In this document: positions 1 to 44,720 of the stretch, piece by piece | How the letters are laid out: the number at the start of each line of letters is the position of its first letter | How positions within the stretch are numbered: the stretch's first letter is position 1 | Assembly (NCBI RefSeq): GCF_001758345.1 | Contig: NZ_MKQS01000005.1 | Span: 125,983-170,702, forward strand | Direction: 5' to 3' | Length of the DNA: 44,720 nucleotides | Origin: Acinetobacter towneri | Lineage (GTDB): Bacteria; Pseudomonadota; Gammaproteobacteria; Pseudomonadales; Moraxellaceae | Notes under the pieces: model-generated | Told to the model about the DNA's origin: nothing | Database searches by the model: none | The model's input: the letters and a program-made list of their open reading frames with translations, nothing else | Position numbers and translations under genes: made by a program

Positions 1-319
1 CATCACGATAATCGGTATAGCCATCGAATACGATATAATCAACAGGATCACCTAAAAATTTTGCATCACTCGGTAAATACTGAAACTCGGGCATAATCGG
101 TGCCAATTGCTCTGCCATTTTGCCTTTCAGCACCGCACGACTGGTATTCACACTGCGCTTTTGTGCCTGCAATAACGCCTGCTGATGCGCCAGTTCAATT
201 TCTGCAATATATTGTTCGTACTCGGCTTTAATCCGTCCATTGCGGCTATTACTTAATATTAAGGTGGTCAGCACCACGCCGATACAGGCACCCATCAGCA
301 TTGCCATCCAGATTGACAT
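1..319 (-). CDS. Holliday junction resolvase-related protein, N-terminal part (partial)
   Basis: The reading frame begins at the ATG whose complement is 317-319, preceded on the minus strand by a GGAAGG ribosome site, and runs off the left edge. The visible ~106 residues start with one membrane-spanning segment (about residues 3-22), followed by a charged helical stretch rich in Glu, Gln and Ala. The last visible part reads PEFQYLPSDAKFLGDPVD followed by YIVFDGY. That tail resembles the start of the nuclease-like domain of proteins annotated as 'endonuclease related to archaeal Holliday junction resolvase', where an FxP...LG.PVD.IVFDG motif is typical. Those proteins are membrane-anchored and their function is not established. 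It is divergent from the ParA-like gene, with about 115 bases of shared promoter region. The family name rests on one motif, since the catalytic part lies outside the window. Confidence 0.6.
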   Translation of the reverse strand, partial: MSIWMAMLMGACIGVVLTTLILSNSRNGRIKAEYEQYIAEIELAHQQALLQAQKRSVNTSRAVLKGKMAEQLAPIMPEFQYLPSDAKFLGDPVDYIVFDGYTDYRD

Positions 320-434
320 AAAACCTTCCTAAACCTTTTTTGCAGAACTCGATACGACTTTTGTCAACTGTCATATTCCGAGCACAAAACAATGATATGC
401 TAGGGATGAGCAGATTAAAATCGATTCGAGGGTC

Positions 435-1079
435 ATGAAAACTATATTAATTGCCAACCAAAAAGGTGGCTGTGGAAAAACCATTACGGCTATTAGTTTA
501 GCATCTGCGCTTGCACAAAAAGGCTATAAAGTTGCTTTGGCGGATGCCGACAACCAAAAATCTGCACTGCAATGGTTAAAACAACGACCAGAAACAGCCG
601 CTCCAATTCAAAGTTTAGATTGGCGTCATGAAAAGTCGATTGGCGATGCACCCAAAAACATTGAATATTTAATTATTGATGCACCTGGTGCGTTATCGGG
701 TGAGCATGCCGAGCAATTGATCAGTGAAGCACATGCCATTATCACGCCACTACAACCTTCATTTTTTGACATTGACTCCACCCGTCGCTTTTTAAAGCAT
801 TTACAAGATATTAAGCGCATTCGCAAAGGCAAGGTACAAATTTTATTGTTGGCCAACCGTGTTAAACCCAACTCTGCCAGCTCTAAAGATATTCAGGACT
901 TTTTCCAGAAAATTGAACAACAACCTGTGGCTTGGATTTCAGAACGTGCCGCTTACGGACAATTGGCCATGCAGGGTCTCAGTATTTTTGATAAAACCCA
1001 AAAAACTTATTTACAGATGCAAAACCAATGGCAACCTGTATTAAACACCATTGTAGATGACCCTAGCCAATGGTTTTAA
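435..1079 (+). CDS. Orphan ParA/MinD-family ATPase
   Basis: This is a 214-residue cytoplasmic ATPase of the ParA superfamily. The deviant Walker A motif KGGCGKT lies at residues 10-16, the A' region ADADNQKS around residue 37 and the Walker B-like IIDAPGA around residue 80. ParA proteins form ATP-dependent dimers and position DNA or protein cargo. There is no N-terminal HTH, and no ParB or centromere-like repeat alongside, so it is not an obvious plasmid-type partition gene; it is closer to short chromosomal orphans that place other cargo. The start is supported by GAGGG a few bases upstream. A strong terminator follows, so it appears to be monocistronic. Its cargo cannot be inferred from the sequence. 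Confidence 0.85.
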   Translation: MKTILIANQKGGCGKTITAISLASALAQKGYKVALADADNQKSALQWLKQRPETAAPIQSLDWRHEKSIGDAPKNIEYLIIDAPGALSGEHAEQLISEAHAIITPLQPSFFDIDSTRRFLKHLQDIKRIRKGKVQILLLANRVKPNSASSKDIQDFFQKIEQQPVAWISERAAYGQLAMQGLSIFDKTQKTYLQMQNQWQPVLNTIVDDPSQWF

Positions 1080-1124
1080 TGCATACAGTCACCACCATTT
1101 AGAATTTATTCACCAGAACTTACC

Positions 1125-1152
1125 AAGCTCTCGTTTTCGGGAGCTTTTTTTT
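1125..1152 (+). terminator. Rho-independent terminator of the ParA-like gene
   Basis: AAGCTC and GAGCTT pair around a ten-base loop and are followed directly by a run of T. The hairpin closes the ParA-like gene just before the AI-2E permease start. Confidence 0.85.
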
Positions 1153-1187
1153 CAGTTAATATGGCAGATGACCTTAGGAATGTTTCA

Positions 1188-2324
1188 GTGAATTCAGTGC
1201 AACAATACGCGCCAACATTACAAAAAATTTTATTGTTTGGACTGTTTTTTGTCCTGATTTTTTTGAGTTTTCACATCCTCAAATACTTCATTGTTCCTGT
1301 TGTTTGGGCAGCGATTATTGCCTACATGAGTTGGCCACTGTATCAATCTGTGCTGCGTCTATGTGGTCAGCGACCTACGCTCAGTGCAGCCCTAATGATG
1401 CTATTGATTACTTTGGTGGTGGGAATTCCACTCACCTTTGCCATTTTTATTCTGCAACATGAAGGTCGTAATTTATATTACGAATTACAAAAACAGGTCT
1501 TTTCTGGGCACTTAAATGTCCCTGATTTCATTCGCAATTTACCCATTATTGGTAAAGAAGTAACGCGTACCCTTAAAGAAATTAATCACGACCCGAACAG
1601 CATTGTGCAATCCATTTCCTTATGGATTCAAGGGCATTTAAATTACGGCAAAGTGGTGATTAATGAAGTTAGCAAAAACCTGATCAAACTGGGTTTTGCC
1701 CTGCTGTCATTATTCTTTTTCTACCGCGATGGTCACACCATTTTGCATCAAGTCAGCAAAGCGCTAGAAATGGTGATTGGGCCACGTATTCATCACTATT
1801 TAGATACTATTTCTGAAACCACACGTGCTGTGGTTTATGGCGTTGGACTCACTGCAATTGCGCAGGCTTTACTCGCAGGCGTAAGTTATTTTGTCGCTGG
1901 GGTACCTAATCCGATGGTGCTAACCATTGTGACTTTCTTATTTGCGCTGATTCCGTTTGGCCCACCTTTAGCTTATGGTTCGGTGTCGCTGTGGTTATTT
2001 AGCCAAGGGCATACCATGGAAGCCATTGGTGTGATGGCGTGGGGCGTGTGTGTGGTCAGCACTGCTGATAACGTGATTCGTCCTTTGGTGATTTCGGGTG
2101 CCACTCAAATTCCATTCCTGTTGATCATGTTTGGAGTTTTAGGTGGAATTGCCAGTTTTGGTCTGATTGGTCTATTTATTGGCCCTGTGATTTTGGCAGT
2201 CTTACTCGCTATTTGGCGTGAGTGGTTGCATGAAAACAACAATGAAGGATTAATGATGCCCAAAGCTACCCTTGCGCATGATCTCCCTGAAGACGATTCA
2301 TCATCCAATTCAAAGCTTGATTAA
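1188..2324 (+). CDS. AI-2E family transporter (PerM-like permease)
   Basis: This polytopic inner-membrane protein of about 378 residues has the layout of the AI-2E/PerM family: two N-terminal membrane helices (IVPVVWAAIIAYMSWPLYQ), a third helix, a soluble insertion (about residues 90-160), then a helical C-terminal half with LIPFGPP and SFGLIGLFIGPVILAV signatures. Members export diverse small molecules; autoinducer-2 export (TqsA) is only one example, so the substrate is unknown. The longer frame opens with ATG at 1161, but that codon abuts the preceding terminator and has no ribosome site. The in-frame GTG at 1188 has TTAGGAA seven bases upstream and is preferred. Confidence 0.85.
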   Translation: MNSVQQYAPTLQKILLFGLFFVLIFLSFHILKYFIVPVVWAAIIAYMSWPLYQSVLRLCGQRPTLSAALMMLLITLVVGIPLTFAIFILQHEGRNLYYELQKQVFSGHLNVPDFIRNLPIIGKEVTRTLKEINHDPNSIVQSISLWIQGHLNYGKVVINEVSKNLIKLGFALLSLFFFYRDGHTILHQVSKALEMVIGPRIHHYLDTISETTRAVVYGVGLTAIAQALLAGVSYFVAGVPNPMVLTIVTFLFALIPFGPPLAYGSVSLWLFSQGHTMEAIGVMAWGVCVVSTADNVIRPLVISGATQIPFLLIMFGVLGGIASFGLIGLFIGPVILAVLLAIWREWLHENNNEGLMMPKATLAHDLPEDDSSSNSKLD

Positions 2325-2354
2325 GCTGTTTTACTGATCATATTGCTCACATGG

Positions 2355-2386
2355 CTGTGTTGATCTGAATAAATCAGCTCAACACA
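2355..2386. repeat. Long hairpin after the permease gene
   Basis: CTGTGTTGA pairs perfectly with TCAACACAG, and inside it CTGA pairs with TCAG around ATAAA. There is no T run, so this is either a factor-dependent or weak terminator, or an operator ahead of sodC. Confidence 0.55.
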
Positions 2387-2487
2387 GTACATACATACTA
2401 CTACGCATACGTTGTATTGTAACGGAGCTAACTTTGCTTCAATCAAGACATCCCTAAATATTATGCACAACAAATAGGATGTCTTTT

Positions 2488-3030
2488 ATGCGCTCAATAC
2501 TCAAATTTGCCAGTCTTGCTGCTTTTAGTGGCCTAGTACTCATGGGTTGCAGCACCACCGCGACCACACAACAAAAATCTAAAATCTTAAAAATGCATGC
2601 TGTTTCAGCACAAGGGATTGGCAAGGAATTAGGTACGGTTGAACTGCGTGACAGTGCAGCAGGCTTAGTCATTCACACCCAACTCCAACAACTCCCTGCA
2701 GGGGAACGAGGTTTTCATATCCATGAAAAAGGTTCATGTGCAGCAGCAGAAAAAGATGGAAAAATGGTTGCTGCTTTGGCAGCGGGCGGACATTTTAATC
2801 CCAAAAATATCCCGAATCATGGTACACCGCTGACAGGACATTTAGGGGACTTACCGGCTTTAAGTGTTGCAAACGACGGAACAGCCAAAGTGACCGTGAT
2901 TGCACCCCGTTTAACATTGGCACAAGTTGAAGGATTGGCCTTGATGATTCATGCAGGCGGTGATAACTATGCCGACCATCCAAAACCATTGGGCGGCGGC
3001 GGTGAGCGAATTGCCTGTGGGATTATTTAA
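2488..3030 (+). CDS. sodC: Periplasmic Cu/Zn superoxide dismutase lipoprotein
   Basis: This enzyme dismutates superoxide to peroxide and oxygen in the periplasm. The N-terminus is a lipoprotein signal with lipobox LMGC, so the mature protein should be lipid-anchored. Metal and disulfide features are visible: [10 protein letters not shown] (two copper histidines and a disulfide cysteine), [15 protein letters not shown] (zinc His/Asp), [11 protein letters not shown], and the closing [12 protein letters not shown] with the second cysteine. The full domain fits bacterial SodC length. An ATG also occurs at 2479, but AGGA at 2476-2479 sits eight bases before the ATG at 2488, so 2488 is chosen. It stands alone, with no operon partner. 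Confidence 0.93.
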
Positions 3031-3070
3031 GCGAGCATGATGCATTTTCAATAATACATTTATAACCAAT

Positions 3071-3116
3071 TGTGGATAAGTTGAGGGTTATACACATGCC
3101 TTTCGACTTATCCGCA
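3071..3116. promoter_or_regulatory. Cluster of three DnaA-box-like sites
   Basis: The cluster comprises an exact consensus box on the minus strand (TGTGGATAA, 3071-3079), TTATACACA on the plus strand (3088-3096, fitting TTATNCACA) and TTATCCGCA on the plus strand (3108-3116, one mismatch). They lie in the gap between sodC and the DUF3817 gene. The close spacing suggests DnaA binding; the function is inferred only. Confidence 0.5.
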
Positions 3117-3370
3117 AAAAGTAAAATTTATCTTTTTGAGGATTATTCTCAAACGACACTCAATGCAGCTCTTCTTGCTTTATATCGGTCGTATTTCATA
3201 ACCACACTTACTCGTTTTTGAATAACTTGCTACTAACTTGCACAAAATTAGCTCAATTTTGCAGCCATCGTATCTAGTTCATCAATGTGCAGAGCTCGCA
3301 ACAGCTCGTCTTTGCGATTGTCACTATTTGCGCTACACTGCTGTTTTATCGACATGAAAAAGATTTGGGC

Positions 3371-3667
3371 ATGAACATTAAAACATTACGTTTGGTTGGG
3401 TTCCTAGAAGGTATTTCATTCTTATTGTTGTTATTTATTGCTATGCCCATGAAATATATGTTCGATAACCCAATTTTAGTGAAATATGTAGGTATGGGAC
3501 ACGGCGTATTGTTTATCGCATTTTTAGTGGTGCTTTTTGTGGTTTGTGAAAAACAAAAATGGTCTCTTAAAATGTTTATTTTGGGCTTAATTGCTTCAAT
3601 TTTACCTTTTGGCCCATTTGTTTTTGATGCTAAATTGAAAAAGATGGAACAACCAGTACAAGCTTAA
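3371..3667 (+). CDS. DUF3817 family small integral membrane protein
   Basis: This is a protein of about 98 residues with three predicted membrane helices (LVGFLEGISFLLLLFIAMPM; GMGHGVLFIAFLVVLFVV; MFILGLIASILPFGPFVFD). The pattern GFLEG.S...L....MP.KY, then G..HG..F, then ..LPFGPF, is that of DUF3817 (YdzA-like) proteins, whose function is unknown. A longer frame opens with GTG at 3287 and would add a 28-residue hydrophobic extension, but it has no visible ribosome site. The family normally begins close to MNIKTLRLVGF, so ATG 3371 is preferred. The region 3031-3370 before it holds the DnaA-box cluster and a small hairpin (TTTGAG/CTCAAA, 3135-3153). A strong terminator follows the gene. Confidence 0.8.
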   Translation: MNIKTLRLVGFLEGISFLLLLFIAMPMKYMFDNPILVKYVGMGHGVLFIAFLVVLFVVCEKQKWSLKMFILGLIASILPFGPFVFDAKLKKMEQPVQA

Positions 3668-3738
3668 TCTGCAAGTCCTTTTCAGCTTTCTTCACACCAC
3701 ACATTTTCTCAAATTTAATTTATAAATCAAATGTTTGA

Positions 3739-3764
3739 AAGGTGATGCCACATCACCTTTTTTT
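3739..3764 (+). terminator. Terminator after the DUF3817 gene
   Basis: The perfect nine-base stem AAGGTGATG / CATCACCTT around CCA is followed by a T run. It separates this gene from the convergent craA. Confidence 0.88.
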
Positions 3765-3790
3765 ATGATGCAGCTAAAAAATTTAAACCC

Positions 3791-5020
3791 TTAAAACTGC
3801 CCTGCAGCAACTCGCTCCTGCATCACCTGTTTAAGCATCATGCGTGGCAAACTAAACCAGAGCGTTATCAGCACCAAACAAGCCAAACTATACGCCCAAA
3901 TATCAAACCGCATATATAAAACACGTACCAGTTCAATCACAATAAAAAAGCACAGCATCAATAGCATTGAAACACTAGCAGCAACAGTACCTTTAGACAC
4001 TTCCGATGACATTAAGGCGAAACGGTATAAGACTGAGAAGCTCATTCCCTCACCAAAACTGATCAAGCTCATACCAATCACCAAACACCAAACAAAATAG
4101 CTTTGCCAAATTGCCCCCAATACGATCAGCACACTACCCAACAACATTAAAGGTAAACCAATCAAGACTGTTTTTCCTAAAGGTAAACGGTCTATGACTT
4201 TCATCAGTACCAGATTGCCTAAAATCAAACCACCCAAAACAGGAAACTGCGCCAAACCATATTGCAGACTACTAAAGCCCAACTCGTCCACCAGCATCAC
4301 GGGAGATAACGCAATCCACAACATTAAAGGCATGCTCAATAAGGGCAGTGCCAATGTAAAACCTAAGAATCTGGTATTTTGAAAAACTTGCTTAAAATCA
4401 TCCCATACATCTCGAAATGGAGGTTTGGAAATACGCTGCTGATTTTCAGGCATTTTGGCTTTCAGTCCAAACCAACTCAAAAATGCCAACAGCGCTATGC
4501 CGATAAAACCCCAATGCCAAGAAACATGCTCAATCATAAATGCACCTAAGACTGGACCGAGCAAGGGAGCAAGTAAAGACACGTTCGCCATGAGTGCCAT
4601 GACTTTAATTGCATCACGTTCTGCAAAGTTTTCCTGAATAGCCGCATAACCAACTGCACTAATGACTGACAAACCAAAACCTTGAAAAAAACGAAGAACA
4701 AGGAAGCTTTCAATATTCTGAGTCAATAAGATCAATAAACAGGTTAGGGTAAAAAATGCCACGCCGCCCAATAATACTTTTTTGCGTCCCAAACGGTCAG
4801 AGAGTGGCCCCAATAACCACGCCACACAAGCACCACCCAACAAATAAAATGACATGGAAGAAGCTGCCCATGCACTACTGACACCAAAATCTTGTGTGAT
4901 GGCCAACATTGCGGGTTGAACCAAGTCATTGCCAATATAAACCGCGAACTCAAACAAGACCAAAGCCAAGGGAAACATGAGTGTGGCACGTTGAATGGTA
5001 TTTTTTTGCTGCTGTGGCAT
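3791..5020 (-). CDS. craA: CraA-type MFS drug exporter (chloramphenicol, MdfA-like)
   Basis: This 409-residue major facilitator protein has twelve predicted helices and is close to CraA, the chloramphenicol efflux protein of Acinetobacter and a homologue of E. coli MdfA. The N-terminus reads LMFPLALVLFEFAVYIGND, with the membrane-embedded acidic residue (Glu in LFEF) and the YIxND motif used for proton/drug coupling in MdfA. Motif A appears as GPLSDRLGRKKVLLGG between helices 2 and 3, and antiporter motif C as LLAPLLGPVLGAF in helix 5. It acts in the inner membrane as a drug/proton antiporter. No regulator gene is adjacent; a palindrome lies about 135-150 bases upstream. I found no convincing ribosome site at the start. 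It is transcribed alone. Confidence 0.88.
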   Translation of the reverse strand: MPQQQKNTIQRATLMFPLALVLFEFAVYIGNDLVQPAMLAITQDFGVSSAWAASSMSFYLLGGACVAWLLGPLSDRLGRKKVLLGGVAFFTLTCLLILLTQNIESFLVLRFFQGFGLSVISAVGYAAIQENFAERDAIKVMALMANVSLLAPLLGPVLGAFMIEHVSWHWGFIGIALLAFLSWFGLKAKMPENQQRISKPPFRDVWDDFKQVFQNTRFLGFTLALPLLSMPLMLWIALSPVMLVDELGFSSLQYGLAQFPVLGGLILGNLVLMKVIDRLPLGKTVLIGLPLMLLGSVLIVLGAIWQSYFVWCLVIGMSLISFGEGMSFSVLYRFALMSSEVSKGTVAASVSMLLMLCFFIVIELVRVLYMRFDIWAYSLACLVLITLWFSLPRMMLKQVMQERVAAGQF

Positions 5021-5151
5021 GAGTTATAAAGGACAAAACGATGCAACTCAGCCGCGTTTAGCCCATAAAAATAGAAAATTGAGCTGCAGTTTAACAGAGT
5101 TGAATGGCAAATTTATGGCGCATTTTTTAAGTCCGTTAAATAAATTGCGGC

Positions 5152-5175
5152 ACTTGATGTGACATCAGACCAAGT
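5152..5175. promoter_or_regulatory. Palindromic candidate operator upstream of craA
   Basis: TGATGT-G-ACATCA is a perfect 13-base palindrome, flanked by outer ACTTG and CAAGT arms. The position suits a repressor or activator site for craA, but the binding protein is unknown. Confidence 0.35.
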
Positions 5176-5365
5176 TAGGCATCACCTCCTTCAGCGGGTT
5201 AAGGCGATACCGTATTGCCCAATTGATAATATGAAAATACCGAAAGTACAGGATAAAACTACCCACGGCAATGAGGCGATCATTACAGTGTAGAAATGCT
5301 AGCGTTTTGATGGATATGCTAGGCTCACACATTTTTGACTAGAATGAAGTCATCCTAAATAAAAG

Positions 5366-5393
5366 CTGTGGATAAGAAGAGTATTATCCACAG
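5366..5393. promoter_or_regulatory. Inverted pair of consensus DnaA boxes
   Basis: CTGTGGATAA and TTATCCACAG form a perfect ten-base inverted repeat with an eight-base spacer. Each arm contains the exact consensus TTATCCACA, so two DnaA molecules could bind in opposite orientation. Confidence 0.6.
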
Positions 5394-5488
5394 GCGCTGT
5401 GTTACATTTTTTATCCCAACGTTCAAATTCATTTTACAGTTCAAACATCTGGCCTTAGATACAAGGTTTATCTAAGCTCTACAGCAAT

Positions 5489-5860
5489 TTAAGGACATTT
5501 TTTACTTTGGAAAGTCTTGGTATTTTTACCCCGTGCGCATAAGTAATCGGTTTGCACATCGCCCTGCTGCCATTGTCCATTTATATTTTTAAAGTGATAA
5601 ATGCTACGAATTGAGCGCACCGAATCATCCATTAAGCCTGTTTCGGTAATTTTCACTTCAGCCGCAGTTGGTGCTTCGACACGGTTAAAGTATTGACGAA
5701 TCTCTACGGTAGCCAGTTCTTTACGCAAATCTGGACGTTGTTTGAGTACCTGCGCCAATGGTGTTTCTGCAGGCGTTACTTGTGAAATAATGTTTTGCGT
5801 GGTCGCACAACCTGACAACAACGCAACACCCAATGCCGAAACCGTGATTAAACGCAACAT
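5489..5860 (-). CDS. Small hypothetical lipoprotein
   Basis: This is a secreted lipoprotein of about 123 residues and unknown function. The signal peptide ends in the lipobox LLSGC (cysteine near residue 17), predicting lipid anchoring. The mature part has a charged helical section (RPDLRKELATVEIRQYF), a basic stretch around RSIRSIYHF and two later cysteines (YLCARG and SKKCP), which could form a disulfide. A longer frame exists upstream, but the ATG at 5858-5860 has TGGAGGGG directly before it and places a normal signal peptide at the N-terminus, so the shorter form is chosen. I recognise no named domain. Confidence 0.75.
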   Translation of the reverse strand: MLRLITVSALGVALLSGCATTQNIISQVTPAETPLAQVLKQRPDLRKELATVEIRQYFNRVEAPTAAEVKITETGLMDDSVRSIRSIYHFKNINGQWQQGDVQTDYLCARGKNTKTFQSKKCP

Positions 5861-5955
5861 AACCCCTCCAAAATATTGATTATTAATTATGCTTCCATGA
5901 TGCCCTGTTAGCGCAAAAACGCTAGCATAGAAATGTAAAATTAAAACGAAAGCAT

Positions 5956-5983
5956 AAAAAACGCATCTCAAGGATGCGTTTTT
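5956..5983 (-). terminator. Terminator of the FAD-linked dehydrogenase gene
   Basis: AAAAACGCATC and GATGCGTTTTT pair perfectly around TCAAG, with A/T runs on both sides. It lies just downstream of the dehydrogenase on the minus strand and could act in both directions. Confidence 0.85.
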
Positions 5984-6058
5984 CAATTCACTACAATTAA
6001 TTTGCTACATCTCATTCACGAAAATCTGATCACGCAAATAAATGAAAGGCGCAATGAA

Positions 6059-7468
6059 TTACAAATCAAATAATTTGCCTGGATTCATAATGCCTTGAGG
6101 GTCAAACACCTTTTTCAGCGCTTTCATATATTCAATTTCTTCAGCCGAACGTGAATATTCCAAATATGGTTTTTTGGTCATGCCTACACCGTGTTCTGCA
6201 GAAATTGAACCATCATATTTCTTTACAGTATCAAATACATACTTATTCACTACCTGACATTTGGCAAAGAATTCATCTTTGCTTAAATCGGCAGGTTTTA
6301 GAATATTCAGGTGCAAGTTACCATCACCAATATGACCGAACCAGCAAATTTCAAAATCAGGATAGTTTTCTGCCACAATTGCATCAATTTCCTGAATAAA
6401 TGCAGGAACATGAGTAATCAATACTGAAATATCGTTTTTGTATGGAATAAACGGTGCAATCGACTCAGAAATGTCTTCACGCAAACGCCATAAGCTTTCA
6501 ACTTGGTCTAGGCTTTGGCTCAATACGCCATCCATTACCCAGCCTTGTTCCATACAGTGTTCGAAAATTTCCATCGCCTTGTCCATAATTGGCTCAAATG
6601 GCGCTTCAAATTCAAGCAACACGTAAAATGGACATTGAGTTTCAAATGGACGTTGCACATGACCATGATCTAAAACTTTTTGCATCGCCAATTCCCCAAA
6701 GAATTCAAATGCAGTCAGATCAATTTTGGCTTGGAAGGCGTGCAACACTGGCATCACCGAATTAAAATCAGGCACACCCAACACCATGACTTGTAAATCT
6801 TGGGGTTGGCGTTCTAACTTAATTTCAGCTTCGGTCACTAAACCGAGTGTACCTTCACCACCAATAAATAAATGTTGCAGCGCATAACCCGTTGCGTTTT
6901 TGATCATGCCTTTATTAAGACGCAGGATATCTCCTTTGCCAGTGACCACAGTCAAACCTAGCACCCAGTTACGAGTCATGCCGTACTTAATGACTTTAAT
7001 ACCGCCCGCATTGGTGCCGATATTACCGCCAATTTGTGAAGAACCTGAAGATGCAAAATCGACTGGATAATACATGCCTTGTTCTTCGGCATAGTTTTGT
7101 AGTTGCTCAGTCACCACACCCGCTTGCACACGCACCATACGGTCTGCAGGGAAAAACTCCAAGATTTGGTTCATCTTGTCCATGCTAACGACAATTTCAC
7201 CATTGGCTGCTACCGCACCCGCAGATAAACCTGTACGTCCGCCCGATGGGGTAATGGCCACATTAAATTGATTCGCCAGTTTTACAATGGCTTGCACTTG
7301 TTCCGTGCTAGATGGAAAAACGATGACCGATGGATTCGGATCAAAATGCTTTGTATGGTCACGACCCCAGTTTTGGAGGCTATCGGCATCCGTTTTAATA
7401 CGGTTTTCACCGACTATTGCCGTTAATTGGGTCAATAATTCAGGGGTTAAAGCGACTGGAGCATTCAT
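6059..7468 (-). CDS. FAD-linked D-2-hydroxyacid dehydrogenase, likely D-2-hydroxyglutarate dehydrogenase
   Basis: This flavoenzyme of about 469 residues belongs to the GlcD/D-lactate/D-2-hydroxyglutarate dehydrogenase family. The N-terminal PCMH-type FAD domain shows VIVFPSSTEQVQAIV, PSGGRTGLSAGAVA and GGNIGTNAGGIKVIKYGMTR; the C-terminal substrate domain shows CWFGHIGDGNLHLNIL and SAEHGVGMTKK, whose histidines and glutamate are typical metal and substrate ligands. Its divergent partner is serA. In Pseudomonas a D-2-hydroxyglutarate dehydrogenase next to serA re-oxidises the D-2-hydroxyglutarate made by SerA, so that substrate is favoured over D-lactate or glycolate. The frame could open at a TTG at 7486, but ATG 7468 has AGGT upstream at good spacing. 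It is followed by a strong terminator. Confidence 0.85.
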   Translation of the reverse strand: MNAPVALTPELLTQLTAIVGENRIKTDADSLQNWGRDHTKHFDPNPSVIVFPSSTEQVQAIVKLANQFNVAITPSGGRTGLSAGAVAANGEIVVSMDKMNQILEFFPADRMVRVQAGVVTEQLQNYAEEQGMYYPVDFASSGSSQIGGNIGTNAGGIKVIKYGMTRNWVLGLTVVTGKGDILRLNKGMIKNATGYALQHLFIGGEGTLGLVTEAEIKLERQPQDLQVMVLGVPDFNSVMPVLHAFQAKIDLTAFEFFGELAMQKVLDHGHVQRPFETQCPFYVLLEFEAPFEPIMDKAMEIFEHCMEQGWVMDGVLSQSLDQVESLWRLREDISESIAPFIPYKNDISVLITHVPAFIQEIDAIVAENYPDFEICWFGHIGDGNLHLNILKPADLSKDEFFAKCQVVNKYVFDTVKKYDGSISAEHGVGMTKKPYLEYSRSAEEIEYMKALKKVFDPQGIMNPGKLFDL

Positions 7469-7511
7469 CGTTTGCAGACCTAGCAAGAATTAAACAGGAA
7501 GAAAAGCGACT

Positions 7512-7548
7512 GTCTGCATATCTTGATCAATTTGAAGATACTGCAGAC
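7512..7548. promoter_or_regulatory. Imperfect inverted repeat upstream of the dehydrogenase
   Basis: GTCTGCATATCTT pairs with AAGATACTGCAGAC apart from one extra base. It lies about 44 bases before the dehydrogenase ATG in the 341-base divergent region shared with serA (7469-7809), and is a candidate operator or leader hairpin. I see nothing else firm in that gap. Confidence 0.35.
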
Positions 7549-7809
7549 TAAATATGTGCATCAAAGCAACAGCGTGGGTTGGCTTTCATGTGTGCCGCTT
7601 ATTATAAGCGATTTTTTTGAAAAACCTGTGAATATTGGCAATTCCGATAATATAACGTGGTCAGAACAGGGTAATTTTGGGCAATATTTCTGAAAGAGAT
7701 TATATCTGACAAAAAATACCTGCACTCTTGGTCATAAAGGAAATGTATATCGACCCATCTCCTATGTTATCATACCGCCACTAAATTTGGCCTTTGTAGC
7801 GGAGCCGTA

Positions 7810-9042
7810 ATGAGCCAACATCTTTCACTACCTAAAGATAAAATTCGTTTCTTGTTGTTAGAAGGCGTACACCAGAACGCAATCGACGTGTTAAATGCAG
7901 CGGGTTATACCAACATCGATTATCGTAAAACGGCGCTTGAGGGCGATGCGTTAAAAGAAGCGATTAAAGATGCGCATTTCATTGGAATTCGTTCACGTAC
8001 ACAGCTAACTGAAGAAGTTTTTGAAGCTGCGAACAAACTAATTGCGGTAGGTTGTTTCTGTATTGGTACAAACCAAGTGAACTTAACTGCAGCAATGGAA
8101 CGTGGTATTCCAGTTTTCAATGCCCCTTATTCAAACACCCGTTCGGTTGCAGAATTGGTATTGGCTGAAGCAATTTTATTGCTACGTCGCGTACCTGAAA
8201 AATCAACCGATACACATGCAGGTGGCTGGAACAAGTCTGCAGTCGGTTCATTTGAAACACGTGGTAAAACTTTAGGTATCGTGGGTTACGGTTCAATCGG
8301 TTCTCAACTTTCAGTATTGGCTGAAAGCTTGGGTATGCACGTCATTTATTATGATGCTGTAACCAAGTTACCTTTAGGTAATGCACGTCAAGTTGGCTCT
8401 ATGGGCGAATTATTGGCAAATGCTGACGTGGTTTCTTTACACGTTCCAGATGTACCATCTACCCGCAATTTCATGGCAAAAGAACAATTTGCACAAATGA
8501 AAGAAGGCGCAATTTTCATTAACGCGGCACGTGGTACTTGTGTGGTGATTGAAGATTTGGCAGATGCTATCAAGTCTGGTCATATTGCAGGTGCTGCAGT
8601 TGACGTATTCCCGAAAGAACCAAAAGCCAATGGTGAAGAATTTGTTTCTCCACTACGCAACCTACCAAACGTGATTTTAACACCGCACGTGGGTGGTTCT
8701 ACTATGGAAGCGCAAGCGAACATTGGTTTAGAAGTGGCAGAGAAATTTGTTGCATATTCAGATAAAGGTATGACTTTGTCTGCAGTGAACTTCCCTGAAA
8801 TTGCATTGCCATTAACTGAAGGCAAGCACCGTTTATTACACATTCACCAAAATATTCCAGGTGTATTGTCTAAAATCAACAACTTGTTTGCTGAACACGG
8901 CATCAACATCTCTGGTCAGTCACTCATGACCAAAGGTGATGTCGGTTACTTAGTAATGGACGTTGATGCAACGGCATCTAAAGAAGCGCTTGATACCTTG
9001 CATGAAGTTGAAGGCACAATTCGCGTACGTGTATTGTTCTAA
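7810..9042 (+). CDS. serA: D-3-phosphoglycerate dehydrogenase
   Basis: This enzyme catalyses the first committed step of serine synthesis, 3-phosphoglycerate to 3-phosphohydroxypyruvate, with NAD. At 410 residues it has the length of E. coli SerA. The N-terminal substrate-binding half includes GIRSRTQLTEEV; the Rossmann domain carries LGIVGYGSIGSQ (about residues 155-166); the active-site arginine is in NAARGTCV and the catalytic histidine in LTPHVGGST. A C-terminal ACT domain (about residues 338-410, HQNIPGVLSKINNLFAEHGINI) implies allosteric control by serine. SerA-type enzymes can also reduce 2-oxoglutarate to D-2-hydroxyglutarate, which links it to the divergent flavoenzyme. GGAG precedes the ATG and a terminator follows. 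Confidence 0.97.
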   Translation: MSQHLSLPKDKIRFLLLEGVHQNAIDVLNAAGYTNIDYRKTALEGDALKEAIKDAHFIGIRSRTQLTEEVFEAANKLIAVGCFCIGTNQVNLTAAMERGIPVFNAPYSNTRSVAELVLAEAILLLRRVPEKSTDTHAGGWNKSAVGSFETRGKTLGIVGYGSIGSQLSVLAESLGMHVIYYDAVTKLPLGNARQVGSMGELLANADVVSLHVPDVPSTRNFMAKEQFAQMKEGAIFINAARGTCVVIEDLADAIKSGHIAGAAVDVFPKEPKANGEEFVSPLRNLPNVILTPHVGGSTMEAQANIGLEVAEKFVAYSDKGMTLSAVNFPEIALPLTEGKHRLLHIHQNIPGVLSKINNLFAEHGINISGQSLMTKGDVGYLVMDVDATASKEALDTLHEVEGTIRVRVLF

Positions 9043-9060
9043 TCCACCAGCGCATGCTAC

Positions 9061-9092
9061 AAAAAACCACAGTCTGCGTACTGTGGTTTTTT
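9061..9092 (+). terminator. serA terminator
   Basis: A 13-base perfect stem (AAAAAACCACAGT / ACTGTGGTTTTTT) with a six-base loop, ending in T; it may work in both directions. Confidence 0.9.
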
Positions 9093-9202
9093 ATGTCTGC
9101 TGCATCTGCACAACATCATGCTACACAACCCGCTAGTATTTTAAACTTGGTATAATCTGCCCCTTATTCCTATTCTGATGCTTTAGAGTATTTTCCTTCC
9201 TC

Positions 9203-10081
9203 ATGCCAAACGCCCAACTCACTGCGGTGTTGTTCATGGTTCTGTCCATGATCTCCTATCAAATCAGTGCCTCATTTGCCAAACAACTCTTTCAGGTACT
9301 CGACCCGCTTAGTGTGACAATTTTACGGCTGTGCTTTGCCAGCGTGATTGTGGCAATCATGTTTCGCTCATGGCAAATTCTTTCGCGGCTGTCCTATTTA
9401 AAATGGCGTGATTTATTGTGCTATAGCGCAGCCTTGGGCTGCATGAATATTTTGTTTTATCTGTCTTTGGGCAAATTACCGCAAGGCATTGCGGTGGGTT
9501 TGGAATTTGTCGGACCTTTGGGTTTGGCGTTATTGTCCATTCAAAACCGTAAAGATTATATCTGGGTGTTCTTGGCCATTTTAGGCATTATTTTTATGGT
9601 GCCATGGGGACAAGCTCACGGCGATAATTTTAGCATCTTGGGCGCAGCCTTCGCTTTGGGTGCAGGATTGTGTTGGGCTTTTTATATTTATTTTGGGCAA
9701 AAAGTGGTGCAACAAAATATTGGCATGCACGCGCTGACCATCGCCATCAGTATTTCGGCTTTGGCTTTGATTCCATTCGGACTGTATAACAATGCCCCCG
9801 CACTGTTTGAAACCCAGTATTGGGGCAAGGCGCTTGCCATTGCAGTGCTTGCCACGGCCATTCCTTATGCGCTGGATTTACAGGCCTTAAAACAACTCAG
9901 CAAAATGAGTTATGGCACACTTTCCAGTTTATCGCCTGCTTTGGCTGCACTGACAGGCTTGGTATTGTTGGGTGAGAAAATTACTTCACTGCAATGGCTC
10001 GCCTTATGCTGCATTATGTTAGCTTCGGTCGGTGTTACTTTTAGAGCAGTAAAAAAATCCAAACAGCCGCAGAATGTTTAA
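9203..10081 (+). CDS. EamA-family (DMT) exporter, RhtA-like
   Basis: This 292-residue inner-membrane protein has about ten helices arranged as two EamA repeats. The first repeat contains ISASFAKQLFQVLDPLSVTILRL, and the second closes with SYGTLSSLSPALAALTGLVLLGEKI, the usual EamA signature. The section GIAVGLEFVGPLGLALLSI resembles RhtA, the threonine/homoserine exporter, so amino-acid or related metabolite export is the best guess; the substrate is not shown by the sequence. It is transcribed alone and converges on the hemerythrin-like gene with only a short gap. Confidence 0.85.
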   Translation: MPNAQLTAVLFMVLSMISYQISASFAKQLFQVLDPLSVTILRLCFASVIVAIMFRSWQILSRLSYLKWRDLLCYSAALGCMNILFYLSLGKLPQGIAVGLEFVGPLGLALLSIQNRKDYIWVFLAILGIIFMVPWGQAHGDNFSILGAAFALGAGLCWAFYIYFGQKVVQQNIGMHALTIAISISALALIPFGLYNNAPALFETQYWGKALAIAVLATAIPYALDLQALKQLSKMSYGTLSSLSPALAALTGLVLLGEKITSLQWLALCCIMLASVGVTFRAVKKSKQPQNV

Positions 10082-10094
10082 ATCAGAATAATGC

Positions 10095-10553
10095 TTAAAC
10101 CAAACTGTCTTTAGACATCTGTTGGTATTTTTCATACTCTGCCAAATATTGCTTGGCTAGACTTTGTTTTTGCTGTTCAGACAAAATTTTGCCTGCCTGT
10201 TGGAAAAAACCGTGTTCTTCTTCTTTTAAATGATGATGGACTTTATCTGACAGTTGCTTTGCAATGGCCAGCCAACCCGTGTTGCTCATTTCCGTTTCGG
10301 TTAATTGTTCGAGTAATTCATCCATTTGATGATGCTCTGCCAAAGCATGGCGAGTGATATTTAAACCCGCGTCAGTCATCATTAAAGGAATATAAAAATA
10401 GCGATCTTCTGCTACCGCATGAGCAAATAATTCATTTTTAAGTTGTTCAAATATCGCTCTACGTTCACGACTATCGCCTGAAGTTTGCGTCAGTTGGCGG
10501 GCTAAATCTCGTTGAATCTCGTGACTTTGGCGTAAAGCTTCAAAAATATTCAT
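10095..10553 (-). CDS. Hemerythrin HHE-domain protein
   Basis: This helical cytoplasmic protein of about 152 residues has the histidine/glutamate pattern of a non-haem di-iron HHE domain: SHEIQRDLARQL near residue 11, FAHAVAEDRYFYIPL near residue 45, LAEHHQMDELLEQL near residue 74 and KVHHHLKEEEHGFFQQAG near residue 110. Such proteins bind oxygen, sense it, or help repair iron centres after nitrosative stress; no accessory domain indicates which role applies. The frame extends upstream, but the ATG at 10551-10553 has AGAGGT at good spacing and starts just ahead of the first metal-ligand helix. The upstream region carries nested inverted repeats that may regulate it. Confidence 0.85.
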   Translation of the reverse strand: MNIFEALRQSHEIQRDLARQLTQTSGDSRERRAIFEQLKNELFAHAVAEDRYFYIPLMMTDAGLNITRHALAEHHQMDELLEQLTETEMSNTGWLAIAKQLSDKVHHHLKEEEHGFFQQAGKILSEQQKQSLAKQYLAEYEKYQQMSKDSLV

Positions 10554-10640
10554 ATGCAGACCTCTTTTGTTTAACCATGCGCGGCGAACAGATTGATAAG
10601 AATCTACTCGCACATCCACATCGGCTTGGCTTTGGAGTCA

Positions 10641-10698
10641 ATTTTTGATTTCGTTTTTTTTAATCTTCTAGCTACTATATAGAAGATCAATCAAAAAT
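10641..10698. promoter_or_regulatory. Nested perfect inverted repeats upstream of the hemerythrin gene
   Basis: The outer arms ATTTTTGATT (10641-10650) and AATCAAAAAT (10689-10698) are exact complements. The inner arms ATCTTCTA (10663-10670) and TAGAAGAT (10680-10687) are also exact complements, around a nine-base spacer. They lie about 90-145 bases before the start codon. Confidence 0.5.
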
Positions 10699-10769
10699 CC
10701 TGCAACTATTTGTATAGAAAGCTTTAATTCACTTACCCACTTTATTCAAGTTATGTATCTGAACAAGAT

Positions 10770-11675
10770 TTAGAGATTTAATACCCGTTTTGGTACCAAG
10801 CGTTTTTTATCTGTAATTTCAGCCAAACCTAAACACTTCTCACCATCAAAGACCAAAACTTGCGCTGATGCAGGATGGTCAATATTACTTTCCATGCCAC
10901 GACTAAAATATTCAGCGCGTCCTTCAGGGACTTGAATGTGTAGAAAATGCTGCACAGGTGCATACGCAGGCAGCAATAAAGCCTCACGTTCTGCTTCACT
11001 TAAACTTTCCAAATATTCAATGCTATTACTTGGAATCAGGTCAAAATGCCCCGTTTTAATCCGATGCAAATAGGTCAAATGTCCATAAGTACCCAAGGCT
11101 TTGGCAATGTCTTCACCTAAAACACGAATATACGTGCCTTTAGAACAAGTTACATCCAAAGTGATGCTCTGTTCTGTAAAAGACAGCAATTCAATGGCAT
11201 AAATGGTGACTGGACGCGCTTCACGTTCAATTTCAATGCCCTGTCGTGCCAATTCATACAACGGACGGCCTTCTTTTTTTAAGGCAGAATACATAGGCGG
11301 AACTTGCATCAAATCGCCCTGAAATTGTGCCAATACCTGCTCAATGTGCTCTTGGCTCAATGCAGGTAGATCCTGCTGCAACAACACTTCCCCTTCCACA
11401 TCTCCCGTGGTGGTGCTATGTCCCAATTGAATAGTGGTTTGATAGCGTTTCACCGAATCGAGTAAATAGTGCGAAAATTTGGTCGCTTCACCCAAACAAA
11501 TCGGCAGCAAACCCGAAGCCAATGGGTCTAATGCCCCCGTATGCCCTGCTTTTTGCGCCCGATATAACCAACGCACTTTTTGCAATGCTGCATTGGAACT
11601 GATGCCCAAAGGTTTATTCAATAAAAATACACCATTCACGGCACGGCGCTGGATTTTTGAAGCAGATGATTTCAT
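10770..11675 (-). CDS. truB: tRNA pseudouridine-55 synthase
   Basis: It converts uridine 55 in the T-loop of tRNAs to pseudouridine. The protein has 301 residues, close to E. coli TruB. The N-terminal motif [14 protein letters not shown] is followed by [25 protein letters not shown], which contains the catalytic aspartate at residue 50. Further family blocks are [21 protein letters not shown] and [19 protein letters not shown]; the C-terminus carries the small PUA-like domain. Unlike many bacteria, it is not next to rbfA or rpsO here; it lies beside a hemerythrin gene and divergent from lifO. Confidence 0.96.
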
Positions 11676-11829
11676 AACATAGACACGTCTTAAAGCTGCC
11701 GCAATACTATCAACCGCTTGTCTAGTTTTACAACTTTTCTGTTGTTTATTTGCTCTTTTGTTTCAGAATAAATTGAGTTCAGTCATATGAACCCAACAAA
11801 AAATACAATAGGGATGTTAGGCATAGGAT

Positions 11830-12861
11830 ATGCAAAAAAAGAAATTATGGCTCATTTTCGCCGTGATCATCGTTGTCATTCTTGGTTTTCTCATTTGGCT
11901 CGCACCCAATCCAACTGTTGGCTCAAACCAAGGGCCGATTAGCTCTAGTGCTCAAAATACGACAGGCTTACCACCCGCAGCGTCAGACTTGCCACATGCA
12001 TCGGGGCTGTCTTTTGTCAGCAACAGCCAACAGGACACCGAGATCAACTGCCAACTGGTGCTCGACCAAAGTAATCGCTTAGTTGTCAATGAACAGACTC
12101 GTAATTGTTTTGAATATTTTATTACCCAATATGGTGAAAAAAATATTGATCAGATCAAGCAAGATTTTAAAGCCTATATGCAGCAAGGTTATAAAGAACC
12201 TGCGCTTAAGCAGATTTTAGATCTTTGGACTCGTTATTTAGATTATCGTGTGCAATTGGGGAGCCTGAAGGAGCCAAGCCTAAATAAAGAAGACCCTGAG
12301 TACTATCGTACAATTTTTGCTTCGATGAAAACCCTACGTAGCCAGTTCTTTTCCGACTATGAAATCGAAGGCCTCTTTGGCGCTGAAAATACCTACCATG
12401 AATATACCTTAGACCGCATGAGCATCATGGCAGATCAGTCCCTGACTGAAGTACAAAAAGCGCAGAAACTGAAAGAACTGTTTGCTCAACTGCCCGAAGA
12501 TTGGAAAGAAAATCTAGAACAACTTTCCAAACTCGAAGATCTGCGTAAACTGACCTCAGATATTAAGGCGCGAGGCGGTTCTGCCGAAGAAATTCGCCAA
12601 ATGCGCCAGAATCTTGTCGGTGCCGAAGCGACCATACGCCTAGAAAAACTCGACCAAGATCGAAACAATTGGAAATCTCGGGTCAATACTTACTTAGAAC
12701 AACGCGACATCATTCTTAAAAGCAATATGAATCAAGATGCGCAGCAGCAAGCTATTCAAAAACTACGTGATCAACAGTTTAATAATTCACAAGAACAACT
12801 TCGACTAGGAGCCTTTGAAACCACGCATGACACAGGAGGAAAACCTCCGTTCGCAGATTAA
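11830..12861 (+). CDS. lifO: Lipase-specific foldase (lipase chaperone)
   Basis: This inner-membrane-anchored periplasmic steric chaperone is needed to fold the neighbouring secreted lipase before type II secretion. The 343 residues comprise one N-terminal membrane anchor (about residues 5-24), a Pro/Ser/Ala-rich variable linker (about 28-65) and a long, mainly helical, charged domain. The Lif signature RxxFDYxLSxxGE appears here in diverged form as RNCFEYFITQYGE at residues 91-103, with Glu for Asp. The gene order chaperone-then-lipase is the one known in Acinetobacter, opposite to Pseudomonas. About 36 bases separate it from lipA, so the two are probably cotranscribed. Confidence 0.93.
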   Translation: MQKKKLWLIFAVIIVVILGFLIWLAPNPTVGSNQGPISSSAQNTTGLPPAASDLPHASGLSFVSNSQQDTEINCQLVLDQSNRLVVNEQTRNCFEYFITQYGEKNIDQIKQDFKAYMQQGYKEPALKQILDLWTRYLDYRVQLGSLKEPSLNKEDPEYYRTIFASMKTLRSQFFSDYEIEGLFGAENTYHEYTLDRMSIMADQSLTEVQKAQKLKELFAQLPEDWKENLEQLSKLEDLRKLTSDIKARGGSAEEIRQMRQNLVGAEATIRLEKLDQDRNNWKSRVNTYLEQRDIILKSNMNQDAQQQAIQKLRDQQFNNSQEQLRLGAFETTHDTGGKPPFAD

Positions 12862-12897
12862 AGCTATACCGTGTTTGACTTTTTCAGGATGAAAAAA

Positions 12898-13881
12898 ATG
12901 TTTATAACGAAAAGAATGATACAAACTATGTCACTCGTAGGTCTGGTTACCAGCCTTGGACTCAGCGCAACTACAGCCACAGCTGGATTACAGACGGTGA
13001 CTACAAGCGTAAAAAGTAATTATGCTCAAACTAAATATCCATTGCTATTTACCCATGGCATGTTTGGGTTCAGCCGAGTGGGGGTTGCCGAATTTGGACT
13101 AGATTACTGGTATCAAATTTTACCCGACTTGGCTCGAAATGGCGCAACCACCTTTGCAGCACAAATTTCCCCTTTAGAATCAACTGAAGTACGGGGTGAG
13201 CAGTTACTACAACAAGTTGAAGAGGTCATCGCCCTGACAGGCAAGCCCAAAGTTAATTTGATTGGACATAGCCATGGCGGACCAACCATTCGCTATGTAG
13301 AAGCAGTTAAACCGCAATATGTGGCCTCACTGACAGGTGTGGGAGCAACATTTAGAGGTTCTAAAGTGGCAGACCAGCTTCTTGCCAATCAAGGTGGAAC
13401 ACAACTGCTCAGTCTAGCGGCGGATCATATTATTGGTCCTATGCTTGCTTATGGGCAAAGTAACCCTGCCTTAAAAAGTAATTTAACAGCATCACTCACC
13501 TCAATTAGCGAGCAAGGTTCCCGTGTTTTTAATCAGAAATATCCAACAACAGCGCTGGCTTCAGACTGTAACAAGAGCGGTGCAACATCCAGCAATGGCG
13601 TGTATTACTATTCGTGGACTGGCACGTCTCAAGTCACGAACATTCTCGATGTTGCAGACAGTGCGATCTCACTGTTGGGGCCTTTGGCCTATGGCCATTT
13701 AAACAATGATGGTTTAGTGGCACGCTGTAGTACACACTTCGGTAAAGTCATCCGTGATAACTATGACTGGAACCATCTAGATGAGGTCAACCAAGTTATG
13801 GGGCTACGTGGACTATTTAGCGCAGACCCTGTTGATGTCTATCGCCAACATGCCAATCGCTTAAAACTTCAAGGACTCTAG
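12898..13881 (+). CDS. lipA: Secreted triacylglycerol lipase
   Basis: This extracellular lipase of family I.1/I.2 hydrolyses long-chain triacylglycerols. An N-terminal signal peptide (ending near TATAG) is followed by the oxyanion-hole region YPLLFTHGMFGF, the nucleophile elbow GHSHGG (Ser about residue 125), the catalytic Asp in LNNDGLVARC and the catalytic His in DWNHLDEVNQ. Two cysteines (SDCNKS and ARCSTH) fit the conserved disulfide, and the DWNHLDEV neighbourhood fits the calcium site. In-frame GTG 12871 and ATG 12889 also exist, but AGGA at 12886-12889 is correctly spaced for ATG 12898. Folding should need lifO. A close paralogue follows, itself interrupted by a stop. Confidence 0.95.
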   Translation: MFITKRMIQTMSLVGLVTSLGLSATTATAGLQTVTTSVKSNYAQTKYPLLFTHGMFGFSRVGVAEFGLDYWYQILPDLARNGATTFAAQISPLESTEVRGEQLLQQVEEVIALTGKPKVNLIGHSHGGPTIRYVEAVKPQYVASLTGVGATFRGSKVADQLLANQGGTQLLSLAADHIIGPMLAYGQSNPALKSNLTASLTSISEQGSRVFNQKYPTTALASDCNKSGATSSNGVYYYSWTGTSQVTNILDVADSAISLLGPLAYGHLNNDGLVARCSTHFGKVIRDNYDWNHLDEVNQVMGLRGLFSADPVDVYRQHANRLKLQGL

Positions 13882-14053
13882 TTCTATTTTTCCCTTCGAA
13901 TCTTTAACGTTTCGGAGGGATGTCTCCTAGAATTATCCAGTTACAAACTGTATTTCATTTAATCGGATTTCTCCACGCTCCTCCTCTCTCACCTTTATAC
14001 TCATTTTGACAACTTAAATTGTCGTCATAAAAAATAAAAAACGAGGATGATCA

Positions 14054-15025
14054 ATGAAATATAGATTATTGATAGCTGGACTGCTGTCGACCTGCGCACT
14101 TGCTGCTACACAAACGCAAGCAGCTGCTTCACAAATTAAATCAAACTACGTTGCCTCTAATTATGCAAAGACCAAATACCCTTTGGTTTTTGCACATGGT
14201 ATGGGTGGCTGGATTCGAGCAGGAATCGATGAACTTGGTGTGGATTAATGGTATCAAATCTTGCCAGATTTAGCCCGTAACGGTGCAAACGCATGGGCAA
14301 CACGCGTTTCTCCATTCAACACATCTGAAGTTCGTGGTGAACAACTGCTGCAACAAGTTGATGAAATCTTAGCGATTACAGGAGCACCCAAAGTCAATTT
14401 GCTTGGTCATAGTCACGGCGGACATAGTATTGCTTATGTCTCTAATGTTATGCCCAATAAAATCGCGTCTGCAACAGCCATTTCTAGTCCTTTAAAAGGC
14501 TCTCCTGTGGCGGATTTGATTATTTCCGCGCAAGGTACGCCGCTAGAACAACCGCTGGTAGGCTTAATCAACTTTGGGTCCAAGGCTATTGTTTGGGCAC
14601 AACAGCAAGATCCGAACTCACTTCCACATGATGCACTCGGTGCGGGTAAAAGCTTAAGTCAAGCTGGTTCTATAGCTTTTGCACAGAAATATCCACTGGG
14701 TATGCCAAAAACAAGCTGTGGTGAAGGTTTAGCGAAAGAAAATGGAGTTTATTTTTACTCTTTCTCTGGCAACTCAACGTTGACGAACGTACTTGATCCA
14801 GACTCATTATTGGGTGCAACAGGCTTACTCATGCAAGCGCCTAATGATAATGATGGCTTAGTCTCACGTTGTAGTGCCAAGTATGGCAAGACCGTGCGCG
14901 ATAACTATAATTGGAACCACTTAGATGTGATTAACCAGTTCTTTGGACTACGTTCTATTTTTGCCCCAGATCCTGTCGATGTCTACCGCCAGCATGCTAA
15001 CCGCCTAAAACTACAAGGCTTATAA
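14054..15025 (+). pseudogene. Second lipase paralogue interrupted by one in-frame stop
   Basis: This is a tandem copy of the upstream lipase, with its own ribosome site (GAGGATG) and signal peptide (MKYRLLIAGLLSTCALAATQ). The N-terminal part ends at TAA, 14246-14248, in the segment DELGVD-stop-WYQILPDLARNG; the intact paralogue has DYW there. Translation continues in the same frame to 15025 with the whole catalytic machinery preserved: GHSHGGHS, NDNDGLVSRC and NYNWNHLDVINQ. One base change from a Tyr codon (TAT/TAC) to TAA explains the break. No frameshift is seen and the remainder is not decayed, so the event is recent, or it is a sequencing error. An ATG overlaps the stop but is out of frame. 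Confidence 0.88.
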
Positions 15026-15043
15026 ATTCCAATAGCAAACATA

Positions 15044-15072
15044 AAAAAATGCGCCTAAGCGGCGCATTTTTT
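15044..15072. terminator. Bidirectional terminator between the second lipase and rplS
   Basis: AAAAAATGCGCC and GGCGCATTTTTT pair perfectly around TAAGC; the A and T runs on both sides allow it to end both converging genes. Confidence 0.9.
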
Positions 15073-15093
15073 AGCTGTAACACAAAGTTAAAA

Positions 15094-15465
15094 TTAACCT
15101 TGTTTACGTGCTGGTAATTTCTCACGAATACGTGCAGCTTTACCAGACAATTCGCGTAGGTAGTAAAGTTTAGCACGACGAACGTCACCACGACGTTTCA
15201 CTTCGATTTTCGCAACGATTGGAGAGTGAGTTTGGAAAACACGCTCAACACCAATACCGCTAGAAATTTTACGTACTGTGAACGCAGAGTTCAAACCACG
15301 GTTTTTCTTCGCAATGACAACGCCTTCGAACGCTTGTAGACGCTCACGGTCACCTTCTTTAACTTTTACTTGAACGATAACTGTATCGCCTGGTGCAAAA
15401 GCTGGAATGTCTTGCTTAAGCTGTGCATTTTCAACAGCTTGTACTAAAGGATGCTTACCACTCAT
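15094..15465 (-). CDS. rplS: 50S ribosomal protein L19
   Basis: This large-subunit protein lies at the 30S-50S interface. The product is about 122 residues, the normal size, with family blocks [48 protein letters not shown] and [23 protein letters not shown]. The frame extends 15 codons upstream, but the ATG at 15463-15465 has GGAGAT at good spacing and gives the conserved N-terminus. It is the last gene of the rpsP-rimM-trmD-rplS operon, after an unusually long gap of about 176 bases from trmD, which could hold an internal promoter. Confidence 0.97.
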
Positions 15466-15641
15466 GGGGTATCTCCAATATGTGTGGGTCAGAAGAGGTC
15501 TGAGATCCACTGGGTATAGAGGCTAAAGCGCATAGACCCGATTGACTTTCCCTTTATGCCTGACCGCTTCAATGCATAAAGAGCCTATTTAAAAACTACA
15601 AACACACTGTCTGTAGCAATTTTGCTTAGACAAACCGATTA

Positions 15642-16388
15642 CTAGGTCTGTCCTTGCGAATCTTTTAGCCATTTTTTTTGCTGCTTGCTCAACTCAACTT
15701 TTTCAATCAACTCAGGTCGACGCTCTAAAGTCCGTTGGTAACGCTGCAAAAACCGCCATTTTTCAATATTGGCATGATGTCCCGACTTTAGTACTTCAGG
15801 AACATCCAAACCTTCAAAATGGTCTGGCTTGGTATATTGTGGGCAATCTAAAAGACCATCCACAAATGAATCTTGCACATGAGATTGTTCGTCAGACATT
15901 GCACCCGGAAGTCTCCGAATAATACTATCGAGAAGAACCATCGCAGGTAGTTCACCGCCTGATAAAACGTAATCTCCAATTGACCATTCCTGATCAACAT
16001 AGTTTTGGATTAAACGCTCATCGACCCCTTCATAACGGCCACACAATACAATTAAGCCATCATATTCAACGAATTCTAGTACTGCAGTTTCGTTTAAGGT
16101 TTTACCTTGAGGCGACATATACACCACAGGTACATGAACTGCTCCTGCTTGCTGTGCAAGCTGTTTGGCATGCTGGATTGCTTGCGCCAAAGGCTCTGCC
16201 ATCATCACCATACCTGGACCACCACCAAATGGACGTTCATCCACCCGTTTGTAGTTGCCCTGTGCATAATCACGTGGATTAATACAAGTTATTTGCATCA
16301 AATCACGTTTTGCTGCACGTCCACTAATACCGTAAGCTGTAATCGCTTCAAACATTTCAGGAAAAAGCGTAATGACTGCAAAAAACAC
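15642..16388 (-). CDS. trmD: tRNA (guanine-37 N1)-methyltransferase
   Basis: It methylates G37 next to the anticodon and prevents +1 frameshifting. The 248 residues begin [15 protein letters not shown] and contain [11 protein letters not shown], the knot residues [12 protein letters not shown] and [16 protein letters not shown], which bind S-adenosylmethionine in a SPOUT trefoil knot. The start codon is GTG with GAGGAG at ideal spacing. It is the third gene of the ribosomal/tRNA-modification operon, about 42 bases after rimM. Confidence 0.97.
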
Positions 16389-16430
16389 CGCAGACTCCTC
16401 TGTTTTCCTGCTCTGCGAATCCTGAAAGGA

Positions 16431-16979
16431 TTAATAATCCATGCCCCAATTAACATAGATGCGACCCGCTTCGAGATCAACGCGTTGTACCACATCTTTA
16501 TGCCATGGAATCATACGCTCTTCACCATCGACACTATCGGCAGTTGCGCGAACCACCATCACGTCATTGGCACCTGTTTCAAACAGTTCATGGATTTGAC
16601 CGAGGTTTACTTCTTGTTCGTCATCGTCCAAGCCTAACACCATTAGACCTTTTAAATCTGACCAATAATACTCGTCCACGCCTGGTTGAGGCAGTTGCGA
16701 TTTTGAAATCCAGATATTTGCGCCAACCAAGTTGTCTGCTGCGGTGCGATCACTCACACCTTTTAAGCTGACCACCAAGCCTTTGCCATGTGGTTTCCAA
16801 CGTTTTACATCAACCATTTGCCAACCTGCTTTGGTTTCAATGTACCAAGGCAGGTAGTCAAATATGTTGCTCATAGGTTCTGTGTTGGAATAGACCCAGA
16901 GCCACCCATTTAATCCATATGCTGAACGTAGCTGTCCAATCTGAATACGATCTTCGGGCACATTCTGTGTTGGTGTCAT
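16431..16979 (-). CDS. rimM: 16S rRNA processing / 30S maturation factor RimM
   Basis: RimM binds ribosomal protein S19 and assists maturation of the 30S head. The 182-residue product shows the N-terminal RimM barrel (IQIGQLRSAYGLNGWLWVYS, then WKPHGKGLVVSLKGVSDRTAA) and the C-terminal PRC-barrel (YYWSDLKGLMVL, then HELFETGANDVMVVR and MIPWHKDVVQRVDLEAGRI). It follows rpsP by 23 bases in the standard operon order. Confidence 0.96.
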   Translation of the reverse strand: MTPTQNVPEDRIQIGQLRSAYGLNGWLWVYSNTEPMSNIFDYLPWYIETKAGWQMVDVKRWKPHGKGLVVSLKGVSDRTAADNLVGANIWISKSQLPQPGVDEYYWSDLKGLMVLGLDDDEQEVNLGQIHELFETGANDVMVVRATADSVDGEERMIPWHKDVVQRVDLEAGRIYVNWGMDY

Positions 16980-17002
16980 GGGCTACCTACTACTTAATTA
17001 AA

Positions 17003-17260
17003 TTATGCAGCAGCTGCAGCTTTCTTCGCTTGAGCAGCTAAAGAAGCAACACGTTCAGAAGGTTGAGCACCTTGTGCAACCCAGTGAGCAAAACGGTCAG
17101 CATCTAAGCGAAGTTTTTCTGCTTTACCTTGAGCTGTTGGGTTAAAGAAACCGATACGTTCGATGAAACGACCGTCACGCGCATTGCGGCTGTCAGTTAC
17201 AACGATTTGATAGAATGGACGCTTTTTAGCACCACCACGAGTAAGACGAATAACTACCAT
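17003..17260 (-). CDS. rpsP: 30S ribosomal protein S16
   Basis: This small-subunit assembly protein has 85 residues, the usual size. The start [20 protein letters not shown] and the motifs [19 protein letters not shown] and [17 protein letters not shown] are diagnostic. It is the first gene of the rpsP-rimM-trmD-rplS operon, so the operon promoter should lie in the roughly 200 bases upstream (17261-17470), where an exact DnaA box (17393-17401) is also present. Confidence 0.97.
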
Positions 17261-17392
17261 GATACAACCTTATAGTTTTTACGGATTATCCTTGCGCCGA
17301 CCATCGGCAACACTTCAAACCCCTTTCATAGAGGGCGGTATTTTACGTTATATTTGCCCTGAAAGAAAGATTAATTTAAGGTTTATCCACAA

Positions 17393-17401
17393 CTGTAAAT
17401 T
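17393..17401 (+). promoter_or_regulatory. Single consensus DnaA box upstream of rpsP
   Basis: An exact TTATCCACA lies in the leader/promoter region of the ribosomal operon. Confidence 0.4.
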
Positions 17402-17467
17402 TAATCTTGATGCGATCTGCACCTACCAGTCTTCCGAGTTGCTACTACAACCATTGACGGTAATACT

Positions 17468-17858
17468 AACGTGAATTTGATTTAAGTAGATTTTAATTCA
17501 ATCGGTTTTAAAATTTGCTGAATCCCAGACTTATATCCATTTACAAGCACCAAAGCATATAATGTTAAAGCAGCAAATAAAGCCTTGAAGTTTCGGCTTC
17601 CTGTTAAATGAAACCATAGCAGCAATGTAATCACTTCAGATGCACAAATTTGACTTTGACGCACACGTTTAATCTTGCCACAAGTGAGCATGTATTGCTC
17701 AACCTGCTCTGAAATATCAGTGCAGAAATCATGAATTAGGCAGAAAAGTGTTGTAAGCTGTGTGTCGATAGACATTTTGAGATCATTGTTTTTTGTCGTG
17801 ATTAAATTTTGACTTAAATGCCTATCCTTTTACAACTTCCGTATCCCGAATTCACGTT
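17468..17858 (-). mobile_element. Internally deleted IS982-like remnant with terminal inverted repeats
   Basis: The element is about 390 bases and is bounded by matching ends: AACGTGAATT at 17468-17477 and its complement AATTCACGTT at 17849-17858 (the match extends one further base outward). It contains a shortened transposase frame. A full IS982 element is near 1 kb, so most of the interior is missing. I saw no clear target-site duplication in the flanks, so the exact boundaries are uncertain. It lies between the rpsP operon promoter and the minor-pilin operon. Confidence 0.55.
17482..17775 (-). pseudogene. Truncated IS982-family transposase
   Basis: The frame codes for 97 residues, against roughly 290 in an intact enzyme. 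The N-terminal part (DTQLTTLFCLIHDFC, then SQICASEVITLLLWFHLTGSRNFKALF) resembles the start of IS982-type transposases, with their LCxSEIMTL-like block and R-(N/D)-FK motif. After about residue 67 the resemblance stops, and the remainder (LTLYALVLVNGYKSGIQQIL) probably comes from the element's far end across an internal deletion. The DDE catalytic residues are absent, so it cannot transpose by itself. Confidence 0.6.
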
Positions 17859-17915
17859 AAAATAGTTTTGAACAAATCCTATTCTTATTTGAATAAAACC
17901 TTTTGAATTACAAAA

Positions 17916-18371
17916 TTATCGACCATCCCAATTTGATGTTGCGGACAAACTGCATGAGTTTACACCTTTTGCCCATGATCTTTGTCCTTGGTCGTTTAGA
18001 CAAATCCATCCATTATTTGCTTGCGCAGTTCCAGTTTTAGGCTTGGCGATCAACAACCATGTCCCCACTTTCGCAGTGGGTACTGTAAGTGCGGTTCCAT
18101 CTACATCTGTCAATGTAATATCATATAAAGGCTGTGTTCTAGGTATGGTGGCCGCCCCATAGACATTCAATACTGTTCTTCCTGCATAATTATTATTTGC
18201 CATACGGAAATTTGCTAAAGTCCGTGCTATTTCTATCATTTCAGCCTGTGTGTCTGTACGATCTGTTCTAATCTTATAAGCGGCATATGATGGATAAGCA
18301 ATTGCGGCTAAAATACCAATAATCGCAACCACAATCATCAGCTCAATCAGTGTAAAACCTTGCTTATACAT
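17916..18371 (-). CDS. Minor pilin, PilE-like (second copy)
   Basis: This type IV prepilin has a short leader MYKQG, cleavage before [24 protein letters not shown], and the conserved Glu at mature position 5. The product is about 151 residues with a globular C-terminal domain; two cysteines (GWICLND and VNSCSLS) probably make the D-loop disulfide. A start at 18380 is possible, but the GGGAGG site is too close to it and is well spaced for ATG 18371, two bases after the preceding gene's stop. It is the last gene of the fimT-pilV-pilW-pilX-pilY1-pilE operon and probably a minor or alternative pilus-tip component. Confidence 0.88.
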
Positions 18372-18373
18372 AT

Positions 18374-18949
18374 TTACCATTCCTCCCTACCTGCTGAAAC
18401 TGAACCACAATCTGTATAAGTTACGAGCGATTTGGTTTTATTTTTACAGCGTAATCCAGCACTTGTCATTAATAAGTCATAATTTCTGGTATCACTTCCT
18501 TCTGCTTTCATCGTCCAGGCCCGTGCTCTTATAACTGGTGGAATAGATGCATCTGTTAAAAGTTTGGTTGGATCTTCAGCATCCCGAATGGTAATGGTAT
18601 ATTTAATAGCTGAACCTGTTGCCCCTCTGGGTAAAGTCACTGAATTCAATGGGGTTCCTGCTGGTACATCGTAAATATAATTAGGATCAAAGCCCCTATA
18701 AGTAAAGTTTTTTGCTTTATGACGCTCCAATTGCTCTGCAATTTTCTGCATTTCTTGCTGCACCATTGAAACATCTGCTCGTCTAGCATATTCCTGATAA
18801 CTCGGAAATGCAATTGCAGCAATAATTGCAATAATTGCAACCACAATCATAAGCTCAATTAAGGTAAAACCTCGCGTTGGCTTCCCCAAACGACTGTTAC
18901 AAGTCGTTGGAGAAACTACACAAGCGTGCTGTTTAATTATTTTTTCCAT
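18374..18949 (-). CDS. pilE: Minor pilin PilE
   Basis: This type IV minor pilin of about 191 residues has the prepilin motif [23 protein letters not shown], with Glu5 present. The leader before the cleavage site is unusually long (about 27 residues, including two cysteines) compared with the usual 5-12. Its C-terminal half contains LRCKNKT and TDCGSVS, a probable disulfide. The ATG at 18949 lies inside the end of pilY1, overlapping its stop, which implies translational coupling. In Pseudomonas PilE connects the PilVWX-PilY1 tip complex to the pilus; the same order is kept here. Confidence 0.88.
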
Positions 18950-21900
18950 TTTTCGTACCACCGTGTTGGATTAATGGTCGGAACACATTTCCATCTTCCA
19001 GCCCCTCTCTCATTCCCAGCAATGGTAAAGTCAGGACATGATCCCGCTGTTGACTCTTCCACTGGTGCCGGTGTAATACCCACAATCCCGCTACCTAGTG
19101 TTTTATCATTACATTCGGTCACACCATCTGGACAGCCTGTAGTTTTGGTTTGGAACCCAGTGTCCGCATCTGCAGCGGTATTGACAGTACCTGTTGTGGT
19201 TAGACATGCCCCAAATGGTAGGCAATAACGCTGACGGTTGGTTTCCCCGACTACACGTGGCAAACATGGGTTTTGTGGCGCAATACCCGTACCTTGTGGG
19301 TCATAAACAGGAACAATCAAGTTACCTGTTAAAGCAATCGGCTCCTCGAATGCTTTCATACCACCCGCAACACGAAAACCACTTGTTGTGCGCTCTACAC
19401 CCGCACTGTTACTAGATAGTGAACGATACCAACCATTTTTGGTGGCAGATGCGCCAATAAACACATCTGGAACATTTCCTGCCAACAACTGTGGATTTAT
19501 TTGCATGGTTTGCAAATCCACATTTTGAGTCGATAAGGTTGGTGTACCCGTAATCAAGTCACGTTTAATGAAATCGCGATCAATCACACCATATACATTA
19601 TTGACTAGACGATCACTCAATGCGGTCGTTGGCAACATACCATCACGACCTATTGTAGGAGTAACATCTAATGGCGTACTACGGTTACCCGATGCCAAAC
19701 CAATCAACATAAAGGTAGTTGCACCTTGGTCATGAATGGTTACCGTTGGTGCTTCATAAAAACGTGGGTTTTTACCATCTGCCAACGCAGCTCCAGCTGT
19801 AGTCGTTGCTAAGTTTGCTAAGCGCACCACACGTTTACCGAAGTTTGCCGTTGTAGTACCTGCAGTGTTATTAAGGTCTGCACGGAATACTTGACCGCCT
19901 AAATCACCAAAGTACAGATGATCGACCAAACCATCACTATCACGGTCAATCGTACTGATTCGACTTACAATACTGTGAGTCATGTTGGCGTTATTTGTGC
20001 TTGCTCCTGTACTACTTGCCCACCACAAACGCGCTCCTGTATCAGCATCGATTACATATACTGCATTACCTTGCGCTTCGGATTTGTTATTACAAGTCGC
20101 ATCTGGAAAATCAGTATTTGCAACTGTAGCACCCAAGCTGAAGCGAGGGTTTTCATAGCATTGATCATAACCGCCACCCACAATCATCACACGTTTAATT
20201 ACATTGTTATGTCGAATGTTGGCAAGCACAGGTTTAGACCAAGACTGTCCCATACGGCTAAAGTCCGATTGATCGCGACCCACTCTAAACAAGAATTTAG
20301 GTGTATCTGGGTCAAGCACATCTAAACCATAATAGCTCTCGCCACCCATGCGCAAGCCACCATATACATTCATTTTTCGTGCTTTAACCACACTGTCGGT
20401 ACTTGGAGAACTTGATTTTTGTGCAGTATATAAAGAGTCGGCAACCCATGCGCCATCTAAACCTGCTTGAGGTGCGTTAATATCAGCCTCACCTTTTACT
20501 AAGGCTTTAGATGCAACACTATTACGAAGCAATTCAGATGGTACAAACACCATTTGCTCTTTACCAGTTTCGCTGTCGACAATATGCAAGCCGCCTTCCA
20601 TCGTACCATATAAAATAGATTGACTACGGGTGCTGGTTAAATTACCCGAAGCATCTAAAGTACCCGAATAAGTCAACTGCACTGGGAAAGAATGAATACT
20701 ACCACCCATTGCAACATGTGGTGCTGGCGAAAGCGCAAGTGTAGTTGGCAATGCCGTTGCAGTTGCATCTAACGGTACGCTATAACCCAAATAGTTCAAC
20801 AATTTTTGCTTAGCCAACAATGGCATGTCTTGTAAGGTGGTTTGGTTACCAAACTTACCCAACACATAAGCTGGAACACCTGTGGCTGGCAAAGGACCTT
20901 CAGGTATACGCAACAAGTTTGCACCATTACCTGCACCCGCTAAAGTTGCACCACCAGTTGCTGATACATCTGTATAGAGTTTACGTAGTGCATCTGGTTC
21001 CGCTTTAAACTCATATTGAGGAGGACTTACCGTCAAATTTTCTGTTTGACCACTAATTGGCATTGGTAAGCGCGAATAAGCACCACCTAAACCAATAATA
21101 CCACCATCGTTATAACTTTTATTGTTATACACCGCGATACTATTCCACAGGTCTTTGGTACCCGATCTAAATGAACCATCGGTATTATAAACTAGGGTAC
21201 TACCATCCGCTGCTCCAAATGCACCCGCATTTGTACCAGAGGTCAATACTTTATAGCGTTTTAAGTTACCTGCCCAAACCAACTTACCACCTTGTGGGTC
21301 TGGCTCTAAAGCACGTAAATAACCATAAGGCTGAAAACCTGATGGGCTCAAGGCATCTGAAGGTACAGAAATTGCACCTGTCGTTAAAGGCGCAAGTGGT
21401 GCTGCACCTAAGTTGTTAATAAAAGCAATAACACTGGCTGTTACACCTTGTGCACTTTGGGTAGTAAAGAAGCCACCATTACCATAACCAGGACTGGCTA
21501 GAGCATGCGTAGTTGGTTGCCCAGGTGAACAAGAGTCGTTACCTGTACGATCACTTTGAGTTCGTGAACTTAATTTACAAGCCTGTTGTACATGCGTTGC
21601 CGTTAAGCTATTAAAATCATTACCAAAACCCACAAAAGCGGTTTGGATTGAAACTCCAGCAGGATTCGTTGTTTTATCAAATAGTTTTTTGGCGAACTCC
21701 CCCATACAGTTCCATGATGCTGACTCACCAGTATTAAGACCTCCACTACTAGGGCATGTAAAACTAGTGCTATCTAGTGCAGCAGACATAATGGATTTAG
21801 CATGAGCATTACTTGAACCATTCGCCGCACCATCAGATAAAATGTAAACACCTTGCCCATCACAACTGACACGATCAGCAGCAGGAGGTAGAGGTGAAAT

Positions 21901-22668
21901 ATATTTTAGACCATCTTTTGAGTTAGCAATTGAATTATCAAAACCACTATCAGCATTTGGGCCTAATTGCATTTCCTTTTTATAAAATACATCCGAACCA
22001 TTGTTGGTATAGTCACCTAAATCAGATGGAGGGGTAGAACCTAATAATGTCCAACCACTAGAGCTACAAGATTGTATATTATTCGTAAAGTCGGTAGTAC
22101 TTAAACTATCACAACGATAATAAGTTGTGGTTACAACTTCTTTCTTATAAACATCCACTTGTATTTCTGCTTCACTTCGTGTGGAAGTTCCCATCAAATA
22201 TGCAGCGGCTTCAGCATAAGCATGTGCTGTTGGAGTCAAACCACTTGCAGTCAGCCCATCGACCGCAGTTCTTAAAGTGCTACGTTGTGCGGAGCCGACA
22301 ACCCCCAATGGTGCAGCAGGGACTAAAATTTTCCCTCGCCTATCTCCCAAAGAGTAATGCCCCAAACCAACACTAACATTCGACAAAGTAGCATCGTTAC
22401 TATCTAAAAAAGCATTCATACCCGCTTTTAAACGAGTTAAACGAGTACCCGTTTGCCCAGTATCTGTACCCCCCATCGAACCAGATGTATCCAACATCAT
22501 GACAATGGTTTTTTTACCCGCCGTCGGTACCGCATAAATTTGCAGGTCGCTTGCTTGCGCAACTGAAGAAGCAACAAGCAACGTAGCTGTAAATGCCCAA
22601 GCAAATGAGACACCATACTTATATTGGTGAATATTTATTTTAGGACTTTGTAGCCTTTGATTTTTCAT
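18937..22668 (-). CDS. pilY1: Pilus tip adhesin / assembly protein PilY1
   Basis: This large secreted protein of about 1243 residues is carried at the pilus tip and works in adhesion, pilus extension/retraction control and, in Acinetobacter, competence (ComC-type). A signal peptide (ending SVAQA) leads into an N-terminal von Willebrand A-like domain with the MIDAS motif [10 protein letters not shown] near residue 62. The C-terminal third is the PilC-type beta-propeller domain, with the calcium loop [18 protein letters not shown], matching the DxDxDGxxD site that gates pilus retraction in PilY1. Numerous cysteines lie at the extreme C-terminus. ATG 22668 has GGGGAG at good spacing and is preferred to the frame start 15 bases upstream. 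It lies just after pilX. Confidence 0.94.
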
Positions 22669-22683
22669 CTTAATTCTCCCCAA

Positions 22684-23520
22684 TTATGTTGGTGCGCTAA
22701 CCTGAACAAAACGCGTTTTCAAATCAATTTCTTGAATTTGCGTATTTACAGGTATGCCATATTCTGTCAAACAATCTGCCATAGTTTTTTTGGTGCGCAA
22801 CCCTGCATCAGCGTTGTCATTGATATATCCCACCGCACTGCCATTACCAATACACTCACGTTGCACATCTGCCAAATCGGCACTCGAATAATTCGGTAAA
22901 ATCGCAGTCGCTGTGACACGCACCCGACCATCCACCTTACCTTGTTGAACATTGGAACCTCCGCTTGCATCTGTACCACGGTCTAAGTCCGAACCTGGTG
23001 CGGCATCCGTATTTGGCCCTACAATATACTTAATAGCCACTTGAGTGACTACGGCTTCGCGCGCGCTACCAAAGTCTTGTTCCAAATCACAAAAGCCACT
23101 ACGGTTAGTTTCAGTAGTGTCTACAGTAGCTTTGGTGTCATCTGCAGCTATAGCTGTTGGCGGAATAAGCACGGTCATATCTAAAACACTGTTCACTTGC
23201 AAAGCAGCAGTTGGTTTATAACAAAAAACATATTCACGACCACGAGCAAGTGGGTCTTTTTGATCACTAATTGCCTTACCCACCACACTCATCACCGAAG
23301 TTAAGTTTTTATAACTACTGCGGTTTAACAAAATATTGGTTGGTGTATCACTGGTTTGTAGTAACAACTGACCAATTTGACTGTTGGTTGCAATATTTAA
23401 CGATGTCATTGCCACACGTATGGCTAAAACACCCACAATAGTAATCACTAACAACATAATTAAAACCACAATTAATGTTGCACCACGCTGTTGACGCTGG
23501 AATGTAGGTTGAACTTTCAT
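22684..23520 (-). CDS. pilX: Minor pilin PilX
   Basis: The 278 residues start with the PilX N-terminal motif RQQRGATLIVVLIMLLVITIVGVLAIR, in which a G-ATLIVV sequence replaces the usual GFTLIEL; the Glu5 of classical pilins is absent, as is typical of PilX. The extracellular part has paired cysteines (FCYKP, FCDLE, RECIG, DCLTE). PilX is part of the initiating tip complex with PilV, PilW and PilY1. Its ATG shares one base with the pilW stop (TAATG), indicating coupled translation. Confidence 0.92.
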   Translation of the reverse strand: MKVQPTFQRQQRGATLIVVLIMLLVITIVGVLAIRVAMTSLNIATNSQIGQLLLQTSDTPTNILLNRSSYKNLTSVMSVVGKAISDQKDPLARGREYVFCYKPTAALQVNSVLDMTVLIPPTAIAADDTKATVDTTETNRSGFCDLEQDFGSAREAVVTQVAIKYIVGPNTDAAPGSDLDRGTDASGGSNVQQGKVDGRVRVTATAILPNYSSADLADVQRECIGNGSAVGYINDNADAGLRTKKTMADCLTEYGIPVNTQIQEIDLKTRFVQVSAPT

Positions 23521-24512
23521 TATCTTTCTCCCAAACCATTTCTAAACGTCACTGCCGTGCTATACACACGTCGTGCAAATCGATTAGTCGTGTCTGTTAA
23601 TGTGACATTTTGATTTAGAATATTAATACTTCGGGTTAAATCTATATCGTTATTGCGTGTGTTGTCGGTAGAACGCACTAACACTGCCATTTTTACCGAA
23701 ACAATACGAGGTGGCTCCGCCAATGCTGTACGAGCTGCCGCAGCAACAGTTCGATATTGATTAATCGTATAATAAGCCATGTTGCCCGCTGCATTTCTAA
23801 CACCCAATTGCACGGTAAAATGATCAACCCGAGGCATAATCAACTCACCCGCTCCACCAAACCCAGCAATTGTTGTCGGTTCTGCTACAGCTGTGGCATT
23901 TGGGGTGTTAGCATCGCACGCTAAACCGTAATCTGTACCAGTGGTTGCAGTTGCTACAGCACGGCGCACGAAATAGCGCTGAATCACATAATCGCCCGCT
24001 TGAACATTTGCGCCCTCGCAATTCACCATGGCGTTTGGTGCAACAAATTGTATGGTGAGCTGATCACTTGCCACACTCACATTCGACAAACCTTGCCATT
24101 CATTTACAGTTGAACTCACCGACTCCCCTGTACCAACACTATGACTCAACAAGCCCTGTGCAATAAAAGGTGCACCAGTGGGAATTGGAATATTTGCATC
24201 CGTTACCGTTGCAGTTCGTGCAGTGAGCACCACTCCACCCCACGGAGTTTGTTCATTTAACTCTGGAAAATCGGTATTAATGTAATTGGCTAGACGCAAA
24301 TCTCTCGCTACATAGTCCAAACCAAACACACCGCTATTTTGCAGCTCTGCGTTTGCTTGCTGCATTCGTGAGGTGAGCAACCCACCAAGAAAGAGTTGTA
24401 TTGCTGCAGCTGTTATCAACAACCCCAGTGCCAAAGCCACCATTAATTCAATGAGCGTAAAGCCCGCTTGCGAGCCAAAACCAACCTTATGCTTTTTAAA
24501 TGGAGTTTTCAT
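23520..24512 (-). CDS. pilW: Minor pilin PilW
   Basis: This is a type IV minor pilin of about 330 residues. The leader MKTPFKKHKVGFGSQAG precedes FTLIELMVALALGLLITAAAIQLFLGG, the usual PilW N-terminal helix. The large globular region has cysteines in VNCEGA and LACDAN. The start at 24512 overlaps the pilV stop as TAATG, and its own stop overlaps the pilX start the same way; an upstream in-frame start at 24536 is less likely. Confidence 0.93.
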   Translation of the reverse strand: MKTPFKKHKVGFGSQAGFTLIELMVALALGLLITAAAIQLFLGGLLTSRMQQANAELQNSGVFGLDYVARDLRLANYINTDFPELNEQTPWGGVVLTARTATVTDANIPIPTGAPFIAQGLLSHSVGTGESVSSTVNEWQGLSNVSVASDQLTIQFVAPNAMVNCEGANVQAGDYVIQRYFVRRAVATATTGTDYGLACDANTPNATAVAEPTTIAGFGGAGELIMPRVDHFTVQLGVRNAAGNMAYYTINQYRTVAAAARTALAEPPRIVSVKMAVLVRSTDNTRNNDIDLTRSINILNQNVTLTDTTNRFARRVYSTAVTFRNGLGER

Positions 24513-25048
24513 TAATATGCCTCCATCATTAAACAATTCGATCCATTAATATAAACACCCGATGTATTCATGCAATTACTTACATCAGCTGTTGTACTCG
24601 TCGCACTCAAAGTCGTATTTCCCCAAGCAGCATATATACATTGCCGCTGAATCGGCGCCGAACCAACACCCGGACAACTCGTCATCGTAATATTCATTCC
24701 AATATCAAAAGCAGCTCGAGCAGCCATAAATGCATCGAACTGCGCCATTTGAGCTGGTGTACATAAATTGTTTGAACATGATGGAGAGGGTGCTGTAGGT
24801 GCAGCAGTAATATTAGTATAACCACGGACTGCGGCTGGGTAGTTTGTTTGCGCCGCTGGATTGGCCCGCATATTCTCAGCCAACGTGCGTGCAATTAACA
24901 TCCCTTGCGAACGCGACAAGGCCTCACTAGAGGCATCCACAGCACGAATTTGCAAGATGCTATAACCCAAAACACCAACAGCTAATAGCAAAAGTGCAAC
25001 GAGCACTTCTATTAGCCCCACACCTTGTTGAGATTGATGAGATTTCAT
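24512..25048 (-). CDS. pilV: Minor pilin PilV
   Basis: This minor pilin of about 178 residues has the PilV-type leader and helix MKSHQSQQGVGLIEVLVALLLLAVGVLGYSILQ. The motif ALSRSQGMLIARTLAENMRANP just after the helix is strongly characteristic. Cysteines occur at PSCSNNLC, TSCPG, RQCIYAAW and near the C-terminus. The ATG at 25048 overlaps the fimT stop as TAATG. It is part of the pilus-initiation complex. Confidence 0.93.
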   Translation of the reverse strand: MKSHQSQQGVGLIEVLVALLLLAVGVLGYSILQIRAVDASSEALSRSQGMLIARTLAENMRANPAAQTNYPAAVRGYTNITAAPTAPSPSCSNNLCTPAQMAQFDAFMAARAAFDIGMNITMTSCPGVGSAPIQRQCIYAAWGNTTLSATSTTADVSNCMNTSGVYINGSNCLMMEAY

Positions 25049-25581
25049 TAGCACGTCCCCGAAGCTTGACTAATAATTCCTAGTCTTGTAACCGTAATAG
25101 TTTTCTGCTTCCCTGATTTACAAAAATTAAATGTTTGTGGCGTGCTTGGGCTTATACTTCCAATGTCACTAAATAAAACTGATGTTGCACTTGTAGACTC
25201 AACCCTTACCCCTGCATCTAATTGCACAGAAATAATTCTACTTTTCAAAACTTCCTCTTTCTGCGCTGTAGTCAAAACAGGCACCACAGGTGGCCCAGGA
25301 TTAGTTGCTGTATATTCAGGTATCGTCGCCGTTGCACATTCATCTTTAGTAAAATCATTATCTGTCTGCGTCTTGCTCAAACACAAACCCACTGTTGTTT
25401 TCATTAATGCCGCCTGCGATTTAGCCTGATTAATTGCCATCACCAATTCACGTGCCGAACTATTAATTTTTTGTTCTGAAATTAAACTCCTAAAAGACGG
25501 CGCAGCCATTGACGCAATAATCGCCATAATCGCAATCGTCACCATCAATTCTATTAAGGTGAATCCTCGATTTTTCCCCAT
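25048..25581 (-). CDS. fimT: Minor pilin FimT/FimU (GspH family)
   Basis: This prepilin of about 177 residues has the short leader MGKNRG and the helix FTLIELMVTIAIMAIIASMAAPSF. The following segment SSARELVMAINQAKSQAALMKTTVGLCLS is the GspH/FimT family signature. A late cysteine (FNFCKSG) and a terminal SGTC suggest a disulfide. FimT proteins bind DNA in natural transformation in some species; FimU joins the tip complex to the shaft, and position alone cannot separate the two names. ATG 25581 follows AGGT at good spacing and opens the operon; the promoter should lie in 25582-25660. Confidence 0.9.
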   Translation of the reverse strand: MGKNRGFTLIELMVTIAIMAIIASMAAPSFRSLISEQKINSSARELVMAINQAKSQAALMKTTVGLCLSKTQTDNDFTKDECATATIPEYTATNPGPPVVPVLTTAQKEEVLKSRIISVQLDAGVRVESTSATSVLFSDIGSISPSTPQTFNFCKSGKQKTITVTRLGIISQASGTC

Positions 25582-25663
25582 CGCCCGCACCTAACTCTTT
25601 TAAAATTCCTTACTCTATATTAAATTTATTTTTTACAGAACCAATACAAAGCAGATAAGAGTA

Positions 25664-25698
25664 ATAAAAAAACGGATGGAGTGTCGTCCATCCGTTTT
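25664..25698 (-). terminator. ispH terminator
   Basis: AAAACGGATGGA and TCCATCCGTTTT pair perfectly around a six-base loop, followed on the minus strand by a T run. It separates ispH from the minor-pilin operon. Confidence 0.9.
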
Positions 25699-25721
25699 GA
25701 GTTCACATTTTTCTATAAAAA

Positions 25722-26672
25722 TTAGGCCTGAATCACTTGTATCCGTAACTCTTTGGGCAAACTAAAGGTAATATTTTCTTCACGTCCAGCCAGCTCTTCA
25801 GGTGCTTTCGCACCCCAATCCTGTAAGCGTTGAATCACCTGTTTAATTAAAATTTCAGGTGCAGATGCGCCCGCAGTTACACCAATTTTTGTATTTGCTT
25901 TAAACCATGCTTGGTTTAATTCATCGGCATTATCCACCAAGTAGGCTTGTTTCCCCATACGCTCTGCAAGTTCGCGTAAACGGTTAGAGTTAGATGAATT
26001 TGGCGAACCCACCACCAACACCACATCGCATTGATTGGCTAAGTCGCGTACAGCATCTTGACGGTTTTGGGTGGCATAACAAATATCATCTTTGCGTGGC
26101 CCTTGAATATGTGGATATTTCTGGCGCAAGGCATCAATGACTTTAGCAGTGTCATCAATCGACAAAGTAGTTTGTGTCACAAAAGCCACTTTATCTGGAT
26201 GCTGAACCGCAAGTGCAGCCACATCATCCTCATCTTCCACCAAATAAATTTCGCCACCATTTTTCTTGTCGTACTGCCCCATCGTGCCTTCAACTTCTGG
26301 GTGGCCTTCATGCCCAATCAAAATAGCTTCGGTACCTTCACGCGCATACTTAGTCACCTCAATATGCACTTTGGTGACCAACGGACAAGTCGCATCAAAT
26401 ACTTTTAAGCCGCGACGCTCCGCTTCTTGCTGCACCGCTTTAGATACGCCATGTGCACTAAAAATCACGATATTGTCATCGGGCACTTCATCTAGCTCAT
26501 CAACAAAAATTGCACCGCGTTGGCGTAAGTCATCTACCACAAATTTATTGTGTACCACTTCGTGACGTACATATATAGGGGGATTAAAACACTCAAGGGC
26601 ACGATTTACAATCGCAATTGCTCGGTCTACACCTGCACAAAAACCACGTGGATTCGCCAATACAATTTCCAT
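25722..26672 (-). CDS. ispH: 4-hydroxy-3-methylbut-2-enyl diphosphate reductase
   Basis: It catalyses the last step of the MEP isoprenoid pathway, giving IPP and DMAPP, with an oxygen-sensitive [4Fe-4S] cluster. The 316 residues hold the three cluster cysteines: [12 protein letters not shown] (Cys12), [11 protein letters not shown] (Cys96) and [11 protein letters not shown] (Cys198). The conserved His/Glu residues in [16 protein letters not shown] and [11 protein letters not shown] are present. Its position next to the minor-pilin operon matches Pseudomonas synteny. It is divergent from gmk. Confidence 0.97.
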
Positions 26673-26806
26673 AGAACCCTCTATGTTGAAGTTAAATAGG
26701 TCGGATGTTTAAAAATTTATGCCAACAAAAGCCATCTTGGCTATTTTGTTTAAGGGGCGTCTACTCTAAAATAGAGAAGATATTTTATCATATCAGGAAA
26801 AATATC

Positions 26807-27430
26807 ATGTCGGGTCTATTGTTTGTCGTTTCTGCCGCTTCAGGAACAGGCAAAACATCCCTTGTTAAAGCCCTGCTTGAGCGTGTGAATAATTTACACG
26901 TTTCAGTCTCTCACACAACACGTGGTCAGCGTCCCGGCGAACTCGATGGTGTGCATTATCACTTCACACAAAAACAAGATTTTATCGACTTGGTAAAACA
27001 AGGCGGTTTTATTGAATATGCTGAAGTCTTTGGCAATTATTACGGCACCGCGCAAGCAACGGTTAAAGAGCAGTTAGCCAAAGGTCACGATGTGTTACTT
27101 GAAATTGACTGGCAAGGCGCTCAACAAGTACGCAATCTTTTTCCTGAATCGAAGCAGATTTTTATTCTTCCACCAAGTCAGTTTGATTTACGTGAGCGCT
27201 TGTCTAACCGTGGCACCGATGCAGTCGATGTGATTGAGCATCGTTTGGGCTGCGCAGTAGAAGACATGCAGCAATATGTCAATTTTGACTATGTGATTAT
27301 TAATGATGACTTTAATAAAGCCCTGCACGATTTAGAAGCAGTGATTATTGCCAACCGTTTGGTGACGGCGCAGCAGACACAACGTCATCAAGCCTTGATT
27401 GAAAAGTTAATTAGCCCGCCAAGCGCGTGA
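26807..27430 (+). CDS. gmk: Guanylate kinase
   Basis: It phosphorylates GMP to GDP using ATP. The product is 207 residues, as in E. coli. It begins MSGLLFVVSAASGTGKTSLV with the P-loop at about residues 10-17, and includes the GMP-binding block VSHTTRGQRPGELDGVHYHF and EIDWQGAQQVR. An upstream frame adds 34 residues that include the promoter region; the ATG at 26807 has AGGA at good spacing and is the correct start. It is followed by rpoZ, as is common in proteobacteria. Confidence 0.97.
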   Translation: MSGLLFVVSAASGTGKTSLVKALLERVNNLHVSVSHTTRGQRPGELDGVHYHFTQKQDFIDLVKQGGFIEYAEVFGNYYGTAQATVKEQLAKGHDVLLEIDWQGAQQVRNLFPESKQIFILPPSQFDLRERLSNRGTDAVDVIEHRLGCAVEDMQQYVNFDYVIINDDFNKALHDLEAVIIANRLVTAQQTQRHQALIEKLISPPSA

Positions 27431-27506
27431 TTAAAACTTGAGTCTATAAGCAAAGCACCTTATACTGCACAGTCTGTTTAAATTTATTATTCGAACGAGA
27501 ATCCTT

Positions 27507-27788
27507 ATGGCACGCGTTACCGTTGAAGATTGTTTAGACCATGTAGACAACCGCTTTGAGCTTGTACTAGTGGCAAGCAAGCGCGCGCGTCAATTGGCAC
27601 GTCAAGGCATTGAGCCAACTGTAGAGTGGGACAATGACAAGCCAACTGTAGTGGCATTACGTGAAATTGCTGTGGGTCATGTGTCTAAAGACATTTTGAA
27701 ACAACGTGATCAAGACTATCAAACTTCAAGTCTTGACCTTGCACTTTCAGCAAATAACTTGAATTTAGATGGTTTTTCTTTCCAATAA
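27507..27788 (+). CDS. rpoZ: RNA polymerase omega subunit
   Basis: This 93-residue subunit helps assemble RNA polymerase around beta-prime and contributes to one ppGpp binding site. The motifs [30 protein letters not shown] and [14 protein letters not shown] are diagnostic. It sits between gmk and spoT, the usual genome context, but a terminator separates it from spoT here. Confidence 0.97.
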
Positions 27789-27801
27789 GAACCACTTTCT
27801 G

Positions 27802-27831
27802 AAAAAGCCTAGTATTTTACTAGGCTTTTTT
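27802..27831 (+). terminator. rpoZ terminator
   Basis: AAAAAGCCTAGTA pairs with TACTAGGCTTTTT around TTT, followed by more T. Confidence 0.92.
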
Positions 27832-28010
27832 GTTGTCTGAACTTTAATCTTGCGCTAAAAACCGTTATAACATAAGGAGTAAGACCCTGTTTATTAGTGC
27901 CAAATTTATCACTATTTTGGCATGAAAAAAATTGACAAGTCATGCAATATGCTTTTCATTATAAGGTCTAACTGTAGATTCGTTATCACTTGTATTTTAA
28001 AGGGTGTTAT

Positions 28011-30113
28011 ATGCCAGGCACGATGGTCAGCCAAGCCAAACAACAGCTTCAAGCCATGATCGAACCTTACCTTAGCGTAAGTGAAGTCGAACAGGTGCTT
28101 GCGGCTTGCGATTATGCTGAGCATGCGCATGATGGCGTGACCCGTAAAAGTGGTGAACCGTATGTATTACACCCGATTGCGGTGAGTTGTATTTTGGCAC
28201 ACATGCGTTTGGATGCCGACACGCTCATTGCTGCGCTATTGCACGATGTCATAGAAGATACCGACTACAGCAAAGATGACATCACAGAAAAATTCGGACG
28301 TACCGTTGCCGAACTGGTCGATGGTGTAACCAAACTTAGCCATTCGAGCGACAAGGAATACAACAAAGCCGCGTCGTTCCGTAAAATTCTGCAAGCAACC
28401 TTACAGGATCCACGTGTCATTATTGTGAAACTGGCAGACCGTTATCACAACATGACCACATTAGATGCGCTGCGACCAGACAAACGCGCACGCATCGCCC
28501 AAGAAACCTTTGATGTATTTGTACCTATGGCACGTATCGTGGGTATGAATGAAATGGCGGATAATCTTGAACATCTGTGTTATCAAAACCTAGATTTAGA
28601 TATGTATAACGATGTGCAAGCCGCCCTTTTGCAAACCAAGCCAAAACGCTGCGAATACCAGTCTAAATGGGAACAAAACCTTGCCGACCTGCTGCAAAAT
28701 AATCAAATTACAGGCCGGATTAAAAAGAAAAATAACAATATTGAATTACTGCGCCACTTTGTTAAAAACGATATTGATCTACAAGAACTGACCCACAGCC
28801 ACGCCTTTGAAATTATTTTACAAAGCATTGCCGACTGTGACCGTTTGGCCGATATTTTACGTGACAGCTTTCAGGTCTTGCATTATGAAGATCATATCCG
28901 TCGCCCACTGCCAGGCGGTAACCAATCGCTCATGATGCGGCTAAAAGGTGAACAAACCACCTTATCACTTACCATTCAAACTGAATTGATGCGTAAAGCC
29001 GCACGTTTTGGTGTGGTCTTGGGTGAAAACGCACCGCAAGCCTGCCGTTCTGCCATTCAAGCCTCTATGCAAAGCTTGAACATGTTGATTGACGGTGAAT
29101 GCGCTAAAACTACATTTAGCGATTTACTGGATTATCTACACCAAGAGAAAATTCATGTTTATACCCCGCACGGACATTTACATGAATTGCCGCAAGGCGC
29201 CACCGCAGTTGATTTTGCCTATGCAGCCAGTTTGTTCTTAGGTAACCATGCCGTCGGTACAAAAATTAATGGTGAAAGCAAACCACTTTCCACACCACTC
29301 ACCAGCGGGCAAGTGGTCGAAATCATTACTGATGTTTTAGCCACACCCAACCCAGATTGGCTGAGTTTTATTAATACCCAAAAAGCCCGTCGTGCCTTAC
29401 AGAATATTCTGCGTGATCAGGATATTGAAGAACAGCGTTTGGTGGGTCAGCAAGCGCTTAACCGTGCGCTGAAATTATTTAATCACTCGATTCAAGACTT
29501 GACCGAAGCAGATTGGTTAAATGTGTTGCAATGGCGCCACATTGACTCTAAAGACCGTTTATTTGAGCAAATTGCAGTCGGTGATTTATTGCCGCAGTTG
29601 GTGGCGAATCATATTTACGCACTCGATCACGACAGCAGCGAACATTCTGACCGTCTGATTCAGGGCACAGAAGGCATTGACGTGAAATATGCGCACTGTT
29701 GCAATCCTGTACTGGGCGATCCGATTCAGGGTAATTTGTCACGCCGTGGCTTGATTGTGCATCGTGCGCGTTGCAACAACTTACTGCATGAGCAACATCA
29801 ACATCCTGAAAATATCATGCCGCTACAATGGACTTCGGAAGATGTAGATGACGTGAGTTTTACGGCTTACCTCAGCATTGATATGGATATGAATGACGAA
29901 CAAATTTCCGATTTGATCTATCAATGTCGTAAGGCCAAAACGGGAGTAGAAATGGTACGCAGCCACGATGGCAAAACCTATGTGAATATTGTGGTGAATA
30001 ACCGTAAGCAAATTGCCAAAATTATTCGTGATTTGCGTATGCACTTCGGTTTCCCACGAATTAGCCGTTTAGCGCGCCCCATCAGCATCGCAGAAGAAGC
30101 CAAAGCTTGTTAA
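28011..30113 (+). CDS. spoT: SpoT-type (p)ppGpp hydrolase with degenerate synthetase domain
   Basis: This is a long RelA/SpoT homologue of 700 residues. The N-terminal HD hydrolase domain is intact: His54 (YVLHPIAV), HD at residues 78-79 (ALLHDVIEDTDYS) with the ED pair, and later LADRYHNMTTL. The synthetase domain that follows (about residues 195-330) lacks the usual signatures: where active enzymes have NGYQSLHT and EIQIRT, this one has GGNQSLMMRL and SLTIQTELM. Downstream are a TGS domain (HVYTPHGHLHELPQGATAVDFAY), the helical/zinc-finger region (AHCCNPVLGDPIQG) and a C-terminal ACT domain. It should therefore mainly degrade ppGpp; Acinetobacter SpoT is known as a monofunctional hydrolase. 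ATG 28011 follows AAAGGG; a TTG seven codons earlier is ignored. Confidence 0.95.
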   Translation: MPGTMVSQAKQQLQAMIEPYLSVSEVEQVLAACDYAEHAHDGVTRKSGEPYVLHPIAVSCILAHMRLDADTLIAALLHDVIEDTDYSKDDITEKFGRTVAELVDGVTKLSHSSDKEYNKAASFRKILQATLQDPRVIIVKLADRYHNMTTLDALRPDKRARIAQETFDVFVPMARIVGMNEMADNLEHLCYQNLDLDMYNDVQAALLQTKPKRCEYQSKWEQNLADLLQNNQITGRIKKKNNNIELLRHFVKNDIDLQELTHSHAFEIILQSIADCDRLADILRDSFQVLHYEDHIRRPLPGGNQSLMMRLKGEQTTLSLTIQTELMRKAARFGVVLGENAPQACRSAIQASMQSLNMLIDGECAKTTFSDLLDYLHQEKIHVYTPHGHLHELPQGATAVDFAYAASLFLGNHAVGTKINGESKPLSTPLTSGQVVEIITDVLATPNPDWLSFINTQKARRALQNILRDQDIEEQRLVGQQALNRALKLFNHSIQDLTEADWLNVLQWRHIDSKDRLFEQIAVGDLLPQLVANHIYALDHDSSEHSDRLIQGTEGIDVKYAHCCNPVLGDPIQGNLSRRGLIVHRARCNNLLHEQHQHPENIMPLQWTSEDVDDVSFTAYLSIDMDMNDEQISDLIYQCRKAKTGVEMVRSHDGKTYVNIVVNNRKQIAKIIRDLRMHFGFPRISRLARPISIAEEAKAC

Positions 30114-30236
30114 TTTAATGTGGCTACATAGTTTGACTGTGCCGCACCTTCACCGATTTTGCATTATAGACTCATCAGGCTACTGAAATGCAGTCGGATG
30201 GTCTATGATGTTCATACATTATTTTAGGAGAAATCA

Positions 30237-30620
30237 ATGTCTCGCCAAGTCATCCATACTGAAAATGCACCTGCAGCAATTGGTACTTACTCTCAAGCCA
30301 TTTTAGTGGGCAATACTGTTTATTTATCAGGTCAAATTGGTTTAGACCCATACAGCATGGAATTGGTAGAAGGCATTGAAGCGCAAATTCGCCGCGTGTT
30401 TGATAACTTAAAAGCCGTTTGTGAAGCTGCGGGCGGTTCTTTGGCCGATATTGCCAAGCTCAATATTTTCCTGACGGATTTATCTCACTTCCAATTGGTC
30501 AATCAAATTATGGGCGAATACTTTGCACAACCTTACCCTGCGCGTGCAGCCTTAGGTGTGGCTAGCTTGCCTAAAGGTGCTTTAGTTGAAATGGATGGCG
30601 TGGTGATTATCAATTCATAA
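30237..30620 (+). CDS. ridA: RidA-family enamine/imine deaminase
   Basis: This is a small trimeric protein of 127 residues that hydrolyses reactive enamines and imines (for example 2-aminoacrylate) released by PLP enzymes. The motifs [23 protein letters not shown] and the C-terminal [23 protein letters not shown] contain the key arginine that binds substrate carboxylate and the family Glu. AGGAG precedes the ATG. It follows spoT in the same direction, as in many gammaproteobacteria, and ends at a terminator. Confidence 0.94.
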
Positions 30621-30656
30621 GTCATCATCATTCAAACACTTAAAAACCATTAAACG

Positions 30657-30682
30657 ATGCCACCTGTTAAGTGGCATTTTTT
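30657..30682 (+). terminator. ridA terminator
   Basis: ATGCCAC and GTGGCAT form a stem around CTGTTAA, followed by a T run. Confidence 0.88.
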
Positions 30683-30737
30683 AATTCAAAAACTCAATTA
30701 CAACAAATGACTTTTCAAATGATTTTTATTGACAAAC

Positions 30738-30750
30738 GATAATAATTATC
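30738..30750. promoter_or_regulatory. Fur box upstream of bfd
   Basis: GATAATAATTATC is a perfect palindrome matching the core of the Fur consensus (GATAATGATAATCATTATC), and more GATAA/TTATC-like units follow. It lies about 45 bases before bfd, predicting iron repression. Confidence 0.75.
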
Positions 30751-30792
30751 AATAATAACTCTTATCTTATTTCAATTATTGTGGTTGCATTC

Positions 30793-30987
30793 ATGTACGT
30801 TTGCTTATGCCGTGGTATTACAGATCAAGACATTAAAGAAGCCGTTGCCAATGGTGCAGAGAGCTATCGTGAAATTCGCGATATGTTTGACTTGGGCACG
30901 TGTTGTGGTCGCTGTGCACCTGAAACTCGCGCTATCATTAGCGATGAAATTGCACAAATTGCGTCTCGTCTTGCCGTTGCTGCCTAA
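30793..30987 (+). CDS. bfd: Bacterioferritin-associated ferredoxin
   Basis: This is a 64-residue [2Fe-2S] protein that reduces the haem of bacterioferritin to release stored iron when iron is scarce. The cluster cysteines are visible as CLC near the N-terminus and CCGRC about 32 residues later, the unusual Bfd spacing. The Fur box upstream fits induction under iron starvation. ATG 30793 is chosen because it gives the family N-terminus MYVCLCRGI; the ribosome site is weak. bfr follows after about 250 bases and a terminator, so the two have separate transcripts. Confidence 0.94.
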   Translation: MYVCLCRGITDQDIKEAVANGAESYREIRDMFDLGTCCGRCAPETRAIISDEIAQIASRLAVAA

Positions 30988-31048
30988 AGCTGCCGTTTTA
31001 TTGCTCTCCCGCATTTCAGTATTATAATTTTTACTCGGTGTTTGCTCT

Positions 31049-31075
31049 CCCGCTTTCGACTACAGCGGGTTTTTC
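31049..31075 (+). terminator. bfd terminator
   Basis: CCCGCT and AGCGGG pair around TTCGACTAC, followed by T residues. Confidence 0.75.
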
Positions 31076-31234
31076 TTGGCTTACATTTCTTCACACCGCC
31101 TAGCTAATTGTTTTTGATTGCGATTTTCATTCGCCGTTCGATAAATCACTCGCCATTTTGCCCAGTCTTGTTTAAGATACAAATATAGATTGCCTTAAGC
31201 GGTTTAAGGCAGAAATTGTTGATGGAGTGCTGCA

Positions 31235-31699
31235 ATGAAAGGCAATCGTGATGTGATTAATCAACTCAACCAAGTTTTGTATCATCACCTGACTGCAATT
31301 AACCAATATTTTTTACATTCACGTATGTTTAATGATTGGGGCATTGAACAACTCGGCTCGGCTGAATATAAAGAGTCGATTCGTCAAATGAAACATGCTG
31401 ACAAAATTATTGAACGTATTTTATTTTTAGAAGGGCTGCCAAATTTACAACACTTGGGCAAATTGTATATCGGTCAGCATACGGCTGAAGTGTTGAACTG
31501 CGATGTTCGTAAAGTCCAAGAAAATATTGAAGCGATTCAAAAAGCCGTCGTTTTGGCAGAACAACAATTGGACTATGTAACTCGTGATTTGGTTCAGGAA
31601 ATTCTAGAGAAAGAAGAAGAGTATCTCGACTGGGCAACGACACAGCTTGATTTGGTTGAAACGGTAGGCATTGAAAACTATATTCAAAGCCAACTCTAA
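31235..31699 (+). CDS. bfr: Bacterioferritin, haem-binding subunit with degenerate ferroxidase site
   Basis: This 154-residue ferritin-like four-helix protein aligns gap-free with E. coli Bfr (MKG..VIN.LN at the start, FLEGLPNLQ.LGKL.IG in the middle). The haem-ligating Met52 is present in QMKHAD. At the six di-iron ligand positions, however, only His54 and Glu127 remain: position 18 is His (Glu expected), 51 Gln (Glu), 94 Val (Glu) and 130 Tyr (His). A normal ferroxidase reaction is therefore unlikely from this subunit alone. Some bacteria build mixed 24-mers from a ferroxidase-type and a haem-type subunit, and this looks like the latter. Its neighbour bfd fits iron release. Confidence 0.92.
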   Translation: MKGNRDVINQLNQVLYHHLTAINQYFLHSRMFNDWGIEQLGSAEYKESIRQMKHADKIIERILFLEGLPNLQHLGKLYIGQHTAEVLNCDVRKVQENIEAIQKAVVLAEQQLDYVTRDLVQEILEKEEEYLDWATTQLDLVETVGIENYIQSQL

Positions 31700-31721
31700 G
31701 ATTCATCTCGTTTCAATCGCA

Positions 31722-31753
31722 CAAAAGACTGGTTTTCCAGTCTTTTGTTTTTT
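31722..31753 (+). terminator. bfr terminator
   Basis: CAAAAGACTGG and CCAGTCTTTTG pair perfectly around TTTT, with a T run after. Confidence 0.93.
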
Positions 31754-31864
31754 GGGGCACTTTACCTAAAATTCAGTATCTTGCCTATCTCTAATGAAGA
31801 AGCTCTCCATATCAATATATTTTACTTATGCGCATTTTAAATTCTTGGATTTATAAAAAAGTAT

Positions 31865-32158
31865 TTATAACGCAAAAAAATGTTTCATGGGTTGCATCTG
31901 TTGATGCAATATCCGAATAATAAAAATTCCATAATCCTGTTTTTTATAAAAAATAGCATGTTGATGATGATCGTGACGGCGTATTCCCTCGCCAATATCT
32001 ACACATGCATAACCAATCAGCGGTGAACTCACTAACAAATGAAAGGTATTTTCCAAATGTTGCGTGTATTGGTCAGCTTGAGCTACACCAAAATTAAGTA
32101 AGGTGTATTCATAAATAGCAGTGAAGTCGTCGACAGCTAAATTTGATAGCTTATACAC
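31865..32158 (-). CDS. parE: ParE-family toxin (RelE/ParE superfamily)
   Basis: This is a compact 97-residue protein with the ParE fold pattern: N-terminal helices (DDFTAIYEYTLLNFGVAQADQYTQHLENTF), then the strand block GEGIRRHDHHQHAIFYKKQDYGIFIIRILHQQM. ParE toxins block DNA gyrase; RelE relatives cleave mRNA, and the sequence alone favours ParE through the paired antitoxin. The start is GTG, overlapping the end of the antitoxin gene by eight bases, so the two are coupled. I see no recombination signs around the pair. Confidence 0.86.
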   Translation of the reverse strand: MYKLSNLAVDDFTAIYEYTLLNFGVAQADQYTQHLENTFHLLVSSPLIGYACVDIGEGIRRHDHHQHAIFYKKQDYGIFIIRILHQQMQPMKHFFAL

Positions 32159-32393
32159 GATGCTTCTGCTTCACTTGAGCCGCAATATCTTTTAGGCTAA
32201 GTGTACTTTCTCCACTGTTCTCACCTGCTTCAATCGCTTGCTTTAAAGCTGCAGTTTGATTTTCTTGCTGCTCCAATAATCTTAGTGCAGATCGCATCAC
32301 TTCACTGGTTGAACCATAACGTCCAGATTCAATCAGTTTGCTCACAAAGTTATCGAGTTGTGGGCCAATTGTTACACTTGTAGTTCTCGCCAT
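32151..32393 (-). CDS. parD: ParD-family antitoxin
   Basis: This 80-residue antitoxin has an N-terminal ribbon-helix-helix DNA-binding domain (ARTTSVTIGPQLDNFVSKLIESGRYGSTSEVMRSALRLLEQQE) of the CC2985/ParD type, followed by a flexible toxin-binding tail. It should neutralise the neighbouring ParE and repress the operon. ATG 32393 has AAGG at good spacing; an ATG two codons earlier lies too close to it. The region 32400-32611 beyond it is AT-rich and holds no recognised gene. Confidence 0.9.
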   Translation of the reverse strand: MARTTSVTIGPQLDNFVSKLIESGRYGSTSEVMRSALRLLEQQENQTAALKQAIEAGENSGESTLSLKDIAAQVKQKHRV

Positions 32394-32611
32394 CAGCATG
32401 CCTTATTGTTTGAATAGATCATACAATTCTAACACAACTCCCTTTATCTGAACAAAAGTTCAGCATCTCTTTAAATTTTCGCACATGAAATCAATTTTAT
32501 AATGAATACCCCCTCTCTTTTTAAAGAGAAGTTGGGAGAGATTTTCAACATTGAAAATTTTCACCATATTTGGCTCACTATTTTCAAATCCCCCTCCTTG
32601 CGCTACACAAA

Positions 32612-34243
32612 TCAGCGCGGCTTTGCCTCATCCAATAAAGTCGCATAATCTACATTGACCTGCCACAAAGTGCTTAACAACCATAATTGCTTTTTGGCTT
32701 CTGCCTCATACCCATTAAAGGCTAATATGCGTGCATATTTCAACAAATCGTAACGGGTTGGATAATTCAACACAATTTCATGGATATCCTGCAATTGATC
32801 AGGCGTTTGTAGGCTATACGGATTTAAACGAATCCACGCAATGCGGCGGTTAAATTCTTGCAGTACAAAAATACGCTCTTGATGGGTGATTTTTTCAGGT
32901 GTGTGTTCATAGCGTACCGACTGATTCAATTTAGGCACCATCACCTCATAATCACGATAAATCAGCATCAACAACAATGCGCCAACTACAAAAGTACTGC
33001 GTAAATAAATTACAGATAAAGTGAAGTTTTTGAACACCCGTTGTGACTGAACCATGCCGATAATAAAACCTACAGGCAGCAAGAAGTAGGCATAGTTTTG
33101 TGGAAATTCCAGCATGGCATGCACGCTAAATGCCCCGACCATTAAAATCCCCACAACCGATTCCACCGATTGGGTATATTTATGCAACTGGTAAGCCCAA
33201 TAGCCCAGATACGCCAAAAATGGCACACCGAGTATCACACCATTCCAAAGTAAAAAGTCTAAAATGAAATTGTGTGCGCTGCGAATCCACACAGGACCTT
33301 GCACAAATTCGCTAATCGTGACATACGCCACACTGGTTTGATGCCAACCATAGCCCCACCACGGTTGATGCTCAATCGCAGCGAGCATTTGCTGCCAAAT
33401 CGCCAAGCGTGACATATCACCTGTGGCGCGCTGCACCACATCACGAGATTGCACTGAAAGCTCTGCACTTTGTGAGAGCAATTGACTGAAAGCAGGTGCA
33501 ATAAAAATCAGCCCGATAAATGCGGCAAACCACAGCAAACTATAGCGCCATTTAATCCGCATCACGCCACGGTATTGCTGATAGCCCAGATAGGTCAAGA
33601 GACACAGCGATGCCAACCACGACGTCCGCGATTGACTCAATACCACACCCACCAAAATCATGGCAGCAGCAATCACAATCCACACGGTTTTAAGTTTTTG
33701 TTTTTCGTATAAATATAGGCATGCCATGAGTGACATCACCAAAAAGGTCGCCATATTATTGGGTTGGGCGAAGTTGGCATAAGGGCGTTGTCCGATTTTA
33801 ATATCTACCATCATTGGCAGGTATTGGTCGAGTGTCAGCCACTGGCAAATCGCCATGAATGCGGTGATACTTCCCACGCCGAGTAGCACATAACTAAAGC
33901 CTGCGAAGATGCGTTCACGTTCGCTGTTGGTTTGCGTGAGGTTGTAGCCAAAAATGATTGTTAACCAAAAACTGAAGATATACACGCTGCTGAGCAAGGC
34001 TTTGTCTAAGAAGTAGACTAAGCCAAAGCCCCACTGAATGAGTGGAACACTGCACAGTGCCAGTAAGGGCAGGCTGATTTTGGGTATTTGTAATTTTTCT
34101 TTAAACAGGCAGGCTGCAAGGGCAAACAGGGCAAAAAATGCGTAGAGTTCGCCTGTATAGGTAACCCATGGGCGGTAGTGAATGGGCAATAGCCATGCAA
34201 GGGAGATGAGAATACTGGCCAAAAGCAAGAGCAAAAATTTCAT
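32612..34243 (-). CDS. pglL: PglL-like O-oligosaccharyltransferase (Wzy_C family)
   Basis: This inner-membrane enzyme of about 543 residues has around a dozen helices and large periplasmic loops. The Wzy_C-type segment is IGQRPYANFAQPNNMATFLVM, then VLSQSRTSW, then WWGYGWHQTSVAY with RSAHNFILDFLLWNG; the histidine and arginine residues of this loop are essential in PglL/WaaL enzymes. A C-terminal extension (about 90 residues, VRYEHTPEKITHQERIFV onward) is typical of PglL, longer than TfpO. Placement near the pilin gene suggests transfer of a lipid-linked glycan to pilin, as known for the ComP-specific PglL of Acinetobacter. The upstream start at 34282 lies inside a terminator hairpin, so ATG 34243 is preferred; neither has a strong ribosome site. 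Confidence 0.85.
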   Translation of the reverse strand: MKFLLLLLASILISLAWLLPIHYRPWVTYTGELYAFFALFALAACLFKEKLQIPKISLPLLALCSVPLIQWGFGLVYFLDKALLSSVYIFSFWLTIIFGYNLTQTNSERERIFAGFSYVLLGVGSITAFMAICQWLTLDQYLPMMVDIKIGQRPYANFAQPNNMATFLVMSLMACLYLYEKQKLKTVWIVIAAAMILVGVVLSQSRTSWLASLCLLTYLGYQQYRGVMRIKWRYSLLWFAAFIGLIFIAPAFSQLLSQSAELSVQSRDVVQRATGDMSRLAIWQQMLAAIEHQPWWGYGWHQTSVAYVTISEFVQGPVWIRSAHNFILDFLLWNGVILGVPFLAYLGYWAYQLHKYTQSVESVVGILMVGAFSVHAMLEFPQNYAYFLLPVGFIIGMVQSQRVFKNFTLSVIYLRSTFVVGALLLMLIYRDYEVMVPKLNQSVRYEHTPEKITHQERIFVLQEFNRRIAWIRLNPYSLQTPDQLQDIHEIVLNYPTRYDLLKYARILAFNGYEAEAKKQLWLLSTLWQVNVDYATLLDEAKPR

Positions 34244-34280
34244 GCTGTAACAGTTGAGAAAAAGATGAGCTATGATAATC

Positions 34281-34311
34281 AAAAAAGCAGATCAAAAGGT
34301 AATCTGCTTTT
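34281..34311 (-). terminator. Terminator between the pilin accessory gene and pglL
   Basis: On the minus strand AAAAGCAGAT and ATCTGCTTTT form a perfect stem around a nine-base loop, followed by T. It ends the pilin accessory transcript just before pglL. Confidence 0.8.
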
Positions 34312-34316
34312 AAATC

Positions 34317-35027
34317 TTATTCATGCCATGGTCTTAAATCAACTACCTTAATAATTTTGTGATCAGAATCAAGTAATACCGTTAAGCCAACACCTGTCGT
34401 TCTCAATGGCATCCAATATTGTGCTGTTGGATAATCTTTTAACACTCTTTCAAAATCACTTGCTTTATTAAATTGCTTTAAAGATGATAATGGCTCTGCA
34501 TATTGTTTTAAACGCTGCTCTGCATAACTTAAGTCATTGTATGTTGTTGGCATCAATTGCGGAGCAGATAAGCCATTATTTAGATTCTTTGCATCATCAA
34601 CTGCTACCCATTGTGGTTGTAACCAACCATTATTGTTATAATCTGGATCTGCTTGTTTTTGATCTTTAGTATCGACAACATTTGCAGGTATAACCTCAAA
34701 TAACCAACCGGCTTGTACAATCCATGCAGGTCTTGATTGTGCAATAGCATATACACCATAGCCCGTTGCCAATACTTGAATCAACACAATAATGCTCAAG
34801 TCCATTTTTAAGGTTTTTTTTCCCTCTTTGTAAACCAATAAACTTAGTAAGGGACCAACAATCACATCAATTACGACTAGCATTAAAAAAATTGTCATCA
34901 CCCCTTCTGCCGAAGCCAAAGGTGCTGGATACCAAACAAAAAATACAAGTGCTATAAGAACTATAGCTACTAAAATTGAGCTAGCAAAATGCATCAAAAA
35001 ATAACGGACTCTCTTTGAAAAAAACAT
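34317..35027 (-). CDS. TfpX/TfpZ-family type IV pilin accessory protein
   Basis: This protein of about 236 residues is directly comparable to the accessory proteins encoded beside pilin genes in Pseudomonas (TfpX/Y/Z), which raise pilin assembly and are membrane-bound. Four N-terminal helices (FLMHFASSILVAIVLIALVFFVWY; GVMTIFLMLVVIDVIVGPLLSLLVY; LSIIVLIQVLATGYGVYAI) precede a soluble periplasmic domain (about residues 110-236) with QSRPAWIVQAGWLFEVIP and YPTAQYWMPLRT. The ATG at 35027 has AAGGA seven bases upstream; the frame start at 35060 overlaps the previous gene. It lies at the downstream end of the AT-rich island but looks less AT-rich by eye. Confidence 0.85.
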   Translation of the reverse strand: MFFSKRVRYFLMHFASSILVAIVLIALVFFVWYPAPLASAEGVMTIFLMLVVIDVIVGPLLSLLVYKEGKKTLKMDLSIIVLIQVLATGYGVYAIAQSRPAWIVQAGWLFEVIPANVVDTKDQKQADPDYNNNGWLQPQWVAVDDAKNLNNGLSAPQLMPTTYNDLSYAEQRLKQYAEPLSSLKQFNKASDFERVLKDYPTAQYWMPLRTTGVGLTVLLDSDHKIIKVVDLRPWHE

Positions 35028-35043
35028 AAATTTTCCTTTTCCC

Positions 35044-36540
35044 TTAAATGCCTTTACCATATTTGAATTCAGTAATCATATTATCATCTGTAATCAATTC
35101 AGGCTTTCTAGGAAAAGCAGGAATTTGTTCATAAGGAATAAGTGGATTTTTCATGATTTCATTTTTTGCAAGAATACATTGATTTTCACCGCTAAAAATC
35201 TTTTGTTTACTTAAAGGATCTTCTAGTTCACATAAGCTAGTGATCATATCTTTTTCACTTAGCAGAATTTGATTACTCGAAGCCAACACAAAGAACTTAT
35301 ATTTATAAACTCTCGGAAAAACTTGCTTTGCTGTATAAAATGCATCAATTGATTGGGTCGTATTGTAAAAAGCAACTCCATTTTCATTTAATACACTTTT
35401 AATAAGATGAAGAAAATTTTGACTTAGCAAGTTTGACCCATAAGCTCGCCAGTGCCAAGTCGTATTCATAAGTACTATATCAAACTTTTTATTTTGATTT
35501 TTCTTCAACCATTTTCTACCATCATCAAAAACAATTTCTATTCTTCTATCTTTAAGTATCCTAGATATGGCAGGATCACTTTTGATTAAATCATGATATG
35601 CAGGATTAATCTCAATAACTGTTATTTTTTCCAAGCTTGGCATCATACTTAAAACCTTGACCCAAGAGCCAGTGCTAAGACCAATGACCAAAGCATCTTT
35701 TGCCTTAGGTCTTATTGTAGTCAGAAAATATGCTCGATCTATACCATTTGTATTATGAAAAATATCAGTATTGAATTTACCATCATAAACATTTGCACCA
35801 AAAACAACTTGATCACCATGAGAATTATATACTTGTATAAACCCATGTTTATTTTCAATAATTTTTTCTGGATATACATTTAGTTCATAACTATTTTTTG
35901 AAAGCTCATAAAAAAGTTTTTCAGGTAGAAATAAGCAAAAAAATACAAACATATTTATTAAAAATATTATAAATTTAAATTCTTTTTTATTAAAACAAAT
36001 AGCTGAGATCAAAAGTGTTAAAAAACAAATCAAAATATAGACTTGCTGAGTATTAAGAAAATCTAAAGCTACAAAACTAATAAGCAAAGGAGCTAAGGCA
36101 CTTCCAAAAACATTGGAAAAATATACATTGGAAATCTGAGCTCCTGTTTTAACTTGATTTGCTCCGACATGATGTATCATCGGGAAAACAATTCCTCGAA
36201 CCATAGCAGAAATAAAAACAAAACTACCTAAAACAAGAATTAAACCATTAAAATAAAAACTAAAATATACTAAAACAATTAATAATAAATCAACAAGTGC
36301 CGCAATAAAAAAAATAATACCGATATTAGATAGCTGTAAATTTTCTCTTAATTTACATATTTTTTTCCCAATTATTGCACCAATAGATATTCCAACAAGA
36401 AATAATGCTAAAGTAAAGGAAAAGGTCTGCGGTACAGACATTCCAGCAAAAGAAATTATCCGCATCCACAGAATTTCTTGTGACAAACTAAGAAATCCAC
36501 TAAAAAAAGAAATCAAATAGATAATTTTATAATTTTTCAT
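35044..36540 (-). CDS. Membrane-fused spermidine-synthase-like protein
   Basis: This is a protein of about 498 residues with an N-terminal half of roughly seven membrane helices (IIYLISFFSGFLSLSQEILWMRIISF, where F.SG...L..EI.W.R is the family motif) and a C-terminal Rossmann aminopropyltransferase-like domain. The cofactor site reads LVIGLSTGSWVKVL with the acidic residue in VIEINP, then IVFDDGRKWL. The loop that carries the catalytic Asp in spermidine synthases instead reads VLMNTTWHWRAYGSNLLSQNF, so a normal putrescine reaction is doubtful. It overlaps the preceding 210-residue gene by 14 bases (ATG within the end of that frame). The substrate is unknown; context suggests pilin, glycan or phosphoethanolamine modification. 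Strongly AT-rich. Confidence 0.8.
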   Translation of the reverse strand: MKNYKIIYLISFFSGFLSLSQEILWMRIISFAGMSVPQTFSFTLALFLVGISIGAIIGKKICKLRENLQLSNIGIIFFIAALVDLLLIVLVYFSFYFNGLILVLGSFVFISAMVRGIVFPMIHHVGANQVKTGAQISNVYFSNVFGSALAPLLISFVALDFLNTQQVYILICFLTLLISAICFNKKEFKFIIFLINMFVFFCLFLPEKLFYELSKNSYELNVYPEKIIENKHGFIQVYNSHGDQVVFGANVYDGKFNTDIFHNTNGIDRAYFLTTIRPKAKDALVIGLSTGSWVKVLSMMPSLEKITVIEINPAYHDLIKSDPAISRILKDRRIEIVFDDGRKWLKKNQNKKFDIVLMNTTWHWRAYGSNLLSQNFLHLIKSVLNENGVAFYNTTQSIDAFYTAKQVFPRVYKYKFFVLASSNQILLSEKDMITSLCELEDPLSKQKIFSGENQCILAKNEIMKNPLIPYEQIPAFPRKPELITDDNMITEFKYGKGI

Positions 36541-37159
36541 TATATTTACCATAAATAATAAAACCCGAAATAGCCACAATCACATTAAGTGTTGCAGCAA
36601 TATAAATCGTCTCAGATAAACCAATATAATTAAAAAAAATAAAACCTGTACCTAAAGCACCAAAACCAGCACCTAATGTATTATAGAAATATAAAACACC
36701 AATAGATTCACCAACATTATTTAGAAAACGATTAAAAAAACTTGTTAATAATGGCAATGTTGACCCCATTAAAAAAGTTGGAAACAATAATAATATAAAA
36801 TTAAGAAAAGAAATCTTTAATATACTAGAATAAACAAAATGATCTTGTAATAATAAAATAAGTTTACTACTAAAAAAACCAAAAACTCCTATTAAAAGCT
36901 CTATTAAGCAGAAAATAAAAATAGTATTTTCCTTAAATTTGTCCGCCATTCTTCCTCCATAGAAAGCCCCCATGCCTAAGCCAACCATAAAAATCGAAAT
37001 TATAATTGTTACTGATGTTAAATCAACCCCAAAACCTGTAAATAATAATCTCTGCCAACAAACTTGATAAATAAGAGCACTAAACCCCGATATAAAAAAA
37101 ATTGCAGCTAAAGTAGAAATCAGCTCTCTTTGAGTCTCTATCATTTTATCACTAGACAT
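36527..37159 (-). CDS. Membrane protein resembling the N-terminal half of fused spermidine-synthase proteins
   Basis: This is a 210-residue, all-helical membrane protein with five to six helices. It starts TLAAIFFISGFSALIYQVCWQRLLFTGFGVDLTSVTIIISIFMVGLGMGAFYGGRMADKF, the consensus of the N-terminal membrane module of 'spermidine synthase-like' fusion proteins, but it stops before any methyltransferase-like domain. The following gene has both modules and overlaps by 14 bases, so the two products probably form one membrane complex in which this subunit supplies an extra transport-like half. ATG 37159 has AAAAGGAT well spaced; it overlaps the upstream gene by 19 bases. An ATG at 37144 would overlap that stop as ATGA. 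AT-rich like its neighbours. Confidence 0.75.
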   Translation of the reverse strand: MSSDKMIETQRELISTLAAIFFISGFSALIYQVCWQRLLFTGFGVDLTSVTIIISIFMVGLGMGAFYGGRMADKFKENTIFIFCLIELLIGVFGFFSSKLILLLQDHFVYSSILKISFLNFILLLFPTFLMGSTLPLLTSFFNRFLNNVGESIGVLYFYNTLGAGFGALGTGFIFFNYIGLSETIYIAATLNVIVAISGFIIYGKYNEKL

Positions 37160-38796
37160 TTCCCATCCTTTTTATATAAATCATAATTTTCCTTACCCAT
37201 AATGAAACGTGGATACTGTTCAAAATTTCTTAATAAACTTTTATTTAAACTATATTTAGGTATTTCAATATTAGCAGCATCAACTAATGTTGGAAAAATG
37301 GCTGTTTGGTTTATTTTCTTATTATGATTTATGTCAATATTCTTTGTTTTTTCAACATTATTCTGTTTAAACATATTTGAATACCAAATAAAGCTTGAAA
37401 TTTCAAAATTAAAATGTGTTTCATTTCCATGTCCACTTTTTCCACAACCATCGATATACAAATCCTCACCATGATCTGATGAGAAAAATAGAAATGATTC
37501 AGTATTTTCTTTTAATTTCAACAACTCTATCAGTTCATTCAAAACATAGTCAGTATACGCTATTGAATTATCATAACTATTCAACATTTCATTTTTATAT
37601 TTTTGTTCTTGTAAACTATATTTTTCAATATCACGTAAAGAGGGTTTAAATAAATCATAATCATCAGAATAACGATGCAAGTAATTGTAATGACTCCCTA
37701 ATGTATGAACTATAATAAATTTATTTTTCTCATTGTTACTTATAATTTCTTTAAATTTTGGAATTAAAACTCCATCCAAATCACCTTTATTATTATAATT
37801 AGCCTTATTTAAAAAATATATATTATTTGCCTCTTTAGCATAAACAGATGTGCTTGTATCAAAAGTTCCAAACTTTTGTTGTGTTGATAACCAATAGGTT
37901 TTAAAATTTACTTCATTAAATACAGATATAATTGATCTTTCTGGGAAGTCATAACTAAAAACTTTTTCAGCAGGTTTTCTTGTTAGCATAATTGGAATCG
38001 AACTTCGTGTTGCATTTGATACAGAAACCATATCTGATAAATTTATCAAATTATCTTGATATTTTAGCTTCTTATTTGTTTCTCTACTATACCCATTTAA
38101 TTCCCAGTTCTGTCTTCGACTTGACTCTCCAATAACCAATACAATTATCTTATTGCTGTTATTATTTTTTAACTTTGCATTAAACTTAAAAAACTTTTTC
38201 CTATCAAAATCTTTATTAATTTTATCCTGCTCTACCAAGAAATCAGAAAATACTAAAAAAAGACCAAACGGATAGGTTTTCTTTATCTCTTGTAAGAATA
38301 TGTTTCTTTCTTCCACTAAAAAAGCATGAGTATGAAAATTTCCATTTATTTCAGAAGAAACTTTTTGGTTTAAAAGAAATGATATACACATATAAATAGA
38401 AAATAATAATAAAACCCAATATCGACTTCTATGCATCCAAACTAAAGGTTTTTTATGATTTTTATAAAATATAACACATATAATAAATAACCACAAAAAT
38501 AAGCCAAAAACATAAATTAATAAATTATATCCTAAAAAATTTATAGCTTCTTGAGTATTTGTTTCAAATATAATAGATAAAATTTGTTCATTAATTGATG
38601 CTTTATAGATTAATATATAAAATAAAATAAATGGGATAAAAAATAATAATGGAAACAAAAAAACAAGATATTTACTATTTTTTACAACTGAATAAAACCA
38701 AACAAGTAAAACAACACTTAATAAAAAAGCATCCAAATCTCTATCCATAATATATAAAAATATATTTGGAATTAATAATAGTAAAAAAATATACAT
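37141..38796 (-). CDS. Phosphoethanolamine-transferase-like sulfatase-fold membrane enzyme
   Basis: This 551-residue protein belongs to the EptA/EptC/PptA group, which moves phosphoethanolamine from phosphatidylethanolamine to lipid A, core sugars or, in Neisseria, pilin. Four to five N-terminal helices (residues 1-145) precede a periplasmic alkaline-phosphatase-fold domain. Metal and nucleophile residues are in place: IVLVIGESSRRQNWELNGY (Glu224), VSNATRSSIPIML (Thr263, nucleophile), HTLGSHYNYLHRY, FFSSDHGEDLY and SGHGNETHF. It lies immediately after the pilA terminator, so limited readthrough or a local promoter drives it; no strong ribosome site is seen. Target pilin rather than lipid A is an inference from position. 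Base composition is far more AT-rich than the rest of the window. Confidence 0.85.
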   Translation of the reverse strand: MYIFLLLLIPNIFLYIMDRDLDAFLLSVVLLVWFYSVVKNSKYLVFLFPLLFFIPFILFYILIYKASINEQILSIIFETNTQEAINFLGYNLLIYVFGLFLWLFIICVIFYKNHKKPLVWMHRSRYWVLLLFSIYMCISFLLNQKVSSEINGNFHTHAFLVEERNIFLQEIKKTYPFGLFLVFSDFLVEQDKINKDFDRKKFFKFNAKLKNNNSNKIIVLVIGESSRRQNWELNGYSRETNKKLKYQDNLINLSDMVSVSNATRSSIPIMLTRKPAEKVFSYDFPERSIISVFNEVNFKTYWLSTQQKFGTFDTSTSVYAKEANNIYFLNKANYNNKGDLDGVLIPKFKEIISNNEKNKFIIVHTLGSHYNYLHRYSDDYDLFKPSLRDIEKYSLQEQKYKNEMLNSYDNSIAYTDYVLNELIELLKLKENTESFLFFSSDHGEDLYIDGCGKSGHGNETHFNFEISSFIWYSNMFKQNNVEKTKNIDINHNKKINQTAIFPTLVDAANIEIPKYSLNKSLLRNFEQYPRFIMGKENYDLYKKDGKCLVIK

Positions 38797-38800
38797 TATA

Positions 38801-38830
38801 AAAAGAAAAGCCCTTATATAAAGGACTTTT
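38801..38830 (-). terminator. pilA terminator / attenuator
   Basis: On the minus strand AAAAGTCCTT pairs with AAGGGCTTTT (one G-U pair) around TATAT, followed by CTTTTT. It limits readthrough from the highly expressed pilin into the accessory genes. Confidence 0.8.
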
Positions 38831-38842
38831 CCAATTTAAATA

Positions 38843-39337
38843 TTATACAGAAGCTGTACAAGCTGCAGGACGATATTTAGCTAAAACTGTAGTATAACAA
38901 CGCCATGTACCATCAACAGCACGCTCCCAAACTAAAGTATTTTGAGTAGCAGGTTGAAGATCACCTGCTGCACCATTACCAAATGTTGCGGTAATTCTAT
39001 TTACAGCATTCGTTACAAGTGGACTTGTTACTTGAGCAACACCATTCACACCCGTAGTAACAGCTGTAGAACCATCTTGTTTATTACCAATTTGTAAATT
39101 AGAAGCAGTTGCGTCCAATTGACATTGGTTAGCAGCTGCTCCCAAAACCAATTTACCGTTCAACAAACAGTTATCTACCGCTGTTTTCATATTACCCGCT
39201 TCACCCATTACACGAGCAACCTGTGAACGAGCAATATAGTTTTGATAAGATGGAATCGCGATTGCCGCCAAAATACCAATGATCGCTACAACGATCATTA
39301 ATTCGATAAGGGTAAAACCTTTTTGCATCGTATTCAT
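38843..39337 (-). CDS. pilA: Type IV major pilin
   Basis: This is the major structural subunit of the type IV pilus, used for twitching and natural transformation. The product has 164 residues: leader MNTMQKG, cleavage before [36 protein letters not shown], with Glu5. The globular domain has cysteines at DNCLLNG and NQCQLD plus the C-terminal pair WRCYTTV and AACTASV forming the D-loop. ATG 39337 has GGAG at ideal spacing; an ATG five codons earlier does not. A sigma-54 promoter and a palindromic upstream site precede it. Nearby pglL, the accessory protein and the phosphoethanolamine-transferase gene suggest the pilin is post-translationally modified. Confidence 0.93.
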
Positions 39338-39398
39338 AAACATTCTCCACAAATGTTTGTTAATTTAATTATAAGCTTTGTAAGCTATTTTATACTTA

Positions 39399-39414
39399 GC
39401 ACTAAACGTGCCAA
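39399..39414 (-). promoter_or_regulatory. Sigma-54 promoter of pilA
   Basis: Read on the minus strand, TTGGCACG-TTTA-GTGC matches the -24/-12 consensus TGGCAC-N5-TTGC with correct spacing and a single mismatch. It predicts a start of transcription near 39388, about 50 bases before the pilA ATG. In Pseudomonas pilA is driven by RpoN with PilR. Confidence 0.75.
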
Positions 39415-39506
39415 CTTTTATTATAGACAATTATCACAAAAAAACAGCATCTTGCACATAAAAATTTTTTTCATATTCAAACCGACTGTTTATTTGTGTT
39501 AAAAAG

Positions 39507-39521
39507 TGACAATAATTGTCA
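39507..39521. promoter_or_regulatory. Palindrome upstream of pilA, candidate PilR site
   Basis: TGACAATAATTGTCA is a perfect 15-base palindrome 119-133 bases before the predicted start of transcription. It holds TGTC/GACA units such as those bound by PilR upstream of Pseudomonas pilA. The rest of the 470-base gap (39338-39807) is AT-rich with no gene seen. Confidence 0.45.
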
Positions 39522-39807
39522 GACCAAAAACTTGAGTTTAACAAATTTTGTCATTTTTAGAGAACTGTGTCACACTTTATATTATTACATCATCTATTTT
39601 TTATGTATTTGATTTAAATTTGAGCAAATTTAAGTTGTGTGCGGTAATCAATTTTGTGCTTTTTCTACTTCTATGCTTTAGACAGAGTAAACCATCTATG
39701 ACACATAGCGAAGAATTGTAAAATCTCAAAAGTAAAGGTTTTATAGCAAAAATCATGACCAAGCCCTCTCCTATCTTTCAAAGAGAGGGACATAGATTGA
39801 CAAAAAT

Positions 39808-40368
39808 CTATCCCAAAATAATCGGCGCATTGCCCAATTCATTTTGCTGATCTAGCAACTGACGGTCATAAAACGCATCCAAAATTTCACCAATTTCTTG
39901 CACACCAGTGATTACTGCTTGCCGATACTGCTGCTGTGCCAAACCCTGCACGATATGCGCACAGACGTCATCCCACACCTGTTGCGTGGTCGCGGTTTTA
40001 ATGCCACGGTCAATCACAATTTCCACTTTGCGCTCACACAAATTCAGGTACAGTAAAACCCCGCTGTTCAATTCGGTGTCCCAAACACCCAATTCTGCAA
40101 ATAATTGGCGCGCACGGGTATGCGTATCTACCGCATACGCCAAACGTGACGGTAAACAGCCTTCAATCACCACCTGAATTTCCCCCACATGCCCATGCTC
40201 GGCAGCAGTCACCGCTTCTGCAATGGCATGCTGATCTTGCGCATTAAAAAAACGTTTGGTGGCAGGTAAATAAAAGAAATGCTTCAGCCAGCGCTTTACA
40301 CTCGGACGGGCTGCAATATCCATTTTTGGTTGAGTAATAATTTCTGTTGTATCTGTAGTAGTTACCAT
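39808..40368 (-). CDS. TPM-domain protein (soluble)
   Basis: This is a 186-residue protein with a TPM (YgcG/TPM_phosphatase) domain: AIAEAVTAAEHGHVGEIQVVIEG, LFAELGVWDTELNSGVLLYLNLCERKVEIVIDRGI and VWDDVCAHIVQGLAQQQYRQAV. The 'FxxLGVxdT..n.gvLlyl...r.v.Ii.D.g' pattern is diagnostic. It has no signal peptide or obvious helix beyond a hydrophobic patch near residue 30. It overlaps the preceding TPM gene by seven bases, so both are coupled, and lemA stands before them. Function is unknown; the three-gene set is widespread and linked to envelope quality control. A hairpin (39792-39811) overlaps its stop codon. Confidence 0.85.
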   Translation of the reverse strand: MVTTTDTTEIITQPKMDIAARPSVKRWLKHFFYLPATKRFFNAQDQHAIAEAVTAAEHGHVGEIQVVIEGCLPSRLAYAVDTHTRARQLFAELGVWDTELNSGVLLYLNLCERKVEIVIDRGIKTATTQQVWDDVCAHIVQGLAQQQYRQAVITGVQEIGEILDAFYDRQLLDQQNELGNAPIILG

Positions 40369-41480
40369 GATCCTGATGCTCCTCCCCCACCAAAGCCACC
40401 ACCGCCGCCGCTATAGCCACCGCCACCAAAACCGCCGCCGCCAAAACCACCGCCACCATGTCCGCCTCCACGCCCTGCAGAGGACAAGAAAATTTGGAAA
40501 ATGGTCTGTGCAATGGCAGTGATGAGTAAAAAGAAAATTCCCGCGCCAATCATTAAACTGGTGATTAAGCCTGCACCATTGACCAAACCTGCCACTGTAC
40601 CTGCCACGGCAGCGGTTGAAGCACTTAAGCGTTTTCCAACAATCAGTGAGCCAATCACCCCTGCAATTAAAATAAATAAAGCACTGCTCAAGGTTTTTTC
40701 ACGTGCCTGTTGTTCTTGCAACGCTTGTTCCTGACGTTGTTTCAGTTCTTGCGCCGCCTGTGCAGCAACTTCGGGGTCTAAGTTTAAAATCCGTTCAATT
40801 TCTGCCAAGCCTGCATCTATGCCTTGTGCATATTGCGCTTGTTTAAAATACGGCGTAATGCGTTGGTTAATAATCCGACTGACCACAATATCGGGCAACA
40901 CGCCCTCTAATCCGTAACCTGTTAAAATTTGAATACGACGGTCATTGACTGCAATTGCCATCAACACACCATTGTCCTGCTTGGCAGAACCGAGCTGCCA
41001 TTGTTCTGCGACCCGCATGGCAAAATCAAAAATATCTTCCTGCCCTGTGGTCGGTACAATCACCACCCCAATTTGTGCTTTGGCGTGTTGATGTAAATTT
41101 AAAATCCGCTGGCTGATTTGCTGTTTTTCTGTGGCAGTGAGCAAATTAGCTTGATCGACCACGGGCTGATTCAAGGTCGGCAAAGCACGGATGGATTCAC
41201 CCTCTGCCATATCATGGGCAATTTGCGGTTGCTGAACGGGTTTTTCTATAGGTGCTTGCTGAGTGCTCGATGTAGACTGGCGTGAATTTGTAAAATCTGG
41301 GATGGGGTTGGCATTTTGAGGATGCGGTTGCTGCACAATTTTACCCAGCACCACAGCTTCGGCGGTTTCATCCGTTGCTGTAGCAACTTCACTATATGCC
41401 AAGCCACTCAAACACATAATTGCCATGAGCAGCAGCATCTGCGCTAGACTCATGTGGGTCTTGCTGTGCAATTGCAGCAT
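40362..41480 (-). CDS. TPM-domain membrane protein (YgcG family)
   Basis: This 372-residue exported membrane protein has, in order, a signal peptide (SLAQMLLLMAIMCLSGLAYS), a low-complexity linker, a TPM domain (LNQPVVDQANLLTATEKQQISQRIL, then QIGVVIVPTTGQ, then LGSAKQDNGVLMAIAVNDRRIQILTGYGLEG), a charged coiled-coil stretch (AAQELKQRQEQALQEQQARE), two C-terminal helices, and a tail of Gly-rich repeats (GGGGFGGGGF type) ending ASGSW. This architecture is standard for YgcG/LemA partner proteins. GGAGGA precedes the ATG. The TPM fold has metal-binding and phosphatase claims in the literature, but the role here is unknown. Confidence 0.88.
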   Translation of the reverse strand: MLQLHSKTHMSLAQMLLLMAIMCLSGLAYSEVATATDETAEAVVLGKIVQQPHPQNANPIPDFTNSRQSTSSTQQAPIEKPVQQPQIAHDMAEGESIRALPTLNQPVVDQANLLTATEKQQISQRILNLHQHAKAQIGVVIVPTTGQEDIFDFAMRVAEQWQLGSAKQDNGVLMAIAVNDRRIQILTGYGLEGVLPDIVVSRIINQRITPYFKQAQYAQGIDAGLAEIERILNLDPEVAAQAAQELKQRQEQALQEQQAREKTLSSALFILIAGVIGSLIVGKRLSASTAAVAGTVAGLVNGAGLITSLMIGAGIFFLLITAIAQTIFQIFLSSAGRGGGHGGGGFGGGGFGGGGYSGGGGGFGGGGASGSW

Positions 41481-41499
41481 CCAGACATCCTCCTAGGCG

Positions 41500-42090
41500 T
41501 TATTCAAACGAAACTTTCGGTGCTGTTTGTGCGCTTTGTTCGGCACTGAAGTTTGGTTTGGTGTCCATACCAATGACTTTTGCGGTCATCACTTGCGGGA
41601 ACTGACGTGCATAGCTGTTAAAGTCTTGCACTGTGCTGATGTAACGGTTACGCGCCACGGCAATACGGTTTTCGGTGCCTTCTAGTTGTACTTGTAAATC
41701 ACGGAATTGCTCATTGGCTTTTAAGTCTGGATAATTTTCAGACACCGCAATTAAACGTGATAAGGCACTGGTCATTTGCGCCTGTGCTTCCTGATATTTC
41801 TGGAATAACGCAGGGTCTTCCAATACCGACTTATCCACTTTTAAGCCTGCGACATTGGCGCGTGCCTGAGTGACCTCAGTCAAGACTTTTTCTTCATGTT
41901 TGGCATAGCCTTTGACCACATTCACCAAGTTTGGCACTAAATCGGCACGGCGTTGATATTGGTTCTGGACTTCTGACCAAGCCGCTGTTACGGCTTCATC
42001 TTTCACCTGTAAGGTGTTATAGCCGCAGCCGCTTAATGTCAAGGTACTGCTTAAAGCCACTGCAAGCATGGTTTTTTTTGTGAAATTCAT
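41500..42090 (-). CDS. lemA: LemA family lipoprotein
   Basis: This 196-residue helical-bundle protein is anchored through a lipobox (TLSGCGYNTLQ; Cys about residue 22). The LemA signatures VTAAWSEVQNQYQRRADLVPNLVNVVKGYAKHEEKVLTEVTQARA and YPDLKANEQFRDLQVQLEGTENRIAVARNRY are unmistakable. It is the first gene of the lemA-TPM-TPM set, about 20 bases before the next gene. The lipobox suggests periplasmic or outer-membrane localisation, whereas many LemA proteins have a membrane helix instead. Confidence 0.95.
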   Translation of the reverse strand: MNFTKKTMLAVALSSTLTLSGCGYNTLQVKDEAVTAAWSEVQNQYQRRADLVPNLVNVVKGYAKHEEKVLTEVTQARANVAGLKVDKSVLEDPALFQKYQEAQAQMTSALSRLIAVSENYPDLKANEQFRDLQVQLEGTENRIAVARNRYISTVQDFNSYARQFPQVMTAKVIGMDTKPNFSAEQSAQTAPKVSFE

Positions 42091-42264
42091 AGATTATCCT
42101 CTAAATTTTCTTTGTATTTGTTTGAAATGATTTCATTCTAACGTGAAATTCTGACCTGTTTGTGTATTTTGTTTAATCGAGCGAATCACCAAACTGTTTA
42201 CATCAAACAATAACCTTGCACAGTAGATTGAATTAATATTGATGGTACTTCTCTTACGTCATAT

Positions 42265-42333
42265 ATGGTTCAAGGATGGGAATATATTCCAGAAGAAGAT
42301 GAGGTTGATAAAATATCCAATAAAAAAGGCTGA
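42265..42333 (+). other. Possible remnant coding fragment (very short)
   Basis: In the 290-base gap between lemA and gltD the plus strand reads MVQGWEYIPEEDEVDKISNK from 42265 and stops at TGA 42331-42333; the frame is open a few codons further upstream. The composition looks protein-like and could be the tail of a lost gene, but it is too short to identify. Confidence 0.2.
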
Positions 42334-42356
42334 ATTCCTTAAAACTCAGCCCTTTT
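42322..42356 (-). terminator. gltD terminator
   Basis: On the minus strand AAAAGGGCTGA pairs with TCAGCC and TTTT, with one bulged base, around an A/T-rich loop, followed by T. It ends the glt operon. Confidence 0.75.
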
Positions 42357-42380
42357 AACATCTAAGCAAAACAAACTCGT

Positions 42381-43870
<1,490 letters not shown>

Positions 43871-43893
43871 TCTGCCGAATGCTGAGTCGTGGA

Positions 43894-44720
43894 TTATTGT
43901 GGATCTGCTTGGGTGGTTTTTAACAAAGTCTGCAAGTTTGCAGCTTTTGGTTTCACCAGCCAGAATTTACGGCTATAGAAATCAAACTCATGGCGGATTT
44001 TGTATGCCCACGCACTGCCTGTTTCTTTAATATGTTCATCTAAAATACGGCACAAGAACTCTTTATGTTCTTCCATCGCTTCCGTTGAAATACGATTCAG
44101 CTCAATCAGTTCATGGTTGTAATGGTCAACGAAGTCATTATCTAAATCGAGTACATAAGCAAAACCACCGGTCATACCTGCACCGAAGTTATGACCCACT
44201 TTGCCCAATACAGTCACAATACCGCCTGTCATGTATTCACAGCAATGGTCGCCTGCGCCTTCAATGACTGCAAACGCGCCCGAGTTGCGCACCGCAAAAC
44301 GCTCACCTGCCGTACCTGCAGCAAATAATTTACCACCGGTTGCACCATAGAGACAGGTATTACCAATAATGGCAGTATTCTGCGTTTGGAAAGGCGAACC
44401 TTTTGGTGGGAAGATGGAAATACGCCCCCCCGCCATGCCTTTACCCACATAGTCATTGGCATCGCCTTCAAGTTTGATATGCAAACCACCTGCATTCCAA
44501 ACACCTAAAGATTGTCCCGCTGTACCCGTAAGGTTCAATTTGACAGGATGGTGTTCCATGCTCAAGTTACCATAACGACGCGCAATTTCACCTGAAATAC
44601 GGGCACCAATTGAACGGTCACAGTTGCTCACATTAAAGTAATAATCGCCCCCTGTACCTGCTTCAATTGCAGGCAACATTTCTGCAATCATTTTTTCAGC
44701 CAAGATACCTTTATCAAACG
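43894..44720 (-). CDS. gltB: Glutamate synthase, large (alpha) subunit, C-terminal part (partial)
   Basis: The last ~275 residues of GltB are visible; the gene continues beyond the right edge. This is the GXGXG beta-helix domain, whose regular repeats are seen in [74 protein letters not shown] and [31 protein letters not shown]. This domain links the central and synthase domains. The C-terminus runs through [10 protein letters not shown] to TQADPQ. gltD lies downstream in the usual operon order. Confidence 0.97.

Follow-up and report, generated by a model that had tools for sequence, protein, structure and literature searches.

What is the function of three AT-rich genes that separate the major-pilin gene pilA from its accessory gene in Acinetobacter towneri, and is the pilin itself their target? 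A preliminary description of this locus had proposed that phosphoethanolamine and possibly a further amine group are added to the pilin alongside an O-glycan. The analysis presented here supports a pilin-linked, horizontally moving gene set that combines a phosphoethanolamine-type transferase with a neighbouring O-glycosylation ligase. Whether the island decorates type IV pilin with phosphoethanolamine through the transferase (Ept), which would then be N-methylated by the two following gene products (TM6 and SpdSyn), is in our judgement evenly balanced.

Layout and composition of the pilin locus

Within the window, i.e. the whole analysed stretch of 44,720 nucleotides, all genes of the locus lie on the minus strand and follow each other along transcription in the order pilA, Ept, TM6, SpdSyn, TfpZ and PglL:

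38843..39352, minus strand: pilA, type IV major-pilin gene (Pfam Pilin, 8.7e-18; N_methyl, 4.8e-10)
38804..38832, minus strand: terminator-like hairpin in the pilA/ept spacer, a possible attenuator (hairpin scan)
37141..38796, minus strand: Ept, EptA/CptA-like phosphoethanolamine-type transferase of 551 aa (Sulfatase, 6.4e-44; intact active-site residues)
36527..37159, minus strand: TM6, 210 aa, apparent first half of an MFS-like membrane unit (MFS_SpdSyn, 61.2 bits)
35044..36543, minus strand: SpdSyn, seven predicted TM helices followed by a spermidine-synthase-fold domain (Spermine_synth, 8.1e-11)
34317..35060, minus strand: TfpZ, pilin accessory protein of the TfpX/TfpZ family (NCBIfam NF041437, 254.6 bits, cut-off 200)
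34283..34311, minus strand: terminator-like hairpin 5' of pglL (hairpin scan)
32612..34282, minus strand: PglL-type O-oligosaccharyltransferase (Wzy_C, Wzy_C_2 and PglL_A above their cut-offs)

If a TTG located upstream serves as the start codon, the SpdSyn gene begins at 36579 instead of 36543. An MFS_1 match among the locus families fell just under its cut-off, and searches of the window for Rfam families and tRNAs gave no matches. The description of three overlapping, AT-rich genes on one strand between pilA and tfpZ held up: the overlaps at the Ept/TM6, TM6/SpdSyn and SpdSyn/TfpZ junctions are genuine, and GC contents of 23.7% (Ept), 27.2% (TM6) and 28.2% (SpdSyn) stand against 34.9% in TfpZ, 39.8% in pilA and 44.7% in PglL, the window as a whole having 40.9%. 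The terminator reported ahead of pglL was likewise recovered as the hairpin at 34283..34311, in a scan that found 9 terminator-like sites compared to 4.5 in shuffled sequences. Inspection by eye revealed hairpin-like sequences with different stems in the pilA/ept spacers of both other Acinetobacter copies of the locus.

Predicted activities of Ept, TM6 and SpdSyn

EptA/CptA enzymes rely on a Thr nucleophile, a Glu and a set of metal ligands within a sulfatase-fold domain. Ept contains such a domain with all of these elements, including E224, T263 and SSDHGED (439-445, with D441 and H442) as previously claimed, as well as H456. Its match to EptA_B_N lay just under the cut-off, and the best NCBIfam model was of the CptA type (NF007933; 208 bits, cut-off 404), followed at a distance by the EptA model NF008619 (129 bits, cut-off 660). 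The PptA candidate of gonococcus also scores best with the CptA-type model, but Ept is no orthologue of PptA, sharing 25% identity with this candidate over 422 columns. We also rejected the idea that Ept represents the common Ept of Acinetobacter, as other relatives among the matches listed are at most 32% identical. One Ept relative, at locus L015 of genome G151, lies in a 4.5-kb locus without a pilin.

Both membrane proteins pass the cut-off of 40 of the MFS_SpdSyn family (NF037959), SpdSyn with 53.3 and TM6 with 61.2 bits. The earlier reading of two spermidine-synthase-like membrane proteins had to be corrected: TM6 covers model positions 5-181 of 480 only, which correspond to the membrane part and leave out the synthase domain, and was thus rejected as a second synthase. 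TM6 instead appears to supply the half that a 12-TM MFS unit would otherwise lack, and four or more relatives are natural TM6-SpdSyn fusions. In a modelled fusion, TM6 together with the membrane part of SpdSyn aligned with complete MFS transporters over 370 positions (Z 32.8, rmsd 3.6). The predicted SpdSyn model (pLDDT 89.0, pTM 0.84) and profile matches agree on a spermidine-synthase fold, with closer similarity of the domain to spermidine synthase 1uir_B (Z 22.1, rmsd 3.2, 259 aligned) than to the methyltransferase METTL13 (Z 16.3). Structure alignment A5 was built without L067, L074 and L079, and the TM6 half of the joint alignment A7 of fused and single proteins is based on 4 rows. Seven TM helices were assigned to SpdSyn from predicted helices and hydropathy; the seventh is short in the window model (residues 187-203), with mean K/R counts of 0.84 before and 1.11 after it, values that do not settle the predicted topology. 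Cysteine counts in the soluble domain (0 in 25/38 rows, 2 in 5, an odd number in 8) carried no topology signal.

The active site was compared across 38 aligned SpdSyn rows including the window, a set chosen partly by the motifs MNTTWHW or ITDDNMI and excluding four fragments of L049 and L068. Spermidine synthases use a catalytic Asp that belongs to a D-x-x-D motif following strand 4. This residue is replaced by N360 in 38/38 rows and the second Asp by an aromatic residue in 36/38, while E311 and D341 after strands 2 and 3, which by analogy we take to be cofactor-binding acids, occur in all 38. Equally invariant are an N-x-x-x-x-W-R motif (N360, W365, R366) and, across phyla, N394, T396, S398, N488 and E492. 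The acid of the GxG(D/E)G motif is lost throughout (38/38), position 291 being S, I, T, G or V, and it is by the loss of this very acid that PMC10349129 distinguishes NHMT, a fungal N-methyltransferase with seven TM helices, from spermidine synthases.

As both acidic signatures of spermidine synthases are missing, polyamine synthesis by SpdSyn was rejected, and the further amine group of the preliminary description becomes unlikely. A transfer of an aminopropyl (polyamine-like) group onto phosphoethanolamine or pilin, a reading near to that suggestion, would fit the best known structures, which by sequence and fold are aminopropyltransferases, yet it would have to proceed without the acid that binds decarboxylated SAM and without the catalytic Asp pair, and we regard it as very improbable. 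TM6-SpdSyn might otherwise be a transporter or flippase with a non-catalytic nucleotide-binding domain that assists Ept or PglL through donor supply or regulation, as would suit the complete MFS fold of the fused model and the occurrence of PglL after SpdSyn in L053 and L068. We consider this unlikely, given a pocket motif that, in rows partly picked by motif, is invariant across phyla, unlike what a dead enzyme would be expected to retain. These observations point to a participation of SpdSyn in N-methylation of phosphoethanolamine rather than in amine addition.

Distribution of the gene set

Close SpdSyn homologues were found in 3/175 Acinetobacter genomes, Acinetobacter sp. ANC 3781 being one carrier besides the present isolate, and in all three carriers pilA, Ept, TM6 and SpdSyn are contiguous with pilA directly upstream. 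A general accessory role in type IV pilus formation was rejected on this basis, since TfpZ matches occur in 82/175 of the same genomes. The comparative search proposed earlier recovered the same four-gene order in two other Acinetobacter genomes and, more distantly, in other Proteobacteria, a recurrence that makes the order more than chance. In genome G020, the gene set occupies another site, again beside its own pilin. In a class-level sample of 369 genomes, three SpdSyn matches exceeded 550 bits and the next reached 159, a gap that sets this group off from the wider family.

Among 53 family loci examined, 42 extended at least 2.6 kb upstream, and Ept lay within 1.5 kb upstream in 16 of these and was absent from that interval in 26. 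An Ept search in 16 carrier genomes gave no match in 3, and together with the 26 loci this suggests that the TM6-SpdSyn family also works outside an Ept context. A same-strand upstream pilin was present in 11 of the 40 loci with at least 5.5 kb upstream, whereas 29/40 had no pilin neighbours. The possibility that the genes reside mostly away from pilin loci, which would speak against the original interpretation, therefore does not apply within Acinetobacter (3/3 carriers with pilA) but does hold in part outside the genus, where the pilin-less pair is common.

In Neisseria, a SpdSyn relative was detected in 2/46 genomes (2/83 across Neisseriaceae), namely the gonococcal genome and one that is 99% identical. 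Close pptA homologues are confined to the same two of the 46; a third Neisseria genome contains a pptA-like gene at 36% identity. The distant PptA-like protein of G193 is not accompanied by a TM6-SpdSyn pair. As the two carriers are sister species (one of them inferred), this co-occurrence counts as one event. SpdSyn proteins of the window, Cardiobacteriaceae and gonococcus fall into one 6-row group with 100/100 support. In gonococcus, the TM6-SpdSyn pair sits beside the nuo genes and apart from pptA, while the Cardiobacteriaceae locus L044 encodes a natural TM6-SpdSyn fusion 50 bp after a PptA homologue with 44% identity (233/530) to the gonococcal PptA candidate. The meningococcal pair presumably corresponds to NMB0239/NMB0240, although these tags may be off. 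This caution arises from NGO1749/NGO1750, our guess for the gonococcal pair, which was rejected as PMC13295694 lists them as NADH-quinone oxidoreductase genes. If the meningococcal tags do denote the pair, their reported hybridisation in N. lactamica (PMC1538595) would count against the methylation proposal set out below.

A possible route to methylated pilin and its relation to known systems

Gonococcal pilin bears mono- and dimethylated phosphoethanolamine, for which a methyltransferase-based route was considered in 2014, with the problem that the periplasm would not be expected to contain SAM (PMC4010543). Phosphocholine corresponds to a mass shift of +165.06 Da in that study. A survey from 2023 left the route to pilin phosphocholine in pathogenic Neisseria open: phosphocholine was unaltered upon inactivation of the PmtA-like NMB1270, but N. 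meningitidis has another PmtA-like ORF and N. gonorrhoeae also has one (30-32% identity), which would allow for an ordinary PmtA route (PMC10434233). A literature search for a role of TM6-SpdSyn found none, and the matches listed in a search for spermidine-synthase-like proteins linked to pilin or phosphocholine included no such protein.

The family it belongs to and its intact catalytic residues suggest that Ept transfers phosphoethanolamine from phospholipid to pilin in the periplasm. TM6 and SpdSyn may work as a single assembly in which a split 12-TM MFS-like unit is joined by a thirteenth helix that, judging from predicted structure, fusions and charge distribution, would bring the spermidine-synthase-fold domain into the periplasm. 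There, the domain could function as a SAM-dependent N-methyltransferase of phosphoethanolamine, most likely once this group is on pilin, adding one, two or, to yield phosphocholine, three methyl groups, with the MFS part as putative supplier of the cofactor. The Neisseria relative would then be a candidate for the methyltransferase behind pilin phosphocholine. That TM6-SpdSyn represents such a new type of bacterial methyltransferase, in which a split MFS-like carrier feeds SAM to a periplasmic domain converting pilin phosphoethanolamine to phosphocholine, is a tentative proposal that we hold to be possible but rather less than probable. We infer pilin as the acceptor. The pilA product ends in T-A-S-V after its last Cys and all three Acinetobacter island pilins carry Ser-bearing tails; several Burkholderiales island pilins lack the Ser tail, which counts against methylation on pilin.

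Methylation could alternatively precede transfer, with TM6-SpdSyn acting on phosphatidylethanolamine and Ept or PptA passing on the methylated head group. Ept-type enzymes do draw their head groups from phospholipids (PMC4010543), a lipid would be within reach of a membrane protein, and periplasmic SAM would be unnecessary if the SpdSyn domain were cytoplasmic. According to the same study, however, phosphatidylcholine was not reliably found in gonococci, PptA and PilE in phosphatidylcholine-making P. aeruginosa yielded phosphoethanolamine and no phosphocholine, and effects intrinsic to each protein substrate argue against a changed donor supply, so that we judge this order of events improbable. 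Similarly doubtful is a modification of lipid A or another surface molecule, with pilA adjacency reflecting chance or a habit of mobile elements. Lipid A enzymes among the Ept relatives and the many pilin-less loci would favour it, but pilin neighbours of TM6-SpdSyn recur across several lineages, the set in G020 sits beside a pilin of its own at a different site, and the CptA-type preference of Ept is shared by the PptA candidate.

If methylation on pilin is correct, it would explain why gonococcal and meningococcal pili carry a phosphocholine that mimics the host, and would predict phosphocholine on certain Acinetobacter and Burkholderiales pili. Through the order of its genes, its phyletic distribution and its active site, the locus yields a specific two-gene candidate for Neisseria pilus phosphocholine, and the TM6-SpdSyn architecture suggests an answer to the periplasmic SAM problem. 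It also suggests that bacterial proteins currently carrying a spermidine synthase annotation include a broader enzyme class that acts beyond the cytoplasm by methylating secreted or surface molecules.

Compared with known systems, Ept resembles EptA/CptA phosphoethanolamine transferases in fold family and active-site residues, but remains far under the curated cut-offs and occurs in a pilin context. TM6-SpdSyn belongs to the fused MFS/spermidine synthase family NF037959, within which it stands apart as a subfamily marked by a motif of its own. With the Neisseria PptA system, the island shares the pairing of a phosphoethanolamine transferase with type IV pilin, a Ser-bearing pilin tail similar to the C-terminal acceptor region CRDASDAS of meningococcal pilin (PMC10434233) and a TM6-SpdSyn relative in the genomes with close pptA; it differs in its non-orthologous transferase and in gene arrangement. 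The fungal NHMT, an N-terminal histidine methyltransferase of secreted LPMOs, is eukaryotic, acts on another substrate and, in the accessible part of PMC10349129, is described without a split MFS partner, its 7-TM sequence being reported from filamentous Ascomycota and one unclassified fungus only. It acts on secreted proteins and, like SpdSyn, places seven TM helices before a spermidine-synthase-like domain that lacks the acid of GxG(D/E)G, a likeness of architecture.

The island in Acinetobacter

The preliminary description had read 34317-39337 as a pilin-modification island that might place phosphoethanolamine, and possibly a further amine group, on pilin. The genes concerned are listed in order of transcription:

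pilA, minus strand, pilin
Ept, minus strand, EptA/CptA-like phosphoethanolamine-type transferase
TM6, minus strand, 210-aa membrane protein
SpdSyn, minus strand, predicted 7-TM protein with a spermidine-synthase fold
TfpZ, minus strand, TfpX/TfpZ-family pilin accessory protein
PglL, minus strand, O-oligosaccharyltransferase

Profile searches bore out the family assignments of that description with the exception of TM6, which lacks the synthase domain ascribed to this second membrane protein and matches the membrane part only of the MFS/spermidine-synthase model. Computed per gene, the GC content amounts to 24-28% for Ept, TM6 and SpdSyn, 35% for TfpZ, and 40-45% for pilA and PglL. A hairpin scan of the window revealed a terminator-like hairpin between pilA and ept, and hairpin-like sequences with different stems were judged by eye to occupy this position in two other copies; with such an element, pilin could be made in abundance while few transcripts continue into the modifying genes. 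Elsewhere in the window (17916-25590, minus strand), several pilin-like N-termini accompany a 1248-aa ORF, which from the appearance of the genes we take to be perhaps minor pilins and a PilY1-like adhesin.

SpdSyn matches at E <= 0.001 were obtained in 5/175 genomes of the genus, three of which (the window's own, G020 and G127) carry a close SpdSyn at 63-100% identity, while the remaining two matches show 25% identity and lie within frames of >1200 aa. pilA, Ept, TM6 and SpdSyn are contiguous in all three close carriers, with flanking genes identical in kind to those of the window in G127 and within a different pilin cluster featuring two additional pilins in G020. The latter, a second pilin cluster at L009 (1599-12386), holds the set with three pilin genes, PglL and TfpZ, and a beta-lactamase-fold hydrolase (PF00144) immediately follows SpdSyn; long ORFs farther along are, by look only, possibly recombinases. 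Across the family, SpdSyn matches occur in 4/348 genomes. In the fourth carrier, G1040 from another genus, TM6-SpdSyn adjoins a 454-aa Sulfatase-family protein, and the listed ORFs of at least 110 aa at this locus include no pilin-like frame. Ept-like proteins are widespread in the genus (158/175 genomes), and among the matches listed none exceeded 32% identity except those of the three island carriers. The island is a genuine locus that both recurs and moves.

Other TM6-SpdSyn loci and their pilins

A pattern scan of named genomes yielded 39 loci, a set skewed toward the motifs MNTTWHW and ITDDNMI, either of which served to select its members, and ten further loci were the best ten TM6 matches of 26 matching genomes among 349 in the family of Comamonas granuli (G186), G186 itself aside. 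The 53 loci examined comprise the window, L008, L009, L043-L080, L140, L141 and L206-L215 (L042, the same place as L008, was omitted). TM6 lies upstream of SpdSyn or is fused to it in 50/53 loci; the exceptions are L050, at a contig start, and L049 and L215, in which SpdSyn is split or broken and TM6 was detected nearby by BLAST. In L044, L062, L072 and L073, BLAST matched both parts separately in one ORF, indicating natural fusions, and additional loci appear fused by HMM. The gene combination pointed out in the preliminary description also occurs outside this genome: PglL directly follows SpdSyn in L053 and L068, and island-borne TfpZ relatives occur in L052, L057, L068, L206 and L207. In L068 of Comamonas granuli (7902-9524), SpdSyn is spread over two reading frames of 387 and 139 aa, either a pseudogene or a sequencing error.

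Searched with an Ept HMM to which some of these loci had contributed, 16/42 loci whose sequence extends 2.6 kb or more upstream of SpdSyn have a same-strand Ept at most 1.5 kb upstream; among the 40 loci with at least 5.5 kb, 15 had Ept and 11 a same-strand upstream pilin. Outside the Ept counts stand L141 (Sulfatase-family protein downstream), L219, L212, which has Ept but lies on a short contig, and L215, where BLAST shows a fragment of Ept. The 26/42 loci with no nearby Ept include 11 from Myxococcota, the others belonging to Proteobacteria including the gonococcus, Planctomycetota and Verrucomicrobiota. A whole-genome Ept profile search gave a match somewhere in 13/16 carrier genomes and none in those of L048, L055 and L078, while the best Ept in the genomes of L046 and L051 lies elsewhere, near ribosomal genes and with no adjoining pilin. 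The TM6-SpdSyn family thus has other uses as well.

At the Myxococcota/Planctomycetota loci L056, L058, L061-L063, L065-L067, L069, L071, L075 and L078, no upstream Ept or pilin was seen. Sulfatase-family (PF00884) neighbours were noted at L219 (9881-11245, another genus of the Acinetobacter family) and L141 (5577-7547, G401), and therefore the partner of TM6-SpdSyn may be any extracytoplasmic phospho-head-group transferase. A class scan gave matches at E <= 0.001 in 201/369 genomes, three of them >550 bits and many weaker ones within frames of 800-1100 aa.

Seven pilins directly precede Ept (window, L008, L009, L047, L053, L211 and the second pilin of L057). In five of these, the residues following the last Cys include Ser (TASV, QAST, TASTAASASGSPN, ETSS and APDAAASGS), while the L053 and L057 pilins end in CK and CR, respectively. 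Where TfpZ stands between pilin and Ept (L052, L068, L206, L207), the pilin ends in CR in 4/4 loci; the L054 pilin ends in CRQS, with unassigned sequence between it and Ept. For comparison, Ser follows the last Cys in 2/19 pilin-like frames from 28 TfpZ loci without an intervening set (L150-L177), of which some may not be pilins and one (L172) is another G020 pilin. Since meningococcal PptA is described in passages of PMC10434233 to modify Ser in the tail CRDASDAS, the Ser tails before Ept suggest that the Acinetobacter form uses the pilin tail as its acceptor.

Neisseria and Cardiobacteriaceae

Neisseria gonorrhoeae DSM 9188 encodes a TM6-SpdSyn relative (L043), flanked by what we read as the nuo operon. 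SpdSyn occurs in 2/46 Neisseria genomes and 2/83 genomes of the Neisseria family, the Neisseria carriers being the gonococcus and G209 (99% identity), which is probably N. meningitidis given this identity and a pptA spread over two frames, which would suit a phase-variable gene. The gonococcal PptA candidate, which we take to be L146:4770-6416 from its position among cell-wall genes, is scored best by the CptA-type model, as is the window Ept, and matches at E <= 1e-60 in 3/46 Neisseria genomes (gonococcus, G209, G193). G193 encodes a PptA-like protein of 36% identity (C1:1865669-1867051), has no SpdSyn, and is predicted to carry no methylated form. As the two carriers are sister species, the co-occurrence of SpdSyn and pptA is one shared event, not two. 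By gene order, NMB0239 and NMB0240 may be the TM6-SpdSyn pair. Passages of PMC1538595 list dca/pptA as absent from N. lactamica and cite an earlier array study for the absence of NMB0239, NMB0240 and NMB0415 from all commensals, while NMB0239 and NMB0240 hybridised in that paper's own N. lactamica set.

In Cardiobacteriaceae, a close TM6-SpdSyn pair was found in 1/12 genomes, where the fused protein (L044) begins 50 bp after a homologue of the gonococcal PptA candidate (44% identity, 233/530). A second match (G643) reaches 27% identity within a 1269-aa frame, and PptA relatives occur in 2/12 genomes, the second being a partial match of 41% identity without the pair. In a maximum-likelihood tree of 46 SpdSyn rows, midpoint-rooted for drawing, the window, two other genus rows, L044, the gonococcus and G1040 form one group (100/100), 4/6 rows of which have an unusual letter make-up outside what tree models allow for; the position of the gonococcus within it is weaker (89/50).

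Fold, active site and proposed reaction

In the predicted SpdSyn model (pLDDT 89.0, pTM 0.84), the domain is preceded by seven long helices, of which the last is short (187-203); across 38 aligned rows, that of the window among them, this segment is hydrophobic in every row (best 19-mer hydropathy 0.93-2.77, one row <1.4). Mean K/R counts in these rows are higher at the N-terminus (0.92) and in loops 2, 4 and 6 (3.92, 1.74, 0.84) than in loops 1, 3 and 5 (0.21, 0.79, 0.47), which fits a cytoplasmic N-terminus, and with a mean of 1.11 following the seventh helix, charge alone does not settle the side of the domain. The model of the natural fusion L044 (pLDDT 86.6, pTM 0.88) contains 13 membrane-length helices, and in a structure comparison its residues 1 to ~420 align with entire MFS transporters (9w1r: Z 32.8, rmsd 3.6, 370 aligned; rank 50 still Z 27.2). 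For the soluble domain, structural matches include spermidine synthases (1uir_B: Z 22.1, rmsd 3.2, 259 aligned) and, at lower scores, METTL13 (Z 16.3, rmsd 2.5, 171 aligned) as well as an m4(2)C synthase (Z 15.9); this likeness of fold shows no function.

Where spermidine synthases have the dcSAM-binding acid in GxG(D/E)G, 38/38 rows show a non-acidic residue, and the catalytic Asp of spermidine synthases corresponds to N360 in 38/38 by alignment to SpeE. E311, D341, R343, W365, R366, N394, T396, S398, N488 and E492 are invariant, and 36/38 rows have W, Y or F at position 363. Amino-group methyltransferases likewise show N-x-x-aromatic after strand 4, as their motif IV; the G1040 SpdSyn, outside the 38 rows, has different aromatic residues there.

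On our best reading, to which we give about an even chance, the island serves pilin phospho-forms, and TM6-SpdSyn, its novel part, methylates phosphoethanolamine as a membrane methyltransferase that would combine a periplasmic domain with an MFS carrier. Alongside the observed gene order, phyletic pattern, residues and predicted folds, we infer its topology, cofactor, substrate and SAM transport. According to passages of PMC4010543, gonococcal pilin carries mono- and dimethylated phosphoethanolamine in a pptA-dependent manner and a methyltransferase route exists, with effects intrinsic to each protein substrate; there, a phosphatidylcholine enzyme was not readily identifiable, lipid phosphatidylcholine was not reliably found, and the periplasm is expected to lack SAM. 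Passages of PMC10434233 report weak PmtA-like ORFs in both Neisseria species (30-32% identity) and leave the phosphocholine route open, and inactivation of NMB1270, one of these ORFs, had no effect on phosphocholine. All of these points would suit a membrane methyltransferase that has a periplasmic domain and an MFS carrier, that gene order ties to pilin and PptA-type transferases, and that is co-present with a close pptA in two Neisseria genomes. The titles, abstracts and passages searched in the open-licence PMC literature assign no methylation role to TM6-SpdSyn. A parallel is fungal NHMT, which methylates secreted proteins and for which the authors, in passages of PMC10349129, name SAM supply in the ER as a potential constraint; it is itself a 7-TM protein, with a spermidine-synthase-like domain that has lost the same acid as SpdSyn, a loss that according to these authors separates NHMT from spermidine synthases.
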